NCBI RefSeq assembly: GCF_000020985.1
Contig: NC_011296.1
Span: 682,001 to 746,000, forward strand
DNA: 64,000 nt
Source: Thermodesulfovibrio yellowstonii DSM 11347
Lineage (GTDB): Bacteria; Nitrospirota; Thermodesulfovibrionia; Thermodesulfovibrionales; Thermodesulfovibrionaceae
Reading direction: 5' to 3'
This document shows, one piece after another, positions 1-64,000 of this stretch. The translations under genes and the position numbers were made by a program. The notes beneath the pieces were generated by a model. It searched no databases and was not told the origin of the DNA. It saw only the letters and a program-made list of their open reading frames with translations. Position 1 is the first letter of the stretch, and each line of letters starts with the position of its first letter.

Positions 1-287
1 TTTTTAATAACATCCCAGACAATTTCATAATCTATGCCAAAGTAAAAATGTGCAATCTTATCCCTCATCTTTGCCATATATTTCCAAGGAATTTCTTTTG
101 AGTTTTCTGTTAAATCCTTAGATAATTTTTTAGTAGATTCTCCTATGATATGAATTTGCCATAAAATTGCACTTTTTGTTTTTTCATCTTCAATAAATCT
201 TTTAAAATCAATATCTTGAATAAAATTTTCTATGAGATTTATAGCAGTGAGGATATCCCGAATAAATAATTCATTTTCTTTTCTCAT
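1..287 (-). CDS. hepT: HepT-like toxin (HEPN/DUF86), C-terminus beyond the window
   Basis: Reading the minus strand from the ATG at 287 gives an open frame to the window edge (95 complete codons). It contains the HEPN catalytic motif R-x4-H-x-Y, seen as RDKIAHFY near residue 76. HepT proteins are HEPN-fold RNases that are silenced when the partner nucleotidyltransferase MntA AMPylates the motif tyrosine. The start overlaps the mntA stop by 4 bp (ATGA), so the two are translationally coupled in the usual antitoxin-first order. The last residues lie outside the window. Family assignment is from motif, size and partner; toxicity is inferred. Confidence 0.85.
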   Translation of the reverse strand, partial: MRKENELFIRDILTAINLIENFIQDIDFKRFIEDEKTKSAILWQIHIIGESTKKLSKDLTENSKEIPWKYMAKMRDKIAHFYFGIDYEIVWDVIK

Positions 288-577
288 AAAAATATAGCTT
301 CTTTCATAACTTTTTTCTTTATTTCTTCTCTTATCGCTGAAAGCCTGACAAGATCAATTTTTCTTTTTAGAATTTTTTGCAAATACTCCTCTAAATCAAT
401 AAGTAAAAAAATATCAGGAGTTTGATCAAAATCTACTAAAATATCAATATCACTTTTTTTATTCGCTATTCCTTTTGCCCATGAACCAAAAATAGCGATT
501 TTATTTATATTAAATCTAAGTACAATTTCTTTTTTGTGTTTAGCTATGGTTGATTTAATATCATCTAATGATTTCAT
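284..577 (-). CDS. mntA: MntA-like minimal nucleotidyltransferase antitoxin
   Basis: 97 aa minimal nucleotidyltransferase. The nucleotidyltransferase signature G-S-x10-D-x-D is intact (GSW...SDIDI, residues about 31-46). In characterised MntA/HepT pairs this enzyme transfers AMP from ATP to the HepT tyrosine and neutralises it. It is followed by hepT with a 4 bp overlap, which supports a toxin-antitoxin operon. It lies only 5 bp upstream of the hemB stop on the same strand, so it may be read through from the hemB transcript. Function in this organism is inferred from family and context. Confidence 0.87.
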   Translation of the reverse strand: MKSLDDIKSTIAKHKKEIVLRFNINKIAIFGSWAKGIANKKSDIDILVDFDQTPDIFLLIDLEEYLQKILKRKIDLVRLSAIREEIKKKVMKEAIFL

Positions 578-582
578 TTTAT

Positions 583-1554
<972 letters not shown>

Positions 1555-1875
1555 TTATACGCCGCAGGAACCTCCACAACCAGGTCCGCAAGAAGGCATT
1601 GGTCCTTTAAGTATGAATCCTTCCTGCTCTTCATCCTCATAGTAATCAAGCTCAAGCTCGCTTAAGAGATCAAAGGTCTGTTTATCCATATAAACCTTTA
1701 ATCCATCTTTTTCTACTACTTCATCTCCTTCCTGAGGATTTTCATCAATATCAAGGCCAAATGATGGACTACAATATCCTTCAGCTGAGAATATTCTTAA
1801 GCCCCAACCTTCTTTTCCCTCGTTTTTGAGGATTAATTTTGCCTTTTCGGCTGCTTTTTCACTGATACTAAACAC
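1555..1875 (-). CDS. HesB/IscA-family iron-sulfur carrier-like protein
   Basis: 106 aa. The length and the fold-typical pattern (SEKAAEKAKLIL start, GLRIFSAEGYC, DGLKVYMDKQTFDLL, C-terminal Cys-Gly cluster) match the HesB/IscA/ErpA family, which carries Fe-S clusters. The cysteine pattern is atypical. The first ligand sits in EGYCSPSFG, and the C-terminal CxC of IscA is replaced by a spaced C-x3-C-x3-C run (PSCGPGCGGSCGV). The start is GTG at 1875, chosen because AGGAGGT lies 5 nt upstream. HemB follows after 3 bp. Metal specificity cannot be read from sequence. Confidence 0.8.
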   Translation of the reverse strand: MFSISEKAAEKAKLILKNEGKEGWGLRIFSAEGYCSPSFGLDIDENPQEGDEVVEKDGLKVYMDKQTFDLLSELELDYYEDEEQEGFILKGPMPSCGPGCGGSCGV

Positions 1876-1929
1876 AGCTACCTCCTAAAAATTTTTTCTA
1901 ACTTCAGAATAGCAGTTTTTTTTAATAAT

Positions 1930-1958
1930 TTGCAAGAAAAAAATTAATTGGATAAAAT
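1930..1958 (+). promoter_or_regulatory. Sigma-70 promoter of fdhD, probably leaderless
   Basis: TTGCAA (1930-1935), 17 bp spacer, TAAAAT (1953-1958). The -10 ends 6 nt before the ATG at 1965 and there is no Shine-Dalgarno. Transcription would therefore begin at or within a base of the start codon. Confidence 0.7.
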
Positions 1959-1964
1959 ACAACT

Positions 1965-2726
1965 ATGCAATCACTTGAAAACAAAAAAATAGTTAGAGTT
2001 AAACAAAATGATATCACTGAAGTTGATGATATAATAGCTGTTGAGAAAAAAATAAAAGTCTATGTAAATAATGAAGAGATTGTATCCCTGTCTGCTTCTC
2101 CTTGTCAAATTAGAGAACTTGTTGTTGGTTTCCTTATGACAGAGGGGATTCTAAAAGGAGATTGGTGTCCTGAGAAAATAATGATTGAAGAAAATGAGAA
2201 ACAGATTAAAGTTGTAGTTGAACTTGAAGGTCATGTTTGTCTTGATGGTAAAACAATTACATCAGGTTGTATGGCAGCAGTAAGTTTTCTTAATGATGTA
2301 AAAGAAACAATCAATGACCATTTAAAAATTAACGCATCTGCTTTGTTTAATCTTTTCAGACATTTTCAGGAAAAATCAATTCTATATAGAACTACAGGAT
2401 GTATTCATGCAGCAGCGATAGCAGATGAAAATGAAATTTTATTCATAGCAGAAGATGTGGGAAGGCACAATGCAGTTGATAAAATAATAGGATGGACATT
2501 GCTTAACAGAGTCTCATTTAAGGGCAAAATAATGCTTGTAAGCGGACGAATCTCCTCTGAAATGGCATTAAAAACAGCGAAGTGGAAGATTCCTTTAATA
2601 GTAAGCAGAACAGCGCCTACGTCTCTTGCAATTGAATTTGCAGAAAAAGCAGGGTTAACCCTAATTGGCTTTCTGAGAGGGCAAAGATTTAATATATACA
2701 GTCATCCAGAAAGAATAGTTTTCTAA
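1965..2726 (+). CDS. fdhD: Formate dehydrogenase accessory sulfurtransferase FdhD
   Basis: 253 aa, usual FdhD length. FdhD takes sulfur from IscS and passes it to the molybdenum/tungsten bis-MGD cofactor of formate dehydrogenases. The diagnostic C-terminal block is present (RTTGCIHAAAIA, then EDVGRHNAVDKIIG, then SGRISSEMALKTAKW). The loop that in E. coli carries the catalytic C-x-x-C has one cysteine here (SGCMAA). The gene is divergent from the IscA-hemB operon and its stop overlaps the nth stop by 4 bp (convergent). No formate dehydrogenase lies in this window. The start is the ATG placed 6 nt behind a TAAAAT -10 element. Confidence 0.95.
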   Translation: MQSLENKKIVRVKQNDITEVDDIIAVEKKIKVYVNNEEIVSLSASPCQIRELVVGFLMTEGILKGDWCPEKIMIEENEKQIKVVVELEGHVCLDGKTITSGCMAAVSFLNDVKETINDHLKINASALFNLFRHFQEKSILYRTTGCIHAAAIADENEILFIAEDVGRHNAVDKIIGWTLLNRVSFKGKIMLVSGRISSEMALKTAKWKIPLIVSRTAPTSLAIEFAEKAGLTLIGFLRGQRFNIYSHPERIVF

Positions 2727-3355
2727 GTTGTACTACTCGGACAGATATCACTTAATGGACAGATTTTATGATTTGGTGCTTTAGCTTTGCAGATTTCTCT
2801 TCCAAGCATTATAAGAAGATGAGAGAGTTTTCCCCAATACTTACGAGGAGTTATTTCCATCAAATCTTGTTCAATTTTATCGGGATCTGTATTTTCTGTT
2901 AAGCCAAGTAGTTTTGATATTCTTTTTACATGGGTATCAACTGCGATTCCTTCATTTATTCCAAAAACATTCCATAACACAATATTTGCTGTTTTTCTTC
3001 CAACACCTGGGAGTGTAACTAATTCATTCATTGTTTTAGGTACCTGTCCATTAAATTCTTCAATTAATTTCTTTGCAAGATTCTTTATGTATTTTGCTTT
3101 GTTTTTATAGAAATTTATGCTTTTTATATCATTTTCAAGTTCTGTTAGAGAAACATTTGCATAATCATCAGCTGTTTGATATTTTTTGAATAAATTTTCA
3201 GTAACTTTGTTTACATTTATATCTGTAGTCTGTGCAGAAAGTATTGTTGCAACAACTAAATCAAGAGCAGAGTTAAAATTAAGTGCTGTTTTTACATTCG
3301 GATATCTTTTATCAAGCCTTTTAATTATTTCTAAAACTTTTTCTTTTTTATCCAT
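2723..3355 (-). CDS. nth: Endonuclease III (DNA glycosylase/AP lyase)
   Basis: About 210 aa, typical for Nth, which excises oxidised pyrimidines and cleaves the abasic site. The helix-hairpin-helix LPGVGRKTA carries the catalytic lysine and VDTHVKRI the catalytic aspartate. The [4Fe-4S] loop should read C-x6-C-x2-C-x5-C. Here it reads C-x6-H-x2-C-x5-C (CKAKAPNHKICPLSDIC), so the second ligand is histidine. The start chosen is ATG at 3355, because GGAGGAG lies 6 nt upstream inside the last codons of the preceding dehydrogenase gene; an in-frame TTG upstream would make the SD coding. The gap to that gene is 1 bp. Confidence 0.95.
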   Translation of the reverse strand: MDKKEKVLEIIKRLDKRYPNVKTALNFNSALDLVVATILSAQTTDINVNKVTENLFKKYQTADDYANVSLTELENDIKSINFYKNKAKYIKNLAKKLIEEFNGQVPKTMNELVTLPGVGRKTANIVLWNVFGINEGIAVDTHVKRISKLLGLTENTDPDKIEQDLMEITPRKYWGKLSHLLIMLGREICKAKAPNHKICPLSDICPSSTT

Positions 3356-3356
3356 T

Positions 3357-4373
3357 TTATTCTCCTCCAATTTTTAAAACTTTTGCGCCTTTTATTTTTC
3401 TTTCTTTTATATCTTTGAGTGCTTTATTAGCATCTTCAAAAGAATATATTTCAATCTCAGGCTTTATTGGTATTTGTGAGGCAATTTTAAGAAATTCTTC
3501 AATATCTTTTCTTGTAACATTAGCCACTGATTTGATTTCTTTTTCAAGCCATAAATCTTTCTGATAATCAATATTTAAGAATTCATTTTTATCAATTTCT
3601 TCTTTCCTTATCGCATTTATTACAAGCCTTCCAGCAGGTTTAAGATGTTTAAGAACTTTAATAGGCGGTTTCCACACGGGAGTAGTATCAATTGCTGAAT
3701 TTAATTTTTCTGGTGGTGTTTCATCAAAATCCCCTGTCCAGTATGCACCGAGTTTCATAGAAAGCTGTCTTTCTGACAATGTTCTTGAAAATACAAAAAC
3801 TTTTGAATCTGGATACAAATATTTTATCATTTTTAAGACAAGATGCCCTGATGCGCCAAAACCAATAAGTCCAATGTTTTGTTTATTTTCAACTTTTGCA
3901 AGCATCAAAGACCTATACCCAATTGCTCCTGCACAGAAAAGAGGAGCCGCCTCTTCATTTGCAAAATTTTCTGGAATAGGGAAAGCAAAATCTTCATGAA
4001 TTTTGAAATACTCTGCATATCCACCGTGAGCATCTTTACCTGTTGCTTTAAAGTCTTTGCAAAGATTTTCCAGCCCTTTTAAACAATACTCACATTTACC
4101 ACAGGCTGAATAAATCCAGCCTACACCTGCTCTATCTCCAACTTTAAATTTCTTTACAGCACTTCCGACTTTTACAACCTCTCCTACAATCTGATGCCCT
4201 GGAATAACAGGAAAAAATGCCGGCATTGCTCTACCTTCTATTTCGTCCAACTCTGTATGACAGACTCCGCAAGCATGAATTTTGATTAATATTTCTTTAT
4301 AATCTGGGAAAGGAATATCCATTTCCAAAAGTCTCAATGGCTCATTTATTTTGGCAATGACCCATGCTTTCAT
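3357..4373 (-). CDS. Zinc-dependent alcohol dehydrogenase (MDR family)
   Basis: 338 aa from the ATG at 4373. The catalytic zinc residues are in ACGVCHTEL and PGHQIVGEV, and the four-cysteine structural zinc lobe is complete (CGKCEYCLKGLENLC). The NAD(P)-binding region has GFGASGHLVLKM rather than GxGxxG, close to the variant typical of one alcohol dehydrogenase branch of the family. Substrate is not readable. The ATG at 4373 is preferred over one at 4391 because TATAAT ends 6 nt upstream of it, which suggests a leaderless message, and the protein begins with the common MKAW start. nth follows after 1 bp. Confidence 0.9.
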   Translation of the reverse strand: MKAWVIAKINEPLRLLEMDIPFPDYKEILIKIHACGVCHTELDEIEGRAMPAFFPVIPGHQIVGEVVKVGSAVKKFKVGDRAGVGWIYSACGKCEYCLKGLENLCKDFKATGKDAHGGYAEYFKIHEDFAFPIPENFANEEAAPLFCAGAIGYRSLMLAKVENKQNIGLIGFGASGHLVLKMIKYLYPDSKVFVFSRTLSERQLSMKLGAYWTGDFDETPPEKLNSAIDTTPVWKPPIKVLKHLKPAGRLVINAIRKEEIDKNEFLNIDYQKDLWLEKEIKSVANVTRKDIEEFLKIASQIPIKPEIEIYSFEDANKALKDIKERKIKGAKVLKIGGE

Positions 4374-4379
4374 AAAGAT

Positions 4380-4385
4380 ATTATA
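4380..4385 (-). promoter_or_regulatory. -10 element for leaderless dehydrogenase mRNA
   Basis: On the minus strand TATAAT occupies 4385-4380 and is followed by 6 nt and the ATG at 4373. There is no Shine-Dalgarno. The -35 region is weak. Confidence 0.6.
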
Positions 4386-4400
4386 TACCATGCGTTCAAT

Positions 4401-4466
4401 AACTGTGTTGGCATTTTTGACCCTCAGGGTAAAAAATGCCTGTTTTTTTGACAGGCAACACTGTTC
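4401..4466. repeat. Nested inverted repeats forming a three-way cruciform
   Basis: An outer imperfect 10 bp inverted repeat (AACTGTGTTG / CAACACTGTT) encloses two hairpins. The first pairs GGCATTTTT plus ACCCT with AGGGT plus AAAAATGCC (4410-4440). The second pairs TGCCTGT (4437-4443) with ACAGGCA (4451-4457) around a T-rich loop. The structure lies between the divergent dehydrogenase and GGDEF genes. It could be a small mobile repeat, a structured 5' leader of the GGDEF gene, or a regulator site. Confidence 0.6.
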
Positions 4467-4546
4467 AAATAAAGATTTAAGGTAATTTTTATTGTGGCAT
4501 GGATTTTGTTTATTTGTTTTGAAAATTAAAAGTAAGGAGGAATCTT

Positions 4547-5305
4547 ATGAACCCCAAGATATTGATAATCAGTATAACAAAAGATATTAATAAATTTCTT
4601 GCTTTTAACATCGGTGTTTTAATGCTGATTTTGTCTTTTATTTTCATAATCGGGGGTTATGAGAAAAAGGAATTTATTTTAGCTATTTCTTTAGCAGGAA
4701 TAAGTTCATTAACAGTAAATTTATTGAGCGCAAAAATTATGAAAAGAAAAATGGAGAAAATAATACATTATTCTTTTGAAAAAGTTGAAACTCAGTTATA
4801 TTTTGATGAATTGACATCGGTTTATAATAGAACAACTGGAATAAATAGGTTAATGGAAGAAATGGCAAGATCAAAGAGACATAAGCAGCATTTGTCAGTA
4901 GCAATGCTTGATATAGATAATTTTAAATCTATAAATGATAATTACGGACATTTAGCAGGAGACAGGGTTTTAAACCATATTGCTTTACAGATTAAAAATC
5001 TTTTAAGAGCAAGTGATGTAGTTTCAAGATATGGAGGCGAAGAATTTTTGATAATACTACCTGAAACAGATGAAATAAAAGCATTTATGGCACTTGAAAG
5101 GGTTAGAGAAAACATAGCAAGAAGACCAGTTAAAATAGGAAATGGGAAGCTTAATATAACTGTAAGTATTGGTATAACAGAGGTGGATATAAATGATAGC
5201 TCAACAGATGCTATACAGAGAGCTGACTTAGCTCTTCTTAAAGCAAAAAGAGATGGTAAGAATAGGATTGAAATAGCTCCAAAGTATATAAATACCATGG
5301 ATTAG
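4547..5305 (+). CDS. Membrane-bound diguanylate cyclase (GGDEF)
   Basis: 252 aa. Two hydrophobic segments lie at about residues 18-40 and 45-63, followed by a short linker and one GGDEF domain. The active-site motif is GGEEF (in RYGGEEFLIILPET), which is functional in known cyclases. The inhibitory I-site R-x-x-D (RASD) sits exactly 5 residues upstream, so product inhibition is expected. It should make cyclic di-GMP from two GTP. There is no recognisable periplasmic sensor. AAGGAGGA precedes the ATG at normal spacing. The stop overlaps the recG stop by 4 bp (convergent). Confidence 0.93.
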   Translation: MNPKILIISITKDINKFLAFNIGVLMLILSFIFIIGGYEKKEFILAISLAGISSLTVNLLSAKIMKRKMEKIIHYSFEKVETQLYFDELTSVYNRTTGINRLMEEMARSKRHKQHLSVAMLDIDNFKSINDNYGHLAGDRVLNHIALQIKNLLRASDVVSRYGGEEFLIILPETDEIKAFMALERVRENIARRPVKIGNGKLNITVSIGITEVDINDSSTDAIQRADLALLKAKRDGKNRIEIAPKYINTMD

Positions 5306-7374
5306 GCGGTCATGAATATCTCTGTCTTGCCTTTCCAGAAATTCTCCAAAGAAGCTCTTGTTTTAGGATGTAGACTTAAATTTTTATCTTCCTGTAAAAG
5401 TTGTTCTGCTTCATTTCTTGCAATTTCAAGAAGAGACTGATCTTTAATTAAATCAGCAACTTTCAGATCAGGCATTCCTGATTGTTTAACTCCAAAAAGT
5501 TCACCCGGTCCTCTTATTTTCATATCTTCTTCTGCTATTTTAAAACCATCAGAGTAGTTTACAATTGCTCTAAGTCTTAATTTAGCTTCTTCTGTTAATT
5601 TATAAGGCAATAATATGCATTTTGAAGGTCTTAGACCTCTCCCCACTCTTCCTCTTAGTTGATGCAACTGGGCAAGTCCGAATCTTTCTGCATGTATAAT
5701 TATCATTAAAGTAGCATTAGGAACATCTACACCAACTTCAATAACTGTGGTTGCAACAAGTATATGAATATCACCATTACGAAACTCTTTCATTATTTCT
5801 TCTCGCTGTTTAGCTGACATTTTTCCATGTATTAGCGCAACTTTGTATTGAGGGAAGAGTTTTTTTAAACCTTCGTATCCTTGAGTTGCTGATTTTAAAT
5901 CCATTGCCTCAGATTCTTCTATTAAAGGATATACAACATAGACCTGTCCTCCAGAGCTAACTTCTTCAGCAATCATTTTATAAATGATTTTTTTATTTTC
6001 AGGTTCAATGACTTTTGTTAAAATTGGTTTTCTTCCAGCAGGAAGTTCATCAAGTATTGAGTAATCAAGGTCTCCATAAACTGTAAGTGCCATTGTTCTT
6101 GGAATTGGAGTTGCTGTCATTACAAGGGTATCTGGATTCAGTCCTTTCTTTTTTAGCATTGCTCTTTGAATTACTCCAAATCTATGTTGTTCATCTATGA
6201 CAACAATACCTAAATTTTTAAAATGAATATCTTCTTGTATTAATGCATGAGTGCCAATAATGAGATTTACAGCACCAGAACATATGAGATTAGAATGTTT
6301 ATTATAGGATGATGTGTAAATTAAAGTATTGATAGGCAGTCCTTTAAGCAGTGAAGAGATATTCAGATAGTGTTGTTCTGCAAGTATTTCTGTTGGTGCC
6401 ATCAAAGCTGCTTGATATCCACACTCTATAGCAGCAAGCATTGCTGCCACAGCAACAACTGTTTTTCCAGAACCTACATCTCCTTGAAGTAGTCTATTCA
6501 TAGGAATCGGTTTTTTCATATCCTCTAAAATTTCATTTATTACCTTTTGTTGTGCTGATGTTAGTTTAAAAGGAAGATTTTCAAGGAATTTTTTTAGCAA
6601 GTCGCCTTCTGGGTTGAAAGAAATACCTTTTTCGCAGATTCTATTTTGTTTTATTAGAAGAATGCCGAGTTGAAGAAAAAATAATTCATCAAAAATTATT
6701 CTTTTATGAAAATCAGAAGTTTTTTCATTTAAAAGTTTGATATCCGCATTGTTAGGAGGCAGATGCACAAATTTAATAGCTTCTTTGAGAGTTGGAAGCT
6801 TTAATTTGTTTATCAGATTTTCAGGTAAGTGCTCTTCTATATGCGGAATAGCAAATTCTACAGCAGTCTGCATTATTGATTGCATCTGTTTCTGTGATAA
6901 ACCTTCAGTAAGTCTGTATATGGGGACAATTTCTTGGGTTTGAGAATTTAAAGTTTGTTCTACTAATTCATATTCTGGATTGAGAATTTCTAAATAATTT
7001 CCTCTATAATCAATCTGAACTTTTCCAAAAAGTTTTAGTTTCTTTTTTTCTTTCAAAATTTTTTTTAGATAATTTTGATTAAACCATTTTGCTTTTAGGA
7101 AACCTGTTCCATCTGAAATTATTGCTTCAATTATAGATAGATTTGTTTTTGTTCTTATTTCATTAATCTGAACTACAGAGCCTTCTGCAGTTATGATTTC
7201 TCCAGGTTTTATCTCAAAAATGCTTTTTTTATTTCTTCTGTCTTCATATTGAGAAGGTAGATAGTATAAGGCTTCTTTAACTGTTTCTATACCTATTTTT
7301 TTAAGAAGGTTAGCTTTTTTAGGACCTACACCTTTTAAATACTGGATGGGAAGGTTTAAGCCTTGAACATTCAT
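5302..7374 (-). CDS. recG: ATP-dependent DNA helicase RecG
   Basis: 690 aa, expected length. RecG drives reversal of stalled forks and branch migration. In order: N-terminal helical/wedge OB domain that binds the junction (about residues 1-150), Walker A GDVGSGKT, Walker B DEQH followed by RFGVIQR, motif III TATPIPRTMA, then the C-terminal helicase domain with motif VI HQLRGRVGRG and the RecG-specific TRG-type segment. It is the last gene of rimP-nusA-recG on this strand (5 bp from nusA). The usual infB neighbour of nusA is absent here. Confidence 0.97.
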   Translation of the reverse strand: MNVQGLNLPIQYLKGVGPKKANLLKKIGIETVKEALYYLPSQYEDRRNKKSIFEIKPGEIITAEGSVVQINEIRTKTNLSIIEAIISDGTGFLKAKWFNQNYLKKILKEKKKLKLFGKVQIDYRGNYLEILNPEYELVEQTLNSQTQEIVPIYRLTEGLSQKQMQSIMQTAVEFAIPHIEEHLPENLINKLKLPTLKEAIKFVHLPPNNADIKLLNEKTSDFHKRIIFDELFFLQLGILLIKQNRICEKGISFNPEGDLLKKFLENLPFKLTSAQQKVINEILEDMKKPIPMNRLLQGDVGSGKTVVAVAAMLAAIECGYQAALMAPTEILAEQHYLNISSLLKGLPINTLIYTSSYNKHSNLICSGAVNLIIGTHALIQEDIHFKNLGIVVIDEQHRFGVIQRAMLKKKGLNPDTLVMTATPIPRTMALTVYGDLDYSILDELPAGRKPILTKVIEPENKKIIYKMIAEEVSSGGQVYVVYPLIEESEAMDLKSATQGYEGLKKLFPQYKVALIHGKMSAKQREEIMKEFRNGDIHILVATTVIEVGVDVPNATLMIIIHAERFGLAQLHQLRGRVGRGLRPSKCILLPYKLTEEAKLRLRAIVNYSDGFKIAEEDMKIRGPGELFGVKQSGMPDLKVADLIKDQSLLEIARNEAEQLLQEDKNLSLHPKTRASLENFWKGKTEIFMTA

Positions 7375-7379
7375 TTATT

Positions 7380-8477
7380 TTAGTCATTTACCTGCTTCTG
7401 ATTGGTTTCTTTAAAAGCTCTCTCTGTTTCTTTATGTTTCATTTGATTGTATTCTGACTCACTCAATACATCAATGCTCCAGCCTGTTAGTCTTGAAGCA
7501 AGTCTAACATTCTGTCCTTTTTTACCAATTGCTAAAGAGAGTTGATCATTTTCAACAACAACAACTGCTGTTTTCTCATTTTCATTTATACCTACCTTGA
7601 GCACAGTTGCCGGAGTAAGAGCTTTTGCAATAAAAAAACTCATATCATCACTGTAAGGAATTATATCAATCCTTTCACCTTTTAACTCTCTGACAACAGC
7701 CTGAACTCTTGTTCCTTTCATACCAACGCATGCTCCAACAGGGTCTACTGAAGGGTCTTTTGATGAAGCCGCTATTTTGGTTCTTTCTCCTGGGTCCCTT
7801 GCAATGGTTTTTATTTCTACTATTCCATCCTGAATCTCAGGAACTTCAAGAGTGAATAATCCTACTACAAAGTTTGGATGTGTTCTTGAAAGTTTTATTA
7901 TAGGTTCTTTTGGTGTCTGTTTTACTTCAAATATATATGCTTTTACTATATCTCCTCTTTTTAAATTATCCTGTGGCAGCACCTCTTTATCTGGCAGAAT
8001 TGCTTCTGCCTTACCTACAAGTATATAGAAATTCCCTTTTTCTTTTCTTAATACTGTTCCGCTAACTATATTACCGACTTTATCTTTAAACTCTTCAAAA
8101 ATCTGTGACCTTTCAATTTCCCTTATTTTCTGAAAAAGCACATGTTTTGCAGTCTGAACAGCAATTCTTCCAAAATCCTGAATTGATAAAGGAACTTCAA
8201 CTGTATCTCCGATTCCTTTATCAATATATTTTTGTTTTACTTCTTCTATTGAAATTTCAGATGCTGAATCTTTTACTTCTTCTACTACTTTTTTTATTTC
8301 AAAGATATTAATGTCAAAAGTTTGAGGTTCAATTTTTATTTTTATTGAAGATTTATTTCCATATTTCTTCCTTATAGCTGAAATTAGAGCTGTCTCAAGA
8401 AGCTCTATCACAGCATCTTTGGTAATTCCCTTTTCTCTCATTATTTGTTCTACTAAAAATTTAAGCTCTTTCCCCAT
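7380..8477 (-). CDS. nusA: Transcription termination/antitermination factor NusA
   Basis: 365 aa, the short NusA form without the C-terminal acidic repeats of E. coli. N-terminal RNA-polymerase-binding domain (residues 1-about 125), S1 domain (about 130-200, starting VGNIVSGTVLRKE), then two KH domains with GACVGMKGTRVQAV and AIGKKGQNVRLASRL as the RNA-binding GxxG-type loops. It binds RNA polymerase and nascent RNA, and modulates pausing, termination and rRNA antitermination. It lies 4 bp downstream of rimP, the classical arrangement. A terminator-like hairpin upstream of rimP may give autoregulation. Confidence 0.97.
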   Translation of the reverse strand: MGKELKFLVEQIMREKGITKDAVIELLETALISAIRKKYGNKSSIKIKIEPQTFDINIFEIKKVVEEVKDSASEISIEEVKQKYIDKGIGDTVEVPLSIQDFGRIAVQTAKHVLFQKIREIERSQIFEEFKDKVGNIVSGTVLRKEKGNFYILVGKAEAILPDKEVLPQDNLKRGDIVKAYIFEVKQTPKEPIIKLSRTHPNFVVGLFTLEVPEIQDGIVEIKTIARDPGERTKIAASSKDPSVDPVGACVGMKGTRVQAVVRELKGERIDIIPYSDDMSFFIAKALTPATVLKVGINENEKTAVVVVENDQLSLAIGKKGQNVRLASRLTGWSIDVLSESEYNQMKHKETERAFKETNQKQVND

Positions 8478-8481
8478 AAAA

Positions 8482-8976
8482 TTATCCTAAATAAACCTGT
8501 GCTTTGATGATTTTATTAAAAGGTATAAATAAAAGTTCAGTTTTACCTTTTTTCTTGCTTCCTTTGATCTTTGTTTCCTGAATTTCTATTCTTACCCAGT
8601 CATCTCCCACATCAACAATTTTCCCTATAAAAAAAGTGTTATCAGCTATTTTTTCTTTTGTGGTAATTTTCACATCTCTGCCTATATTTCTTAAAAAATC
8701 TTTTTTATTTTTAAGTGGTCTGTCAATTCCAGGAGAAGAAACTTCAAGAGTATAGGAGCTTTTTATCGGATCTTCAACATCAAGTATAGCCTCTATAGCT
8801 CTTGAAAAATTTTCACAATCCTTTATAGTGACACCTCCTTCTTTATCAATAAAAATTCTTAAAGTTAATCCTTTACCTCCTGGATATATTTCCACATTAA
8901 CTATTTCCACTCCTTCCTGTTCGCCAACTATATTGGCATAATCGGTTATTTTGTCTTTTAATTCTTTAATATTCAT
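8482..8976 (-). CDS. rimP: Ribosome maturation factor RimP
   Basis: 164 aa, standard length. RimP helps assemble the 30S subunit. The family core is clear (LEVSSPGIDRPLK near residue 85, FIDKEGGVTIKDCENFSRAIE before it). The C-terminal half is the SH3-like beta domain ending with LLFIPFNKIIKAQV. It forms the first gene of rimP-nusA. A GGGGAAAGC stretch just before the ATG is the only ribosome-binding candidate. An intrinsic-terminator-shaped hairpin at 9000-9023 lies 23 bp upstream of the start codon. Confidence 0.95.
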   Translation of the reverse strand: MNIKELKDKITDYANIVGEQEGVEIVNVEIYPGGKGLTLRIFIDKEGGVTIKDCENFSRAIEAILDVEDPIKSSYTLEVSSPGIDRPLKNKKDFLRNIGRDVKITTKEKIADNTFFIGKIVDVGDDWVRIEIQETKIKGSKKKGKTELLFIPFNKIIKAQVYLG

Positions 8977-8999
8977 GCTTTCCCCGATTACTCAAAATA

Positions 9000-9023
9000 A
9001 AAGAGTGGGAAAGCCCACTCTTT
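9000..9023 (-). terminator. Intrinsic terminator or attenuator upstream of rimP-nusA
   Basis: AAAGAGTGGG and CCCACTCTTT form a perfect 10 bp stem with a 4 nt loop. On the minus strand it runs into TTTTATTTT, the form of an intrinsic terminator, and then 23 bp to the rimP ATG. Either it ends the upstream lipoprotein transcript or it attenuates rimP-nusA. Confidence 0.75.
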
Positions 9024-9028
9024 CGGAA

Positions 9029-9058
9029 AGTTTAACATTTTTGAATAATTTAAAGCAA
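9029..9058 (-). promoter_or_regulatory. Possible promoter for rimP-nusA-recG
   Basis: On the minus strand TTGCTT (9058-9053), 18 bp, TAAACT (9034-9029). Both hexamers are imperfect. Transcription would begin near 9022 and pass directly through the 9000-9023 hairpin. It overlaps the distal hairpin at 9052-9085. Confidence 0.35.
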
Positions 9059-9085
9059 CACCAGGAATAATCCCAGTGTTGCTTT
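9052..9085 (-). terminator. Hairpin following the Pro/Ala-rich lipoprotein gene
   Basis: AAAGCAACAC (9052-9061) pairs perfectly with GTGTTGCTTT (9076-9085). On the minus strand it is followed by TTTAAATTATT. It starts 17 bp past the lipoprotein stop, so it is a likely transcript end. Confidence 0.65.
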
Positions 9086-9102
9086 GTTTGTATCCTGCTA
9101 AA

Positions 9103-9345
9103 TTATTTTTTCTTCTCAGCAGGCTTTTCAGGAGCTTTTTCAGGAGCCTTTGGAGCCTCAGGAGCCTTTGGAGCTTCAGGAGCTTTTGGAGCCTCAGGAG
9201 CTTTTTCAGGAGCTGCTGGTGCTGGTGCAGGAGCTGGTGCTGGTGCCTCTGGCTTCTTTGGTTCCTCAGCCTTTTTGCATCCTAATGCGAAGCTAAAGGA
9301 TACCATGAGAATTAAAGAAAGTACTAATGCCAATATTTTTTTCAT
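9103..9345 (-). CDS. Small Pro/Ala/Lys/Glu-rich lipoprotein
   Basis: 80 aa. Residues 1-22 are a signal peptide ending in FALGC, a lipobox-like site (A-L-G-C, weaker than L-A-G-C), followed by a low-complexity tail of repeating (P)EAPKAPEAPKA units and a terminal PAEKKK. The tail has no globular domain and probably spans or lines the periplasm as an extended charged linker. The repetition is at codon level too, so length may vary between strains. AAGGAGGTGA precedes the ATG. A consensus -35 promoter (9412-9441) and a terminator downstream make it a single-gene transcript. No family is recognised. Confidence 0.75.
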   Translation of the reverse strand: MKKILALVLSLILMVSFSFALGCKKAEEPKKPEAPAPAPAPAPAAPEKAPEAPKAPEAPKAPEAPKAPEKAPEKPAEKKK

Positions 9346-9411
9346 CTTCTTTAGTCACCTCCTTTCTCATAGAGAATTTGAACTAAAAACTGAAATCCCT
9401 TTGACTTTATT

Positions 9412-9441
9412 TTTTTACCATTGGTTTTACCTTTTTGTCAA
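9412..9441 (-). promoter_or_regulatory. Sigma-70 promoter of the Pro/Ala-rich lipoprotein gene
   Basis: On the minus strand a perfect TTGACA (9441-9436) is followed after 18 bp by TAAAAA (9417-9412). It lies about 70 bp upstream of the 9345 start codon and just after the stop of the preceding gene. Confidence 0.65.
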
Positions 9442-9458
9442 CCCCTATATACTATTTA

Positions 9459-9830
9459 TTATTTCACCACTACCCTGTGCCCTGTAAGGTTAATGATGAG
9501 TATAACAAGTGCTATTATTAAAAGTGCTAAAATTACAGCTAAACCTGCATCTCCTGCAATTTTTATTTCATCAATTTTTAGAGCAAGCTTATGCAGGGTT
9601 TGTTCATCAAGTGTTGAAAGCCTATCCATAATTTCTTTTTCAGAATAACCAAAATCTTTAAGTCTCTGGGAAACCATTTTCATCTCAAGAAATTTTTGAA
9701 TTTTTTCCAGATCTTGAGTAGTAGAATTAAGAGTCATCTCTGAGGGAATAATTCCAGCACCCGATGATTGCACTGTTCCGATTACTAAAATCGCAACACT
9801 CAAGTAAATAACAAGAATTTTTTTCATCAT
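9459..9830 (-). CDS. PA2779-family small membrane protein
   Basis: 123 aa from ATG at 9830. The pattern is that of the PA2779/DUF6627 family as I recall it: signal peptide (KKILVIYLSVAILVIG), a helical segment with the FLEMKMVSQRLKDFGYSEKEIMDRLSTL type sequence, then one C-terminal membrane helix (about residues 98-116) after a glycine-containing turn. The function of the family is unknown. It usually sits beside a C39-like peptidase/TPR protein (PA2778). Here only a TPR lipoprotein without peptidase lies nearby (10396-10860). The start was chosen because GGAGGTG stands 5 nt before it. Confidence 0.75.
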   Translation of the reverse strand: MMKKILVIYLSVAILVIGTVQSSGAGIIPSEMTLNSTTQDLEKIQKFLEMKMVSQRLKDFGYSEKEIMDRLSTLDEQTLHKLALKIDEIKIAGDAGLAVILALLIIALVILIINLTGHRVVVK

Positions 9831-9863
9831 AAGCACACCTCCGAAATGTTTGGAATTATTTAA

Positions 9864-9902
9864 AAACTTATAATCTCCTGAAAATCAAGAGATGATAAGT
9901 TT
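9864..9902 (-). terminator. Terminator of the TPR lipoprotein-OsmC operon
   Basis: AAACTTATAATCTC and GAGATGATAAGTTT form a 14 bp stem with one mismatch and an 11 nt loop. On the minus strand it continues into a GTTTTTAAAT tract. It lies 55 bp after the OsmC stop. Confidence 0.75.
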
Positions 9903-9956
9903 ATTTAATTTTATTATCCTTCTTCAGTCATTTCATTTTTTAATGATGTCCTAAAG

Positions 9957-10394
9957 CTATTCTATAATTACTTCAAGCGGTGTTATATTCATAAGTCCAT
10001 CTGCTACAGGACAACGGCTTTGTATTTCCTTAATAAATTCTTTCTTTTCAATATCTGTTAAAGCTGCATCTAATTTTACTTTGACAACAATTTTGTAAAA
10101 TCCTGGTCTTGGTTGTTTAGATTTACCGAGTAATACATCATAATCAATTTCTCCTTCTACAGAAACATCAAAATTTTTTAATTCTATATTTTTTTGTTTA
10201 GCAATAATAACAGCCATTGAACAAATACAGCTACCAAGAGCAGCGAGCAAATGTTCAAGAGGAGTTATCCCTTTATTTTTTCCACCTGAATCTTCAGGTT
10301 GATCAACATAGATTATATGATTTCGGGCTTTTACCTCAATAAGAAAATTTTCAATCCATTTTGTGTCTACTTTAATTTTTTTTACCATAGCCAT
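9957..10394 (-). CDS. OsmC/Ohr-family protein
   Basis: 145 aa, family length. OsmC-fold proteins are thiol peroxidases that reduce organic hydroperoxides. Both redox cysteines are in place: one in ALGSCICSM (about residue 58, with a second cysteine two residues on), the other in SRCPVADG (about residue 128). The N-terminal beta sheet segment and the GGKNKGITPLEHLLAALG loop are typical of the YhfA/OsmC branch. It starts 1 bp after the TPR lipoprotein stop, with GGAGGG before the ATG, so the two form an operon. The substrate is not known. Confidence 0.88.
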   Translation of the reverse strand: MAMVKKIKVDTKWIENFLIEVKARNHIIYVDQPEDSGGKNKGITPLEHLLAALGSCICSMAVIIAKQKNIELKNFDVSVEGEIDYDVLLGKSKQPRPGFYKIVVKVKLDAALTDIEKKEFIKEIQSRCPVADGLMNITPLEVIIE

Positions 10395-10395
10395 T

Positions 10396-10860
10396 TTATT
10401 CCCTCCTGTTTTTTATATTAAGTTTTTTAATTTTTTCAAGTGTATCCTGATAAATTTTAACTTTATCTGAATTGTCTTTTTCAATTTCTAATGCTTTTTT
10501 TACCATGTCTTCAGCTTCATCAAGATTTTTATTTTTTATGCAATAAATCCATGCCAGATTATTATAGGCATCAGCGAGTTTATCATTTTTTTTGATTGCT
10601 TTTTTATAGTAATCTTCTGCTTTGTCATATTCTCCCTGATTTAAATATAAATTTCCGAGAAAGAGTAATCCTCTCGCATCGGATTTTGAAGCTTCTTCAT
10701 AATGTTTTTTAGCTTCTTCAATAAGTCCTTTTTTTTCATAGTTTAATCCGAGTTGAAGATGCTCTTGAGGAGTTAAAGGGTCGTGTAAAACAACAATTTG
10801 AGGCATACTGCAGCCTGTTATTATAATAAGGCAGATTGCTATTAGCAATTGTAACAGCAT
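10396..10860 (-). CDS. TPR-repeat lipoprotein
   Basis: 154 aa. The signal peptide ends in a good lipobox (ITGC at about residues 14-17), so it should be lipid-anchored and periplasm-facing. It is followed by about three tetratricopeptide repeats (HLQLGLNYEKKGLIEEAKKHY; LFLGNLYLNQGEYDKAEDYY; AYNNLAWIYCIKNKNLDEAE). TPRs serve protein-protein contacts; a partner cannot be named. It resembles the TPR half of PA2778-type proteins but the C39 peptidase half is missing. The ATG follows TATAAT by exactly 6 nt, without a Shine-Dalgarno. Confidence 0.82.
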   Translation of the reverse strand: MLLQLLIAICLIIITGCSMPQIVVLHDPLTPQEHLQLGLNYEKKGLIEEAKKHYEEASKSDARGLLFLGNLYLNQGEYDKAEDYYKKAIKKNDKLADAYNNLAWIYCIKNKNLDEAEDMVKKALEIEKDNSDKVKIYQDTLEKIKKLNIKNRRE

Positions 10861-10896
10861 TGTGTAATTATATCATAAAATAGTTATAATTAATTC
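10861..10896. promoter_or_regulatory. Divergent leaderless promoters (TPR lipoprotein / priA)
   Basis: The 36 bp gap holds two TATAAT boxes pointing outward. The minus-strand box (10872-10867) ends 6 nt from the ATG at 10860. The plus-strand box (10885-10890) ends 6 nt from the ATG at 10897. Neither gene has a Shine-Dalgarno. The -35 regions must overlap each other or the opposite gene, so the two promoters may compete for polymerase. Confidence 0.7.
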
Positions 10897-12774
10897 ATGC
10901 CTTATTTTAATGTGTCCATTCCTCTTAAACTTAAGACACTTACTTATCAATATGATGAAGAACTAAATTTAAAAGGATTCGCTGTTCAGGTGCCGCTGAG
11001 AAACAGAGTTGTTGAAGGGATTGTTATAAATAAAACAGACAAACCTGATAAAACCGTTCAAATAAAAAAAATTCAAACAGTTATTGGTAAAGCCTATGAA
11101 GAGAAATTTATAGATTTTCTTCAATGGATGAGTTCTTACTATATTTCGGAGATGGGTTCTGTTCTCAGGGTTACTTTTTTTGAAGAAGTGATAGATTTGC
11201 TTAGCGAAAGAAAAAGCAAAAAAAGATTAAAGGAAAAGAATCCGCCTGCAGAACCTATTTCATTCAATGTAGAGAATTATTTCTTAAACAATGAAACTAT
11301 TTCAAAGATTATTAACCTCACAAGGGTAGGAAGTTATAAAACATTTCTTATTCAATGTCCTGATTTTTTATATGAAATAAAACTAATGATTAAAGTTGTA
11401 AGAGAGCTTTTATCTGAAGATGGAACGATTCTTTTAATAATGCCTGAAATAAAAGAGGCTCAGAGACTGTTTAATCTTTTGAGGAGTTTTAATAATCAGA
11501 TTGTTCTTCTTCATAGTGGGATGAAACATTCTGAACTTTTATTTTCAATAAAAGAAATAGTTGCAAATAAAGCAAAAATTATTGTAGGGACAAGGTTTGC
11601 TGTATTTGCACCTGTAAAAAAGCTTTCTTTGATTATGGTTGGACAGGAGTCAAGCTGGCTTTACAAAGCAGAAGAGTCTCCGAGATATCATGCAAGAGAT
11701 TGCGCTGTCATGAGAGGTTTTATTGAAGGCTGTCCTGTTGTGCTTACAGATTTTATGCCCTCAACAGTATCTTATTATAATGCACTTAGGAGTAAATATG
11801 AATTAATAGACGATTTCAATCAATCAAAGCATCCTAACATAAAGATTTTAAGACAGCCTTATCAAAGCATTTTTCATCCAGAAGCGTTGCTTTATCTGAA
11901 GCTTTATCAAAAAGAAGGAATTCTTGTTACATCTCCAAGAAGCGGATATAGTCTTTTGAGATGTTCAGAATGTGGAGAAGTTATTAAGTGTGAAAAATGT
12001 GGATATAGTATGATTTTTCGTAAATCTACGAGATTACTTGAATGTTTTAGATGCGGAATTGTAATGAAAATTTCCGAACAATGTCCTTATTGTTCAGGAG
12101 TAGACATGCATTCAGTGGGAGTTGGAGTTGAACGCATTACAGAGGAACTTAAAAATATTTTTTCAGACAAACATGTTGAAATTAAAGAGATAGATTTAGA
12201 ATCCGAGCAGTTTCAGGGAATTTGGGTTGGACAGACAGGTAAAATAAAAAAAGGATATATTGCTGATTTTAAAGGAGCTGTTATTGTAGATTTTGATTTT
12301 TTTCTTTCTATACCTGATTACAGAACTTTTGAAAAGGCTTTTGCAAAAGTTTTATCAATCTGTCAGTTAATTAAACAAGATGGAACTTTATTTATTCAGA
12401 CAAGAAATCCTGGTGGAGAGATTTTTAAATTTATTCGCTCTTACAATTTTAAAGATTTTTACCTTTATGAGTTAAAACACAGAGAACAAACGGGTTTCCC
12501 TCCTTTTTCAAGGCTTATTAAATTGATGATAAAAACTAAAAAAACATTTCCATATGAAACCTTAGATAAAGTTAAAGAGTTTTTAAAAAATCATATTTCA
12601 GGAGAGATTATTGGACCTCTTAAAAATCAAGATAAAGAAGAATTTATGTTTATTTTCCGCTCAAAGGATAAAAAAAGACTCATAGATGAATTAACAGGTG
12701 CTATTGCAACATTGAGAACTTTTAAAGGCATTTCTTTTAAATTTGAAGTAGACCCTGTGAGTTTAAAAATCTAA
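10897..12774 (+). CDS. priA: PriA-like primosomal protein with degenerate helicase motifs
   Basis: 625 aa, shorter than E. coli PriA (about 730). The N-terminal DNA-binding domain (YFNVSIPLKLKTLTYQYDE onward) and the zinc module are intact (CSECGEVIKCEKCGYS ... CFRCG ... CPYC, about residues 355-400). The C-terminal REQTGFPPFSRLI segment is typical. The helicase core is ruined. Where GVTGSGKTE should be (about 145-160) there is SYKTFLIQCPDF. The DEEH box is VGQES (about 248-252). The QVAGRAGR motif is SICQLIKQ. It should still bind forks and partners but not hydrolyse ATP. Actinobacterial PriA shows a comparable loss. It ends overlapping ribF (convergent) by 12 bp. Confidence 0.9.
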   Translation: MPYFNVSIPLKLKTLTYQYDEELNLKGFAVQVPLRNRVVEGIVINKTDKPDKTVQIKKIQTVIGKAYEEKFIDFLQWMSSYYISEMGSVLRVTFFEEVIDLLSERKSKKRLKEKNPPAEPISFNVENYFLNNETISKIINLTRVGSYKTFLIQCPDFLYEIKLMIKVVRELLSEDGTILLIMPEIKEAQRLFNLLRSFNNQIVLLHSGMKHSELLFSIKEIVANKAKIIVGTRFAVFAPVKKLSLIMVGQESSWLYKAEESPRYHARDCAVMRGFIEGCPVVLTDFMPSTVSYYNALRSKYELIDDFNQSKHPNIKILRQPYQSIFHPEALLYLKLYQKEGILVTSPRSGYSLLRCSECGEVIKCEKCGYSMIFRKSTRLLECFRCGIVMKISEQCPYCSGVDMHSVGVGVERITEELKNIFSDKHVEIKEIDLESEQFQGIWVGQTGKIKKGYIADFKGAVIVDFDFFLSIPDYRTFEKAFAKVLSICQLIKQDGTLFIQTRNPGGEIFKFIRSYNFKDFYLYELKHREQTGFPPFSRLIKLMIKTKKTFPYETLDKVKEFLKNHISGEIIGPLKNQDKEEFMFIFRSKDKKRLIDELTGAIATLRTFKGISFKFEVDPVSLKI

Positions 12775-13716
12775 GAATAGTCTGGTTCTGTCTTGTTTAA
12801 AAACTTTTTTTGCCATTTCAATATCATGGGCAATATTTTTTTTAAGTTCATCAGGTGAATTAAATTTTTTTTCATCTCTAAGTCTTGCAATAAAATGGAC
12901 TCTGATAGTTTTACCAAGTAGATTTTCTTTAAAATCAAAAATGTGAACTTCGTAACTCATATTTACATTGTTAAAGGTGGGATTCTTGCCAATATTTGCA
13001 ACTCCTTTAAAGGTTTTTGATAAATGGGGTATGGTTACCTTAACAGCATAAACTCCTTCCTTTGGAATAATTTCCTGAATAGGTGCTATATTTGCCGTAG
13101 GATATCCAAGAACTGTTGAGCCTCTTCCTAAACCTTTTATAACATCACCGTCTATGTGATAAGCTCTTCCCAGAAAAAGATTTGCCTCTTTTATATTCCC
13201 ATCATTAAGAGCATTTCTTACAGCGGTACTGCTTAATATTTTCCCTTTGCTCTTGTATGCTTTAAGTACAGTAACTTTAAATCCGTAAAATAGACCAAGT
13301 TTCTTAAGTAAGTACCTATCTCCTTTTCTTCCTCTACCAAATCTGTAATCATAACCTACTACAACCCATTTTGCATTAAGTTTCTCAACGAGTATATCCT
13401 TTACAAAATCTTCTGCCTCTATTTGAGCAAATTCACGGGTAAAAGGTATTAAGATTGTTATATCCACTCCGCATTTTTCAATTAATTTAAGCTTATCGTC
13501 CGTTGTTGTAATTAGTCTTAATGGATGCTCTTTAAAAAGAACTTTTATTGGATGAGGGTGAAAGGTAATTACCACACTTTTTCCATTTATCTGAGAAGCT
13601 TTTCTTTTTAAATAATCAAAAATTTTCTGATGTCCTATATGCACACCGTCAAAATTTCCTATGGTTATTACTGTATTTTTAGCTTCCAGTTTTTCAATCC
13701 CTCTAATTACCTGCAT
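12763..13716 (-). CDS. ribF: Bifunctional riboflavin kinase / FAD synthetase RibF
   Basis: 317 aa, full length. The N-terminal FMN adenylyltransferase domain has GNFDGVHIGH (about residues 22-31) and GYDYRFGRGRKGD. The C-terminal riboflavin kinase domain has GRGSTVLGYPTANI (about residues 197-210). It converts riboflavin to FMN and then FAD with ATP. The start overlaps the end of coaE by 14 bp. coaE itself overlaps mutS by 8 bp, so mutS-coaE-ribF is one operon with translational coupling. Confidence 0.96.
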   Translation of the reverse strand: MQVIRGIEKLEAKNTVITIGNFDGVHIGHQKIFDYLKRKASQINGKSVVITFHPHPIKVLFKEHPLRLITTTDDKLKLIEKCGVDITILIPFTREFAQIEAEDFVKDILVEKLNAKWVVVGYDYRFGRGRKGDRYLLKKLGLFYGFKVTVLKAYKSKGKILSSTAVRNALNDGNIKEANLFLGRAYHIDGDVIKGLGRGSTVLGYPTANIAPIQEIIPKEGVYAVKVTIPHLSKTFKGVANIGKNPTFNNVNMSYEVHIFDFKENLLGKTIRVHFIARLRDEKKFNSPDELKKNIAHDIEMAKKVFKQDRTRLFLDF

Positions 13717-14314
13717 ATTTTCTCTCCATTGCTATTAGTTTTTGAAATATTGCTTCTACCTGCTGAGCAGTTTCTTCAAGTGTCCCTGAATTATTTATTA
13801 TATAATCAGACTTTGATTTTTTCATCTCAATGGGAAATTGACATTTTAATCTTCTAAAAGCTTCTTCCTTAGAGATTCCTTTTTTTTCAAGTCGTTCTAA
13901 GGCAATTTCTTCTGAAGTGAAAACAGTAATTATAAGGTCAAACTTATTCTGATATCCTCTCTCAAAAATAATTGGTGCTTCTACTACCACAATTATGGGT
14001 TCTCCTCTCTGAGGTATGTTTTTTACTATCTCGTCAACCTTTTCAAAAACTCGTGGATGAAGAATATTTTCAAGATAAATTCTCATCAAAGGATTTTCAA
14101 AGACTATGCTTGAAATGTATTTTTTATTCAGTTTGCCATTTGTTATAACTTCATTACCAAATAATTTTTTTATCTCTTCTATTACCTCAGGCTCTTCTAA
14201 AAGAGTTTCCACGATTTTATCAGCACTTATTACATAAGCACCTAATTTTTTAAAAAGTTCTGCTACGGTGCTTTTACCCATCCCGAAATTTCCTGTAAGT
14301 CCTATCTTAATCAT
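13703..14314 (-). CDS. coaE: Dephospho-CoA kinase
   Basis: 203 aa. CoaE phosphorylates the 3'-hydroxyl of dephospho-CoA, the last step of coenzyme A synthesis. The Walker A loop is GNFGMGKST (residues 8-16), followed by the ISADKI element with its acidic residue and VEAPIIFERG in the lid/CoA region. Length and order fit the family. It lies between mutS and ribF with overlaps on both sides, so it depends on the mutS promoter. Confidence 0.95.
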   Translation of the reverse strand: MIKIGLTGNFGMGKSTVAELFKKLGAYVISADKIVETLLEEPEVIEEIKKLFGNEVITNGKLNKKYISSIVFENPLMRIYLENILHPRVFEKVDEIVKNIPQRGEPIIVVVEAPIIFERGYQNKFDLIITVFTSEEIALERLEKKGISKEEAFRRLKCQFPIEMKKSKSDYIINNSGTLEETAQQVEAIFQKLIAMERKYAGN

Positions 14315-16874
14315 TCTTTAGCATCTCCTTTAATTCTTTCAATTTTTTCAATGCCTTCTGAGGATTTAAAGAGTCTATATCAATCTTTGAAAGCTCTGCT
14401 TTTATAGGGTCTCCCTGAAAGAACAGATCAAGCTGTCTTGCCCTTATGGGAAAAACTTGAAATTCCTTTTTCTCAAGTCTATGAAGAATCTCTCTTGCCC
14501 TATTTAATATCTCTAAAGGAAGCCCAGCAAGACGAGCAACCTGAATTCCATAGCTTTTATCTGCTCCACCTTCCTGTATTTTTCTCAAAAATATTATTTC
14601 ATCCCCCCATTCTTTTACAACAACAGTGAAATTTTTTATGCAATCAAGGTTAAATGCAAGGTCAGTAAGCTCATGATAATGTGTAGCAAAAAGGGTTCTT
14701 GCTTTTATTTTTTCAGCAATGTATTCTACCACTGACCAAGCTATGCTTATTCCGTCAAAGGTACTTGTCCCTCTTCCTACTTCATCAAGAATTATAAAAC
14801 TTTTAGGTGTGGCATTATTAAGAATATTTGCAGTCTCAATCATTTCCACCATAAATGTGCTCTGTCCTTTTGCAAGATAATCAGAAGCACCTATGCGAGT
14901 GAAGATTCTATCAACAATTCCTATCTTTGCATATTTTGCTGGAACAAAGGAACCAATCTGAGCCATCAAAACTATCAAAGCATTTTGTCTCATATATGTA
15001 GATTTTCCTGCCATATTTGGTCCTGTAAGAATTATTATCCTTTGGTCAGCTGGACCGATTAAAAGATCATTGGGAATAAATCTTCCTTCATAAAGCTTTC
15101 CAAGTTGAATGAGTCTTTCAATTACAGGGTGTCTGCCATCTTTTATCTCTATAATATCCTCTTCATTTATCTCAGGTCTCACGTAGTTATATTTTGAGGC
15201 AACCTTTGCAAGTGAAAGAAGAAAATCAATAAACCCTATTGTTTCTCCATTATTAAGTATCTTATCAGTAAAAGGTAAAATTGAATTTACCAATTCTATA
15301 AAGAGTTCCTGCTCAAGTATTTTAAGCTTTTCCTCAGCGCTCATTATTTTTAACTCAAGCTCTTTGAGTTCTTCTGTAATAAATCTCTCTGCATTTGCGA
15401 GAGTTTGTTTCCTTATATAATGAGATGGAACAAGGTGAAGATTTGGCTTTGTTACTTCTATATAGTATCCAAAGACTCTGTTATATCCAATTTTAAGTGA
15501 ATTTATTCCTGTTTTTTTTCTTTCCTCAGCTTCCATATTGAGTATATATTTTTTACTTTCAGTTCTTAATGCTCTAAGTTCGTCTATGGTTGAATTATAT
15601 CCATCTCTGAAAATGCCACCTTCTGTTATTACAGGAGGAGGATTTTCTGTCAAAGCATTCTCTATCTTTGTCACAAGCTCATTTAGTTCGTATAGAGAAT
15701 TATAAAGGCTATTTAGTATTTCTGTTTTATTTCTCAAAACTTCTCTTAATTCTGGAATTCTTTTTAAAGCATTCTTGAGGGAGTTAAGTTCCTTTGGATT
15801 TATACTTTTGCCTTTAATCTTGAGAGCAATTCTTTCAATATCTGGGAAATCCTTCAGAATTTTTTCTAATTTCTCTCTCAATAGATAATCTCCACAAAAA
15901 GCCTCAATACCATCAAATCTTTTTTCTATTTCTGATATATTTAGAAGTGGACAGGATAATGTATTTTTAAGGAAGCGAGCTCCCATAGGTGTAAGCGTTT
16001 CATCTAATACCCATATTAGAGAACCTTCCCGACTACCATCAAGGGATACAAAAATCTCAAGATTTTTTTTGGTAGAAGCATCAAGAAGCATAAACTCAGA
16101 AAGATTTAATATCTTTATACCTTTAAACTCCGTTTGCTGTTTATTTTCTTCAAGATATTTTAAGAGTGCACCTCCTGCTGAAATAGCATTAGAGAATTCC
16201 TCTGCTCCATAGCTTTTAAGAGAGGCTACTTTGAAATGCTCCAAGAGAGTTTTATACGCAAGGAGATAATCAAATTTCCAGTCTTCAATGAAAGTCTTGT
16301 TATAAGAGGATATTTCAAATTTTAGGCTATCCTCAAAACTTGCAGGAATAAGAATCTCTTTTGGTTCAAACCTTTCAATTTCATCAGTAATATTTTTATC
16401 TGTCTCATAAAGGAAAAACTGTCCTGTGGTAATATCTGCTAAGGCTATCCCGATTTTCCCTTTAGATGGATATATGGACATAATATATATGTTCTCTCTA
16501 ACGCCTTCTGGTAGATAAGTTCCAGGAGTCAAAACCTTTATAACTTCTCTTTCTACAATTCCTTTTGAGGTTTTAGGGTCTCCTATTTGTTCACATATTG
16601 CCACCTTATAGCCTTCACGGAGAAGTTTTTCAATATATGAATCTGCTGAAAAATATGGTATACCACACATAGGAATAGCCTTTTCCTTTGATTTATCTCT
16701 TGATGTTAAAGTTATTCCCAGTATCTTGGAAGCAATAACAGCATCTTCTCCAAACATCTCATAAAAATCACCGAGTCTAAAAAAAACTATAGCATCCTTA
16801 TATTGCTCTTTAACTCTTAGATACTGACGCATAAGAGGAGTAAGTTCTTCTTGTGAGACTTCCATAGAGTTCAT
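14307..16874 (-). CDS. mutS: DNA mismatch repair protein MutS
   Basis: 855 aa from the ATG at 16874. The mismatch-reading F-x-E is F37-Y38-E39 in GDFYEMF. Domains follow in normal order: mismatch binding, connector, lever/clamp (about 270-560), then the ATPase with GPNMAGKSTYMRQ (Walker A), DEVGRGTSTFDG (Walker B/signature) and ATHYHELTDL. The C-terminus is a short helical dimer region. An in-frame TTG 24 nt upstream exists. I prefer 16874 because TATAAT ends exactly 6 nt before it, as for other genes here; a third ATG is at 16865. No mutL lies nearby. Confidence 0.96.
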   Translation of the reverse strand: MNSMEVSQEELTPLMRQYLRVKEQYKDAIVFFRLGDFYEMFGEDAVIASKILGITLTSRDKSKEKAIPMCGIPYFSADSYIEKLLREGYKVAICEQIGDPKTSKGIVEREVIKVLTPGTYLPEGVRENIYIMSIYPSKGKIGIALADITTGQFFLYETDKNITDEIERFEPKEILIPASFEDSLKFEISSYNKTFIEDWKFDYLLAYKTLLEHFKVASLKSYGAEEFSNAISAGGALLKYLEENKQQTEFKGIKILNLSEFMLLDASTKKNLEIFVSLDGSREGSLIWVLDETLTPMGARFLKNTLSCPLLNISEIEKRFDGIEAFCGDYLLREKLEKILKDFPDIERIALKIKGKSINPKELNSLKNALKRIPELREVLRNKTEILNSLYNSLYELNELVTKIENALTENPPPVITEGGIFRDGYNSTIDELRALRTESKKYILNMEAEERKKTGINSLKIGYNRVFGYYIEVTKPNLHLVPSHYIRKQTLANAERFITEELKELELKIMSAEEKLKILEQELFIELVNSILPFTDKILNNGETIGFIDFLLSLAKVASKYNYVRPEINEEDIIEIKDGRHPVIERLIQLGKLYEGRFIPNDLLIGPADQRIIILTGPNMAGKSTYMRQNALIVLMAQIGSFVPAKYAKIGIVDRIFTRIGASDYLAKGQSTFMVEMIETANILNNATPKSFIILDEVGRGTSTFDGISIAWSVVEYIAEKIKARTLFATHYHELTDLAFNLDCIKNFTVVVKEWGDEIIFLRKIQEGGADKSYGIQVARLAGLPLEILNRAREILHRLEKKEFQVFPIRARQLDLFFQGDPIKAELSKIDIDSLNPQKALKKLKELKEMLKND

Positions 16875-16880
16875 TTTTTT

Positions 16881-16886
16881 ATTATA
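16881..16886 (-). promoter_or_regulatory. -10 element for leaderless mutS mRNA
   Basis: On the minus strand TATAAT (16886-16881) is followed by AAAAAA and the ATG at 16874. No Shine-Dalgarno is at usable spacing. The -35 region is weak. Confidence 0.55.
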
Positions 16887-16929
16887 CAGTATTGACAACT
16901 CCGCCTAAAATGTTCTATTTTTAACTGCG

Positions 16930-18222
16930 ATGGTTTTTTTGAGGTCCTTTAGTGTTTTGGTAATTTCTGACGAAGCAGAAAAGCTTTATGAAATTTTTGA
17001 TTCCATAGGTATTACTTTAAGAAAAACGAATAAGACAAAATCCCCTGCCTCTACAAACTTTTCTACCTATGACATTGCCTTTATAGATATTGATTCTGAA
17101 GGATGGGAAAAAAGAGTTATTGATCTAAAACAATATATGCCTGTAATCACCATCGGTAAATCTGATATAAAAAAGGCCATAAAATCAATGAAATTAGGAG
17201 CAACAGATTTTCTTCAAAAGCCTTTAAGGAACGAATCTGTAAAGGAAATTTTTGAAAATTTTAAGGATAAACCAAAGGTAGAAATAAATGGTCTTATTGG
17301 AATAAGTAGAATCATGGAAGATGTTTACTGCGGTATAAGAAAGGCAGCACTTACAGATAGTAATGTTCTTATTACAGGTGAGTCAGGCACAGGTAAAGAA
17401 CTTGTAGCAAGAGCAATTCACAATTTAAGTGAGAGAAAAGAAAATCCATTTATTGTTATAAACTGCACAGCTATACCCGATACTTTGCTTGAGTCAGAAC
17501 TTTTTGGTTTTGAGAAAGGAGCATTTACAGGTGCAAATTACACTAAAAAAGGACTTATTGAATGGGCTGACAGAGGAACATTATTTTTTGATGAAATTGG
17601 TGATGTGTCACCTCTTTTTCAGACTAAAATTTTGAGGGTTATTCAGGAAGGTGAATTCATAAGAATAGGCGGAAATCACCCAGTAAAAGTTGATGTAAGA
17701 TTTATAGCTGCTACGAATAAAGACTTGTCTAAAGCCTGCAAAGAAGGTGTTTTCAGAGAAGACCTTTTTTATAGATTAAATGTAATTCACATAGAGATTC
17801 CTCCATTAAGAAGTAGAAAGGAGGATATTCCTTCCCTTACACAGTTTTTTATAAAAAAGCATTCAGCTAAAAGAAAAGATATAAATATTAAAGGAATCAC
17901 GGAAGAAGCCCTTGATGCTTTAATGTCCTACTCTTTCCCTGGCAATGTTCGCGAACTTGAAAACATTATTGAAAGAGCTATAGCATTCACAAACTCTGTT
18001 GAGATTACGATTAAAGACTTGCCTGCCTATTTATTAAAAACTCAACATTCTAAAAAAACACCCCACGGCAATCTCAGAGAAGCAGTGGATAATTTTGAAA
18101 AAGAATTAATATGGTCAGCCTTACAGAAAAGTAGAGGTAATATCTCAAAAGCAGCAGAATTATTGGGAATTCACAGACAACAACTTCAGAGGAAACTGAA
18201 ACAATTTAAAATTGCTACATAA
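16930..18222 (+). CDS. Sigma-54-dependent NtrC-type regulator with degenerate receiver
   Basis: 430 aa. Residues 1-115 are receiver-like but altered. The acidic pocket is ISDE, the candidate phospho-aspartate is in FIDIDSEG without the usual M-P, the threonine/serine switch region reads TIGK, and only the lysine (LQKPL) is canonical. The AAA+ domain is complete: Walker A GESGTGKE, the sigma-54 contact loop GAFTGA, Walker B LFFDEIGD, arginine-finger region and GNVREL. A Fis-type helix-turn-helix ends the protein (GNISKAAELLGIHRQQLQRKL). It lies just upstream of a sigma-54 promoter (18363) driving the TauE operon and is the obvious activator. The kinase at 21643 may be its partner. Confidence 0.93.
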   Translation: MVFLRSFSVLVISDEAEKLYEIFDSIGITLRKTNKTKSPASTNFSTYDIAFIDIDSEGWEKRVIDLKQYMPVITIGKSDIKKAIKSMKLGATDFLQKPLRNESVKEIFENFKDKPKVEINGLIGISRIMEDVYCGIRKAALTDSNVLITGESGTGKELVARAIHNLSERKENPFIVINCTAIPDTLLESELFGFEKGAFTGANYTKKGLIEWADRGTLFFDEIGDVSPLFQTKILRVIQEGEFIRIGGNHPVKVDVRFIAATNKDLSKACKEGVFREDLFYRLNVIHIEIPPLRSRKEDIPSLTQFFIKKHSAKRKDINIKGITEEALDALMSYSFPGNVRELENIIERAIAFTNSVEITIKDLPAYLLKTQHSKKTPHGNLREAVDNFEKELIWSALQKSRGNISKAAELLGIHRQQLQRKLKQFKIAT

Positions 18223-18234
18223 TTTTAGCTGAAA

Positions 18235-18311
18235 CAACTTGTTGCATTTTATATAACCTATTTACAAGCAATTTTTTTCCATAGAAACAAAAATGCAATA
18301 ATATGTTGCAT
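18235..18311 (+). promoter_or_regulatory. Upstream activator sites of the 18363 sigma-54 promoter
   Basis: CAACTTGTTG (18235-18244) is a perfect palindrome overlapping TTGCAT (18242-18247). ATGCAA (18293-18298) and TTGCAT (18306-18311) form an inverted repeat with 7 bp spacing. Both lie about 65-140 bp upstream of the -12 element, the usual position for NtrC-type enhancer sites. The same half-sites occur before the sigma-54 promoter at 55200. Confidence 0.55.
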
Positions 18312-18362
18312 GAACTATTATTTCCTTCATAGTAAAGCCTCATTTTTAGTTAATTTGTTATC

Positions 18363-18378
18363 TGGCATGTCTATTGCA
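18363..18378 (+). promoter_or_regulatory. Sigma-54 promoter of the TauE-USP operon
   Basis: TGGCATGTCTATTGCA matches TGGCAY-N5-TTGCW, with GG (18364-18365) and GC (18376-18377) separated by exactly 10 bp. Transcription should start near 18389. An NtrC-type activator gene lies immediately upstream. Confidence 0.85.
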
Positions 18379-18391
18379 TAATCAATTAATA

Positions 18392-18538
18392 ATGAAAAAG
18401 GTTTGGAAAAAAATGAAAGATCTGCTTGTATCAATAACTTTTTCAAAACCAAAGGAGTTTGACAGACTCCGAAAAAAGCCTGAAAAAAACAAAAAGAAGG
18501 GAGGTGAAAAAAAGACAAGGGTAAGATGTTTTGTCTAA
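18392..18538 (+). CDS. Small basic ORF in the leader of the TauE operon
   Basis: 48 codons, from an ATG about 3 nt after the predicted sigma-54 transcription start, to TAA at 18536-18538. The N-terminal half is amphipathic (KKMKDLLVSITF), the C-terminal half lysine-rich (KKPEKNKKKGGEKK). Its KxxxxxxSITFxxxxEFDxxRK pattern resembles the tail of the receiver at 49079 (SAIAFAEEGEFDTARK), a gene also beside a TauE gene. There is no good Shine-Dalgarno, so translation would be leaderless or from the second ATG (residue 8). It may be a regulatory leader peptide, a small partner of TauE, or a relic. Real expression is uncertain. Confidence 0.45.
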   Translation: MKKVWKKMKDLLVSITFSKPKEFDRLRKKPEKNKKKGGEKKTRVRCFV

Positions 18539-18609
18539 CAGAAGAAAAGTGGGGCTATTTTAATTTATTCAGAGAAAAAGAAAAAAATTAAAAAGGAGGA
18601 GGCTGTGGA

Positions 18610-19878
18610 ATGAGTAAATTAAGGAAACTATATGAACTTATGATGGCTGGTGCAATATACCAAGCCAAGTGGGAAAAGCAGATGTCAGATAACATCCTGA
18701 AGAACAAGAAAAGGTTGTTGATTTTGATAGCTCTTTTATCACCCATTGTTCTTGTATCTTTTTTAGGTGCTGCTGATTTTCTGGGGGGTAAATCAGCCTA
18801 CGCACCATCGCACTACACAACAACAGTTTTCATTGCATCAATAGCAGTAGGACTTGCAGCAGGGCTAATTACAGGATGTATAGGTGCAGGCGGTGGATTT
18901 ATCATAGCACCAGCACTTATGGCAGCAGGAGTTAAGGGAATTTTAGCAGTAGGAACAGACCAGTTTCACATATTTGCAAAGGCAATCATGGGAACAGTTA
19001 TTCATAAAAAGCTCGGAAATGTTTGTGTGGGATTAGCTGTTGCCTTTGTCATAGGTTCTGTTTTAGGTGCAACAACAGGCGGTTATATTCAAAGGACAAT
19101 TTATAATTGGGATCCTGTGGCAAGTGAAGCCTTCATCAGCATTGTTTATGCTATCATACTTGGATTTCTGGGATTTTATGGGTTAAGAGACTATATAAAG
19201 TTGAGCAAGGCTCGCAAAAAAGGTGTGCAGGCAGGTGGAGATGCTCATGGAGATGCACATGGTGGACCTATGACAACAACAAAGCTCGCACTTAATATTC
19301 AGAAGATTAATATCCCTCCAATGATAAATTTTGATGAAGACTTTGGAGGGAGAAGAATATCATGGCTCTTTGTTGCTATGTGTGGTTTTCTGGTTGGTCT
19401 TCTTGCAGCAGTTATGGGAGTTGGTGGCGGATTTGTAACATTCCCACTTTTTGTCTATGTACTTGGAGTATCAACACCAACAACAGTTGGAACTGATATT
19501 CTTCAGATAATCTTTACTGCAGGTTATTCCTCAATTTCTCAGTATGCCATTTATGGTTATGTTTTCTATACCCTTGCAATGGGATTGCTTCTTGGTTCTC
19601 TTATAGGAATTCAGATTGGAGCACTTACAACAAAGGTTGTTCCTGGAATGGTTATCAGAGGATTCTGGGTGCTTACAATTTTAGCAGGTTTTGCAAACAG
19701 AGCAAGTGTTGTTCCTGATAAATTAAGAAGCCTTGAACTGTGGTCAATATCAAAAGAAGCCTGTGACATTATCACTCTTATTGGAAATGTTGTATTCTGG
19801 GCAGCGGTTGGAGGTTTTGGAATTTGGGTTTTAGGTAGTTTCTTTAAGAACTTAAAGGCTTTTAGAGAGGAGGGATAA
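18610..19878 (+). CDS. TauE/SafE-family anion exporter (sulfite/sulfonate type)
   Basis: 422 aa, longer than the usual 250-310. There is a 40-residue cytoplasmic N-terminus, then about nine membrane helices in two repeats. Each repeat carries the family glycine signature (GCIGAGGGFIIAPAL at about residue 95; GLLAAVMGVGGGFVTFPLF at about 265) and a conserved VGTD. A histidine/glycine-rich insert (GGDAHGDAHGGP, about residue 210) separates the halves and could bind metal. Family members move sulfite, sulfoacetate or related anions. GGAGGAGG precedes the ATG. The next gene starts 1 bp after its stop. Expression should be under sigma-54. Confidence 0.9.
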   Translation: MSKLRKLYELMMAGAIYQAKWEKQMSDNILKNKKRLLILIALLSPIVLVSFLGAADFLGGKSAYAPSHYTTTVFIASIAVGLAAGLITGCIGAGGGFIIAPALMAAGVKGILAVGTDQFHIFAKAIMGTVIHKKLGNVCVGLAVAFVIGSVLGATTGGYIQRTIYNWDPVASEAFISIVYAIILGFLGFYGLRDYIKLSKARKKGVQAGGDAHGDAHGGPMTTTKLALNIQKINIPPMINFDEDFGGRRISWLFVAMCGFLVGLLAAVMGVGGGFVTFPLFVYVLGVSTPTTVGTDILQIIFTAGYSSISQYAIYGYVFYTLAMGLLLGSLIGIQIGALTTKVVPGMVIRGFWVLTILAGFANRASVVPDKLRSLELWSISKEACDIITLIGNVVFWAAVGGFGIWVLGSFFKNLKAFREEG

Positions 19879-19879
19879 G

Positions 19880-20626
19880 ATGGCTGCTGATAAAAAACAT
19901 CTAACATGGGGATTGATTTTATTAATAAGCTTTATCGGTGTATTGATATTAATATTTGCTCCTATATATGGACAGGGACAGAATGGTTTGGAATACAGTG
20001 ATGACCTTTTTAATAAGTTGGCAAAAGGTTCTGCCTATCAAATTCCTAAACTAAAGAAGGATGCAGAAAAATATAAAGGTAAAGTTTTGGATGTGGTAGT
20101 AGATGTAAAAAGGGCAGGTGACAAACCTGGTGATGCAGAAAAAAGAGCTGAAAGAATGGCTAAAGTATTTACCATTAATGGTGCAAAAGCAGAGGTTAAT
20201 GGTTCAAAAGTACACATAACAGGTGATTTTGGTGCTATTATATCTGCTGCACTTGAAGATTCAGATCAGATGTATAATAACAATGGAGATTACATAAAGA
20301 AAAAATATGATGTCACAGATGATGAAAAGATGAAGCAGATGTTCAGGCAGTGGCATAATGCTTTAAATCTTGTCAATAAAAAGCTTACCCTTGATAAAAA
20401 AGCTGAGGATGCCAATTTTGTAAAGAAAGTTATGACAGCAGCAATTGAACCTGCATACAATTTCTATGGAATTCAAGCAGTCAAGATAACAGAAAAAGCA
20501 GGTGTTGCAACAGGTCTTCTATTATTCTATGTTTTATATACAATCTGGTATGGATTTGGAGTGCTTTATTTATTTGAGGGATTAGGACTTTCTACAAAGA
20601 AAGCAAAGGTAAAGAAGGAGGTATAA
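19880..20626 (+). CDS. Membrane protein with periplasmic domain, companion of TauE
   Basis: 248 aa. Membrane helix at about residues 10-30, a charged soluble region (about 31-205, rich in lysine and aspartate, with KGKVLDVVVDVKRAGDK and a following beta-alpha stretch AKVFTINGAKAEVNGSKVHITG), then a helix (about 210-232) and a basic cytoplasmic tail. I recognise no named family. It is translationally linked to tauE (1 bp gap) and usp (2 bp gap), so it probably forms or regulates the exporter complex. The soluble region most likely faces the periplasm. Confidence 0.7.
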   Translation: MAADKKHLTWGLILLISFIGVLILIFAPIYGQGQNGLEYSDDLFNKLAKGSAYQIPKLKKDAEKYKGKVLDVVVDVKRAGDKPGDAEKRAERMAKVFTINGAKAEVNGSKVHITGDFGAIISAALEDSDQMYNNNGDYIKKKYDVTDDEKMKQMFRQWHNALNLVNKKLTLDKKAEDANFVKKVMTAAIEPAYNFYGIQAVKITEKAGVATGLLLFYVLYTIWYGFGVLYLFEGLGLSTKKAKVKKEV

Positions 20627-20628
20627 AA

Positions 20629-21459
20629 ATGGCTATTGGTGCATGTCCTTTAACAAAATTAGATAAAATACTGATTTCAACAGATGGTTCCGAGGCTGCT
20701 AAATTCGCGGCTCAGGCAGCAGTTGACCTTGCAAAACCCTGTGGAAGTACTGTATATGCTATATGTGTTGCAGAAGTGCCAATTTTTGCAGCAGAGTTTG
20801 TAGAAACGCTTCCACAGGTAATAGATGTAATGGAAAAAAGAGCAAAGCAAGCTCTTGATGATGTGAAAGCAATCGCAGATAAAGCAGGTGTAAAATGTGA
20901 AACCATAAGTTACACAGGACCAGAACCATACAAATACATCATTGATGAGGCAATAAAAAACAGTGTTGACCTCATTATACTTGGTAAAAAAGGTGTCATG
21001 CTTGGTGCAGTAGGTAAAAAAGTAATTGGAAATGCTCCGTGTAAGGTTTTAGTTGTTCCAGTAGGAGCAACTCTCAACTTTGATAAAATTCTCATTGCCA
21101 CTGATGGCTCTGTTTACAGCAATATTGCAGCATCAGAAGCAATAGGCACAGCAAAGAGATTTAACAGTGAGCTTATTGCTGTCTCAGTTGCAAAAAGAGA
21201 TAGTGAAGTTGCCTATGCTGAGGAAGCAGTAAAAGCTGTAAAAGAGTCTGGAGAACGTGAAGGTGTAAAGGTTCAAACAGTTGTTGCAAAGGGAGAACCC
21301 TTTGAACAGATAGCAGATGTGGCAAACAAAAACGCTGTTGGATTGATTGTAATGGGTACATATGGTAAAACAGGAATAGAAAAATTCTTCATGGGAAGCG
21401 TAACTGAAAGAGTTATCGGCACAGTTGCCCGTCCTGTAATGGTTGTAAAAAAGAAGTAA
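20629..21459 (+). CDS. Tandem universal stress protein (two UspA domains)
   Basis: 276 aa, two UspA domains (about residues 8-140 and 143-276). The second has the ATP-binding signature G-x2-G-x9-G-S (GTYGKTGIEKFFMGSVTE). In the first it is altered (GKKGVMLGAVGKK), so probably only one site binds nucleotide. UspA proteins act as cytoplasmic dimers that sense energy or stress state. Here it is the last gene of the TauE operon. A second tandem USP ends another transporter cluster (43171-44100), so a role tied to anion transport is plausible. A hairpin follows. Confidence 0.92.
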   Translation: MAIGACPLTKLDKILISTDGSEAAKFAAQAAVDLAKPCGSTVYAICVAEVPIFAAEFVETLPQVIDVMEKRAKQALDDVKAIADKAGVKCETISYTGPEPYKYIIDEAIKNSVDLIILGKKGVMLGAVGKKVIGNAPCKVLVVPVGATLNFDKILIATDGSVYSNIAASEAIGTAKRFNSELIAVSVAKRDSEVAYAEEAVKAVKESGEREGVKVQTVVAKGEPFEQIADVANKNAVGLIVMGTYGKTGIEKFFMGSVTERVIGTVARPVMVVKKK

Positions 21460-21471
21460 AATAAAAAATGG

Positions 21472-21504
21472 ATTCTGAGGGGGGCTTATAGTCCCCCTCA
21501 GAAT
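21472..21504 (+). terminator. Hairpin ending the TauE-USP operon
   Basis: ATTCTGAGGGGG (21472-21483) pairs perfectly with CCCCCTCAGAAT (21493-21504). There is no T-tract after it on the plus strand, so it may be a weak or Rho-assisted terminator or an mRNA 3' stabiliser. The stem sequence is also akin to the CTGAGG modules of the dispersed repeats. Confidence 0.6.
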
Positions 21505-21642
21505 AACAAATAAAGGGTATTACACTTCCATTAAAATAGATTCCAGTTTTCAATCTTAATGAATTAAAAGCGGAAGAGAAGTTTCTTTTGTATCATTTTG
21601 ATAAATCAAATTTTTAAATCTAAATAGGGAGGAGGGCTAATT

Positions 21643-23082
21643 GTGGAGAATATTTTAAGAAGAATCGTGCGGTTAATACCTGATGGAGTTTTTGCAATTG
21701 ATATGACAGGTAAAGTGATTGTATGGAATAAAGTTTTAGAAGAAATGACAGGTATTTTTGAAGAAGAAATTATTGGTAAGGGAGATTTTGAATATTCATT
21801 ACCTTTTTATGGCTACCGAAGACCAATGCCTGTTGATTATGTTTTGAATCCTGATATGATATATCCAGAATTTTTAAGTAAAAAAGCAGACACATATGAA
21901 ATAGAGACATTTCTTCCAGCACTTTACGGTGGTAAAGGTGCATGGGTAAAAATCTCAGCTTCTCCTGTGGTTGATGAAGCCTGCGATCTGATCGGAGCTG
22001 TTCAGATTGTGAGAGATATTACTGCCAGAAAAACTGCTGAGATTGAACTTATGAAGCTTTACAATGTAATTTCTCATTCACCGGTTGGAGTTGCTATTTT
22101 AGAATTTTCTGGAAAGATTATTTACTGCAATGATTCATTCTTAAAATACTCAGGTCATAAAAAATTAAAAGGGGAGAACATATTTGAAGTATTTCCTCAG
22201 GTATCTCTTTATGAAATTCATAACAGTTATCTTAAAGAACTGAAATATAATAACAAAGTTTTTCGTTTAAGAGGAATAAGATTGGAAGAGGGAGAAGTTT
22301 TAGGATATGCTCTTTTTCTTACAGATGTAACAGAGATAAGAAAATATGAAGAACAGATTATAATTTCACGCAAAATGGAATCTATAAGAAGACTGACATC
22401 AACCTATGCTCATGAGATAAAAAACATGCTTACAGGTGTTAAAGGCTTTGCTCAGGTTGCTTTGCAAACAGAAGACATGGAATTAGCAAAAAAATATCTT
22501 GTAAAAATGCTTTCTATCATTGATTCTGTATTGATTAATATAAGAGAAATTCTTGGATTTGGAAGAGATATTAGTAGAAATCCTGAAATTATAGATTTGA
22601 AAGAAGTTTTAGGAAACATTGCCACTTTTCTTAAAGGTTCATTGAAAGAAAATATTGATTTAACCCTCATAATGCCAGAGATTTCTTTAAAAGTTTTTGC
22701 TGATAGAACTGACATAGAAAAAGTAGTTACAAATCTTGTTTTAAATGCACAGGATGCATTACCAGAAGGAGGACAGATAAAAATAGAGGCATCAGTTAAA
22801 CAATTATCTGATAAATTCAGAACAATAATTTCAGAAACAAAAAAAGAATTTGCAAAAGAATATATATGTTTATCTGTGACAGACACAGGAGTTGGAATGG
22901 ACAAAGAAACAAAGGAAAAGATATTTGAACCCTTTTTTACTACAAAAGGAGAAAAAGGTTCAGGGCTTGGATTGCCAACGGTATATCAAATTGTTCAGCT
23001 TCTGAATGGTTTTATTTTTGTAGAAAGTGAACTAAGTAAGGGAACGAGATTTGATATATTCATTCCGTTAAAAGATTCCTAA
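21643..23082 (+). CDS. Cytoplasmic PAS-PAS sensor histidine kinase
   Basis: 479 aa with no membrane helix. The first PAS (about 5-130) has GVFAIDMTGKVIVWNKVLEEMTG and a PAC end QIVRDITARK. A second, shorter PAS (about 140-235) follows, then the dimerisation/phosphoacceptor helix with the histidine in YAHEIKNML, and an ATPase domain with N-box NLVLNAQDAL, G1 DTGVGM and G2 GSGLGLPTV. The start is GTG at 21643 behind GGGAGGAGGGC. As the gene just after the TauE operon and an orphan kinase, it is a candidate partner of the 16930 regulator. The signal is probably internal (redox, ligand). TATCA-TTT-TGATA, an inverted repeat, lies about 40 bp upstream. Confidence 0.92.
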   Translation: MENILRRIVRLIPDGVFAIDMTGKVIVWNKVLEEMTGIFEEEIIGKGDFEYSLPFYGYRRPMPVDYVLNPDMIYPEFLSKKADTYEIETFLPALYGGKGAWVKISASPVVDEACDLIGAVQIVRDITARKTAEIELMKLYNVISHSPVGVAILEFSGKIIYCNDSFLKYSGHKKLKGENIFEVFPQVSLYEIHNSYLKELKYNNKVFRLRGIRLEEGEVLGYALFLTDVTEIRKYEEQIIISRKMESIRRLTSTYAHEIKNMLTGVKGFAQVALQTEDMELAKKYLVKMLSIIDSVLINIREILGFGRDISRNPEIIDLKEVLGNIATFLKGSLKENIDLTLIMPEISLKVFADRTDIEKVVTNLVLNAQDALPEGGQIKIEASVKQLSDKFRTIISETKKEFAKEYICLSVTDTGVGMDKETKEKIFEPFFTTKGEKGSGLGLPTVYQIVQLLNGFIFVESELSKGTRFDIFIPLKDS

Positions 23083-23750
23083 AATTTATTAGCCTGTTTC
23101 AAAGGCTTGTAAGCTCTGATATGTTCCATTTACCTCCCTTGGTCATTCAGAGCCGAGCGAAGCCCTGAACTGTAGCGAAGGGTTTGTGGGGAATCTAAGA
23201 TTTAAGGGGGAGACCCTTCGCTTACGCTCAGGGTGACAGTAAAAAAATGTTATCAGGGTAACAAAAAAAAATGTTATCAAGGTGGATAGTAAAAATGTCA
23301 TTCCAATGAGCATTCCCTTTATTGTCATTCTGACGGGCATTCTATTTACTGTCATTCCGAACGGAGCGAAGCGGAGTAAGGAACTCATCTTTTTCTCCAG
23401 AGGAAGCACCCATTGAAGGTGCTCAGAATGACGGGGAGTGATTATCATTCTGAGGAGCGTTAGTAACGAGGAGTCTCCTCTGTTTTTTAAGGAAAAGATC
23501 TCTCGGGAAAAGCCCTATGAATGACCCTTTCGGATTAGATTCCTTAGTTTCATTTAGACCTCTTGGTATGCTTTACTTGTCCATGCCCTTCGGCAAGGAG
23601 TTTACTTTGAATTCAAATGCTCAGAAATTCCTCATATCCATTGAGAATATGTAAAATGAAATAGAGCTTAATTTGACTTCTAACAATAGTAAAACTTTAT
23701 AATTTAAATGAATTTAGCCTTTTTACTAAACAAATTAGGATTAATAAACT
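23083..23750. repeat. 668 bp gene-free region built of dispersed repeat modules
   Basis: There is no credible gene. From about 23093 it contains an inverted, decayed copy of the right end of the MITE-like elements (GCCTGTTTCAAAGGCTTGTAA, then GCTCTGATATG, then TTACCTCCCTTGGTCATTC). Several copies of TGTCATTCCGA-type, CCCTTCGCTTACGCTCAGGG-type and GAGGAGCGTTAGTAACGAGGAG-type modules continue to about 23480. The rest to 23750 is AT-rich with scattered fragments. The same modules occur at 47073-47270, 48838-48985, 58815-58975 and 59420-59462. Confidence 0.7.
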
Positions 23751-24431
23751 ATGCAATTTTCATTAATCATTGGAGTAGGTGGCAGTAAAAGCGGAACAGG
23801 GAAAACTACTTTTATAGAGAGTTTTATAAGATTTATCAAAAATCTAAATGAAAGAGTTTCTGTTATCGCTGTAAAATATTCCAAAACTTCCTTTTATTCC
23901 TCAATTATTACAGAACCATCAATAATAGGAAAAGAAGGTAAAGACACTGAGAGGATGAAGAAAGCAGGTGCAGATCATGTTTACTTTATAAGAGCAAAAG
24001 AAGAGGATTTACCAGAGATTGCTGATAAATTAAAGGAGGAGATTTTTCGCTTCTCTCATAATGGCACAAAGCTTAATTTTATAATTATTGAAGGTAATTC
24101 TATGGTAAGAGTGATGCAGCCTGATGTTATAATATTTTTTAAAAGTAAAATTGAAGAGATAGTAAAACCTTCAGGAAAGGCTATTTTTGAAATAGCTGAC
24201 ATTGTTATAGAAGGAGACTACTCTATGGAGGAAGTTATGACAGAGATTGAAAAGATTCAGCAAAAAAAACTCATTGAAAAGCTTCTCAGAGAAAAAAGCA
24301 ATGATGGAAAGATTACTTGTTCAGAAGCAAGAAAAATAGCAGAAGAACTTAATGTTCCATATATTGAAGTGGGAAAAATGGCGAATGAACTGAAAATAAA
24401 AATTCGTAAATGTGAGCTTGGCTGTTTCTGA
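23751..24431 (+). CDS. MobB-like P-loop protein with C-terminal CxLGCF domain
   Basis: 226 aa. Residues 1-165 resemble MobB, the GTP-binding protein of molybdopterin guanine dinucleotide synthesis: P-loop GGSKSGTGKTT (9-19), an AGADHVYFIRAKEE region, and IIEGNS as Walker B-like element. Residues about 170-226 form an added domain (KLIEKLLREKS...KITCSEARKIAEELNV...VGKMANELKIKI) that ends in CELGCF. The two terminal cysteines could bind metal or an Fe-S cluster. It is the first gene of the heme operon and overlaps the next start by 1 bp, so I suspect a role in tetrapyrrole or metal cofactor supply rather than ordinary Mo cofactor work. No Shine-Dalgarno is visible. Confidence 0.75.
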   Translation: MQFSLIIGVGGSKSGTGKTTFIESFIRFIKNLNERVSVIAVKYSKTSFYSSIITEPSIIGKEGKDTERMKKAGADHVYFIRAKEEDLPEIADKLKEEIFRFSHNGTKLNFIIIEGNSMVRVMQPDVIIFFKSKIEEIVKPSGKAIFEIADIVIEGDYSMEEVMTEIEKIQQKKLIEKLLREKSNDGKITCSEARKIAEELNVPYIEVGKMANELKIKIRKCELGCF

Positions 24432-25237
24432 TGGGAACAATTTTTTTTGAGCTTGCTCTTACTCTTTATTTTGCAGGATTTCTCCTTAGTATTGCCGGAA
24501 TTGTAAGAAAAAAGGATGATTTAGACAAGGCAGTATTTTTTTTAAGTCTGATAGGTTTTTGCCTTCATACCTTTTATCTATTTATAAGATATATAAAATC
24601 AGGACAGGCACCTGTTTTTTCAATGCATGAGGCAAACTCCTATTTTGCATGGTGTATTTTGCTGATTTCTTTGATGCTCAGAGTTTCTTATAAAACAAAG
24701 GTTGTAAATTTTGGCGTGATTTTGGGGTTTTCCTTTATGTTTGTAAGTGCCTTTTTCCCAAGAGGTATTCCTTATTTAAAGCCTGAACTTAAAAGCCTAT
24801 GGATTGATATTCATGCACTTATGGCTGTTTTTGGTATAGCTCTATTTAGCCTCGCTTTTGTTTTTAGTGTTCTTTATCTTGTTCAGGAGAAGGCTATAAA
24901 AGCTAAAAAATTTGGTGGATTGGGAAATATTCTTCCAAGTCTTGAGATTTTGGACAAGATAAATTTTCGCCTTATTTTTTGGGGTTTTCCAATTTATACC
25001 ACAGCTCTTATTGTAGGACTTGTTAAATATCTGAGCCTGCTCGGATTTCTTTTTGATCCAAAGGAGATATGGAGTTTTCTTACATGGATTGTTTATTTGT
25101 CTATTTTTTATTTGCGAGTCAAAGAAGACTGGAGAAAGAAAAAAGCTGCCTATCTTACCATATTTGCCTTTCTTCTTGTAATATTTGGCTTTTTTGGTAT
25201 AAATCTATTAACAGAGAGCTTTCATAAACCGCTATGA
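24431..25237 (+). CDS. HemX/CcsA-like cytochrome c assembly-family membrane protein
   Basis: 268 aa, eight predicted membrane helices. It resembles the CcsA/ResC/HemX superfamily: a histidine-containing helix SMHEANSYFAW (about residue 64), HALMAVFGIALFSLAF (about 129), and FDPKEIWSFLTW, which corresponds to the WDPKEtWaliTW region of CcsA with the first tryptophan replaced. Members next to hemA (HemX of Bacillus) modulate glutamyl-tRNA reductase or handle heme, while CcsA proper exports heme for cytochrome c. The 4 bp overlap with hemA argues for the HemX role. Which of the two cannot be decided. Confidence 0.85.
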   Translation: MGTIFFELALTLYFAGFLLSIAGIVRKKDDLDKAVFFLSLIGFCLHTFYLFIRYIKSGQAPVFSMHEANSYFAWCILLISLMLRVSYKTKVVNFGVILGFSFMFVSAFFPRGIPYLKPELKSLWIDIHALMAVFGIALFSLAFVFSVLYLVQEKAIKAKKFGGLGNILPSLEILDKINFRLIFWGFPIYTTALIVGLVKYLSLLGFLFDPKEIWSFLTWIVYLSIFYLRVKEDWRKKKAAYLTIFAFLLVIFGFFGINLLTESFHKPL

Positions 25238-26523
25238 GCTTAATAGTTATTGGACTAAACCATAAGACTGCACCTGTTGAGATAAGAGAAAAGATTGCCT
25301 TCAACTCAAAGGAGGCAATTAAAGAGGCTTTAAAAGAACTGATTCAGAGGGAAGGCATTGGTGAAGTTGTAATTATTTCAACCTGTAACAGAGTTGAAAT
25401 ATATGTCTATACTGCTAATGTCTCTGATTTGAAGAGAGAAAATCAAGTAGAAGAAACTATCAAAGCCTTTCTGTCCAATTTTCACAACATTGAAATAGGA
25501 GAATTTGAAAATTATCTATATGTCTATAAAGATACAGAAGCTGTTGAGCATCTTTTTAAGGTTGCCTCAAGCCTTGACTCCATGATTGTGGGTGAACCTC
25601 AGATTACAGGACAGGTTAAGGAATCCTACGAAATTGCCCTTTCTGAAAGGACTACCTCTCTTATCCTTAATTACCTTATGAACAGAGCACTTTTTACAGC
25701 AAAGAGAGTTAGAAATGAAACCCGCATTGGTGAAAATCCTGTATCTGTAAGTTATGCAGCAGTGGGACTTATTAAAAAAGTATTTGATGAACTTTCCAAA
25801 AAGTCCATTCTTCTTGTTGGTGCAGGAGAGATGGCTGAGCTTGCTTTAAGGCATCTTATTGGAAGCGGGATAAAGAATGTTTATCTTACAAACAGAACCT
25901 TTCAAAGAGCAGAGGAAATTGCAAAAGAATTTAATGGAGTAGCAGTGCCTTTTGGAAACCTTAAGGAACAACTTGTAAAAACCGATATTGTTATATGCTC
26001 AACAGGTGCTCCCCATTATGTTATAACGGAGCAGATGCTTAAGGAAGTAATGCCTTTGAGAAAACATAAGCCCATATTTTTTATTGATATATCAGTGCCA
26101 AGAAATGTTGATCCAGCCTGTAATGAACTTGACAATGTCTATCTTTACAATATTGATGACCTTCAGGATGTGGTTGACTCAAACATTCTTGAAAGAAAAA
26201 AAGAAGCAGAGAAAGCTTTGAGTATTGTTCAGGAAGAAACAGAAAAGTTTTTTCAGTGGCTTAACTCCCTTGAGAGCGTTCCTGTTATTGTCTCAATCAG
26301 AAATAAGGCAGAACAGGTAAGACAGGAGGAGATTGAAAAGTTTAAAGCAAAATACAAAGATCTGCCTCCAGAACTAATTAATTCCATTGATTATCTTACA
26401 CAGAGCATTATAAACAAGATAATGCATTCACCTACTGTTGCTCTTAAAAATAACTGTGAAAACAAGGAGATACTCATTTTTTCAGCAAGGAGGTTATTCG
26501 GACTTGACAGTGAAGAGGAATAA
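25234..26523 (+). CDS. hemA: Glutamyl-tRNA reductase
   Basis: 429 aa. It reduces glutamyl-tRNA(Glu) to glutamate-1-semialdehyde with NADPH, the committed step of C5-type tetrapyrrole synthesis. It begins IVIGLNHKTAPVEIREK. The catalytic cysteine is in STCNRVEIY (about residue 51). The NADPH domain has LLVGAGEMAELALRHL. The C-terminal helical dimerisation domain follows. The start overlaps the previous stop by 4 bp. hemL is not in this window. Expression is tied to the four downstream and two upstream genes. Confidence 0.97.
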   Translation: MSLIVIGLNHKTAPVEIREKIAFNSKEAIKEALKELIQREGIGEVVIISTCNRVEIYVYTANVSDLKRENQVEETIKAFLSNFHNIEIGEFENYLYVYKDTEAVEHLFKVASSLDSMIVGEPQITGQVKESYEIALSERTTSLILNYLMNRALFTAKRVRNETRIGENPVSVSYAAVGLIKKVFDELSKKSILLVGAGEMAELALRHLIGSGIKNVYLTNRTFQRAEEIAKEFNGVAVPFGNLKEQLVKTDIVICSTGAPHYVITEQMLKEVMPLRKHKPIFFIDISVPRNVDPACNELDNVYLYNIDDLQDVVDSNILERKKEAEKALSIVQEETEKFFQWLNSLESVPVIVSIRNKAEQVRQEEIEKFKAKYKDLPPELINSIDYLTQSIINKIMHSPTVALKNNCENKEILIFSARRLFGLDSEEE

Positions 26524-27439
26524 AATAGTTATTGGCAGTCGTGGAAGCAAGCTTGCAATGTGGCAGGCAAATTGGGTTAAGGACAAACTTCAAACACTTT
26601 ATCCTGAATTAAAAGTTGAAATTGAAAAGATAAAAACAACAGGTGATAAAATTCTTGATGCACCTTTGGCAAAGATTGGTGGCAAGGGTTTATTTGTAAA
26701 AGAGATAGAAGAGGCTTTACTTTCAAAAAGAGTTGACCTTGCTGTACACAGCATGAAAGATGTTCCAACAGAAATTCCGGAAGGGCTGCAAATCTCAGCT
26801 ATTTGTGAAAGAGAAGACCCAAGAGATGCTTTTATAAGCAAGGATGGAGTTTTACTCAATGAACTACCTCAAGAAGCTGTATTAGGGACAAGCAGCCTTA
26901 GAAGAACTGTTCAGTTAAAAGCTTTAAGAAATGACTTAGTAATAAAGCCTTTAAGGGGAAATGTGGATACAAGAATAAGAAAGCTTAAAGATGGTGAGTT
27001 TCAGGCAATTGTTCTTGCCATGGCTGGAGTTAAAAGAATGGGAGTTGAAAACTTAGTTACGCAAGCCTTTTCAGAAGATTTAATGATTCCTGCAATTGGG
27101 CAAGGAGCAATAGGGATTGAAACAAGAGTGGATGATGATTTTGTAAATGAACTGATAAAGCCTCTTAATCATGAAGAAACAGCTATTTGCATTCTTGCAG
27201 AAAGAGCTTTTCTCTCAGTGATGGGAGGAGGCTGTCAGGTTCCTCTTGCCTGCCATGCAAGGATTGTAAATAACAGTCTTAAAATAGTGGGTATGATAGG
27301 TGACCCTGAGGGCAAAATGCCAGTTATAAAAGGCTTCCGTGAAGGAAGTTTATCTCAAGCGCAAAGTCTTGGTGTAGAGCTTGCAAATGAATTACTTCAC
27401 AGAGGTGGCAAAGAAATACTTGAAAAGGTCTATAAATAA
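26504..27439 (+). CDS. hemC: Porphobilinogen deaminase (hydroxymethylbilane synthase)
   Basis: About 311 aa. It polymerises four porphobilinogens to hydroxymethylbilane. The start region KIVIGSRGSKLAMWQA is diagnostic. The dipyrromethane cofactor cysteine is in GGGCQVPLACHA (about residue 241). LSKRVDLAVHSMKDVPTE and GTSSLRRTVQL are in order. The start is uncertain: TTG at 26504 sits 10 nt after AAGGAGG, and GTG at 26510 is the alternative. A frame extension upstream to 26438 would add residues foreign to the family. It overlaps the hemA end by 20 bp. Confidence 0.94.
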   Translation: MTVKRNKIVIGSRGSKLAMWQANWVKDKLQTLYPELKVEIEKIKTTGDKILDAPLAKIGGKGLFVKEIEEALLSKRVDLAVHSMKDVPTEIPEGLQISAICEREDPRDAFISKDGVLLNELPQEAVLGTSSLRRTVQLKALRNDLVIKPLRGNVDTRIRKLKDGEFQAIVLAMAGVKRMGVENLVTQAFSEDLMIPAIGQGAIGIETRVDDDFVNELIKPLNHEETAICILAERAFLSVMGGGCQVPLACHARIVNNSLKIVGMIGDPEGKMPVIKGFREGSLSQAQSLGVELANELLHRGGKEILEKVYK

Positions 27440-27451
27440 AAGGAGATAAAA

Positions 27452-28981
27452 GTGAATAAAGGTAAAGTTTATCTTGTTGGTGCAGGTCCGGGAGATGCGG
27501 GCTTGATTACTCTTAAAGGAATAAGAGCAATTCAGCTTGCTGACTGCATTGTCTATGATTTTCACATAAATCCTCGTCTTTTGACTTATGCAAAGGATAA
27601 TGCAGAATTCATTTATGCTGGTAAAAGAGGCGGACATCATGAGATGACACAGGATGAGATAAATGCAGTTTTAGTGCAAAAAGCAAAGGAAGGTAAAACA
27701 GTATGCAGACTTAAAGGTGGTGACCCCTTTGTTTTTGGTAGAGGTGGTGAGGAGGTTGAGATTCTTTATGAAGAGGGCATTGAGTTTGAGATAATTCCGG
27801 GAGTAAGCTCTGTAATAGCTGTTCCTGCTTATGCAGGAATTCCTGTAACACATAGAAAAGTAGCGTCTGCTTTTACTGTAATTACAGGAAATGAAGACCT
27901 TTCAAAACAGGAGAAAATCTTTACTCACATCAGGGCATCAAATGCATCTGAGACAATGATTTTCCTTATGTGTGTGCGGAATCTTGAAATAATAACAAAC
28001 AAGCTTATTCAGGAAGGGCTTAAACCAGAAACTCCTTCGGCAATCATCCGCTGGGGAACAAGACCTGAACAAAAGATAGTAACAGGAACGATTTCAGAGA
28101 TTGCTCATCTTGCAAAGGAAAATAAAATTTTACCTCCTGCAATCCTTGTAATTGGTGATGTGGTGAAATTGAGGGATAAGTTATGCTGGTATGAAAAAAA
28201 GCCTTTACATGGTCATAGAGTCCTTATTACAAGACAGTTAACCGAGGATTATCTCCTTCTTGAAGACATGGGTGCAGAGCTATTTGTATTTCCCACAATA
28301 GCTTTTGCGCCACCAGAGGATTTTAAAGAATTAGACAGAGCCATAGAAAAGATAAAGGAGTATAAATTTATTGTCTTTCCATCACCAAGAGCGGTTAATT
28401 TCTTTTTTGAAAGATTTCTGAGTCTTGGCAGGGATATGAGAGATTTAAAGGGAGTTTTGCTCTGTGCAATAGGCAGAGAAACTGCTAAAAGTTTGAGAAA
28501 CTTTGGTATAAATGCAGACATAATTCCAGATGAATATAGTTCAGAGGCTTTAATAACAATGTTCAAAGAAAAAATTTTAAACTTTCAACCTTCAGCCTTT
28601 AGCCTTAAAATTCTTTATCCTCGTTCAGATCTTGCTTTAAAAGGCTTTGTTGAAGAAATGGAAAAAATTGGAATTCAAGTGGATGCTCCTGTTACATACA
28701 GAACAATAAAGCCTACTGAGCATGGTAAAAGACTTGCAAGATTTCTTAGAGAAGGCAAAATAACTATTGCAACATTTACATCTCCTTCAAGTTTCAATAA
28801 TTTGATTGATATCCTCAAAGATGATGCATTGAATATGCTTAAAGAAGTGGCAATTGCTGTAATAGGCAAGACAACTGCAAAGGCAGTCGAAGAGGCAGGT
28901 TACAGGGTAAGCATAATACCTGAAAAATCAACTATAAAGCACATGGTGGAGGCAATTATAAAATGGGTTCAGCAGAAATAG
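27452..28981 (+). CDS. cobA-hemD: CobA-HemD fusion: uroporphyrinogen-III methyltransferase/synthase
   Basis: 509 aa. Residues about 1-245 are a SAM-dependent uroporphyrinogen-III C-methyltransferase (VYLVGAGPGDAGLITLKG at the start; LKGGDPFVFGRGGEE; a GTRPEQKIV segment), giving precorrin-2 for siroheme, B12 or heme by the siroheme route. Residues about 250-509 are uroporphyrinogen-III synthase (LITRQ, VFPSPRAVNFFFERF, FTSPSSFNNLI). The fusion is common in anaerobes and Firmicutes. The start is GTG at 27452 behind AAAGGAGAT. It overlaps the next gene by 19 bp. Confidence 0.95.
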   Translation: MNKGKVYLVGAGPGDAGLITLKGIRAIQLADCIVYDFHINPRLLTYAKDNAEFIYAGKRGGHHEMTQDEINAVLVQKAKEGKTVCRLKGGDPFVFGRGGEEVEILYEEGIEFEIIPGVSSVIAVPAYAGIPVTHRKVASAFTVITGNEDLSKQEKIFTHIRASNASETMIFLMCVRNLEIITNKLIQEGLKPETPSAIIRWGTRPEQKIVTGTISEIAHLAKENKILPPAILVIGDVVKLRDKLCWYEKKPLHGHRVLITRQLTEDYLLLEDMGAELFVFPTIAFAPPEDFKELDRAIEKIKEYKFIVFPSPRAVNFFFERFLSLGRDMRDLKGVLLCAIGRETAKSLRNFGINADIIPDEYSSEALITMFKEKILNFQPSAFSLKILYPRSDLALKGFVEEMEKIGIQVDAPVTYRTIKPTEHGKRLARFLREGKITIATFTSPSSFNNLIDILKDDALNMLKEVAIAVIGKTTAKAVEEAGYRVSIIPEKSTIKHMVEAIIKWVQQK

Positions 28982-30315
28982 TTATTGTTGGCGGCGGGAT
29001 TTCCGGTCTTTCTCTTGCCTATTTTTTAATACAGAAAAATTCTCAGCTTAATATAAAGATAGTTGAAGCAGAAAAAAGAGCAGGCGGTAAAATTATTACA
29101 GAAAATATATCAGGATTCCTCTGTGAAGGTGGTGTAAATGGTTTTTTAAGTAATAAACCATCAACAATATCACTTGCAAAGGAATTAAATATAGAGCCTT
29201 TAAGAGGTAGCGAGAGCTCAAAAATAAGATATATTCTCATTGATGGAAAACTTATAAGAGTTCCAGAGAATCCCATTAAATTTTTTCTTACTCCTCTGCT
29301 TTCTTTTTCAGGCAAAATAAGAATGCTTAGAGAATATTTTACTCCACCATTAAAAGAAGAAATTGATGAGACTGTGGAAAGTTTTGTATCACGAAGAGTA
29401 GGTAAAGAGTTTTATGAAAAACTTATTGATGCCATGTCAACAGGAATTTATGCAGGAGACCCTTCAAAGATGAGCATGAAAAGCTGTTTTCCAAAAGTAT
29501 ATTGGCTTGAAAAGAGACATGGAGGACTCCTTAAAGGATTGATTGCTTTAAAAAAAGAAAAGAAAGATACAAAAGCTCAGCCATCTGGTGTGCTCATGTC
29601 TTTTAAAGGAGGAATGTCAGAGCTTATACAAAGCCTTGAAAGACATCTTTCATCAAGAATTTTAAAAGGTAAAAAGGTTTTAAGCATAGACAGAAAAAAC
29701 ACTTACTACACAGTGCATCTTGACGATGGTAATTTTATTGAGGCTGAGAAAGTTATTCTTGCCTGTCCTGCCCATGAATCTGCAGAAATACTTAAAGAAT
29801 TAAGCAGTGAGCTTTCAGATATTTTAAAGACAATTCCCTATCCACCTCTGAGTGTTGTAGCCTTTGGATTTAAAAAGGAGCAGATTGGTTTTGGAACATC
29901 CCTTTATGGTTTTTTAATCCCTTACAGAGAGCAAAGAAAGATTCTTGGAACACTTTTTGACTCAAGCATATTTCCCAATAGAGCACCTGAAAGCTATGTT
30001 TTACTTAGAAGTATGATTGGAGGAAGAAGAGCCCCTGAGCTTGCAATGTTGCCTGATGAAAAACTTATTGATACAGCTTTATCAGAGTTGAAGCCTCTTT
30101 TAAATATCAAAGGAGACCCAGAGTTTATAAAAATATTCCGATGGGAAAAAGCAATACCTCAGTATGAGTTAGGGCATGAGGACAAACTTAATCGGATTGA
30201 GCAGATTCTTTCAGAGTTTTCTGGGCTTTATCTTACAGGTAATGCCTACAGAGGTGTGAGTGTAAATGACTGCATTGAAAACTCATTGAAGCTGGCTGAA
30301 GGGATTATGGTTTAA
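28963..30315 (+). CDS. hemY: HemY/HemG-type protoporphyrinogen (coproporphyrinogen) oxidase
   Basis: 450 aa FAD enzyme. The dinucleotide fold is IVIVGGGISGLSLAY at the N-terminus. EAEKRAGGKIITE follows, the FAD-contact region is at SFKGGMSELIQSLE, and the C-terminal second FAD motif is GLYLTGNAYRGVSVNDCIE. HemY-type enzymes oxidise protoporphyrinogen IX or coproporphyrinogen III, normally with O2. Its presence in a probable anaerobe is unusual and implies another electron acceptor or microaerobic use. It is the last gene of the operon and overlaps cobA-hemD. No hemE, hemN or hemH are in the window. Confidence 0.92.
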   Translation: MGSAEIVIVGGGISGLSLAYFLIQKNSQLNIKIVEAEKRAGGKIITENISGFLCEGGVNGFLSNKPSTISLAKELNIEPLRGSESSKIRYILIDGKLIRVPENPIKFFLTPLLSFSGKIRMLREYFTPPLKEEIDETVESFVSRRVGKEFYEKLIDAMSTGIYAGDPSKMSMKSCFPKVYWLEKRHGGLLKGLIALKKEKKDTKAQPSGVLMSFKGGMSELIQSLERHLSSRILKGKKVLSIDRKNTYYTVHLDDGNFIEAEKVILACPAHESAEILKELSSELSDILKTIPYPPLSVVAFGFKKEQIGFGTSLYGFLIPYREQRKILGTLFDSSIFPNRAPESYVLLRSMIGGRRAPELAMLPDEKLIDTALSELKPLLNIKGDPEFIKIFRWEKAIPQYELGHEDKLNRIEQILSEFSGLYLTGNAYRGVSVNDCIENSLKLAEGIMV

Positions 30316-30358
30316 ATTTTTTTAAATTGGCATAGGGCGAAGGAGTTTATTGATAAAT

Positions 30359-30553
30359 CTACTTTCCTTTGTTTTTTATTATTCTATTTCCTATTTTTTT
30401 AATTTTCTCAGGCATTGCGTAATAGAAAAATTCCATCTGAGCCTGAAGCCAACTTAGTTTAAGCTCAACAGGTTTTTTCCTGTATTCTTCAATTTGCTCT
30501 TTAGTTTTATAGTAAAGAAGTGGACTTTTTTGGTCTTTATTCATCTTGCTCAT
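30359..30553 (-). CDS. Small protein coupled to nucleotidyltransferase
   Basis: 64 aa, basic and aromatic-rich (KLSWLQAQMEFFYYAMPEKIKKIGNRII). I recognise no named family. Its start lies inside the end of the 31046 nucleotidyltransferase gene (17 bp overlap; an alternative ATG is at 30544), so the two are translationally coupled. This gene pair, a GGxA-type nucleotidyltransferase plus a short basic protein, resembles small toxin-antitoxin or defence pairs. It could also simply be an accessory subunit. Confidence 0.6.
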   Translation of the reverse strand: MSKMNKDQKSPLLYYKTKEQIEEYRKKPVELKLSWLQAQMEFFYYAMPEKIKKIGNRIIKNKGK

Positions 30554-31046
30554 TTTCCCATTCTTCCATGATTTTTCTTAAATAAAAAACATCTGCCTCA
30601 TCCTGAATTCTTCCTGTTTTCTCTTTCATTTCAATCAATACATCAATCGGAATAATCGGGATAACTGTTTCACCGAACTTTATCTCCCTTTTTCTTCTAT
30701 AAACTTCTGAAAAATCAAAGAGTTCCTCAATTAGTATGTCTATGATAAAGAAAGGTGCTTTTTCATCATAGAGGCTGAAAACTGTCATATTTTTATTTCT
30801 TTTCCATTCCTGCCGTTTTTCTGGACTGATTAACTCTTCAATTTTAACAGGTATTTTAGGTTTCAATGCCAATTTTTTAACAACTTTTACAAATTTTTTT
30901 AAGTTTTCCTCATCAAGCCTTAATACAAGATCTATATCTGCCGTAGCTCTCTCAATTCCATACAGATTTACAGCAATCCCTCCACATAAAAGATACTCAA
31001 CTTTTTCTTGATTCAGTGAGTCAAATAACTTTTTGAAAAGTTCCAT
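30537..31046 (-). CDS. DUF6036/AbiEii-like nucleotidyltransferase
   Basis: 169 aa. The nucleotidyltransferase beta motif is clear: CGGIAVNLYGIERATADIDLVL (residues about 21-42; the glycine pair and the D-x-D are the catalytic elements). VPIDVLIEMK-type sequence (IIPIDVLIEMKEKTGR) near residue 140 is typical of antitoxin-type nucleotidyltransferases that contain DUF6036 or AbiEii folds. The substrate is unknown. It is followed by the coupled 64 aa gene. TAAAAT ends 6 nt before the ATG, so the message is probably leaderless. Confidence 0.78.
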   Translation of the reverse strand: MELFKKLFDSLNQEKVEYLLCGGIAVNLYGIERATADIDLVLRLDEENLKKFVKVVKKLALKPKIPVKIEELISPEKRQEWKRNKNMTVFSLYDEKAPFFIIDILIEELFDFSEVYRRKREIKFGETVIPIIPIDVLIEMKEKTGRIQDEADVFYLRKIMEEWENEQDE

Positions 31047-31052
31047 ATTTAA

Positions 31053-31058
31053 ATTTTA
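31053..31058 (-). promoter_or_regulatory. -10 element for leaderless nucleotidyltransferase mRNA
   Basis: On the minus strand TAAAAT (31058-31053) is followed by 6 nt and the ATG at 31046. No Shine-Dalgarno is present. Confidence 0.5.
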
Positions 31059-31101
31059 CTCAATTACTCAAGTATAAATTCCACAATTTTTTCACCAAGG
31101 A

Positions 31102-31439
31102 GTTATAATTACCTATACAAAATATTATCAGAGAATTAAAAAAGCTTTTAAGGCTCAAAAAATATCTAACTTAGCAGCAGTTTATCTTTGTAGCTCTGTT
31201 GCCATAGGTTTATTAAGAGAAGACAGTAATATAGATATTGCCATGTTCTTTTTGATTTATGAATCAAAAAGTTAGGCAATACAGAATAGAATTTCAAAAC
31301 ATAGTAATAAGAGAATACTATGATTTCGTTCCACATTATATGAATGAAGTAAAAAAGAGATATGAATATGCACAGAAAGCTTGAATATTTCTCAAAAATT
31401 GAAACAGTAGAGAATTTTCTCAAAAAATATTTGAGATAA
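31102..31439 (+). pseudogene. Broken nucleotidyltransferase gene remnant
   Basis: Reading from about 31108 (no ATG; AAGGAG precedes) gives a 55-codon frame to TAG at 31273. It contains VYLCSSVAIGLLREDSNIDIAMF, a clear relative of the VYLFGSVARGxxREDSDIDIAV nucleotidyltransferase motif with the critical glycine of G-S changed. The frame then shifts: a 41-codon piece (31259-31384, ending EVKKRYEYAQKA) and a 25-codon piece (31362-31439, HRKLEYFSKIETVENFLKKYLR) follow in other frames. This fits a decayed MntA-type gene and the start of a partner. It fills the 408 bp gap between 31046 and 31455. Confidence 0.65.
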
Positions 31440-31454
31440 GAAGATAAGTTCTTA

Positions 31455-32429
31455 GTGAGTAGACTTCTTGACAGCATTCATACTACATTAATAAATATGC
31501 CTTTTGATATTTTTCTTTTTATTTTAATAGGGCTATTGTTGAGAATTCTGCTTACGGCTGGTGGTGTTTCACCTGAAAAAATTGACTATGTCCGTGACAA
31601 AATAAACTACTTTGTTTTCTACTATATTATTCCCTTTGTATGTTTTAAAACAACCTATACAATGCCCTTCAGTCTAAGTCATTTGAAGATTTCATTGGTT
31701 GCTAATCTTACAATATTAAGCTGTGTTTTTTTATCTTGGATGATTTATAAGATAATTGCCTCAAGGAAAGAAATTGAAGATGAGGTCATCGGTTCTCTCA
31801 TAATGTGCTCTGCTTTTGGAAATGTGCTTTATATTGGCTTGCCTGTTTTGACAAAGCTTTACGGAACAGAAGGAATGAGCTATGCTTTTACCTATGATTT
31901 TTTAGCAAGTACCCCTCTTACCTGGACCGTAGCTGTTGCAATCTGTATGAGATACGGTAGGGCAAAGAGTTTTAAACTGAGAGATTCTTTTTTAACGATT
32001 CTTAAAATTCCACCTATCTGGGGATTAGTAGTTGGGTTTCTGTTTAAAGAATTAAGCGTAAATCTATCAAAGGAGTTGATAGGTTTTTTGAATTTAATTT
32101 CTACCTATGTAACTATGCTTATGCTTTTGATTGTTGGACTATCGGTTAAAGTTGTTACTCCTGAAAAATTTAAAATATCTTTGCCAGCAATTGCTATAAA
32201 AGTTATCATAGCTCCGCTTTTTGCCTTATTTTATGGAAATATTGCTGGAGTTTCAGGTATTCCTCTGAATGTATGTATAATAGAGGCGGGTATGCCTTCC
32301 ATGTTACTGAGCATGATTTTCGCAACTGCCTTCGGAGTTGACATGAGAACCTCTGTTGAGATGATATTTCTTACAACAATATGTTCACTAATTTTCCTCA
32401 CTATATCCTTATGGTTCTTTTATTTTTAG
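31455..32429 (+). CDS. AEC-family (auxin efflux carrier-like) transporter
   Basis: 324 aa with about ten membrane helices in two halves of five. The family hallmarks are FGNVLYIGLPVLTKLYG (helix 4, with the conserved N-x-x-x-x-G-x-P) and EAGMPSMLLSMIFATAFGVD near the end. Bacterial members export or exchange organic acids such as malate or malonate. The substrate is not readable. The GTG at 31455 is the furthest start; translation might begin at the internal ATG 15 codons later. A histidine kinase gene follows after 44 bp. Confidence 0.82.
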   Translation: MSRLLDSIHTTLINMPFDIFLFILIGLLLRILLTAGGVSPEKIDYVRDKINYFVFYYIIPFVCFKTTYTMPFSLSHLKISLVANLTILSCVFLSWMIYKIIASRKEIEDEVIGSLIMCSAFGNVLYIGLPVLTKLYGTEGMSYAFTYDFLASTPLTWTVAVAICMRYGRAKSFKLRDSFLTILKIPPIWGLVVGFLFKELSVNLSKELIGFLNLISTYVTMLMLLIVGLSVKVVTPEKFKISLPAIAIKVIIAPLFALFYGNIAGVSGIPLNVCIIEAGMPSMLLSMIFATAFGVDMRTSVEMIFLTTICSLIFLTISLWFFYF

Positions 32430-32473
32430 AGAATTTTGAATATAATTAAGATTAAACCATAAACGAGGTAAAT

Positions 32474-34693
32474 GTGTTTTTTCAAAAATTAATTAACAAA
32501 TTGATGGCACTTATTGAGAAGTATCATCCCTTTAATCTTAGATATTTTAAGTTTATTGTCACCTTAGCAATGATATTACTTCTTGGAATGGTGCTTTTTC
32601 TTGGTTGGCTTTCAATAAAGAAAATAACAGAGATTGTTACAGAAGATTTTAACCAGCAACAGCTAATGTTAGCAAAACATGCGGCAAATCAGATTGAAAA
32701 TTCAGTTGAGCTTTTAAAAAGAGAAATAACTTTGCTCAGCCTATCTCCAGCGATTCAGTATTCAGAAAAACCAGCGCTGATAAACAGAATGAATATTACT
32801 TTTTCAAGTGTAAAGTATGAAGGTGTAAGAGAGATAAAATTTCTTGAAAACAAGACAAAAAAAATATATAGAATTGTTGAGGGGAAAAAATGTGAAATTG
32901 GGAATATGCAGAAGGAAGATGAAGAATTTTTAAATTGGGCTTCAAAAGAAGAAAATAGAGGAGGAATATTTTTTACGGAAATCACTCATTGTAAAGAAGT
33001 TAAGAATTCTCAGTTACTTATCATGAAAATGGTTATTCCTGTCTGGCAGATATCCATAGATGAATCCCATCCTGTGCCTACTAATAAATTTTCAGGTGCT
33101 ATTGTTTTTACTGTTGATGTTACATATTTAGTAAGCAAGGTAACAAAAAAAATTAAGTCTGGCAAAACTGGATATGCATGGGTAATTGACCATAAAGGAA
33201 CATTTCTCTATCATGAGGAGCAAATGTTTGTAGGACAGAATGCTTTTGAAGCAAGAAAGGGGAAGAAACCGACTATATCTTTTGAGAGAATAAATGAAAT
33301 TCAAAGAGATAAAATGCTAAGAGGAGAAGAAGGAACAAGTTGGTATATTTCCGGATGGCATAGAGGAGTGGAAGGAGAAATAAAAAAGCTCATTGCTTAC
33401 TCGCCTATTAAACTTAAAGAAAGACCCCAGCCTGTTGTATGGTCTATAGCTGTTGTTGCACCAATAAGTGAGGTAGAGGGAGCAATTCACACTGTTCACA
33501 TTCAGCAGATGGTTATTCAGGGAGTAATTGTAGTTATTATTCTATTTGGTGGACTTTTTATAAATTTCATTCTTGTTACTTGGTCAAATATTCTGGAAAG
33601 GGAAGTTGCTAAAAAAACAGCAGAGTTAAAAAAATCTGAGGAAAAATATAAGTCATTAATTGAAAATGCAGAGGATATTATTTTAGCCACAGACAGCGAA
33701 GGTAAAATTCTCTCAATAAATAAGTTTGGTGCTGAATTTTTTAAAAAACAGGAAATTGAACTATTAGGACAAAGTGTATCTGAAATTTTTTCTCCTGATG
33801 GACGTATTCTTGCGATAAATATAAAACAAATTTTTAAAACAGGAGAAAGTAGACAGATTACACACAGAGTTAAATCAGATACAAAAGAGTACTGGTTTAA
33901 TACGAATTTAAGAGCTTTAAAGGATGAGACAGGGAACATCTATTCGGTATTAGGAATTGCTCGTGATATTACAGACAGAAAAAAAATGGAAGAACAGAGT
34001 TACTATACTGAAAAATTGGCTTCTCTTGGAACTCTTGCTGCGGGGGTTGCTCATGAAATAAATAACCCTCTTGCAATAATCTTAGGTTTTACAGATATTT
34101 TGCTTGAAAAAACTTCTCCAGAATCTCAGGAATATGACATTTTAAAAACAATTGAAAAACAGGCAACAAATGCCAAAAGAATAGTGGAAAATCTTCTCAG
34201 TTTTGTGAGACACAAAGAGCATAAGGAACAGATTGTTAATATTAACGAATGTATTGAGACAGTTCTTGATGTAATGAATAACACGATAAGTCTAAATAAC
34301 ATAGAATTAAAAAAGCAGTTACAACAGGATTTACCCTATGTAAAAGGTGATGCTGGAGAACTCCAGCAGGTTTTCTTTAATATAATCAACAATGCTATTT
34401 ATGTTATGAAGGGTGGCGGGGTTTTGACAGTATCAACAAAATACGATGGTCACTGGCTTGAAGTTTGTATTTCCGATACAGGATGCGGAATAAGCAAAGA
34501 ACATAGACAGAGAATTTTTGACCCTTTCTTCACCACAAAAGAGGTAGGTAAGGGCACTGGACTTGGTTTATGGGTGTCCTATAACATTATAAAGAAGCAT
34601 AATGGTATAATTACTTTTGAAACAAGAACAAAAGAAGAGGCAGAAGAAACGGGAACAAAATTTATAATAAGATTACCAGCAGCAAAGGAATAG
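32474..34693 (+). CDS. Cache-PAS sensor histidine kinase
   Basis: 739 aa. Membrane helix about 24-48, periplasmic sensor about 49-345 with Cache features (GYAWVIDHKGTFLYHEEQMFVG near 237), second helix about 350-372, PAS domain about 390-510 (IILATDSEGKILSINKFGAEFF), then the phosphoacceptor GVAHEINNPLAIILG and ATPase boxes NIINNAIYVM, DTGCGI, GTGLGLWVS. It should sense an extracellular small molecule, often an organic acid for Cache domains. The receiver protein 14 bp downstream (34708) is its natural partner. The GTG start follows GAGGT. Confidence 0.93.
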   Translation: MFFQKLINKLMALIEKYHPFNLRYFKFIVTLAMILLLGMVLFLGWLSIKKITEIVTEDFNQQQLMLAKHAANQIENSVELLKREITLLSLSPAIQYSEKPALINRMNITFSSVKYEGVREIKFLENKTKKIYRIVEGKKCEIGNMQKEDEEFLNWASKEENRGGIFFTEITHCKEVKNSQLLIMKMVIPVWQISIDESHPVPTNKFSGAIVFTVDVTYLVSKVTKKIKSGKTGYAWVIDHKGTFLYHEEQMFVGQNAFEARKGKKPTISFERINEIQRDKMLRGEEGTSWYISGWHRGVEGEIKKLIAYSPIKLKERPQPVVWSIAVVAPISEVEGAIHTVHIQQMVIQGVIVVIILFGGLFINFILVTWSNILEREVAKKTAELKKSEEKYKSLIENAEDIILATDSEGKILSINKFGAEFFKKQEIELLGQSVSEIFSPDGRILAINIKQIFKTGESRQITHRVKSDTKEYWFNTNLRALKDETGNIYSVLGIARDITDRKKMEEQSYYTEKLASLGTLAAGVAHEINNPLAIILGFTDILLEKTSPESQEYDILKTIEKQATNAKRIVENLLSFVRHKEHKEQIVNINECIETVLDVMNNTISLNNIELKKQLQQDLPYVKGDAGELQQVFFNIINNAIYVMKGGGVLTVSTKYDGHWLEVCISDTGCGISKEHRQRIFDPFFTTKEVGKGTGLGLWVSYNIIKKHNGIITFETRTKEEAEETGTKFIIRLPAAKE

Positions 34694-34707
34694 AAAGGGA
34701 GGGAAGG

Positions 34708-35127
34708 ATGGCAGAGAAAATTTTAATAGTTGATGATGAACCAGATATGTTAAAGCTTCTCAGCATGATTCTCAGAGAAAAAACTCCTTATGAGATAACA
34801 ACTACGAATAATCCCATTGAAGCAGTTGAGTTGGCAAAAAAAGGTGATTTTGATCTTGTCATAACAGACCTTAAAATGCCAGGGCTTGATGGATTGCAAC
34901 TCCTTGAAGAAGTTAAAAAACGTGATGAAGATGTGCCTGTAATAATAATCACAGCTTATGGAACAATTGATGCAGCTACAGAAGCAATAGAAAAAGGTGG
35001 CTTTGATTTCATAACAAAACCATTTAAAAAAGAGCAGATTCTTTTTACTATAGAAAAGGCTCTTAAATGGTTAAGAGTTCAGCGGGAAAACAAAATGCTA
35101 AAAGAAAAACTTAAAGAAGGTTTATGA
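34708..35127 (+). CDS. Single-domain response regulator
   Basis: 139 aa receiver. The acidic pair is VDDEPD, the phospho-aspartate is in DLVITDLKMPG (about D54), the threonine in IITAYG, and the lysine in FITKPF. There is a short coiled tail (RENKMLKEKLKEGL) like the linker of NtrC-type regulators, but no AAA+ or DNA-binding domain follows. It therefore works as a phosphate shuttle or by protein contact. AGGGAGGG precedes the ATG. It forms an operon with the 32474 kinase. Confidence 0.93.
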   Translation: MAEKILIVDDEPDMLKLLSMILREKTPYEITTTNNPIEAVELAKKGDFDLVITDLKMPGLDGLQLLEEVKKRDEDVPVIIITAYGTIDAATEAIEKGGFDFITKPFKKEQILFTIEKALKWLRVQRENKMLKEKLKEGL

Positions 35128-35198
35128 TATTCACTTTTTCTTTATTTAAAAAGTTGTTGGTTTTTTGTTTTGTTATTCAATCAAACTTTCTGAAATTA

Positions 35199-37748
35199 CT
35201 AAATATCCTTAATATGTTTTTTAATGAAGTCTTCTGTGTACATTTGAGCAATAGCATCGTTAAATAAAACCATGTCAAGCTGTTTTGTATAGGCAGTAAG
35301 TTTTCCTAAAACTTCAAGTCTTTTTTCTATTTCTGGTATGCTATACTTGGTCAGCAATGCATCAATTACATCTTCTTTTACCATGACTCTGAATGCCATC
35401 TTCTTTAAGATTGTTGTTATTAAATTTACTCTTCTTAATCTTCTGTCAAGTGCTGCACCACCACCCTTAAAAAAGAATTTGATGTAATTATCATTTATAT
35501 TTTCTCCTGTATAAGCTTCAATCATTGAAAAATGATATCCCAGCCTGATACTAAAATTGACATAGTTTTTAGTTACAATGCAGAAGCTTTTTTTAGCAGT
35601 TTCCATTAACTGTTCTTCGGGAATAGATACTGTATGTGCTACCATTTCAAAAAATCCCTTCGCATCAACAGGTGGAGGTCCGGGCCATTGCATAGACTGC
35701 ATTCCTCTTAAAATAGCCTGAAGAGGAATTGAATATACATCTTCAGGAGTAGCTTTTTTGATTCCTTCTTTTAATCCACCTTCAATATCAAGCACTAAAA
35801 TCCCAATTGGAATACCTGCTATCAAAGGTACAGCATGATGTTCGCTGTCATATCTATCCCACATGGTAAACATTTCATACATAACCATCTCATGACAGAA
35901 TCTTGTAATGTCATGATAGGTTTTGCATTTTTCAGGCTTAAAGTCTTCGCTGGTTGGGTCTACAAGGTTTAAGGGAACTATTAATTTTAGAACTCTCTCA
36001 AGAGTCTTAAATAATAAAGTTTCCTTGAAAGGTTCTTTGGTTTTTTTATAAGCTTCTATTAACTCTTCTACCTTTCCTTCATAAATTATGCAATTTGTAG
36101 CATCTACTGTTATTTCCTGCCCATCTTTAATAGTCTTTGTTGCTATTTCAGTATTAATTAATGTGGGTATATTGTACTCTCTTGACAAAGATGCCATATG
36201 ACCAGTAGGACTTCCTATATCAGTTACAATAGCAGAAGCTTTATTCATTATGATTACATATCTTGGATTGGTATGCTTTGCTACTAAAACAGCACCTTCG
36301 GGAAAATTTTGTAAATCATCTTCTGTTTTGAGGACAAAAGCCTTGCCATAGCCCACACCTTTACAGGCTGTGATACCTCTATCAAGAAGAATATTATAAT
36401 CTTTGATTCTTGTAGGCAGATAAACCTTTGATTCAGTTTTTTTCTCAAGTATTCTCAAAGGTCTTGCTTGTAATATAAAAATACTTCCATCTTCATCAAT
36501 TACCCATTCAATATCCTGTGGAGATTCATAGTAATTTTCAATCTGAATCGCTATTTTTGAAAGTGCAAGAGCCTCTTGTTCTTCTAAGGAGAATTCATCA
36601 CTGCCATTGGGTAATGTAATTTCTTCAATATCACCTTCTTCCTTACATATGAGCATAATATTCTGTTTACTCGGAATTTTTTCTATAAGTTTAAGTTCAG
36701 GTTTTCTTGAAATCACATAGGTTTCAGCATTTACAGCACCGTCAACTATTAATTTTCCAAGTCCTTTAACTGCATTAATTATAATGTTATTGCTGTCAGG
36801 ATTGTTAGGATTTTTAGAATACATAACTCCACCAGCTCTGGCATTAACCATTCTTAATACGCCAACTGCCATAACCATCTCATTTTCTGAAAAACCTTTT
36901 GTTTTGTAGTAAAAAATTGCTCTTCTATTAAAAAGACTTGCCACTACTTTTTTATAGTAATGGCTAATAAGATTCTCTGGTACATTTAAATAGGTAGAGT
37001 ACTGCCCTGCGAAACTGTAATCAGAGTCTTCATGAATGGCACTACTTCTTACTGAGACCATGCATTTTTTCCCTGTTTTTTCTGATAACTCTTTATAAGC
37101 TGTTCGTATAGAATTTTCAATTTCTTCAGGAAGTTGTGAATTTATAATTAGTTCCTGAATTTCCCTGCTTCCTCTTTCAATTTCTTCAATTTTATTAATA
37201 TCAATACTGTTTATTATCTCAGAGATTTTTCCTCTTAATTGGGTATTTTCTAAAAATTTGATAAATGCGTAAGAGGTTATAACAAATCCATCAGGAGTTG
37301 GCAAATTAAGATTATTTTTTAACTCAGCAAGATGGGCAATTTTGCCTCCTGCAATGGTTAAAGAATCCTTTGAAAGTTTTTCAATAGGAATAACAAAATC
37401 TGTAACAGGAATATCAATTTTTGAAGTAAGTGTTTTTTCTATATTTTCATAAATTTCTCTTTGAACTTGCTCTAATACCTTATATTTCCCGTCAGAGAGG
37501 GCATTAAGATTTTTTATTATATCTTCAACGCCCTCTGATATTGATTGAACACTTGTTTTTATGTAATGCATATCAAAAAGATACTCACCAGAGAGCTTTT
37601 CTTCAAGGTCTGCCATAAGACTCAAAACATGATTATTGCTGTTTAGGACTTTCTGGAAATAGGAGTATTTTTCTTTCAAAAGTTCTTTCAATTTTTCTTT
37701 CTCCTCTGTTTTTGCCCTTGATTTAAAAAACCTGAATAAATCTATCAT
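35199..37748 (-). CDS. PEP-synthase/PPDK-like protein with unusual ends
   Basis: 849 aa. Residues about 1-125 are a helical domain not found in PEP synthase. About 125-440 is the PEP/pyruvate-binding ATP-grasp domain (GGKIAHLAEL; VSVRSSAIHEDSDYSFAGQYSTYL; DIEWVIDEDGSIFILQARPLR). About 450-565 is the phosphohistidine swivel domain, with the histidine in DIGSPTGHMASLSREYNIPT. The last 280 residues do not show the TIM-barrel PEP-utilising domain; they are an unfamiliar helical region. So phosphoryl transfer through histidine is likely but PEP/pyruvate chemistry is doubtful. It is divergent from the GntR regulator and probably controlled with it. Confidence 0.85.
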   Translation of the reverse strand: MIDLFRFFKSRAKTEEKEKLKELLKEKYSYFQKVLNSNNHVLSLMADLEEKLSGEYLFDMHYIKTSVQSISEGVEDIIKNLNALSDGKYKVLEQVQREIYENIEKTLTSKIDIPVTDFVIPIEKLSKDSLTIAGGKIAHLAELKNNLNLPTPDGFVITSYAFIKFLENTQLRGKISEIINSIDINKIEEIERGSREIQELIINSQLPEEIENSIRTAYKELSEKTGKKCMVSVRSSAIHEDSDYSFAGQYSTYLNVPENLISHYYKKVVASLFNRRAIFYYKTKGFSENEMVMAVGVLRMVNARAGGVMYSKNPNNPDSNNIIINAVKGLGKLIVDGAVNAETYVISRKPELKLIEKIPSKQNIMLICKEEGDIEEITLPNGSDEFSLEEQEALALSKIAIQIENYYESPQDIEWVIDEDGSIFILQARPLRILEKKTESKVYLPTRIKDYNILLDRGITACKGVGYGKAFVLKTEDDLQNFPEGAVLVAKHTNPRYVIIMNKASAIVTDIGSPTGHMASLSREYNIPTLINTEIATKTIKDGQEITVDATNCIIYEGKVEELIEAYKKTKEPFKETLLFKTLERVLKLIVPLNLVDPTSEDFKPEKCKTYHDITRFCHEMVMYEMFTMWDRYDSEHHAVPLIAGIPIGILVLDIEGGLKEGIKKATPEDVYSIPLQAILRGMQSMQWPGPPPVDAKGFFEMVAHTVSIPEEQLMETAKKSFCIVTKNYVNFSIRLGYHFSMIEAYTGENINDNYIKFFFKGGGAALDRRLRRVNLITTILKKMAFRVMVKEDVIDALLTKYSIPEIEKRLEVLGKLTAYTKQLDMVLFNDAIAQMYTEDFIKKHIKDI

Positions 37749-37792
37749 TCCTAATTATAAACGATTTTAATCGCTTTATAATATATTTTTTT

Positions 37793-37821
37793 TTGACAAA
37801 GTTTTTTATTGTAAGTATGAT
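37793..37821 (+). promoter_or_regulatory. Sigma-70 promoter of the GntR-SLC13-carbonic anhydrase operon
   Basis: Perfect TTGACA (37793-37798), 17 bp, TATGAT (37816-37821). Transcription should start near 37828, just before the palindromic operator and 60 bp before the gene. Confidence 0.85.
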
Positions 37822-37837
37822 ATATAAAATTACAATG

Positions 37838-37864
37838 TTACATTATAACAATATAATAATGTAA
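37838..37864 (+). promoter_or_regulatory. Palindromic operator of the GntR/UTRA regulator
   Basis: TTACATTAT (37838-37846) and ATAATGTAA (37856-37864) form a perfect 9 bp inverted repeat with a 9 bp spacer. TGTTA-N5-TAACA overlaps its left arm. It lies at about +10 to +36 of the transcript, where a bound repressor would block elongation. This supports autorepression, perhaps with control of the divergent PEP-synthase-like gene. Confidence 0.7.
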
Positions 37865-37887
37865 TAACAATATGATAAGGAGTAAAA

Positions 37888-38628
37888 ATGGTTGAGTTAA
37901 TTAGTAGGGACGAGCATGAAAAGCTATATCTTCAACTATTTGATATCCTGAGAAGGAAAATTGAAAGTAAAGAGTGGACCCCGGGTATGCAGATACCAAC
38001 AGAGGATCAACTCTGCAAAATGTTTAATGTAAGCAGAGCAACTGTAAGAAATGCTGTTTTGGAACTTGTAAGACAGGGATATCTCATCAGGCAACAGGGT
38101 AAAGGAACTTTTGTAAGTAGCAATTATATTTCAGAAGGTTTGATAATGACAACGGTATTTAAAAAGCTCTGGGTTGAAGATGATGCTTTATTTAATAAGG
38201 AAATTCTTGCAAAAACAGTTATGATGCCTGTGGGAAATTTAAGTAAAGAGTTGCATATACCGGAAAACAGACATGTTATATATGTAAAAGTGAGATGGCT
38301 CATTGAGAATGAACCATCAATTCTTCAGGAATCCTTTGTGCCTTTTAATATTTGTCCTCATTTACTTGAAGAAGATATTGAAAACCAGTCAATAATTGAC
38401 CTCTTTGAAAAGAAATATAGCATAAAAACAACAAAAGTCTTAAATTATTTTGATCTATCAATTTTAAATAAAGAAACTGCCCAGTCTTTACAGGTTCCTG
38501 AAAACACCCATGCAATAGAGATGATACAGAAGGTTTTTTCAGGTGATACGGTTGTTCTTTTAAGCAAATTTTATAAAAAAAATGATGGAAATAAATTATT
38601 TATTGCTTTTCAAAGAAAAGCATTATAA
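37888..38628 (+). CDS. GntR-family regulator, HutC subfamily (UTRA)
   Basis: 246 aa. The winged helix-turn-helix is at residues 10-75 (YLQLFDILRRKIESKEW; IPTEDQLCKMFNVSRATVRNAVLELVRQG; RQQGKGTFV). The UTRA ligand-binding domain covers about 90-240 (YVKVRWLIENEPSILQESFVPF; ENTHAIEMIQKVF). HutC-type regulators usually respond to a pathway metabolite, often an organic acid or sugar derivative. It is the first gene of the cluster with the CBS, SLC13 and carbonic anhydrase genes. AAGGAG precedes the ATG. Confidence 0.93.
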   Translation: MVELISRDEHEKLYLQLFDILRRKIESKEWTPGMQIPTEDQLCKMFNVSRATVRNAVLELVRQGYLIRQQGKGTFVSSNYISEGLIMTTVFKKLWVEDDALFNKEILAKTVMMPVGNLSKELHIPENRHVIYVKVRWLIENEPSILQESFVPFNICPHLLEEDIENQSIIDLFEKKYSIKTTKVLNYFDLSILNKETAQSLQVPENTHAIEMIQKVFSGDTVVLLSKFYKKNDGNKLFIAFQRKAL

Positions 38629-38645
38629 ACCTTAGGAGGTGGGGT

Positions 38646-39167
38646 ATGTCAGATGGAAAATTAGTAAAGGATGTTATGATGGGAATATTTGAGTATCCTC
38701 ATATTCCCTACTGGTTCAGCATTGAACAGGCTATCAAAGTTGTAAAGGCTTCTTTTATTCAGCCAAGTAAACACACAGACCCTCTCGCAGTGCTTGTATT
38801 TGATGAAAAGTATAATCTTCTTGGAACTATTACTCTCAAGGATATTTTAAGAGGACTTGAGCCTTCATTTCTTAAACCACCAGCAAAAGCACAGGTTCCA
38901 GAAGAAGAAAAAACAGGGCTCAGTGTTGTCTGGGATAGCCTTTTTACTCAGGAATCAAAAAAACTTGCTCAGAAACCTGTAAGTGAAATCATGGTTCCTG
39001 CAAAACATTTTGTTGACCCTTCAGACCCTGTTACAAAGGCTGCTTATCTTATGATTCATTTTGACCTACCTGTGCTGCCAGTAATTGAAGACAAAAAGAA
39101 ATTTGTGGGCATAGTAAGAATGGTTGAAGTATTTGACACAATCTCAGAAGAAATAATCAAGGAATAG
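38646..39167 (+). CDS. Stand-alone CBS-pair protein
   Basis: 173 aa, two CBS domains (about residues 8-78 and 112-170), with a proline-rich linker between (LKPPAKAQVPEEE). The second begins with the typical VSEIMVP and ends FVGIVRMVEVFDTI. CBS pairs bind adenine nucleotides and gate enzymes or transporters. Its place directly before an SLC13 transporter (9 bp gap) suggests it senses energy state to control uptake. AGGAGGTGG precedes the ATG. Confidence 0.88.
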   Translation: MSDGKLVKDVMMGIFEYPHIPYWFSIEQAIKVVKASFIQPSKHTDPLAVLVFDEKYNLLGTITLKDILRGLEPSFLKPPAKAQVPEEEKTGLSVVWDSLFTQESKKLAQKPVSEIMVPAKHFVDPSDPVTKAAYLMIHFDLPVLPVIEDKKKFVGIVRMVEVFDTISEEIIKE

Positions 39168-39176
39168 GAGGAGGAA

Positions 39177-40688
39177 ATGGCTGAGAAAAAAAGACCAGAA
39201 GGTTTACCTGAACCACCACCAGAAATCTATGTAGCAAAGGAAAAGAGAAAAATTCCATGGAAAAGAATATTTTTTATCTTCTTAGGGCTTGCCTTTTTTC
39301 TGGGAATTTACTTTTCGCCTGCTTGGCCCGATGCTGTTGACCCAATGGGCAAGCACTTCCCCTTAACAAAGGAAGCAAAAGGTGCAATAGCTTTATTTTT
39401 ACTTGCAGGTATATGGTGGGTTTTTGAAGTAGTTCCCATAGGTGTTACAAGTATAGCCATAGGTGTTTTTCAGGCAATATTTGCAATTCGTTCAGCAAAG
39501 GATGCTTTCCGTGATTTTATGGACCCTTCTGTTATGTTTATCTTCGGTTCAGTTGTTGTAGGACTCGCTTTCACAAAAACAGGACTTACGAAACGTTTAG
39601 CATACAATATGCTTAATGTAGTTGGTGAAAGAACCAGCATGATTGTTCTTGGTGCTTTGGTTGTTACCGCCGGACTTGCTCACTTAATGGCACATACTGC
39701 AGCCGCAGCTACCGTTTTTCCAATTCTTCTTGCCATAAATGCCCTCTATGGTGAAGGTGATAAACCAACAAAGTTTGGTAAAGCACTCTTTATAGGGATG
39801 GCTTATGCAGCGGGTGCTGGAAGTATTATTACTTTTCTTGGTGCAGCCCGTGGTCCTGCAGCAGCAGGTATGTTTAAGGAATTTACAGGAAGAGACATTG
39901 GATTTTTTGAGCTTACAAAATATATGTTCCTCATTGGTTGGATAATGGTTTTTCTCATCTGGGTTTATCTCATGATATTCCTTAAACCTGAAAAAAGTAT
40001 TATTCCAGGACTTAGAGACAAAGTAAAGACCATGATGAAAGAACTTGGACCCATGACAGGACAGGAAAAATTTGTCATAATTTGCGTTCTTGCTGTTATT
40101 GCTGTAATGTCTCTTCAATCCTTTGTTCCTGCCCTTAAACCTCTTGACCGCTCTGCCATAATGCTCTGTTCAACTCTTCTTTTCTTCCTTACCGGTGTTC
40201 TTACAATAAAAGAACTTGAAGAGATTCCATGGAACATCATACTTCTTTTCAGTGGTGCAATGAGTATTGGTTTTTGTCTCTGGAAAACAGGCGCTGCTCA
40301 GTGGATGGCAGTTAACTGGCTCGTAATGTTTCAGCAAGCACCATGGATTATATTTGTTCTTGGTATAGCCACCTTTGTTCTCATAATGACCAATTTCATA
40401 ATGAATGTGGCAGCAATAGCCATATCCCTACCTGTTTCTCTTGTTATTGCTCAATATCTTGGTGTAGCACCTGATGTAATACTTTATGCTTCTTTGGTGA
40501 CAGCAGGAATGCCCTTTGTGTTACTTATTGGTGCAGCTCCTAATGCCATCTCCTATCAATCAGGGCAGTTTACACCTGGAGAGTTTTTCAAACACGGTAT
40601 TACAATGAGTATTGTCCTGATTTTAGTTCTTGCCGTATTTCTCGTTACAGTATGGCCCCTTTTGGGAATGCCCATACTTTTAAAGTAG
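39177..40688 (+). CDS. SLC13/DASS-family anion:sodium symporter
   Basis: 503 aa with a hydrophilic N-terminus (about 1-30) and 11-12 membrane helices. SLC13 features are visible: AGIWWVFEVVPIGVTSIAIGVFQ near 76-98, MFIFGSVVVGLAF, AHTAAAATVFPILLAI, and the C-terminal repeat with FIMNVAAIAISLPVSL. Family members carry di- and tricarboxylates or sulfate with sodium. The neighbouring carbonic anhydrase makes bicarbonate or a carboxylate worth considering. The exact substrate is not readable. The next gene starts 10 bp after the stop. Confidence 0.87.
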   Translation: MAEKKRPEGLPEPPPEIYVAKEKRKIPWKRIFFIFLGLAFFLGIYFSPAWPDAVDPMGKHFPLTKEAKGAIALFLLAGIWWVFEVVPIGVTSIAIGVFQAIFAIRSAKDAFRDFMDPSVMFIFGSVVVGLAFTKTGLTKRLAYNMLNVVGERTSMIVLGALVVTAGLAHLMAHTAAAATVFPILLAINALYGEGDKPTKFGKALFIGMAYAAGAGSIITFLGAARGPAAAGMFKEFTGRDIGFFELTKYMFLIGWIMVFLIWVYLMIFLKPEKSIIPGLRDKVKTMMKELGPMTGQEKFVIICVLAVIAVMSLQSFVPALKPLDRSAIMLCSTLLFFLTGVLTIKELEEIPWNIILLFSGAMSIGFCLWKTGAAQWMAVNWLVMFQQAPWIIFVLGIATFVLIMTNFIMNVAAIAISLPVSLVIAQYLGVAPDVILYASLVTAGMPFVLLIGAAPNAISYQSGQFTPGEFFKHGITMSIVLILVLAVFLVTVWPLLGMPILLK

Positions 40689-40698
40689 GAGTAGGATT

Positions 40699-41409
40699 AT
40701 GATTATAAAACCAATTTTAGATAGGATTTTCGGAAAATTCTATAAAGAGTATGACTTCCTCAAAAAATCCTATGATGTTCTTAAGGGTTATGGCTTTACA
40801 GATGATAACGCCATAGCCTCGGTCTGTATCTGCAGGGACGAAATTTCCCAGACTGTAAGAAGTCATGTAAAGAGGATGTGGGGTGAGGCATTTAATTTCT
40901 CCAGTCTTGCCGGACTTTTCACAGCCGGCAAGACTGGTCTTAAAGCCTTTATAAGTCATGCTCCAAAGATTGATGGAAAAGAGCGTTATGTATTCTATGC
41001 CTTTTCCCATATTGCCATTGATGAAAACGAAAACATGGGGGTATGTAAAAGAAAGGGACTTGAAAAATCTCATGCCTGTGGGGCTCTATGCCTTTTTCTT
41101 AATGAACTCAGTGGTGGGAAAATAAACATAAGACTTGATGAAGAGGACATTGAGGAAAGTCTTCTTAAAAGAAGAATTTTAAGGGAACTTAAATACGGTG
41201 AAGTTCCTGACCTTCTTACCCTTACAAAAATCACTTTAAAAGTTATTGTTGAGGATTTAGAAAACATAATTGAAAAGGTTGTGGACTCTAAAAAAGCTGA
41301 CTATGCTGTAATTTCTGGAATTCAAATACATGGTCCTGAAGAAAACTACATAGTGCCAGATGAAGCTTATGTTGTTGTTGATGGTGAAAAGAAAAAATTA
41401 GAGATTTAA
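40699..41409 (+). CDS. LCIB/LCIC-type (theta-class) carbonic anhydrase-like protein
   Basis: 236 aa. The order of conserved blocks matches the LCIB family of algal CO2-concentrating proteins: GFTDDNAIASVCICRDE (C45-R46-D47-E48), then AFNFSSLAGLFTAGKTGLKA, then HAPKIDGKERYVFYAFSHIAI (H104), then SHACGAL (C127). C45, H104 and C127 are the expected zinc ligands, and D47/R46 the pair typical of beta-like enzymes. Family members interconvert CO2 and bicarbonate; some algal ones are inactive. There is no signal peptide, so it is cytoplasmic. It lies between two anion transporters (gaps 10 and 9 bp), which points to handling of inorganic carbon delivered or released by them. Residues 131-236 are less conserved. 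Confidence 0.8.
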   Translation: MIIKPILDRIFGKFYKEYDFLKKSYDVLKGYGFTDDNAIASVCICRDEISQTVRSHVKRMWGEAFNFSSLAGLFTAGKTGLKAFISHAPKIDGKERYVFYAFSHIAIDENENMGVCKRKGLEKSHACGALCLFLNELSGGKINIRLDEEDIEESLLKRRILRELKYGEVPDLLTLTKITLKVIVEDLENIIEKVVDSKKADYAVISGIQIHGPEENYIVPDEAYVVVDGEKKKLEI

Positions 41410-41418
41410 GGAGGAGTC

Positions 41419-43155
41419 ATGAAAAAGCTGCTTTTAATGTCTTTTTTTCTTCTGCTTATTTTTAATTTCTCAGCCTTTGCCTCTGAAGCAGAAAAATCAA
41501 AAGAAAATGTTGACATATTTTATATTTCAGGCTCAATTCTTGATTCCCATAAAGAGCCTGTAAGAGATGCTGAGATAAGTTTGCTTGTAAATGGAAAGCC
41601 TCATAAGTTAATTACAGACCATAAAGAAACGGATAAAACTTTGACGTCTTCACACGGAACTTTCCAGATGAACTTCCATCTTCCACAGGGTGGGATTGAT
41701 AAAGCAAAAATAGAAATTGAAATTGTAAAAAGTTCCTACAAAAGAACAACAATTGAGTTTAAAAAGGAGAATTTCGCTCAAAAAGGAAATGAGTTTTATT
41801 TAAGTAAAGACATAATAGTTCAACGCCATCTCGGACCAGCTTTCTGGATTGCAACAGCTGTCTTCTTACTTGCCTATGCTCTTATATCCTTTGAACTTCT
41901 TCACAGAACTGTGGCTGCTATGATAGGTGCAGCCACTATGCTAATACTTACCTACACTCTTGGAACTTTCAATCCAGAGTTTCACATAATCTCCTTTGAG
42001 AGAGCTATTCAGGCAATTGATATGAATGTCATCTTTCTTTTGATGGGTATGATGATTATCATTGGTGTGCTTAAACATACAGGAGTTTTCCAGTGGTGTG
42101 CCTACATGTCTTATAAGATTGCAAGAGGAAATATTATGATTCTTGCTGTTATATCTTGCTTTTTTATAGCATTCACCTCTGCTTTTCTTGATAATGTTAC
42201 AACAATGCTACTTTACACTCCAGTTCTTATTGAGATTGCCATAGCCCTTAAGATTAATCCTTTATCTCTCTTAATTCCTGGAATCATGGCATCAAATGTA
42301 GGTGGAACAGCAACCCTTATAGGTGACCCACCAAACATAATGATTGGCTCATACACAGGACTTACTTTCATGCAGTTTGTCTACGCTCTTACACCTGTAT
42401 GTATTATAGTTATGCTTGTTCTTGTTTTCTATAATAAATTTTTCTATTCCAAGGAATACAAAAAAGGCAAAGTTGATGATATTAATGCATTTATCAGCTA
42501 CTTAAGGGAAGAATACAAAATCACAGACAAAACCCTTCTTGGATATGGACTTTTCATAATGGCTCTTGTTGTGTCATTCTTTGCAACTCACGGTTTCTGG
42601 CATATGGAGGTGTCAATTCCTGCACTTTTTGGAGCGGGTGTTCTCTTTACCTACGCAGTTTTAACGAAGAAAGTAAAGATGCTTGAGCTGATTGAAAAAG
42701 ACATTGAATGGCCCACTTTGCTTTTCTTTATCTTTCTATTTATCATTGTTGGAGCAGTAGAAGAAGCAGGACTACTTGCTGTCATTGCAGACTGGGTTCA
42801 TAATTTATCAGCAGGAAATTTAACTGTTGCGATATGTTTGATACTTTGGGTCTCTGCCATAATGAGCGCTTTTGTTGACAACATTCCGTTCACTGCTACA
42901 ATGCTTCCTATTGTAGCCTATCTTACAAAGGTGATACCTGGAGCAGAAAGTAATGTTCTCTGGTGGGCACTGGCTCTTGGCGCATGCCTCGGTGGAAACG
43001 GAACATTGATAGGTGCTTCTGCTAATGTTGTTACAATAGGAATTGCTGAGTCTGCAGGGCATAAGATAAGCTTCTTTGGTTTCATGAAATATGCCTTTTT
43101 ATATATGATAATTAGTGTAGCCATCTGCAATGTATGGCTATTGCTTTTCTACTAA
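41419..43155 (+). CDS. ArsB/NhaD (IT superfamily) transporter with periplasmic domain
   Basis: 578 aa. A signal peptide (1-about 22) is followed by a beta-rich periplasmic domain (about 30-135; SGSILDSHKEPVRDAEISLLVNG, like carboxypeptidase-regulatory domains), then 11-12 membrane helices. The transporter part has the ArsB/NhaD signatures NVGGTATLIGDPPNIMIGSY (about 293-312) and LGGNGTLIGASANVV (about 530-545). Family members move arsenite, sodium/protons or dicarboxylates. The N-terminal add-on is unusual and may bind substrate or envelope partners. It belongs to the same transcript as the carbonic anhydrase gene. Confidence 0.87.
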   Translation: MKKLLLMSFFLLLIFNFSAFASEAEKSKENVDIFYISGSILDSHKEPVRDAEISLLVNGKPHKLITDHKETDKTLTSSHGTFQMNFHLPQGGIDKAKIEIEIVKSSYKRTTIEFKKENFAQKGNEFYLSKDIIVQRHLGPAFWIATAVFLLAYALISFELLHRTVAAMIGAATMLILTYTLGTFNPEFHIISFERAIQAIDMNVIFLLMGMMIIIGVLKHTGVFQWCAYMSYKIARGNIMILAVISCFFIAFTSAFLDNVTTMLLYTPVLIEIAIALKINPLSLLIPGIMASNVGGTATLIGDPPNIMIGSYTGLTFMQFVYALTPVCIIVMLVLVFYNKFFYSKEYKKGKVDDINAFISYLREEYKITDKTLLGYGLFIMALVVSFFATHGFWHMEVSIPALFGAGVLFTYAVLTKKVKMLELIEKDIEWPTLLFFIFLFIIVGAVEEAGLLAVIADWVHNLSAGNLTVAICLILWVSAIMSAFVDNIPFTATMLPIVAYLTKVIPGAESNVLWWALALGACLGGNGTLIGASANVVTIGIAESAGHKISFFGFMKYAFLYMIISVAICNVWLLLFY

Positions 43156-43170
43156 AAAGGAGGTTGGAAA

Positions 43171-44100
43171 ATGATAAACTGTCCCTTTGAAAAAGTTTTA
43201 CTTCCTGTTGACAGAAGTGAAAACTCCTTGAGAGCAATAAAATTTGCTGGGGCTTTACTTTCGGGAGTTGATTCTTCAGAAGTCACGCTTCTTTATGTAA
43301 TGACAGGAGGGTATCTAAGTGAAAGAATGAAAAATATTGATTTCAGGGCAGAGTTGATAAAAGAAACGCAGACTTTCAAAAAAATTCGTGAAAAACACAT
43401 TGAGGAAAACATAATACCTTTTCTGACAGAATATGAAGATAATCTTAAGAAATCAGGGTTTAAAGGAACTTTATCAAAATTAGTTGAAGAAGGTGAAGCA
43501 GGAAATAAAATCATTGAGGTTGCGACCCGTGAAAAATTCCAAACAGTAATTATGGCAAGAAGAGGAATGTCAGAGTGGAAGGGATATATTCTTGGGAGTG
43601 TTTCAAACAAGGTAATTCATGGTTTGCTCAATCAAAATATTTACATTGTAGGACAGAAGATAACAGAAAATCCCTTATCCCACATTCTACTTCCTGTGGA
43701 TGGTTCAGAATATTCAATGAAGGCAGTGCAGCATGCAGCATGTCTTGCAAAACAAGTAAAGGCTATACAAAAAATTACAATTCTAAGAGTAATTAATGTA
43801 TCTCTCTATCTTGAAAGAGTAAGACAAGGAATTGACCCTGAGGCAGAAGCAGAAGAAACTCTTTCAAAAGCAAAGAAAATTCTTACAGATGAAGGGGTTG
43901 AAACTGGATTAATTGAAACTAAGAGTGTTGTAGGATTTCCAAAAGATGAAATCATCAAGGAAGTGCAAGAATTTGGCTATAATCTTGTCATAATGGGACG
44001 TAAAGGGAGGTCTGCAATTAAAGACATTGTATTAGGGGGTGTAAGCTCATCAGTTCTAAATAACTGTTTTGAACAGACCATTGCAATAATTAATCAGTAG
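43171..44100 (+). CDS. Tandem universal stress protein (two UspA domains)
   Basis: 309 aa. First UspA domain about 5-160, second about 165-309. The second carries the nucleotide-binding loop G-x2-G-x9-G-x-S (GRKGRSAIKDIVLGGVSSS). The first has ARRGMSEWKGYILGSVSN, also close to consensus, so both may bind ATP. It follows the ArsB/NhaD-like transporter by 15 bp with AAGGAGG before the ATG. Like the 20629 USP it closes a transporter operon, which suggests an energy-sensing role in transport. Receiver genes follow after 9 bp. Confidence 0.93.
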   Translation: MINCPFEKVLLPVDRSENSLRAIKFAGALLSGVDSSEVTLLYVMTGGYLSERMKNIDFRAELIKETQTFKKIREKHIEENIIPFLTEYEDNLKKSGFKGTLSKLVEEGEAGNKIIEVATREKFQTVIMARRGMSEWKGYILGSVSNKVIHGLLNQNIYIVGQKITENPLSHILLPVDGSEYSMKAVQHAACLAKQVKAIQKITILRVINVSLYLERVRQGIDPEAEAEETLSKAKKILTDEGVETGLIETKSVVGFPKDEIIKEVQEFGYNLVIMGRKGRSAIKDIVLGGVSSSVLNNCFEQTIAIINQ

Positions 44101-44109
44101 GTAATCAAA

Positions 44110-44490
44110 TTGGAAAAACTGAAAATTCTTCTTGTTGATGATGAGGTTGATTTTGTAACTACTCTCTCGGAGAGACTTTCTATGAGGGAGTATGATGTAA
44201 AATTTGCTACATCTTCTATTGAAGCAATGCCTCTTTTTTACAGTTATTCTCCACATCTCATTATTCTTGATATAAGAATGCCTGAGATGAATGGAATAGA
44301 GTTTCTGAAGTTGATAAAAAAAATCAATCCAGCTACTGAAGTCATAATGCTTACTGCTTATGGAGATGTAAAATATGTTGAGGAGGCTATGAAAGAGGGA
44401 GCGCTGGAATATATAATTAAACCAATTGATATAAAAGAGCTTATAATAAAGATTGAGAGAGTTAGAGAAAAAATTAAACAAAGGGGGTAA
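44110..44490 (+). CDS. Single-domain response regulator
   Basis: 126 aa receiver. The start is TTG at 44110 (EKLKILLVDDEVDF). The phospho-aspartate lies in LIILDIRMPEMNG, the threonine in MLTAYG, the lysine in YIIKPID. There is no output domain; only a short amphipathic tail (KIERVREKIKQRG). It follows the USP gene by 9 bp and the next receiver starts 6 bp after its stop. A cognate kinase is not adjacent; the 32474 or 50539 kinases are candidates. Confidence 0.92.
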   Translation: MEKLKILLVDDEVDFVTTLSERLSMREYDVKFATSSIEAMPLFYSYSPHLIILDIRMPEMNGIEFLKLIKKINPATEVIMLTAYGDVKYVEEAMKEGALEYIIKPIDIKELIIKIERVREKIKQRG

Positions 44491-44496
44491 TTTCAG

Positions 44497-44940
44497 ATGT
44501 CAAATGAGGAGCTTAAGGCAAATGTTTTATTGGTAGATGATGAAGAACAGTTTTTGAAAGTGGTTTCACAGAGACTTGGTATGAGAGGACTCAAGGTAGA
44601 AGCTGCTACAACTGGTGAAGAAGCAATTAAAAAGGCTGATCAAAGGGACTTTGATGCAATTATTCTTGACCTTGTAATGCCTGGGAAAAGTGGGATAGAA
44701 GTTTTAAAAGAGATAAAAGCTAAACATCCTGATTTACAGATAATTATTCTTACAGGACACGGGACAGTTGAAGCAGGAGTTGAGGCAATCAAAGAAGGAG
44801 CAATTGATTTTATGCAAAAGCCAGTTGATTTTGAAAAGCTTATGAAGAAAATAGAGGAGGCAAAAAACAAGAGATTTCTAATAATAGAGAAGAAACACGA
44901 GGAACATCTAAAAGAAATTCTTCAGAGTAAGCCTTGGTAG
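44497..44940 (+). CDS. Single-domain response regulator with C-terminal tail
   Basis: 147 aa. The receiver is canonical (LLVDDEEQF; AIILDLVMPGKSG; ILTGHG; MQKPVD). Residues about 122-147 form a charged helical tail (KKHEEHLKEILQSKPW). This receiver shares its MRGLKVEAATTGEEAIKKA style with the 49079 receiver (MRELKPDTAYSGEEAIKYA), so they are close paralogues. It is the last gene of the 37888-44940 set. A strong hairpin follows 6 bp after the stop. Confidence 0.92.
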   Translation: MSNEELKANVLLVDDEEQFLKVVSQRLGMRGLKVEAATTGEEAIKKADQRDFDAIILDLVMPGKSGIEVLKEIKAKHPDLQIIILTGHGTVEAGVEAIKEGAIDFMQKPVDFEKLMKKIEEAKNKRFLIIEKKHEEHLKEILQSKPW

Positions 44941-44946
44941 AGGGTA

Positions 44947-44969
44947 GGCTGGGTCGCTGCGACCCAGCC
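44947..44969 (+). terminator. GC-rich hairpin ending the transporter-receiver operon
   Basis: GGCTGGGTCGC and GCGACCCAGCC form a perfect 11 bp stem with a 1 nt centre, 6 bp after the stop of the last receiver gene. There is no T-tract, so termination may need Rho, or the stem protects the 3' end. Confidence 0.6.
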
Positions 44970-45080
44970 ATATGGAGAAACATGCTGACTTCATTTAGAC
45001 AACTAAGTATGATTTTCCTCTAATGCAATGTTCTTAGCATTAAGGAAATTAATGCTTTTTGAGTTCCTTTGCCAGATATA

Positions 45081-45089
45081 TGATATAAT
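45081..45089 (+). promoter_or_regulatory. Extended -10 promoter of the restriction-modification operon
   Basis: TGATATAAT at 45081-45089 is an extended -10 (TG-N-TATAAT). The -35 is weak. It lies 58 bp upstream of the methyltransferase start. Confidence 0.5.
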
Positions 45090-45147
45090 TTTTAATAGTT
45101 TCATTCGTAAAATCTTATGATTGTTTTAATCAAGAGGAATAGAAAGG

Positions 45148-46317
45148 ATGCAAAATTTTAAAAGTGTAATTTTTGCATGTACAAATAAAAGTCAAGAAGA
45201 ATGTTTTGTCAGAAAACTTTTTGGCACAAACAAAATCTATAGTGATAAAGTATTGTCAATTGAAAAGGGCGACATTCTTTTTCTCCTCAACATAGATACT
45301 GACACTATTTTTGGTCCTTTTATAGCTGACTCTAAGGGAGGAAAAAATATTGTGCCTGAGGCTTGGCAGGGAAGATATCCCTATCAGGTGAAAGTTGTCA
45401 CAAACGGAGAGATAAAATCATTAAAAAATGCAAAGCAAATTCTCTCAAAATTAAATATTGAATGGCAGACTCATATAGTTGACCGTAAAAAAACTCAAAT
45501 TTTGCTCAATTTATTAGACAATCCTAATTTAGACCTAAGTATGATTAAGCTTCCGAAATCTGAGCAACACGAAAAACCCAGATTAGAAGCGACTACCTTG
45601 TGGGATTACCCCAAACAGAGTTATGGCAAAACCCCTAAGGGAAATAATAAATATCCAGGTGTCACACCTGCCTTTATTATATACAATCTTCTAAAAAGAT
45701 ACACAGAACCGGGAGACCTTGTTTTAGACCCTATGGCAGGTAGCGGAACAACTTTTGATGTATGTAGAGAAGAAGGAAGAAGATGCATAGCCTTTGATAT
45801 CTCACCTACACGTTCAGAGATTATTCAAAATGACGCACGTAGTATTCCTCTTGATAATGAGTCTGTTGATATGATTTTCATTGATTCGCCATATGGAGAT
45901 AACATCAGATACAATGAAAATCCAAATTGTATAGGTAAAATCTCTGCTGAAACAGAGGATTTCTATAATGAACTTGAGAAGGTTATGAAAGAATGCCATA
46001 GAGTTTTAAAACCTGGAAAGATTCTGGCATGGCTTATTGGTGACCAATGGGTAAAGAAAAAATTTACTCCGGTTGGCTTTAGAATATTTGAAAGGCTATG
46101 TAAATACTTTGAACCCGTTGATATAATCTGTGTAGTGAGAAGGGGGCAAACGTCAAATACTGGTGTTTGGTATAACCGCGCGATAAGATTTAACTTTTAT
46201 TTGAGAGGGTTTAAATATCTTCATATCATGCGGAAACCCGATATAAAAACTAAAGAGAGTAAAACAAAGAGAAAAATAAATTGGACTCAATACGAAAGAA
46301 AAAATGAAGATAAATAA
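45148..46317 (+). CDS. DNA methyltransferase with N-terminal DCD domain
   Basis: 389 aa. Residues about 5-85 match the DCD domain of the PUA/EVE-like superfamily (IFACTNKSQEECFVRKLFG; GDILFLLN; FGPFIADSKGGKNIVPEAW; YPYQVKV). DCD and EVE domains are proposed readers of modified bases. Residues about 150-350 are an amino-methyltransferase. LWDYPKQSYG and PAFIIYNLLKRYTEPGD come before motif I (LVLDPMAGSGTT, 191-202), and motif IV is D246-S-P-Y249. The order X-I-IV indicates a gamma-like N4-cytosine or N6-adenine enzyme. The start of the endonuclease gene overlaps its end by 14 bp, so this is the modification half of a type II system. Confidence 0.87.
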   Translation: MQNFKSVIFACTNKSQEECFVRKLFGTNKIYSDKVLSIEKGDILFLLNIDTDTIFGPFIADSKGGKNIVPEAWQGRYPYQVKVVTNGEIKSLKNAKQILSKLNIEWQTHIVDRKKTQILLNLLDNPNLDLSMIKLPKSEQHEKPRLEATTLWDYPKQSYGKTPKGNNKYPGVTPAFIIYNLLKRYTEPGDLVLDPMAGSGTTFDVCREEGRRCIAFDISPTRSEIIQNDARSIPLDNESVDMIFIDSPYGDNIRYNENPNCIGKISAETEDFYNELEKVMKECHRVLKPGKILAWLIGDQWVKKKFTPVGFRIFERLCKYFEPVDIICVVRRGQTSNTGVWYNRAIRFNFYLRGFKYLHIMRKPDIKTKESKTKRKINWTQYERKNEDK

Positions 46318-46990
46318 GCTTTTGAAGCTTTATGAAGATTACAAAGAAAAGTATGGAGATAAGGTTTACAACTATATCTCAGATTTGCTAAAAGAAGCTA
46401 AAAACATTCACAAGGAAGACTGGGAAAAATCTCCCACTCCAAACAGAGATCATGAACAGTCATGGAGGGCTTTTAAAGGTAAGAATTTAGAAAAATTAAT
46501 ACTTTACATAATAAAAGACCAAGTTGAAAGGCTTGGTCTGAAAATTGTAGAAGGAAATACGCTTGAGAGAAAAAGTAGTGAAAATTTAACTGAAGAATTA
46601 AACAGGGTTAAGAGGAATTTACTCATTCACTACGGAGAATTTGGTTCTCATCTTCCAGATGTTGATTTGATAATCTATAATCCAAAAAATTGCGAGGTTA
46701 TTGCAGTAATATCAAGTAAAGTAACTTTGCGTGAAAGAATTGCTCAAACAGGGTATTGGAAATTAAAGCTATCCACTGATTGCGTTACAAAAAATATAAA
46801 AGTTTTCTTTATAACACCTGATGAAGATGGAACACTTACCAAGAAAATACCTGCCAAAAAAGGAAGAGCCATAGTAGAGGTTGATACTGATGGTTGTTAT
46901 GTAATGAGTGATGTCAAGATTGAAGAATCAGATAAAGTAAAAAATTTTTCTAACTTCATTCAAGATTTAAAAAAGTTGCTGAACAACTAA
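46304..46990 (+). CDS. Type II restriction endonuclease, PD-(D/E)XK, CCGG-family-like
   Basis: 228 aa. SWRAFKGKNLEKLI (about residues 51-64) is typical of the helix before the nuclease core. The catalytic site is PDVDLIIYN followed by VISSKVTLRERIAQ (about 113-150), that is D...S-x-K. The LRER segment resembles the R-(D/E)-R motif with which CCGG-family enzymes (such as BsaWI, Cfr10I, NgoMIV) read CCGG. The target site is therefore guessed to contain CCGG; this is weak. It is coupled to the methyltransferase by a 14 bp overlap. An inverted repeat (TTTTCCC...GGGGAAAA, 46991-47031) follows and may end the transcript. Confidence 0.8.
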   Translation: MKINKLLKLYEDYKEKYGDKVYNYISDLLKEAKNIHKEDWEKSPTPNRDHEQSWRAFKGKNLEKLILYIIKDQVERLGLKIVEGNTLERKSSENLTEELNRVKRNLLIHYGEFGSHLPDVDLIIYNPKNCEVIAVISSKVTLRERIAQTGYWKLKLSTDCVTKNIKVFFITPDEDGTLTKKIPAKKGRAIVEVDTDGCYVMSDVKIEESDKVKNFSNFIQDLKKLLNN

Positions 46991-47304
46991 TTTTCCCTGA
47001 ATTCTTTTCAAAAGAAAAAATCTGGGGAAAACACTTATTCTACTTCTAAAATCAGATAAAGAATTTTGACTTTAAACAAGGGAGGAGATTCCTCGGCTAC
47101 TTCCGCAGCCTCGGAATGACGAGAAGTTTTGTCACCATAAAGGAAACTTCATTTTTGTTTTTTAGAAGTCACCTACATTGTGTTGTTAAAGATTTAATGA
47201 ATTTGCTAAATGATACTCCATTGAATACACTAATTTCTGTCACCCTGACGCAAAGCCGAAGGGTCTCCTTTTCTGTTAAATTAGTTATGGTTTTTGAAAT
47301 GATA
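46991..47304. repeat. 314 bp gene-free region: 3' inverted repeat and dispersed modules
   Basis: An imperfect hairpin (TTTTCCCTGA...TCTGGGGAAAA with inner CTTTTCAAAAG) occupies 46991-47031. From about 47081 come repeat modules of the type seen at 23100-23480: GGAGGAGATTCCTCGGCT...GCCTCGGAATGACG and GTCACCCTGACGCAAAGCCGAAGGGTCTCC. No credible gene is present. The downstream genes are on the other strand. Confidence 0.6.
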
Positions 47305-47718
47305 TCAATGTCCGCCTACATGTAAAAGTCCTGATGCAGCAAGTATTAAAATCAAGCATTCCGCCAAAGCAAATATGAAATAGGCTATATCTTTCTTTCT
47401 CAAAAAAATCGGTAGTATTCTAATATAACAAAGTATGGTTACAGCTCCGAGAAATGCTACAGGAACAAAGTTTAAAAAGTCTCCTTTTGTAACCATACTT
47501 AACCATGCCCAGCCAGCCTGAATTCCTGCAGAGGACAAATATTCATGAGCCTTTAGTTTCCAGTATTTAGGAAGGTCTGATATGGGTATCTGGGGAGAAA
47601 GTATTCCTGTAATATAAATTATGAATGTTATAATAAGCAAAAGAAGTCCTATTTTCATCCCACAGTCAAGCCATTTTGCATAGGCAATCTGTTCTTCTTT
47701 AATCTGATGTTTTGTCAT
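47305..47718 (-). CDS. Small membrane protein encoded with TauE
   Basis: 137 aa with three or four membrane helices: about 22-42 (MKIGLLLLIITFIIYITGIL), a re-entrant or weak segment around 70-85, about 87-105, and about 112-132. The N-terminus has EEQIAYAKWLDCGMK. I do not recognise a named family, though small four-helix companions beside TauE genes are common in sulfur-metabolising bacteria. It starts 13 bp after the TauE stop, with a GGAGG-type site (AATGGAGGTTAAG) before the ATG, so it is the second gene of a two-gene operon. Confidence 0.68.
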   Translation of the reverse strand: MTKHQIKEEQIAYAKWLDCGMKIGLLLLIITFIIYITGILSPQIPISDLPKYWKLKAHEYLSSAGIQAGWAWLSMVTKGDFLNFVPVAFLGAVTILCYIRILPIFLRKKDIAYFIFALAECLILILAASGLLHVGGH

Positions 47719-47731
47719 TTCTTAACCTCCA

Positions 47732-48676
47732 TTATTTCCAAATTCCAAGTCCTTTAAGCAATGCTCTTAAGCCTGCAAAAAGAAGCATTGCAATAACAAT
47801 ATATCTAACTATCTTTGGTTTAGCTACGGCAAGGATTCTCACTCCAACTACTGAACCAAGCATTATACCCACAATACTCGGAGCAACCATCATTGGTAGA
47901 ACCGCACCATTGTTAAGATAAATCCATGCTGCAGATGTATCTGTGATTGAGAGAAGAAATTTACTTGTAGCAACAGAGACTTTTAATGGTGCTCCCATTA
48001 AAAGATTCAAAACTGGAACATTTGCCCATCCAGCACCAAGTCCAAACATACCTGCCATTATTCCAATGGCGATGAAAAGAACAAGAGCTTGTGGAGTTCT
48101 ATGCACTTTCCACTCAATCTCTTTTCCTGTTGATATTTCGTGATATATACCATTTATTTTTAGTGCCTGTGAAAGAGCATCTGCTTTCTTAACTTCAGGA
48201 TATTCAGATTTTTTTGCAAGAAGCATTATTGCTACAATCATAAGAATTGTTGCGCCCAAAGCAATATTGACAATGTTAGGCGGAAGAGCAAGTCCTATCA
48301 TAGCACCAACTATGGCAGAAGCTGAAGCAATAAGAGCGAGAGGTATTGCTAACCTTAAATCTGCAAAGCCTCTTTTTAAGAGTCCCGGTCCTGCAGCAAG
48401 GGCACCTGCCAGGGCAACAAAAAGTCCAGCACCTCTTACAAAATCCATATTAAACGGGAAGAAACCACCAACTATTGGAACAAAAAGAACACCGCCTCCG
48501 ACTCCACCTAATACAGCCAAAACTCCGAGTATAAATGTAACAACAAACAAAATAAGGGGCCATGCCCACCATGGCATAGAACTGTCTGAAGGAGTTATTG
48601 TATCAGCAAAAACTGGCGAAACAGCAAGCAGAGAAAAGACTAAAAGAATAAGCAAACTCAGAGACCTTATGTTCAT
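47732..48676 (-). CDS. TauE/SafE-family anion exporter
   Basis: 314 aa. A cleavable-looking N-terminal signal (SLLILLVFSLLAVSPVFAD) is followed by eight membrane helices in two repeats. The repeat signatures are GVLAVLGGVGGGVLFVP (about 50-66) and GIMAGMFGLGAGWANVPVL (about 205-223). A hydrophilic loop (about 155-190) lies between. It is more compact than the TauE at 18610 and only distantly related. Family members export sulfite, sulfoacetate or thiosulfate-type anions. AGGAGGT precedes the ATG. It is divergent from the receiver at 49079, with a MITE-like element between. Confidence 0.88.
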   Translation of the reverse strand: MNIRSLSLLILLVFSLLAVSPVFADTITPSDSSMPWWAWPLILFVVTFILGVLAVLGGVGGGVLFVPIVGGFFPFNMDFVRGAGLFVALAGALAAGPGLLKRGFADLRLAIPLALIASASAIVGAMIGLALPPNIVNIALGATILMIVAIMLLAKKSEYPEVKKADALSQALKINGIYHEISTGKEIEWKVHRTPQALVLFIAIGIMAGMFGLGAGWANVPVLNLLMGAPLKVSVATSKFLLSITDTSAAWIYLNNGAVLPMMVAPSIVGIMLGSVVGVRILAVAKPKIVRYIVIAMLLFAGLRALLKGLGIWK

Positions 48677-48819
48677 TCTAACCTCCTAATGTTTTAGATG
48701 TAAGATTATAAAATTATTACATAAATGAATGGGAAAAAGGTTATTATAATTTTTTATAGCCAGATAATTTATAATTGCTTTACATTTTTTTGCAGTTTTT
48801 TTATTATTATGTAAAGAAC

Positions 48820-49055
48820 GAGACTGTTCAATAATTAAGGGTCATCCCGAGGGCTTTGCCCGAGGGATCTCTTCCTTTAACCGAGGAGATTCCTCGTCGC
48901 TAACACTCCTCGGAATGACACTTTGATTGTCACCCTGAGCGTAAGCAAAGGGTTTCCTCCTTTGGAGGCGAGGAATGACAGTTAGAGGTAATTAAGAGAT
49001 CTAAGGACTTGTGGTTCATTGATTTTCAATAAACTACAAGTTTTTGAACAGTCTC
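48820..49055 (+). mobile_element. MITE-like element, copy A (236 bp)
   Basis: The ends are GAGACTGTTCAA (48820-48831) and TTGAACAGTCTC (49044-49055), a perfect 12 bp terminal inverted repeat. Inside the right end ACTTGTGGTTCATTGA pairs with TCAATAAACTACAAGT (two G-U type mismatches). The middle is filled with TCATTCCGAG- and CCCTGAGCG-type modules. Copy B at 58795 shares both ends but differs in the centre. It lies 23 bp upstream of the receiver gene, so it forms that gene's 5' region. No transposase is encoded. Confidence 0.75.
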
Positions 49056-49078
49056 TAAAGAATATCCAGGAGGTAAAA

Positions 49079-49537
49079 ATGGGAAGGCAGATGAGAGTTT
49101 TACTTGTAGATGATGAAGTAGAGTTTGTAAAAACTCTTGCCAAAAGACTTGAGATGCGGGAACTTAAACCAGATACAGCATACAGTGGTGAGGAAGCAAT
49201 AAAATATGCAGAAGAACAGGAACCAGATGTTATTGTTCTTGACTTGCGCATGCCCGGAATGGACGGAATTGAGGTTTTAAGACAGATCAGACAGGCATAT
49301 CCAACAACGCAGGTTATTATTCTAACTGCTCATGGAACAGAAAAAGATAAGGAAGAAGCAGAAAAACTCGGAGCTTATGAATTTTTGAGAAAACCCGTTG
49401 ATATTGAAACTTTAATGGACAAAATCAAGGGTGCTTATCAGAGAAAGCTTGAGCTTACAATGTCTGCAATTGCCTTTGCTGAAGAGGGTGAATTTGACAC
49501 AGCAAGAAAAATAATGGAAAACAAGGAAGAAAAATAA
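49079..49537 (+). CDS. Single-domain response regulator with TauE-associated tail motif
   Basis: 152 aa from ATG at 49079 (AGGAGG 8 nt upstream; an in-frame ATG at 49019 lies inside the MITE-like element and is unlikely). The receiver is canonical (LLVDDEVEF; VIVLDLRMPGMDG; ILTAHG; LRKPVD). The last 30 residues (about 122-152) are an extra amphipathic segment, ELTMSAIAFAEEGEFDTARK. A related pattern occurs in the small ORF at 18392 and at the N-terminus of the TauE at 18610. It is divergent from the second TauE gene, which it may serve. Confidence 0.9.
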   Translation: MGRQMRVLLVDDEVEFVKTLAKRLEMRELKPDTAYSGEEAIKYAEEQEPDVIVLDLRMPGMDGIEVLRQIRQAYPTTQVIILTAHGTEKDKEEAEKLGAYEFLRKPVDIETLMDKIKGAYQRKLELTMSAIAFAEEGEFDTARKIMENKEEK

Positions 49538-49538
49538 T

Positions 49539-50168
49539 TTAAATAGGTATTTCTATAGTAACTGTTTTATCGTTGCATGTAATTTTTATATTGGTAAGTA
49601 ATAGTATTTCTTGAACTGTTGAAATTTGCCATATTTCTTGTGTGATATTTTCTGTAAACTCGCCCTCATATTTTACTGTTAATCTGATGAAGCCATTTTC
49701 TTTGTTAGCTGTTACAATGATATTTGTATCAGGTTTAGATTTCTTCAAAAAGCTATCTACTGCATAAAATATTGCAAATTCCAGTATAAATGGTGAATTT
49801 TCAATATCAGGTAGGGATGAGGGTAAATCATATTTTAAAGAGACTTTTTTTCTATTGGAATATCTTTTGAGTAATTCAAATAATTCCTCAATAGCAGAGT
49901 TTAATTTAAAGGAGCTTTTAAGATTGTCCATTCTGTGAGCGAATCTGTTGAAATAGTTGATAAAATTTACACTTTTGTTTATTTGATTTTCAATTGCCTC
50001 AAGACTTTCAATAACATAGGGCATTTCTTTTTTATCAATAGATTTTTTGCCTTTACATATATCACTGATTAAACCTGCAGATTCTTTTATTAAAGCAAGA
50101 TGATTGTTGATTTCATGGGTAAAATCTGCGATAATCTTGCCTACAAAAGCTAAGGGTCTTTCAATCAT
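49539..50168 (-). CDS. Degenerate histidine kinase, possible Spo0B/ChpT-like phosphotransferase
   Basis: 209 aa. Residues about 8-95 form a HisKA-like helical hairpin with an intact histidine box (DFTHEINNHLALIKE, H at about 18). Residues about 100-209 keep the beta-alpha pattern of an ATPase domain but lack the N-box asparagine (FAIFYAVDSFL), the D-x-G-x-G box and the glycine-rich G2 loop. It cannot bind ATP normally and has no sensor. This is the build of Spo0B and ChpT phosphotransferases. It overlaps the upstream receiver gene by 4 bp, which supports a kinase to receiver to phosphotransferase relay. Confidence 0.75.
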   Translation of the reverse strand: MIERPLAFVGKIIADFTHEINNHLALIKESAGLISDICKGKKSIDKKEMPYVIESLEAIENQINKSVNFINYFNRFAHRMDNLKSSFKLNSAIEELFELLKRYSNRKKVSLKYDLPSSLPDIENSPFILEFAIFYAVDSFLKKSKPDTNIIVTANKENGFIRLTVKYEGEFTENITQEIWQISTVQEILLLTNIKITCNDKTVTIEIPI

Positions 50169-50542
50169 TCCATTTCCTCCTTTTTTAGCTTTGCGCTGTT
50201 AATTTTTGATACTAACTCTTCAATATCAACAGGTTTTATTAGATAGTCAAAAGCACCATTCTGTAAACTTTTGTTTATTCTTTCATTATCACCGTATCCT
50301 GAAAGCATAATTACCTGAATAGAAGGATTTATTTCTTTTATCCTTTTTAATACTTCAAGTCCATCTGTATCCTGTAGTCCTATATCAAGGATAATAACAT
50401 CAGGTATTTGCTTTATAAATGTAATGGCTTCGGAAAAACTGGTTACTCCGTTTGCATCATATCCTCTAAGATTTAGTCTTTCAGCTAAGGTTGTAACTAA
50501 TTCCTGTTCATCATCAATTATTAACAATTTGGCTTTTTTCAT
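50165..50542 (-). CDS. Single-domain response regulator (relay intermediate)
   Basis: 125 aa receiver. LLIIDDEQEL gives the acidic pair, the phospho-aspartate lies in VIILDIGLQDTDG (the usual M-P is L-Q), then MLSGYG (serine in the threonine position) and YLIKPVD. There is no output domain. It is sandwiched with 4 bp overlaps between the Cache kinase (50539) and the ATPase-dead kinase-like gene (49539), so the three are translated as a unit. Confidence 0.92.
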   Translation of the reverse strand: MKKAKLLIIDDEQELVTTLAERLNLRGYDANGVTSFSEAITFIKQIPDVIILDIGLQDTDGLEVLKRIKEINPSIQVIMLSGYGDNERINKSLQNGAFDYLIKPVDIEELVSKINSAKLKKEEME

Positions 50543-52242
50543 GTAATTTCCTCCATTTCAGGATTGACAGGCATTTCTATTGAAAAGATGCTACCTTTAC
50601 CAACTTCACTCATTACTTTAATATCACCACCAAGTTTTTTTATTATTCCATAGGAAATATATAAACCCAATCCAGTGCCTTTTTTCTTTGTAGTATAAAA
50701 AGGTTCAAAAATATGCTTAAGACGATCCTTCGGAATCCCTGGACCGTTGTCTTTAATTGATATTTTTATGTGATTATCGTCAATAAGCTTTGTTTTTATC
50801 TCTATTTGTCCTCCTATATCAACCACGTCAACAGCGTTATTTATTATGTTTAATAATACCTGCTGTAATTGCCCTTTATCTGTTGTAATCTTGGGCAAAT
50901 TTTCTTCAAAATCGTAAACTATTTTAATTCCTTTAGCTTGAATTTCTTTTTCTATAAATCCAATTACTTCCTGTATTGCTTCGTTTATATAAAAATCTTC
51001 TCTTGCTTTATCTATCTTTTTAGAAAAGCTTAAAAGTCTGTGAGTAATTGTCCTGCACCTTGTAACACTATCCTGTATTGAACTTATAAGCTGAATAAAT
51101 CTTTCTTTATTTTGAGATATGTCTCCATACTCCAGTAAGTCTTTCATTAACCCTGCTTTCTCATTTATAATTGCCAGAGGATTGTTTATTTCATGGGCAA
51201 CTCCGGCAGCAAGCCTTCCTATGGATGCAAGTTTATCAGCATGCTCAGCATTTGCTATTGCAATTTCTCTTTCGTGGTCAGCTTTATGCACTCTGTTAAC
51301 AAGACTATTTATTGAACTTGTTATTACAAAAAAAATCAGTGCAATACTGAAAATACTTATTAAGGTAACTTCTTTTGTAAAAAAGGAGGGAATTTTTTCA
51401 TAGGGTTTTGAACATATTGTTGTTACAAGTATCCATGGAGTTTCTTTAATAGTTCCATATGCTATGTATGCCTGTTTTTTGTTTAGTTCTATATCATAAA
51501 TCTTTATATTTTTGCTGTCTGCTTCTATGTTTAGAAAAGGAAGTTTTAAAGATTCAAGAGCATTACCAAAAAGCTTTGAATTGGTCTGAAGTATTTTGTT
51601 TCTATTTATAAGAAAAACATCATCCTGAGAACCAAGTTCAAGATTTGCTACTAATCTCTGTAAAATATCCATATTTATGGATACCCTTAAAAGTCTAAAA
51701 TCGCTATTGGAAGGTAAATCTTTTTTTATAATTATTGAGAAATGTGGAATTTTTCTGTATCCAAGAAAAACATCTGTTACATATTCTGTCCTTAATGTCA
51801 TATCTTTAAACCATTCTGTCTGAGAATAATCTTTGCCTTTCAGTTGATAGGGTCCTACATATAAAGTTTGTATACCTTTGCTATTAACTATTCCCATATC
51901 AACAATCCCTTCAAACTCTCTTTTGAAGTCAGAGTAAATCTTATAAAATTTCTTTTCATTGGTAAAATAGTCTTCGGGATAGGAACTTATAATAAATTTA
52001 AGAGCAGAAATTCTCTCAGAAATAAAAAATTCAAGGGAATGTCTTGTTTCCTGCATCTGCCATTTCAGATTATTTCTAAATTCGTCATGAACTATTTGAT
52101 ATATCCATAAATAGGTAATAGTTACTACAATACCAAGGGGAATAATGGCAAAAAATGTGTTAAGCAAAATAAGTCTGAATTTAAGATAAAAATATCTATC
52201 TTCGGTAAGTTTTGTTAGAAATTGTCTGAGAGGATTAAACAT
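50539..52242 (-). CDS. Cache-domain sensor histidine kinase
   Basis: 567 aa. Membrane helix about 20-45, periplasmic double-Cache-like sensor about 46-280 (FVIRE-type start replaced by WQMQETRHSLEFFISERISAL; GIQTLYVGPYQLKGKDYSQTEWF; VFLGYRKIPHFSIII), second helix about 290-310, then phosphoacceptor GVAHEINNPLAIINEKAGL and ATPase boxes NIINNAVDVV, DNGPGIP, GTGLGLYISYG. It has no PAS or HAMP of clear type. It should autophosphorylate and feed the overlapping receiver. TATAAT ends 7 nt before the ATG, so the message may be leaderless. Confidence 0.93.
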   Translation of the reverse strand: MFNPLRQFLTKLTEDRYFYLKFRLILLNTFFAIIPLGIVVTITYLWIYQIVHDEFRNNLKWQMQETRHSLEFFISERISALKFIISSYPEDYFTNEKKFYKIYSDFKREFEGIVDMGIVNSKGIQTLYVGPYQLKGKDYSQTEWFKDMTLRTEYVTDVFLGYRKIPHFSIIIKKDLPSNSDFRLLRVSINMDILQRLVANLELGSQDDVFLINRNKILQTNSKLFGNALESLKLPFLNIEADSKNIKIYDIELNKKQAYIAYGTIKETPWILVTTICSKPYEKIPSFFTKEVTLISIFSIALIFFVITSSINSLVNRVHKADHEREIAIANAEHADKLASIGRLAAGVAHEINNPLAIINEKAGLMKDLLEYGDISQNKERFIQLISSIQDSVTRCRTITHRLLSFSKKIDKAREDFYINEAIQEVIGFIEKEIQAKGIKIVYDFEENLPKITTDKGQLQQVLLNIINNAVDVVDIGGQIEIKTKLIDDNHIKISIKDNGPGIPKDRLKHIFEPFYTTKKKGTGLGLYISYGIIKKLGGDIKVMSEVGKGSIFSIEMPVNPEMEEIT

Positions 52243-52249
52243 TTTTTAA

Positions 52250-52255
52250 ATTATA
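52250..52255 (-). promoter_or_regulatory. -10 element before the 52242 kinase start
   Basis: On the minus strand TATAAT (52255-52250) is followed by 7 nt and the ATG at 52242, with no Shine-Dalgarno. It gives the phosphorelay genes their own promoter, separate from the 53632 regulator upstream. Confidence 0.5.
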
Positions 52256-52279
52256 GCAGATTTTAGAAATAAGGGGAAA

Positions 52280-53632
52280 TTAATTTTCAATCCCGTAATT
52301 TTTTAATTTTCTCCAAAGTGATACTCTGTCAATTCCAAGGATTTGTGCTGCCACTGTTTTATTATTACCCACTTCTCTTAAAATCCATTTTATATACTCC
52401 TTTTCCAGTTCTTCTAAGGACATAAATTTACCTTCTTTTTTGGTAAATACCTCTATTTTTAGTTCTTTTAAATCCTGTGGAAGGTGTTCAACGTCAATTT
52501 GTGAGGAATTACATAGGACAACAGCCCTTTCTATGATATTTTCAAGCTCTCTCACATTTCCCGGGTATTCGTAGTTAACAAGAAGATTAATTGCTTCTTC
52601 TGAAACCCCAGTTATTTCCTTTTTCATGAGTAAAGAGTATTTTTTTGAGAAATAGGCAACTAAGAGAGGAATGTCATCTTTTCTTTCTCTTAAGGGAGGT
52701 ATTTCTATATTAACAACATTTAATCTATAGTAGAGGTCCTCCCTGAATTTTCCATTTTTGACTTCCTCTTTAATGTCTCTGTTTGTTGCTGCTATGAATC
52801 TCACATCAACTTTTATTGGCTCAGTTGCACCAAGTCTGAAGAACTCTCTCTCCTGAATCACTCTTAAAAGTTTAGCCTGCATGGTTAAGGACATCTCTGT
52901 TATCTCATCAAGAAATAAACTGCCTGAGGATGCCATTTCAATTAAGCCTTTTTTTAGAGCATTAGCTCCTGTAAATGCTCCCTTTTCATGTCCAAAAAGT
53001 TCATTGCTGAGAAGTTCTTCAGAGAAGGCTCCACAATTTACTGCAAGAAAAGGTCCTTTTTTTCTTAAGGAATTCAGATGAATATATCTTGCAAAGAGTT
53101 CTTTACCTGTTCCGCTTTCTCCAGTAATAAGAACATTGCAATCGGTTGGTGCAATCTGACGGGCTATTTCAAGAAGTTTTAACATTTTGCTATTCTGGGT
53201 AATTATGTTGACTTTTTCGTGAAAATCAAGTTGTTGGCGAAGCTGTTTTACCTCTTTCTTCAGCTTCACTTTTTCAGAGGCTTCCAGTATAATCTTGCGA
53301 ATGATGTCTAATTTAAAAGGTTTTGCAATGTAGTAGAAAGCTCCTTGTTTCATTGCAGTAACAGCATTTTCAACAGTAGCATATCCTGTTATCATAATGA
53401 CCTCTGTATCAGGATAAAGAGCTTTACACTTTCTTAATATTTCAAATCCATCAACTTTCTCCATTTTAATGTCAGTTAATACAATATCAAACTCCTGCTT
53501 TTCAATAAGTTTTAAAGCTTCTACTCCACTGTCAGTACCTGTAACATCGTATCCTTCTTTCTTTAAGACGTGTTCAAGATTTTTTAAAGTTATTTTTTCG
53601 TCATCTATGACAAGAACTTTAATCATTTCCAT
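52280..53632 (-). CDS. NtrC-family sigma-54-dependent response regulator
   Basis: 450 aa, standard NtrC architecture. Receiver 1-120 (VLVIDDEKITL; IVLTDIKMEKVDG; MITGYA; YIAKPFK). AAA+ domain about 140-375 with GESGTGKE, GAFTGA, SLFLDEITEM and GNVREL. The Fis-type HTH is at the end (NNKTVAAQILGIDRVSLWRKL). Unlike the 16930 regulator its receiver is fully canonical. It starts within the end of the kinase gene 53619 (14 bp overlap), making an NtrB/NtrC pair. The divergent chemoreceptor promoter at 55200 is of sigma-54 type and is its likely target. Confidence 0.95.
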   Translation of the reverse strand: MEMIKVLVIDDEKITLKNLEHVLKKEGYDVTGTDSGVEALKLIEKQEFDIVLTDIKMEKVDGFEILRKCKALYPDTEVIMITGYATVENAVTAMKQGAFYYIAKPFKLDIIRKIILEASEKVKLKKEVKQLRQQLDFHEKVNIITQNSKMLKLLEIARQIAPTDCNVLITGESGTGKELFARYIHLNSLRKKGPFLAVNCGAFSEELLSNELFGHEKGAFTGANALKKGLIEMASSGSLFLDEITEMSLTMQAKLLRVIQEREFFRLGATEPIKVDVRFIAATNRDIKEEVKNGKFREDLYYRLNVVNIEIPPLRERKDDIPLLVAYFSKKYSLLMKKEITGVSEEAINLLVNYEYPGNVRELENIIERAVVLCNSSQIDVEHLPQDLKELKIEVFTKKEGKFMSLEELEKEYIKWILREVGNNKTVAAQILGIDRVSLWRKLKNYGIEN

Positions 53633-55088
53633 TTCTTGGAAGCATTATTATAAAAGTCGTTCCTTTACCTAAAGTGCTATCAACACAGATGCAACCATTG
53701 TGGTCTTTAATCAATTCCTGCGCTATAAACAATCCCAACCCCGAGCCTTTGTTTTCCTTTGTGGTGAAAAATGGCTCAAATATTCTAAGTAAATTTGCTG
53801 TATCTATTCCGGGACCAGTGTCTTTAATTTCAATACAGATAAACTCCTTATTGCATGGCATTTCACCAATGCATTTTCCTTCTTCCTTTAAAATGAAATA
53901 TCTATCAAATGCTTCCTGACTGTAAGAATAAGCTTTTATGCTTACTTTTCCCTCTTCTCCTGATGCCTGTATGGCATTCTTAATGATATTGATGAGAACT
54001 TGTTGGATTCTTTGTTTGTCCGCATAGATTGAAAGATTATCCTCTATATCAACGGATAGTTTTACTTTTGTAGGTATTTCTCCTTTAATTAAAAGGATTG
54101 TGTCATCTATTAACTTGTTGGCAGGAATATTTTCTTTTGTCAGTTCCTTTCTTCTTGAAAAATCAAGAACTGTTCTTATGATATTTTTAGCTCTCTCTGT
54201 CTGTGATTCAATTGCCTGAAGAAGTTCTTTTTTATATTCCATATCTGAATCTTCAATTTCTTCAATCAATATCTGACAGGAAGTTGAAATATTTGATAAG
54301 GGATTGTTAAGCTCATGGGCAATTCCTGACAAAAGAGTGCCAAGAGAAGAAAGTTTCTCTGCCTGTATAAGTTGCTTTTGTTTTGACTCAAGTTCTTTGA
54401 GGAGTTTATTAAAGGCATTGACAAGGGATATAATCTCTTTGTCATGAGATTTAGTCTGAATTTGATATACCTTCCCTTCTGCTAACTCTTTTATCTGACT
54501 TTCAAGATGTTTCAATGTTCCAGAAATAAGTTTTGTAAAACCTAATCCAAAAAAAATAAAGGGAATAACAAAAAATATAATTATCACAAAAATGCTATAT
54601 TTTAAAATGTTATTCAGACTGTCTTTTATTATTTTGCGTTCAGTAGTTTTAATATTTTCTGCAATATGTGTAAGGAGTTTGCCTTTTTCTCTAATTGATT
54701 TTTCAAGCGCATAGGCAGAGGGTGAGTTAATTTTTCCCTTTAACTGTAACATCAATTCTTCATAACTTTGAAGAGTTTCAGAAAATTCTTTTATTGCATT
54801 TTCTATTTTCAACCCTTCAAATTTGTTATTTTTTATGAAATCTTTGACATTTTTTATATATTCCAGATTTTCATTGTAGTCTGATTCGTTTTTATAGAGA
54901 AAAAAGTTTTTTTCAGTTCTTCTAATTTCCTGCATTGTTTCAAATAAGTTTGAGATATTTTCCTCAAGCTCTATCTTTTGTTTAACTATCCATACATCAG
55001 ACAAAAGAATCATTGACAATCCAATGGTCACAGCTATTCCTGAAATATAAAAAAGCATAATCTTCTGTGCAATACTTTTAGGAAACAT
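53619..55088 (-). CDS. NtrB-type sensor histidine kinase with helical periplasmic domain
   Basis: 489 aa. Membrane helix about 10-32, an all-helical periplasmic domain about 33-165 with heptad patterns (like 4-helix-bundle sensors of chemoreceptors), membrane helix about 167-190, HAMP about 190-245, then GIAHELNNPLSNIS (phosphoacceptor) and ATPase boxes NIIKNAIQAS, DTGPGID, GSGLGLFIAQ. The N-terminal half resembles that of the divergent chemoreceptor (55285), so both may sense the same class of ligand. It is cotranscribed with the 53632 regulator. The start ATG follows TATACT directly, so the true transcription start is unclear. Confidence 0.93.
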   Translation of the reverse strand: MFPKSIAQKIMLFYISGIAVTIGLSMILLSDVWIVKQKIELEENISNLFETMQEIRRTEKNFFLYKNESDYNENLEYIKNVKDFIKNNKFEGLKIENAIKEFSETLQSYEELMLQLKGKINSPSAYALEKSIREKGKLLTHIAENIKTTERKIIKDSLNNILKYSIFVIIIFFVIPFIFFGLGFTKLISGTLKHLESQIKELAEGKVYQIQTKSHDKEIISLVNAFNKLLKELESKQKQLIQAEKLSSLGTLLSGIAHELNNPLSNISTSCQILIEEIEDSDMEYKKELLQAIESQTERAKNIIRTVLDFSRRKELTKENIPANKLIDDTILLIKGEIPTKVKLSVDIEDNLSIYADKQRIQQVLINIIKNAIQASGEEGKVSIKAYSYSQEAFDRYFILKEEGKCIGEMPCNKEFICIEIKDTGPGIDTANLLRIFEPFFTTKENKGSGLGLFIAQELIKDHNGCICVDSTLGKGTTFIIMLPRNGND

Positions 55089-55105
55089 AGTATAATTTAA
55101 ATTAA

Positions 55106-55123
55106 TTGCATTGCAAAATGCAA
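55106..55123 (+). promoter_or_regulatory. Inverted-repeat activator site upstream of the chemoreceptor
   Basis: TTGCAT (55106-55111) and ATGCAA (55118-55123) form an inverted repeat with 6 bp spacing, about 90-105 bp before the -12 element at 55213. It uses the same half-site as the region before 18363. It lies between the NtrB/NtrC genes and the chemoreceptor. Confidence 0.5.
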
Positions 55124-55199
55124 CGGATAGTTAATTTTTGAAACAAGCTCGATTAATCTCAATAGTTAATTTTTCAGAAAAGAACATCAATTTATTTTT

Positions 55200-55215
55200 T
55201 GGCATAAAAAATGCA
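55200..55215 (+). promoter_or_regulatory. Sigma-54 promoter of the chemoreceptor gene
   Basis: TGGCATAAAAAATGCA: GG (55201-55202) and GC (55213-55214) are 10 bp apart, matching TGGCAY-N5-TTGCW except ATGCA at -12. Transcription should start near 55226, 59 bp before the ATG. A divergent NtrC-type gene pair lies upstream. Confidence 0.75.
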
Positions 55216-55284
55216 AAAAGGCAAAGCAGACCTTTATTAAGATATATTTAGGGCATTTTCATTAATATATGAGGAGGTTTTGTT

Positions 55285-56913
55285 ATGAGGGTTAAGGACA
55301 TTAAAATGGGTTTTCGTCTCGGATTGGGTTTTGGGGGTATTCTTTTTATTACTGTTATTATTGTCTTTATCGGTTTATTTAATGTCCAGAAGGTACAAGC
55401 TTTGCTTTTCAGGGTTGTGAATGGTGATGTTAAAAAGCTGGAAATAGCTGAAAATATGAAAGAAATAATTCAAGAAGAAGCTATTGATTTGAGAAATATT
55501 CTTTTACTTAAAAATTCAACCGAGAAAGAAATGAATGTAAAAAAAGTAAACTCAGAAAAGGAGAAATTTAGGGAACTTCTTTCAGAACTCAAAAAACAGT
55601 GTAGTAGTAGCGAAGCAAAGACATTACTACAAAAGATTGAAGAGGATTGCAAGACAAGAGAAATTTTGATAAACAAAAGCATTCAGCTTGCTCTTGATAA
55701 TAAAACAGTAGAAGCGGCCAATCTCCTTGAAAAGGAGCTTAGGGATGTAGGTAAAAAATGCAGAGACGATATAAATGGTCTTCTTACTTATATAGATGAT
55801 AAGGAAAATAAAGATATACAGGAGGAGGATAAAGTATTTCGCAAGGAGCGAAACATAGAGTTTGCTCTCAGCGGAGTGGCTGTAATTTTCGGTATAGCAT
55901 TTGCATTTTATACCATCAAAGGAATTACCAGTCCTGTTTCAGAATTGAAAGAAAAACTTTCAAGAATTGCCGAGGGGGATTTCATTGTAGATATAAAATC
56001 TGACAGAAAAGATGAAATCGGAGAACTTCTCAATTCAGTAGATTCAATGAGGTTAAAGCTCAAGGAAAATATGCTCAGAATTCTTGACGCCTCCAATCAA
56101 CTCTCTTCTGCTTCTGAGGAGCTATCTGCTACGGTTCTTCAAATGGCAAAAAGGGTAGATGAGCAGGCAACAAAGACAAATCAGGTGGCAACAGCAAGCA
56201 CAGAAATGTCTCAGACTGTTCTGGATATTGCAAAAAATGCATCAAATATTGCCTCTGCAGCTACAGATGCATTGAATGTTGCAGAGGAAGGCAAAGATGT
56301 GGTAAATAGGACTGTTACTGAGGTCAAGGAAATAGCAAATAAGGTTTCAGAAACCTCCTATGTTATTCAGTCTCTTGGAGAACAATCAAAGCAGATAGGA
56401 GAGGTTGTTAATATGATAAAAGAAATCGCTGACCAGACAAATCTTCTTGCTCTCAATGCAGCAATTGAAGCTGCAAGGGCAGGGGAGCAGGGAAAAGGTT
56501 TTGCAGTAGTTGCTGATGAGGTCAGAAAGCTTGCTGAAAGGACAACAAAAGCAACAGAACAGATAAGTGAGACTATAAAAACTATACAGAATGAGACGGT
56601 TGTTGCTGTATCCGCAATGCAGGAAAGTCTTCAAAAGGTGGAAACAGGAGTTAGCCTTTCAAAAGAGGCTGAAAATGCATTGCTCAAGATAGTCAACAGT
56701 GTTAATAGCCTTCAGTCTATGGTTCAACAGATAGCCTCAGCAACAGAGGAGATGTCTATGGTCTCCGAACAGATAAGCGGTGACATCGCTGTTGTGGCAG
56801 ATGTTTCAAAGGAAACAGCATTGGCTTCTGAACAGATTGCCCAAGCATCTCAAGACCTTGCAAAGTTATCTATGGATTTAAAAAATATTGTCAGTCAGTT
56901 CAGAATGGAGTAA
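55285..56913 (+). CDS. Methyl-accepting chemotaxis protein
   Basis: 542 aa. Membrane helix about 12-33, helical periplasmic ligand domain about 34-190 (4HB-type), membrane helix about 192-210, HAMP about 211-262 ([20 protein letters not shown]), then the long cytoplasmic coiled-coil hairpin. Its tip carries the invariant [19 protein letters not shown] block (about 392-410). Possible methylation regions flank it. There is no C-terminal CheR-binding pentapeptide. GAGGAGG precedes the ATG. The receptor is driven by a sigma-54 promoter, and a Cache kinase gene follows 3 bp after its stop. Confidence 0.95.
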
Positions 56914-56916
56914 GCC

Positions 56917-58752
56917 ATGAAATTCTCTCATCTTAGCATAAGAACTAAGATATTCCTGTCGATTATAATTGTAGTTCTTGTAGTATTCATAGACACTTTT
57001 TATATCACTTTTTACAAGAGTGAACAGGCAATTGTTAAGCAGGCAAAGGAGGATAATCTGCAACTTCTTAGTAACTGGATTTTAAACATCAATAATGAGA
57101 TAACTTACACTGAAAAAATAATGGACTTAATTGCTATTGAAATTGACAAGGATAAAAATTTAGAGGAACAAGTTGAGATAATTAAAAAGAAATGCAGCAG
57201 GTTTTATGCATTTTTCGCATTTGATTCTAACGGCGGAATTGTTTTTAGCTCTGACCATAGTAAGATTGATTTCAATCCTTCAATGGTTTATAAATCTTTA
57301 AAAGATGGATATCCGGAGTTTCTTAATTTAAAAAAATCTTTTATATTTGCACCTTCTAATTCGGCATTAAGGGATTATGTATTTGTTTTTACACCCTTCA
57401 TAAAGATAGGAGATGACGAAAATAGGAAAAATGTAGTTATAGCGGGAGCTATAAAAAAGGACTATCTGTTTAGAGAGCTTAAGGAGTTTTCTAATTCAAA
57501 TCCCGAAGGCTCAGAATGGATTATTTCAGAGAGGGGAAATATCATCTGGGGAAGAGATAAGACATTAATTGGTAAAAGACTTCAGGAAGTTCAAAATTAT
57601 TTTCATGTAAACATAGATAAGCTACATGAATCTCTACTTCAAAGGAAAGAAGGGGCGATTTCTTATGAGTGGCAGGGGAAAACAAATCTTATAGTATATA
57701 AACATATGGAAAATCCTGACTGGAGCATTGTTTTAGTTTTCAATAACATCCTGAGTATAGAAACATTGGAGAAACTTAAAAAATATCTAATAGGTATTGT
57801 TTTATTTAACATGTTTTTTGCACTAGTTCTGGCAAAACTTTTAGCTCAAGGAATTACAAAGCCTATAGAAGGGCTTATTAAAGAGGCATCTAAACTTGAA
57901 AGAGGTGATTACAATCTCTCACTTCCAGTACATAGAAAAGATGAAATCGGTGTTCTCGCAAAAGCTCTTAAAAAAGCCATAGAGGAGATACAGAGAAGGC
58001 AAGAAGCTGAGAAAAATCTTCAATTTCAACTCTTAAATGAGCATAAACTTGCTGAAGTGGGACAGCTTGTAGCAGGATTGGTTCACAATCTCAATAATCC
58101 ATTGAATGGAATTCATGGTTTTGCTCAGTTGCTAAAGATGAAAAATTCTGATAATGCTGAAATGTGTGATATGATTCTTTCTGCTACTGAAAATATGAAA
58201 AATATTATAAAAAATGTTTTAAGCAAAACTCGCTTAGAACAATCAACACAGGAAATTCCAGTAGATTTAAATAAAGTATTATCTGTTGAACTTGATTTTC
58301 TTCAGGCAGACATGTTTTTTAAACATGAGGTTGAAAAATTTATTGAATTGGATAAGTCTTTACCTTTAATAAAAGGAGTTTACAGCGATTTCAGCCAGAG
58401 TTTCAGTAATATAATTAAGAATGCTCTTGATGCAATGCGAAATACAGATAAAAAGAAATTAACTGTAAAAACATACTTTGCAGACAATTATATACATGTA
58501 CAAATTAGTGATACTGGGGAAGGAATTCCTGAAAAAAATATAAAATATATATTTGAACCATATTTTACAACTAAACGTTATATAGAAGAAGGGCAGGAAA
58601 GCAGACCTGCAGGCACAGGACTTGGTTTGTACATGGTACAAGAACTTTTGAAGAAATACAACGCAGAATATGATATCCAGAGCAAAGTTGGAGAAGGAAC
58701 AACTTTTACAATTAAATTCCCCTATGCAAAGCAGAATAATAGACAAGTATAA
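56917..58752 (+). CDS. Cache-HAMP sensor histidine kinase with H-N phosphoacceptor box
   Basis: 611 aa. Membrane helix about 12-32, periplasmic Cache-type sensor about 33-285 (FFAFDSNGGIVFSSDHSK; GSEWIISERGNIIWGRDKTLIGKRL), membrane helix about 290-312, HAMP about 313-365, then the phosphoacceptor helix and ATPase boxes NIIKNALDAM, DTGEGIP, GTGLGLYMVQ. The histidine box reads LVHNLNNPLNGIHGF: the acidic residue after histidine, the usual general base, is asparagine. That could lower kinase activity or favour a phosphatase role. It starts 3 bp after the chemoreceptor, so it shares the sigma-54 promoter. Confidence 0.93.
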   Translation: MKFSHLSIRTKIFLSIIIVVLVVFIDTFYITFYKSEQAIVKQAKEDNLQLLSNWILNINNEITYTEKIMDLIAIEIDKDKNLEEQVEIIKKKCSRFYAFFAFDSNGGIVFSSDHSKIDFNPSMVYKSLKDGYPEFLNLKKSFIFAPSNSALRDYVFVFTPFIKIGDDENRKNVVIAGAIKKDYLFRELKEFSNSNPEGSEWIISERGNIIWGRDKTLIGKRLQEVQNYFHVNIDKLHESLLQRKEGAISYEWQGKTNLIVYKHMENPDWSIVLVFNNILSIETLEKLKKYLIGIVLFNMFFALVLAKLLAQGITKPIEGLIKEASKLERGDYNLSLPVHRKDEIGVLAKALKKAIEEIQRRQEAEKNLQFQLLNEHKLAEVGQLVAGLVHNLNNPLNGIHGFAQLLKMKNSDNAEMCDMILSATENMKNIIKNVLSKTRLEQSTQEIPVDLNKVLSVELDFLQADMFFKHEVEKFIELDKSLPLIKGVYSDFSQSFSNIIKNALDAMRNTDKKKLTVKTYFADNYIHVQISDTGEGIPEKNIKYIFEPYFTTKRYIEEGQESRPAGTGLGLYMVQELLKKYNAEYDIQSKVGEGTTFTIKFPYAKQNNRQV

Positions 58753-58794
58753 AAATATTTTGTGACAATATGAAAAATCAAAGTTATTCAGTAA

Positions 58795-59047
58795 GAGGCT
58801 GTTCAATTATTAAAGGTCATTCCGAGCACCCTCAATGGGTGCGAGGAATCTGAGTCGTAGGTCCACCCTGAGGCAAAGCCGAAGGGTCGCCTCCTTAAAT
58901 CGGAGATAAGGAGATTCATCGCAGACCCTTCGCCTACGGCTCAAGACTCGCTTCGCTCGGCTCGGAATGACAGATGGAGGTAATTGAAAAATTTTAGAGC
59001 TTGTAATTTATTGAATTTCAATAGGTTACAAGTTTTTGAACAGTCTC
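58795..59047 (+). mobile_element. MITE-like element, copy B (253 bp)
   Basis: The ends are GAGGCTGTTCAA (58795-58806) and TTGAACAGTCTC (59036-59047), with one mismatch. The right-end hairpin is CTTGTAATTTATTGA pairing with TCAATAGGTTACAAG, differing from copy A at the paired positions in ways that keep pairing. The centre carries CCGAGCACCCTCAATGGGTGCGAGG and other dispersed modules. It lies 21 bp before the small membrane protein gene, whose Shine-Dalgarno follows it. No coding capacity. Confidence 0.75.
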
Positions 59048-59068
59048 CAGTAAAAAAGGGAGGGGTAA

Positions 59069-59383
59069 ATGTCTGAAAGCACCAATGATTTTAAAAATGT
59101 ATCAAAACATATTTTACCAACATCCTCAAATCTACTGGGTTTGTGTTTTATATTAATCAGTTTTCTCAAACTATGGAAAATGGACAAAAAGATTGACTTT
59201 ATTCTTGATATTTTCGTTGGAATAGCTATAACACTTTTCCTTCTCTCAAGCATATTTTCCTATATGTCCATGCGTGCGAGAAAAAAGTCATTATTTTATG
59301 AAAAAATAGCTGATGTAATTTTCCTCATAGGTCTGTTTTTTATAACACTTATTTCATTAATGATAACCTTTGAATTGCTATAA
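59069..59383 (+). CDS. Small three-helix membrane protein, unknown
   Basis: 104 aa. A polar N-terminus (1-18) is followed by three membrane helices at about 19-37, 45-68 and 80-102, with a basic loop SMRARKKSLFYEK after the second (positive-inside, cytoplasmic). I recognise no family. GGGAGGGG precedes the ATG at good spacing, so it is probably translated. It is flanked by MITE-like copy B upstream and a partial third copy downstream, so it may have moved with or between these repeats. Confidence 0.6.
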   Translation: MSESTNDFKNVSKHILPTSSNLLGLCFILISFLKLWKMDKKIDFILDIFVGIAITLFLLSSIFSYMSMRARKKSLFYEKIADVIFLIGLFFITLISLMITFELL

Positions 59384-59384
59384 A

Positions 59385-59465
59385 AGGCTGTTCAATTACT
59401 GACTGTCATTAATATGCATAGATGGAGGAGATTCCTCGTCGCTAACGCTCCTCAGAATGACAGAC
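59385..59465 (+). repeat. Truncated MITE-like element (left end) with dispersed module
   Basis: AGGCTGTTCAATTACTG (59385 onward) repeats the left end of copies A and B. It is followed by TGTCATT and GGAGATTCCTCGTCGCTAACGCTCCTCAGAATGACAG-type modules (59420-59462). No matching right end with TTGAACAGTCTC is found before the DedA gene. The rest of the gap to 59600 is AT-rich without recognisable signals. Confidence 0.55.
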
Positions 59466-59599
59466 TTGGAGTGTTTCTGAATTAGACAGAGGGGCGATTG
59501 AAATATAGTTTATATTTTAGTAACTTTTTAGAAATTACAGTCCTTTGAGTATTATGATTGCCATAGGCAAGGGGGGCACGTTAAAGTAGTATTGTAAAA

Positions 59600-60211
59600 G
59601 TGATAGAGCTGAAAGGTCTTATAGGGCATGTTCCATACTTAGGTCTTTTTCTTCTCCTCATACTTGGGGGTATCGGCTTGCCTTTTCCAGAAGATGCTAC
59701 GCTAATTCTTTGCGGCTTTTTAATCTCAACGGATGTGATAAAACCTGTTCCTGCTTTGCTCGTTGTTTATTTGGGAGTATTATTTGCGGATGTTTTTCTA
59801 TATTTTGTTGGTAAAAAATATGGTCGCATGATTGTTACTCATAGGAAATTTAAGAAAATATTGACTTCTGAAAGACTTGCATGGCTTGAAGATAAATTTA
59901 GTAAGTGGGGAGTTATTATTATCCTTTTGGGAAGGCATATTGTTGGACTAAGGGCTCAAATAATCATTGTATCTGGCGTAATGAAACTCCCCTTTTTAAA
60001 ATTCCTGATTGCCGATGGAATATCGTCATTATTTACGATTGCTCTCATGGTTGGAGCAGGATACATGGGAGGCAATAGCTTACAGATCATAAAAAATGAC
60101 ATAACAAAAATTGAACATATAGGAATTTTGCTGGCTGTAATCGGACTTGCAGGATATGTAATTTTTAAATATTTTAAATCACTCTATCGCAAAAAACCTG
60201 AAAAAATTTAA
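59600..60211 (+). CDS. DedA-family (SNARE-associated/VTT) membrane protein
   Basis: 203 aa, family length. DedA/VTT proteins are undecaprenyl-phosphate or phospholipid flippases. Visible signatures: GGIGLPFPEDATLILCGFL (about 23-41, re-entrant region with the acidic pair), FADVFLYFVGKKYGR, and GRHIVGLRAQIIIVSGV (about 113-129, the conserved arginine motif). Four or five membrane segments are predicted. The start is GTG at 59600, and no Shine-Dalgarno is clear. The stop overlaps the phosphatase stop by 4 bp (convergent). Confidence 0.9.
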   Translation: MIELKGLIGHVPYLGLFLLLILGGIGLPFPEDATLILCGFLISTDVIKPVPALLVVYLGVLFADVFLYFVGKKYGRMIVTHRKFKKILTSERLAWLEDKFSKWGVIIILLGRHIVGLRAQIIIVSGVMKLPFLKFLIADGISSLFTIALMVGAGYMGGNSLQIIKNDITKIEHIGILLAVIGLAGYVIFKYFKSLYRKKPEKI

Positions 60212-60780
60212 TTTTTTAAATCAGAATAAGCGCCTCTTGTCCATTTTTCAAAAAATTCATCAAAAAACTGATCCATAGCTTTTGTCTTACCAGTAGAAAG
60301 ATGTCCATAAAGAAGTGATAACTGTTTTCTTGCCTCTGACTTTGGCTCTCCGTCAACTACAACTTTCCACATTGCCGCAACCAGTCCTGATCTGTCTGCA
60401 CCAGACTTACAATGTATTAAAACAGGACGTGGTGCAGATTTGAAAATCTCAATTAATTTGCGAACCTCTTCATCAGTAAGCTCACGTGTTGCTGAAAGAG
60501 CAATATCATAATGTTTAACATTTAGCTCTGAACTTACTTGTAGTTCTTCTATATACCAGGCAGCATTAGGATTTTTCCCACGAAGATTCAGTATGCTTTT
60601 AATGTTATATTTTTTGATGTAGTATTCAAGTTCGTCTCTGTCAAGCTGAGCTGACCTGTAAGCTTCTCCGGGAGTAATTATGTGAAAATTGCCCTGTTCT
60701 TCCAGGTACAGATGAAGACAAAGTAGTAAAATAGTTAAAGATGAGATGAATATGAGAATAAGTTTAACCCTGAACGACAT
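60208..60780 (-). CDS. Membrane-anchored dual-specificity/tyrosine phosphatase
   Basis: 190 aa. An N-terminal membrane anchor (about 6-24) is followed by a phosphatase domain with AYRSAQLDRDELEYYIKKYNIKSILNLRG and the catalytic loop C-x5-R, seen as HCKSGADRSG (about 125-134). General-acid region is around residue 95. The domain would lie outside the cytoplasmic membrane if the anchor is a signal anchor. The first 17 bp overlap the end of the kinase gene 60764, so it is cotranscribed with a two-component system. Substrate could be phosphoprotein, phosphoinositide-like lipid or a polyprenyl pyrophosphate; unknown. Confidence 0.85.
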   Translation of the reverse strand: MSFRVKLILIFISSLTILLLCLHLYLEEQGNFHIITPGEAYRSAQLDRDELEYYIKKYNIKSILNLRGKNPNAAWYIEELQVSSELNVKHYDIALSATRELTDEEVRKLIEIFKSAPRPVLIHCKSGADRSGLVAAMWKVVVDGEPKSEARKQLSLLYGHLSTGKTKAMDQFFDEFFEKWTRGAYSDLKN

Positions 60781-62137
60781 TTTTGCCTCTCTCCAGATAT
60801 ATGCTTACTGTAGTTCCTTCCCCAATTCTGCTTTTTATCTCCATTTTTCCTCCATGCAATCTCACGATTTCCTTACAGATACTCAATCCAAGTCCTGCTC
60901 CTTTAATCCCTCCTGAACGAGCCTTATCTATCCTGTAGAAACGGTCAAAGACCTTATCCAAATCTTCCTCAGGCATGCCAACACCTGTATCTTTTACCTC
61001 AATGAGAGCATAATCTTGGTTTTCTTTGATATAAATGTCTACTTTCCCTTGTTGAATGTTATATTTTATGGCATTATCTACTACGTTTGTAAAAAGCTCA
61101 AGTAGAGATGCTCTATCTCCGAAAGTTGTAAGCTGCTCATATCCATGAATAGATATCTTGATATCTTTTTGCTCTGCAAGGGGATTTAAAAGTTTCACCA
61201 CATCCTTAAGGATTGAATATAAGTTTATCTCTTCAAATTTAAGCTCTGCTCTGTCAGAACTTAAACGAGCAAGCATGAGTAGTCTTTCTATCATATTGAG
61301 CATAATTTTAGCTGCATCCTTAATAGCAATAAGGGCATTTTTGTATTCTTCTGTGCTTCTTTCTCTTCTTAAAGTAATCTCACTATGGCTTAGAATTACT
61401 GACAGCGGTGTTCTTAGCTCGTGGGAAGCATCACTTACAAACTGTTTCTGTCTGTTAAATGCCCTTTCAAGGCTATCAAAGGTCTGGTTAAAGGAAGAGG
61501 CAAGTCCTTTAAGTTCCGATGGGATATTTTTTTCATCTACTCGCTCGGAGAGATTAGATTCTGAAATTCTGCCTATGGACTCAGATATTTTCTTGACCGG
61601 AGTAAGAGCTTTCTTCGCAATAAGGAAACCACCGAATGTAGAGATAACCATCAAAGCAAGTATGGACAGAGACAGAATCCTTCTATAATCCTCAAGAAGC
61701 TCAACTCTACCGTCTATATTCTCTGCACATTGTATGACAAGGTTTGAGATGGGGAAATTGACGACTCTTACTGGTTTTTTATTTAGATAGATAGTTTTAA
61801 AACTTATTTGCTCCTCTCCTTTTTGAAAGGGAAGTTCAAGATTTTTAAGAGATGCAGATTTTTCAACTGTTGTGCCATCAAGTTTTCTAATCTGAAAGAA
61901 ATATCCTGATTTCTGAGAGCTATACTCCCACATGAGCTCATCGGAAAATTTAAATTCCCTTCCATCTTCACTTATCAGAGTTGCCAGAGCCTTTGCCCTT
62001 GAAAGGAGGCTTGAATCAATAGAGTCATAGATTATTTTTTCAAGACTAAGATAAAGAAACAAACCAAGAGCAAATAAGCTTAAGGATATAATGATTAAGT
62101 AGAAGATTATGATTTTTGCCTTTATAGATGAAAACAT
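60764..62137 (-). CDS. OmpR-system sensor histidine kinase
   Basis: 457 aa. Membrane helices about 8-30 and 155-177, a short periplasmic domain between them, HAMP about 178-230 (KKALTPVKKISESIGRISESNLSERV), phosphoacceptor SDASHELRTPLSVIL (about 240), and ATPase boxes NVVDNAIKYN, DTGVGMP, GAGLGLSICKE. This is the CusS/QseC-like architecture used for metal or envelope stress. It starts 2 bp after the stop of the OmpR-type regulator gene 62140 and overlaps the phosphatase gene. Confidence 0.94.
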   Translation of the reverse strand: MFSSIKAKIIIFYLIIISLSLFALGLFLYLSLEKIIYDSIDSSLLSRAKALATLISEDGREFKFSDELMWEYSSQKSGYFFQIRKLDGTTVEKSASLKNLELPFQKGEEQISFKTIYLNKKPVRVVNFPISNLVIQCAENIDGRVELLEDYRRILSLSILALMVISTFGGFLIAKKALTPVKKISESIGRISESNLSERVDEKNIPSELKGLASSFNQTFDSLERAFNRQKQFVSDASHELRTPLSVILSHSEITLRRERSTEEYKNALIAIKDAAKIMLNMIERLLMLARLSSDRAELKFEEINLYSILKDVVKLLNPLAEQKDIKISIHGYEQLTTFGDRASLLELFTNVVDNAIKYNIQQGKVDIYIKENQDYALIEVKDTGVGMPEEDLDKVFDRFYRIDKARSGGIKGAGLGLSICKEIVRLHGGKMEIKSRIGEGTTVSIYLERGKNVVQG

Positions 62138-62139
62138 TT

Positions 62140-62808
62140 TTATTCCTTCAGGATGTATCCCGCACCGCGCACAGTATGGATGAGTTTTTTGCCAAATTCT
62201 CTGTCTATCTTGTTTCTCAAACGATTTATGAATACATCTATGACGTTGCTGTCAAAGTCTGAATTTTCATCATAAATGTGCTCTATGAGTTCAGTTCTGC
62301 TCAGCACCTTATTTTTATTTATAGCCATATACTCAAGCAGAGCATACTCCTTTGGCGAAAGTGAGATTTGCTTTCCTCCTCTCATTACCTCATGAGTTGC
62401 CATGTTGATAACAAGGTCATCAATTTCAATAATTGAAGCTTTTATATCAGAGCGTCTTCTTAGCAGTGCTCTTATACGTGCCAGAAGTTCTTCAAAAGAA
62501 AAAGGTTTTGTGAGGTAATCATCAGCACCACTATCAAGTCCTGATACTTTATCCATAACAGTGTCTTTTGCTGTGAGCATCAAAACAGGAGTTTTGAGCC
62601 CTGCTTTGCGAATTTTCCTGAGAATAGTCATTCCATCAACAATCGGTAGCATTATATCAAGAATTATCAGGTCTGATGGTTGATTTTCTGCCATGAAAAG
62701 CCCTTCCTCACCATCATATGCCACATCTACAGCATAACCTTCCTCTTCAAGCCCCTTCTTTATAATGTCCGCAAGTGATTTTTCATCTTCCACAATCAAT
62801 ATACGCAT
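62140..62808 (-). CDS. OmpR/PhoB-family response regulator
   Basis: 222 aa. Receiver 1-118 (ILIVEDEKSL; LIILDIMLPIVDG with the phospho-aspartate at about 51; MLTAKD; YLTKPFSFEEL), then a winged-helix DNA-binding domain about 128-222 (HEVMRGGKQISLSPKEYALLEYM; VIDVFINRLRNKID; VRGAGYIL). It pairs with the 60764 kinase. It starts 3 bp after the stop of the NEW3-like gene, so it is part of the ABC exporter operon and may regulate it. Confidence 0.95.
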   Translation of the reverse strand: MRILIVEDEKSLADIIKKGLEEEGYAVDVAYDGEEGLFMAENQPSDLIILDIMLPIVDGMTILRKIRKAGLKTPVLMLTAKDTVMDKVSGLDSGADDYLTKPFSFEELLARIRALLRRRSDIKASIIEIDDLVINMATHEVMRGGKQISLSPKEYALLEYMAINKNKVLSRTELIEHIYDENSDFDSNVIDVFINRLRNKIDREFGKKLIHTVRGAGYILKE

Positions 62809-62811
62809 AAT

Positions 62812-63339
62812 TTATTTTAATCCTTTCATCCTTCTTAAAGCGATAAGCATAGAGACAATTCCGATTAAAAAAGGCTCGCCTATAGCTACTGGAAGCACAT
62901 TATTCGGATTGAGCCTAAGTATCTTGTTTATTTCAAGACGTGACATCGTGCTGCTTATTGGAATGTCATCATTTTTATCCACAACTGTTATATAAACTAA
63001 GTAACTTCCTGAGTCGATCAATCGCATGAACCATTTGCCCTCATATGTTCCATGAGGCGGAATTGAGTCTATTTTGATTGCTTTATTAGCACTCCAGTCC
63101 TCAAGATCCATAGGCGATTCCTTTCCCTGAGTGACATTAATCACGGAGATGTAAGCAATGATATTATTAACTGCCTTGTCTGAGTTATTGGTTATCGTTC
63201 CTGTATATGTTATTTTGTCTCCCATATTTGCCTGAATGGATCCCGGCTTAATGGAGATCTCGATACTGCTTGCTGCATATGCATAATTCGCAGAAATTAC
63301 CAGAACAGCTAATGAAAGAGTTAATATTAATTTTTTCAT
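62812..63339 (-). CDS. Exported NEW3-like protein of the ABC-2 operon
   Basis: 175 aa from ATG at 63339 (GAGGTGC is 5 nt upstream; longer reading to 63411 would precede the signal peptide with unrelated residues). A signal peptide (1-about 22, ending ANYAYAA) is followed by an Ig-like beta domain: SIKPGSIQANMGDKITYTGTITNNSDKAVNNIIAYISVINVTQG and SIPPHGTYEGKWFMRLIDSGSYLVYITVVDK. A membrane helix (about 148-166) and a basic end follow. This is the NEW3/COG1470 type found beside ABC-2 permeases. The ABC permease gene ends 8 bp upstream. Confidence 0.78.
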   Translation of the reverse strand: MKKLILTLSLAVLVISANYAYAASSIEISIKPGSIQANMGDKITYTGTITNNSDKAVNNIIAYISVINVTQGKESPMDLEDWSANKAIKIDSIPPHGTYEGKWFMRLIDSGSYLVYITVVDKNDDIPISSTMSRLEINKILRLNPNNVLPVAIGEPFLIGIVSMLIALRRMKGLK

Positions 63340-63347
63340 TTTGCACC

Positions 63348-64000
63348 TCACATTTCCAATTTGGATATGCTTCTTTTTAAGAACCATAAAGACAGCACTG
63401 TATATCCGCAAATAATAGCAACTCTAACTATCTGATAGCTGAATCCCTGACTATCTATGACCACACTGTCAAAGGTATTGATAGCATCTGCAAAAGGATT
63501 TATGAGATCGAGTATTATGCCGAACCATGTCTTACGCAACACTGCAGAAAGAAAGATTGGTGCTCCTGCCAGCAGGAATATAAAAAAGGAGATGATAAGG
63601 GAATTTTTCATTGACTTTATTCTTGCTGAAAGCGAAATAGAAAAAGCAGAAAAAATAATGACAAGAAGCGTTCCAATAATTGCAAGATAAACAATGCCGA
63701 TAAGGAGATTTTGCGCACCTTTGCCAACGACTAATAAATAAGGCAGGGAAATAGCAAAAATGACTCCCCAATTTATCAATATGCTTCCTAATTTTCCTCC
63801 TGCAATTTCCCTATTGTTTACAGGGCTTAGTAATAGTGCCTCCATTGTTCCTCTTTCTATTTCTCCAGCAAAGGCATCTGATCCGAGCACAAGTCCCATT
63901 AATATTCCGAGGGCAGTGATAAAATTCATGATCATATAAAGCATCTGTCCTTGATCAAGTAGGCTTAATTCATTATTAGTCAGAAACAGATAGCTCAGAA
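63348..64000 (-). CDS. ABC-2 type permease, N-terminus beyond the window
   Basis: The frame is open from the right window edge (no stop up to 64000) to TGA-side end at 63348, at least 217 codons. The visible part holds membrane helices at about 20-40 from the first ATG, and further segments typical of six-helix ABC-2 permeases (NosY/CcmB-like or gliding type). The motif SDAFAGEIERGTMEALLLSPVNNREIAGGKL is the family hallmark following the second helix. The true start lies outside. The ATP-binding partner should be further upstream. Substrate is unknown. Confidence 0.88.
   Translation of the reverse strand, partial: LSYLFLTNNELSLLDQGQMLYMIMNFITALGILMGLVLGSDAFAGEIERGTMEALLLSPVNNREIAGGKLGSILINWGVIFAISLPYLLVVGKGAQNLLIGIVYLAIIGTLLVIIFSAFSISLSARIKSMKNSLIISFFIFLLAGAPIFLSAVLRKTWFGIILDLINPFADAINTFDSVVIDSQGFSYQIVRVAIICGYTVLSLWFLKRSISKLEM

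What the first reader, a model, noticed from the sequence alone, without database searches (positions are those of the whole stretch)
37793..44940. LCIB-type carbonic anhydrase built into a two-transporter, CBS and GntR/UTRA cluster
Seen: ten-bp-spaced genes for a GntR/UTRA regulator, CBS pair, SLC13 symporter, a protein with the LCIB ligand set (C45, H104, C127 and CRDE), an ArsB/NhaD transporter with a periplasmic domain, a tandem USP and two receivers, under one sigma-70 promoter with a palindromic operator. Known: LCIB proteins serve algal CO2 concentration; SLC13 proteins carry carboxylates and sulfate. Inference: an anaerobe's inducible bicarbonate or dicarboxylate uptake module, with the anhydrase converting or trapping carbon and CBS/USP reading energy charge. 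I know of no description of this combination.
Basis: partly seen in the sequence, partly recalled or inferred. Interest (0 to 1): 0.78.

Follow-up and report, generated by a model that had tools for sequence, protein, structure and literature searches.

The report
Carbonic anhydrase paired with sodium-linked transporters
In a heat-loving sulfate-reducing bacterium, an enzyme family best known from algal CO2 capture (LCIB) is co-encoded with an unusual sodium-type anion transporter and a sodium/proton exchanger, a partnership conserved across three bacterial phyla that looks like an undescribed way of handling bicarbonate.

Summary
The window, very probably Thermodesulfovibrio yellowstonii, carries a tightly spaced operon: GntR/UTRA, CBS, DASS (SLC13), LCIB, MamN/ArsB-like transporter, tandem USP, two receivers. 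The LCIB assignment is firm (PF18599 E=1e-54; model matches LCIB/LCIC crystal structures; Cys-His-Cys and CRDE invariant in 20 sequences). The linkage is no accident. In 37 of 68 LCIB loci the same DASS subfamily lies directly upstream, in three phyla; 30 of 33 of these with enough flank also carry a MamN, NhaD or Mrp gene nearby. In one Thermodesulfovibrio clade the DASS is gone and a full Mrp Na+/H+ antiporter operon sits between the same GntR-CBS pair and LCIB-USP. The LCIB-linked DASS has lost its first SNT anion/Na+ motif (AHT in 35/35), so it is unlikely to be an ordinary dicarboxylate or sulfate carrier. The genome has no beta-CA, no evident gamma-CA and no RuBisCO, so this is not a RuBisCO CCM. 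Best reading: a sodium-linked bicarbonate/CO2-handling module, analogous in logic to SbtA-SbtB or DAB but built from different parts. Substrate and catalysis are untested. I found no description of the combination in the open literature searched.

The parts
35199..37748 (-). divergent PEP-synthase-like phosphotransferase (ATP-grasp + swivel phosphohistidine domain, own N- and C-terminal domains, no PEP/pyruvate barrel detected)
   Evidence: Pfam PPDK_N and PEP-utilizers only; H517 invariant in 24 sequences; model residues 116-559 match PEP synthase/rifampin phosphotransferase; divergent beside the DASS-LCIB operon in 22 of 30 loci with enough flank
37793..37821 (+). sigma-70-type promoter TTGACA-17-TATGAT
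   Evidence: TTGACA identical in the window and 4 congeners
37838..37864 (.). dyad TTACATTAT-N9-ATAATGTAA, candidate GntR operator
   Evidence: near-identical in 4 of 5 aligned species, shortened in the fifth
37888..38628 (+). GntR/UTRA (HutC-type) regulator
   Evidence: in 22 of 30 DASS-LCIB loci
38646..39167 (+). CBS-domain protein (second CBS repeat clear)
   Evidence: upstream of DASS in 30 of 31 loci
39177..40688 (+). DASS/SLC13-type transporter, AHT/MNV subfamily
   Evidence: directly upstream of LCIB in 37 of 68 loci
40699..41409 (+). LCIB-family beta-type carbonic anhydrase homologue; C45, H104, C127 zinc set, D47-R46 dyad
41419..43155 (+). MamN/ArsB/NhaD-like ion transporter with signal-like N-terminus and extra N-terminal domain
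   Evidence: PF03600 E=1e-80, MamN model 171 bits (below its cutoff)
43171..44100 (+). tandem universal stress protein
   Evidence: also next to LCIB in the Mrp-type loci
44110..44490 (+). single-domain receiver
   Evidence: at this place only in the close relatives
44497..44940 (+). single-domain receiver
   Evidence: at this place only in the close relatives

Best explanation
The operon encodes a regulated, sodium-linked inorganic-carbon module. Steps shown: a true LCIB-family protein with intact zinc and dyad residues; a distinctive DASS transporter that travels with it; a nearby MamN, NhaD or Mrp gene; and a CBS protein just ahead of the transporter. Steps inferred: the DASS carries bicarbonate, probably with one Na+ through the retained Na2-type site; LCIB equilibrates it with CO2 for the cell's CO2- and HCO3--using reactions (for example pyruvate:ferredoxin oxidoreductase and the biotin carboxylase); the antiporter returns the Na+ and adjusts pH; the CBS protein gates transport by adenylate binding, as SbtB gates SbtA; GntR represses from the dyad just downstream of the promoter. 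In the clade with only Mrp plus LCIB, CO2 hydration would be coupled to the antiporter's ion flux.
For: LCIB. Linkage: DASS directly upstream of LCIB in 37/68 loci, CBS in 30/31, antiporter-type gene in 30/33, in Nitrospirota, Thermodesulfobacteriota and Actinomycetota. Co-occurrence across 176 genomes of the order: 24 have both, 13 LCIB only, 5 DASS only, 134 neither; Fisher p=1e-15, not corrected for kinship. All 5 genomes with the DASS but no LCIB carry a beta-CA, so 29/29 DASS genomes hold one CA type or the other. Transporter swaps around a constant LCIB: MamN, NhaD, Mrp, or GntR-CBS-Mrp-LCIB-USP without DASS, the last a derived clade; one Kofleriaceae locus has SulP upstream. DASS: S150-N151-T152 -> A-H-T and S377-N378-T379 -> M-N-V in 35/35, with invariant R225; three of four sister DASS not linked to LCIB keep the first SNT. 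No PF00484 in the genome or its 15 sampled congeners; hexapeptide hits lie in three longer ORFs only. A biotin carboxylase-type subunit, a bicarbonate user, is present.
Against: No direct evidence of substrate or catalysis. Chlamydomonas LCIB and LCIC, with the same CRDE motif, were inactive in vitro (PMC5876011). The DASS subfamily also occurs without LCIB, and its 45% sister family sits by the same PEP-synthase-like and CBS genes with no LCIB, so its original cargo may be something else. T. yellowstonii did not grow chemolithotrophically in one test (PMC12501866), and RuBisCO-bearing congeners lack the module. MamN-like proteins are only presumed Na+/H+ antiporters; the query is below the MamN cutoff.
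Confidence: 0.5

Rival explanations
1. pH and sodium homeostasis: LCIB supplies protons and bicarbonate for cytoplasmic buffering, the MamN/NhaD/Mrp antiporter exchanges Na+ for H+, and the DASS is the Na+ re-entry route. Carbon supply is secondary.
For: A MamN, NhaD or Mrp gene lies near 30/33 DASS-LCIB pairs, and in one Thermodesulfovibrio clade LCIB stays with a full Mrp operon while DASS is lost; USP neighbours suggest stress; the module is absent from RuBisCO-bearing congeners.
Against: The most constant partner is the DASS-CBS pair, not the antiporter; the DASS shows a specialised pocket kept invariant in 35/35.
Confidence: 0.25
2. Organic-anion or sulfate uptake: the DASS imports a carboxylate or sulfate and LCIB supplies bicarbonate for carboxylation or keeps charge balance.
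For: DASS members characterised so far carry di/tricarboxylates, sulfate or phosphate (PMC5840216); the DASS-CBS-phosphotransferase association is broader than the LCIB link; GntR/UTRA regulators often respond to organic ligands (general knowledge).
Against: SNT replaced by AHT and MNV; Marietou et al. list no DASS sulfate transporter for T. yellowstonii and count CysP and CysZ instead (PMC5840216); the divergent gene is not shown to be a normal PEP synthase.
Confidence: 0.17
3. LCIB is a non-catalytic CO2/bicarbonate-binding regulator of the transporter.
For: Algal LCIB/LCIC are CA-like but inactive in vitro (PMC5876011); LCIB is co-encoded with a CBS protein.
Against: Zinc and dyad residues are invariant in 20 sequences, no other CA was found in this genome, and 5/5 DASS genomes without LCIB hold a beta-CA, which points to enzyme replacement.
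Confidence: 0.08

Closest known systems
LCIB/LCIC family (PF18599; PDB 5k5w, 5b5x, 5b5y)
   Same: fold (TM 0.75-0.84), zinc ligands, CRDE motif; 34-37% identity to algal LCIB/LCIC in the structural alignment
   Different: bacterial, anaerobic, RuBisCO-free host; operon with transporters
SbtA-SbtB Na+/bicarbonate symporter with its adenylate-binding regulator (from own knowledge)
   Same: proposed Na+-coupled bicarbonate uptake with a nucleotide-sensing partner encoded next to it
   Different: transporter is DASS/SLC13, regulator is a CBS protein, and a CA homologue is part of the set
DAB (DabA-DabB; PMC13144422) and cyanobacterial NDH-1/Cup CO2-hydration complexes
   Same: CA-like protein with an Mrp/NuoL-type antiporter in the Mrp-LCIB clade
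   Different: LCIB instead of DabA or CupA; whole Mrp operon; no proof of a complex
DASS/SLC13 anion transporters (VcINDY, NaCT, NaS1)
   Same: family profile; Na2-type Asn and Thr retained
   Different: first SNT is AHT, second MNV; Na1 side chains at 172 and 173 replaced; invariant Arg225, shared with the sister DASS, where VcINDY has Pro

Membership tests
LCIB/LCIC beta-type carbonic anhydrases | profile match to PF18599 | tested here: met
   185 bits vs cutoff 25
LCIB/LCIC beta-type carbonic anhydrases | Cys-His-Cys zinc ligands and Asp-Arg dyad | tested here: met
   C45, H104, C127, R46, D47 invariant in 20 sequences and aligned with LCIB/LCIC
LCIB/LCIC beta-type carbonic anhydrases | LCIB fold | tested here: met
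   pLDDT 92; Foldseek best hits 5k5w, 5b5x, 5b5z, 6kfs, 5b5y
LCIB/LCIC beta-type carbonic anhydrases | CO2 hydration activity | not testable with these tools
   no assay
DASS/SLC13 | DASS profile | tested here: met
   TIGR00785 199.6 bits vs 198.6; PF00939 157.6 vs 27
DASS/SLC13 carboxylate or sulfate carriers | two SNT motifs of the substrate and Na+ sites | tested here: not met
   AHT and MNV in 35/35
MamN antiporter-like proteins (41419-43155) | curated model cutoff | tested here: not met
   MamN 171 of 500 bits; NhaD-type proteins downstream of other LCIBs pass NhaD_1 but not TIGR00775
PEP synthase (35199-37748) | PEP/pyruvate-binding barrel (PEP-utilizers_C) | tested here: inconclusive
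   no Pfam or PDB sequence match for the C-terminal third; the structure comparison barely tests that part
DAB-type vectorial carbonic anhydrase | DabA (PF10070) with DabB | not tested
   PF10070 was not searched in the genome; no protein scanned in the operon matches it

The most novel reading that the evidence does not exclude
An undescribed class of inorganic-carbon uptake in bacteria: an SLC13-family bicarbonate transporter with an LCIB enzyme and a Na+/H+ antiporter, which in one lineage has turned into an Mrp-LCIB system, an independent analogue of DAB and NDH-1/Cup CO2-hydrating pumps. Its use in RuBisCO-free anaerobes would show LCIB at work outside CO2 concentration for RuBisCO.
Probability: 0.35. 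Interest if true: 0.85.

Novelty: new variant of a known kind. Interest (0 to 1): 0.64.

Why it matters
To my knowledge SLC13 proteins are not known to carry bicarbonate, and LCIB is studied almost only in algae, where its catalytic role is disputed. A bacterial operon that ties LCIB to defined membrane partners gives a tractable system to test what LCIB does, and would add a transporter family to the bicarbonate toolkit for engineering CO2 capture. A published toolkit survey of autotrophs counts SulP, SbtA, DAC and known CA families (PMC10880623; a text search there found no SLC13 or Mrp).

Tried and rejected
RuBisCO CCM: rejected, PF00016 absent from this genome; LCIB and RuBisCO coincide in 2 of 37 LCIB genomes. 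Sulfate uptake: unlikely, see rival 2. LCIB partner of DabB: the antiporter in the swapped loci is an Mrp operon (PRK12668 subunit D above cutoff, MrpE/F/G/B/C-type subunits present), not a lone DabB. LCIB fusions: L114 and L128 ORFs with long N-termini gave no second domain and may be start-site artefacts. Rfam and tRNA scans of the window: nothing. Jin et al. 2016 is not held. Literature searches for LCIB with SLC13, and for DASS/Mrp with CA, found no description. No structure comparison listed a match for the C-terminal third of the PEP-synthase-like protein.
Full report
What is there. The stretch 37793-44940 is an operon of eight genes on the + strand with gaps of 6-17 nt. Pfam and NCBIfam give GntR+UTRA, CBS, DASS, LCIB_C_CA, CitMHS (closest to MamN, under its cutoff), tandem USP and two receivers. 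The promoter TTGACA-17-TATGAT (11 of 12 consensus bases) and a 9+9 dyad just downstream of it are real; in four of five aligned Thermodesulfovibrio-group species the block is nearly identical. That GntR binds the dyad is inference.

The genome. The window lies at 682001-746000 of a 2,003,803-base single contig. That length is, from memory, T. yellowstonii DSM 11347; a 2.00 Mb, 34% GC genome is listed for it in PMC5459899, and several same-genus matches bear the name Thermodesulfovibrio. The species is therefore very likely but not proven.

LCIB. PF18599 E=1.4e-54; phmmer finds LCIC 5b5x at 2e-43 and LCIB 5k5w at 2e-42. A model at pLDDT 92 has only LCIB-family entries on top. C45, H104, C127 and R46-D47-E48 are invariant in 20 sequences. 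Activity is not shown; algal LCIB/LCIC with the same motif were inactive alone (PMC5876011).

The neighbourhood is conserved. A scan of named genomes returned 68 loci; the counts below cover 67 of them plus the window. DASS is directly upstream of LCIB in 37 of 68 loci. Of 33 such loci with at least 2.5 kb downstream, 30 carry a MamN, NhaD or Mrp gene within 9 kb on the same strand. CBS precedes DASS in 30 of 31, GntR in 22 of 30, the divergent PEP-synthase-like gene in 22 of 30. The loci cover Nitrospirota, Thermodesulfobacteriota (Thermodesulfobacterium with 85% identical LCIB, implying transfer of the cluster; a Desulfobacterales MAG) and Actinomycetota MAGs. CBS-DASS-LCIB is the smallest unit seen (L095, L109, L110). 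Control: this genome has only two PF03600 transporters, both in the operon, and sampled relatives have zero to six. Over 176 genomes of the order, LCIB and this DASS coincide strongly (24/13/5/134). The counts are not corrected for shared descent.

The swap. In one Thermodesulfovibrio clade DASS and MamN are absent and the order, read in L108, is GntR-CBS-MrpE-F-G-MbhD-(unscanned small ORF)-B-C-D-D-(81-aa ORF)-D-LCIB-USP. Four loci have DASS-LCIB-Mrp. The Mrp-only LCIBs form one clade (100/97) that joins the window's DASS-linked LCIBs with 100/99 support, inside a larger DASS-linked set, so DASS was most simply lost while CA, regulator and antiporter were kept. A Kofleriaceae locus has a SulP permease directly upstream. 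A carbonic anhydrase homologue that keeps company with several kinds of ion or anion transporter points to inorganic carbon or pH, not to an organic substrate.

The DASS. An alignment without gaps near these motifs places VcINDY S146, S150, N151, T152 at A168, A172, H173, T174 and S377, N378, T379 at M409, N410, V411 (site roles and numbering from my knowledge of VcINDY). A172-H173 and M409-N410-V411 are invariant in 35/35, and R225 is invariant; position 168 is A, T or, once, S. Three of four sister proteins of 41-47% identity, not linked to LCIB, keep S-S-N-T in the first repeat; they share R225 and also lack the second Ser. One DASS of 65% identity without LCIB (L167) has AHT but TNV. So the LCIB-linked group lost two or three side chains of the Na1/substrate site and keeps the Na2 Thr and Asn. 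One Na+ per monovalent anion would fit bicarbonate, but this is inference.

Other carbonic anhydrases and carbon fixation. No PF00484 in this genome or the 15 congeners; hexapeptide matches fall in three ORFs of 262, 352 and 453 aa whose lengths suit LpxA, LpxD and GlmU. alpha-CA was not searched. All five genomes with the DASS but no LCIB have a beta-CA (about 2-3% by chance given 67/139 among LCIB-less genomes). RuBisCO is absent here; the two congeners that have it (G009, G012) lack LCIB and the DASS. A biotin-carboxylase-linked subunit (PYC_OADA) exists. Reductive acetyl-CoA genes are reported for T. yellowstonii (PMC5459899), while chemolithotrophic growth was not seen (PMC12501866).

The PEP-synthase-like neighbour. 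It has ATP-grasp and swivel domains (model 116-559 matches PEP synthase and rifampin phosphotransferase), the phosphohistidine, and a C-terminal third without any sequence match. It should not be read as evidence for PEP metabolism.

Verdict. I put 0.5 on it, 0.25 on pH/Na+ homeostasis, 0.17 on an organic or sulfate cargo and 0.08 on non-catalytic LCIB.

Noticed in passing
window 45148-46990: A DNA N6/N4-methyltransferase with an N-terminal Dev_Cell_Death (DCD) domain, a domain named from plants, next to a BsaWI-type restriction endonuclease: a likely type II R-M system directly downstream of the operon.
   Followed up: no
window 31455-35127: PF03547 transporter, dCache-PAS histidine kinase and a lone receiver upstream; a receiver beside the PEP-synthase-like gene recurs in many loci.
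   Followed up: partly
L108:795-12224, also L101, L112, L113, L115: GntR-CBS-Mrp-LCIB-USP operon: a full Mrp antiporter joined to LCIB.
   Followed up: yes
L171, L172, L174: Sister DASS family beside the same PEP-synthase-like gene (in L172 and L174 also CBS), with TauE-family genes nearby and no LCIB.
   Followed up: partly
L069, L070: Thermodesulfobacterium carries the cluster with 85% identical LCIB: transfer between phyla of thermophilic sulfate reducers; L070 lacks detectable GntR and CBS.
   Followed up: partly
L169:2983-10948: Two further GntR-CBS-DASS copies near the LCIB locus of G129, one followed by NhaD and one by CBS2-MamN.
   Followed up: no
L139: The DASS hit in G013 spans in-frame stops in one search; possible frameshift or assembly error.
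   Followed up: no
window 47732-48676: TauE/SafE-family permease about 3 kb downstream.
   Followed up: no
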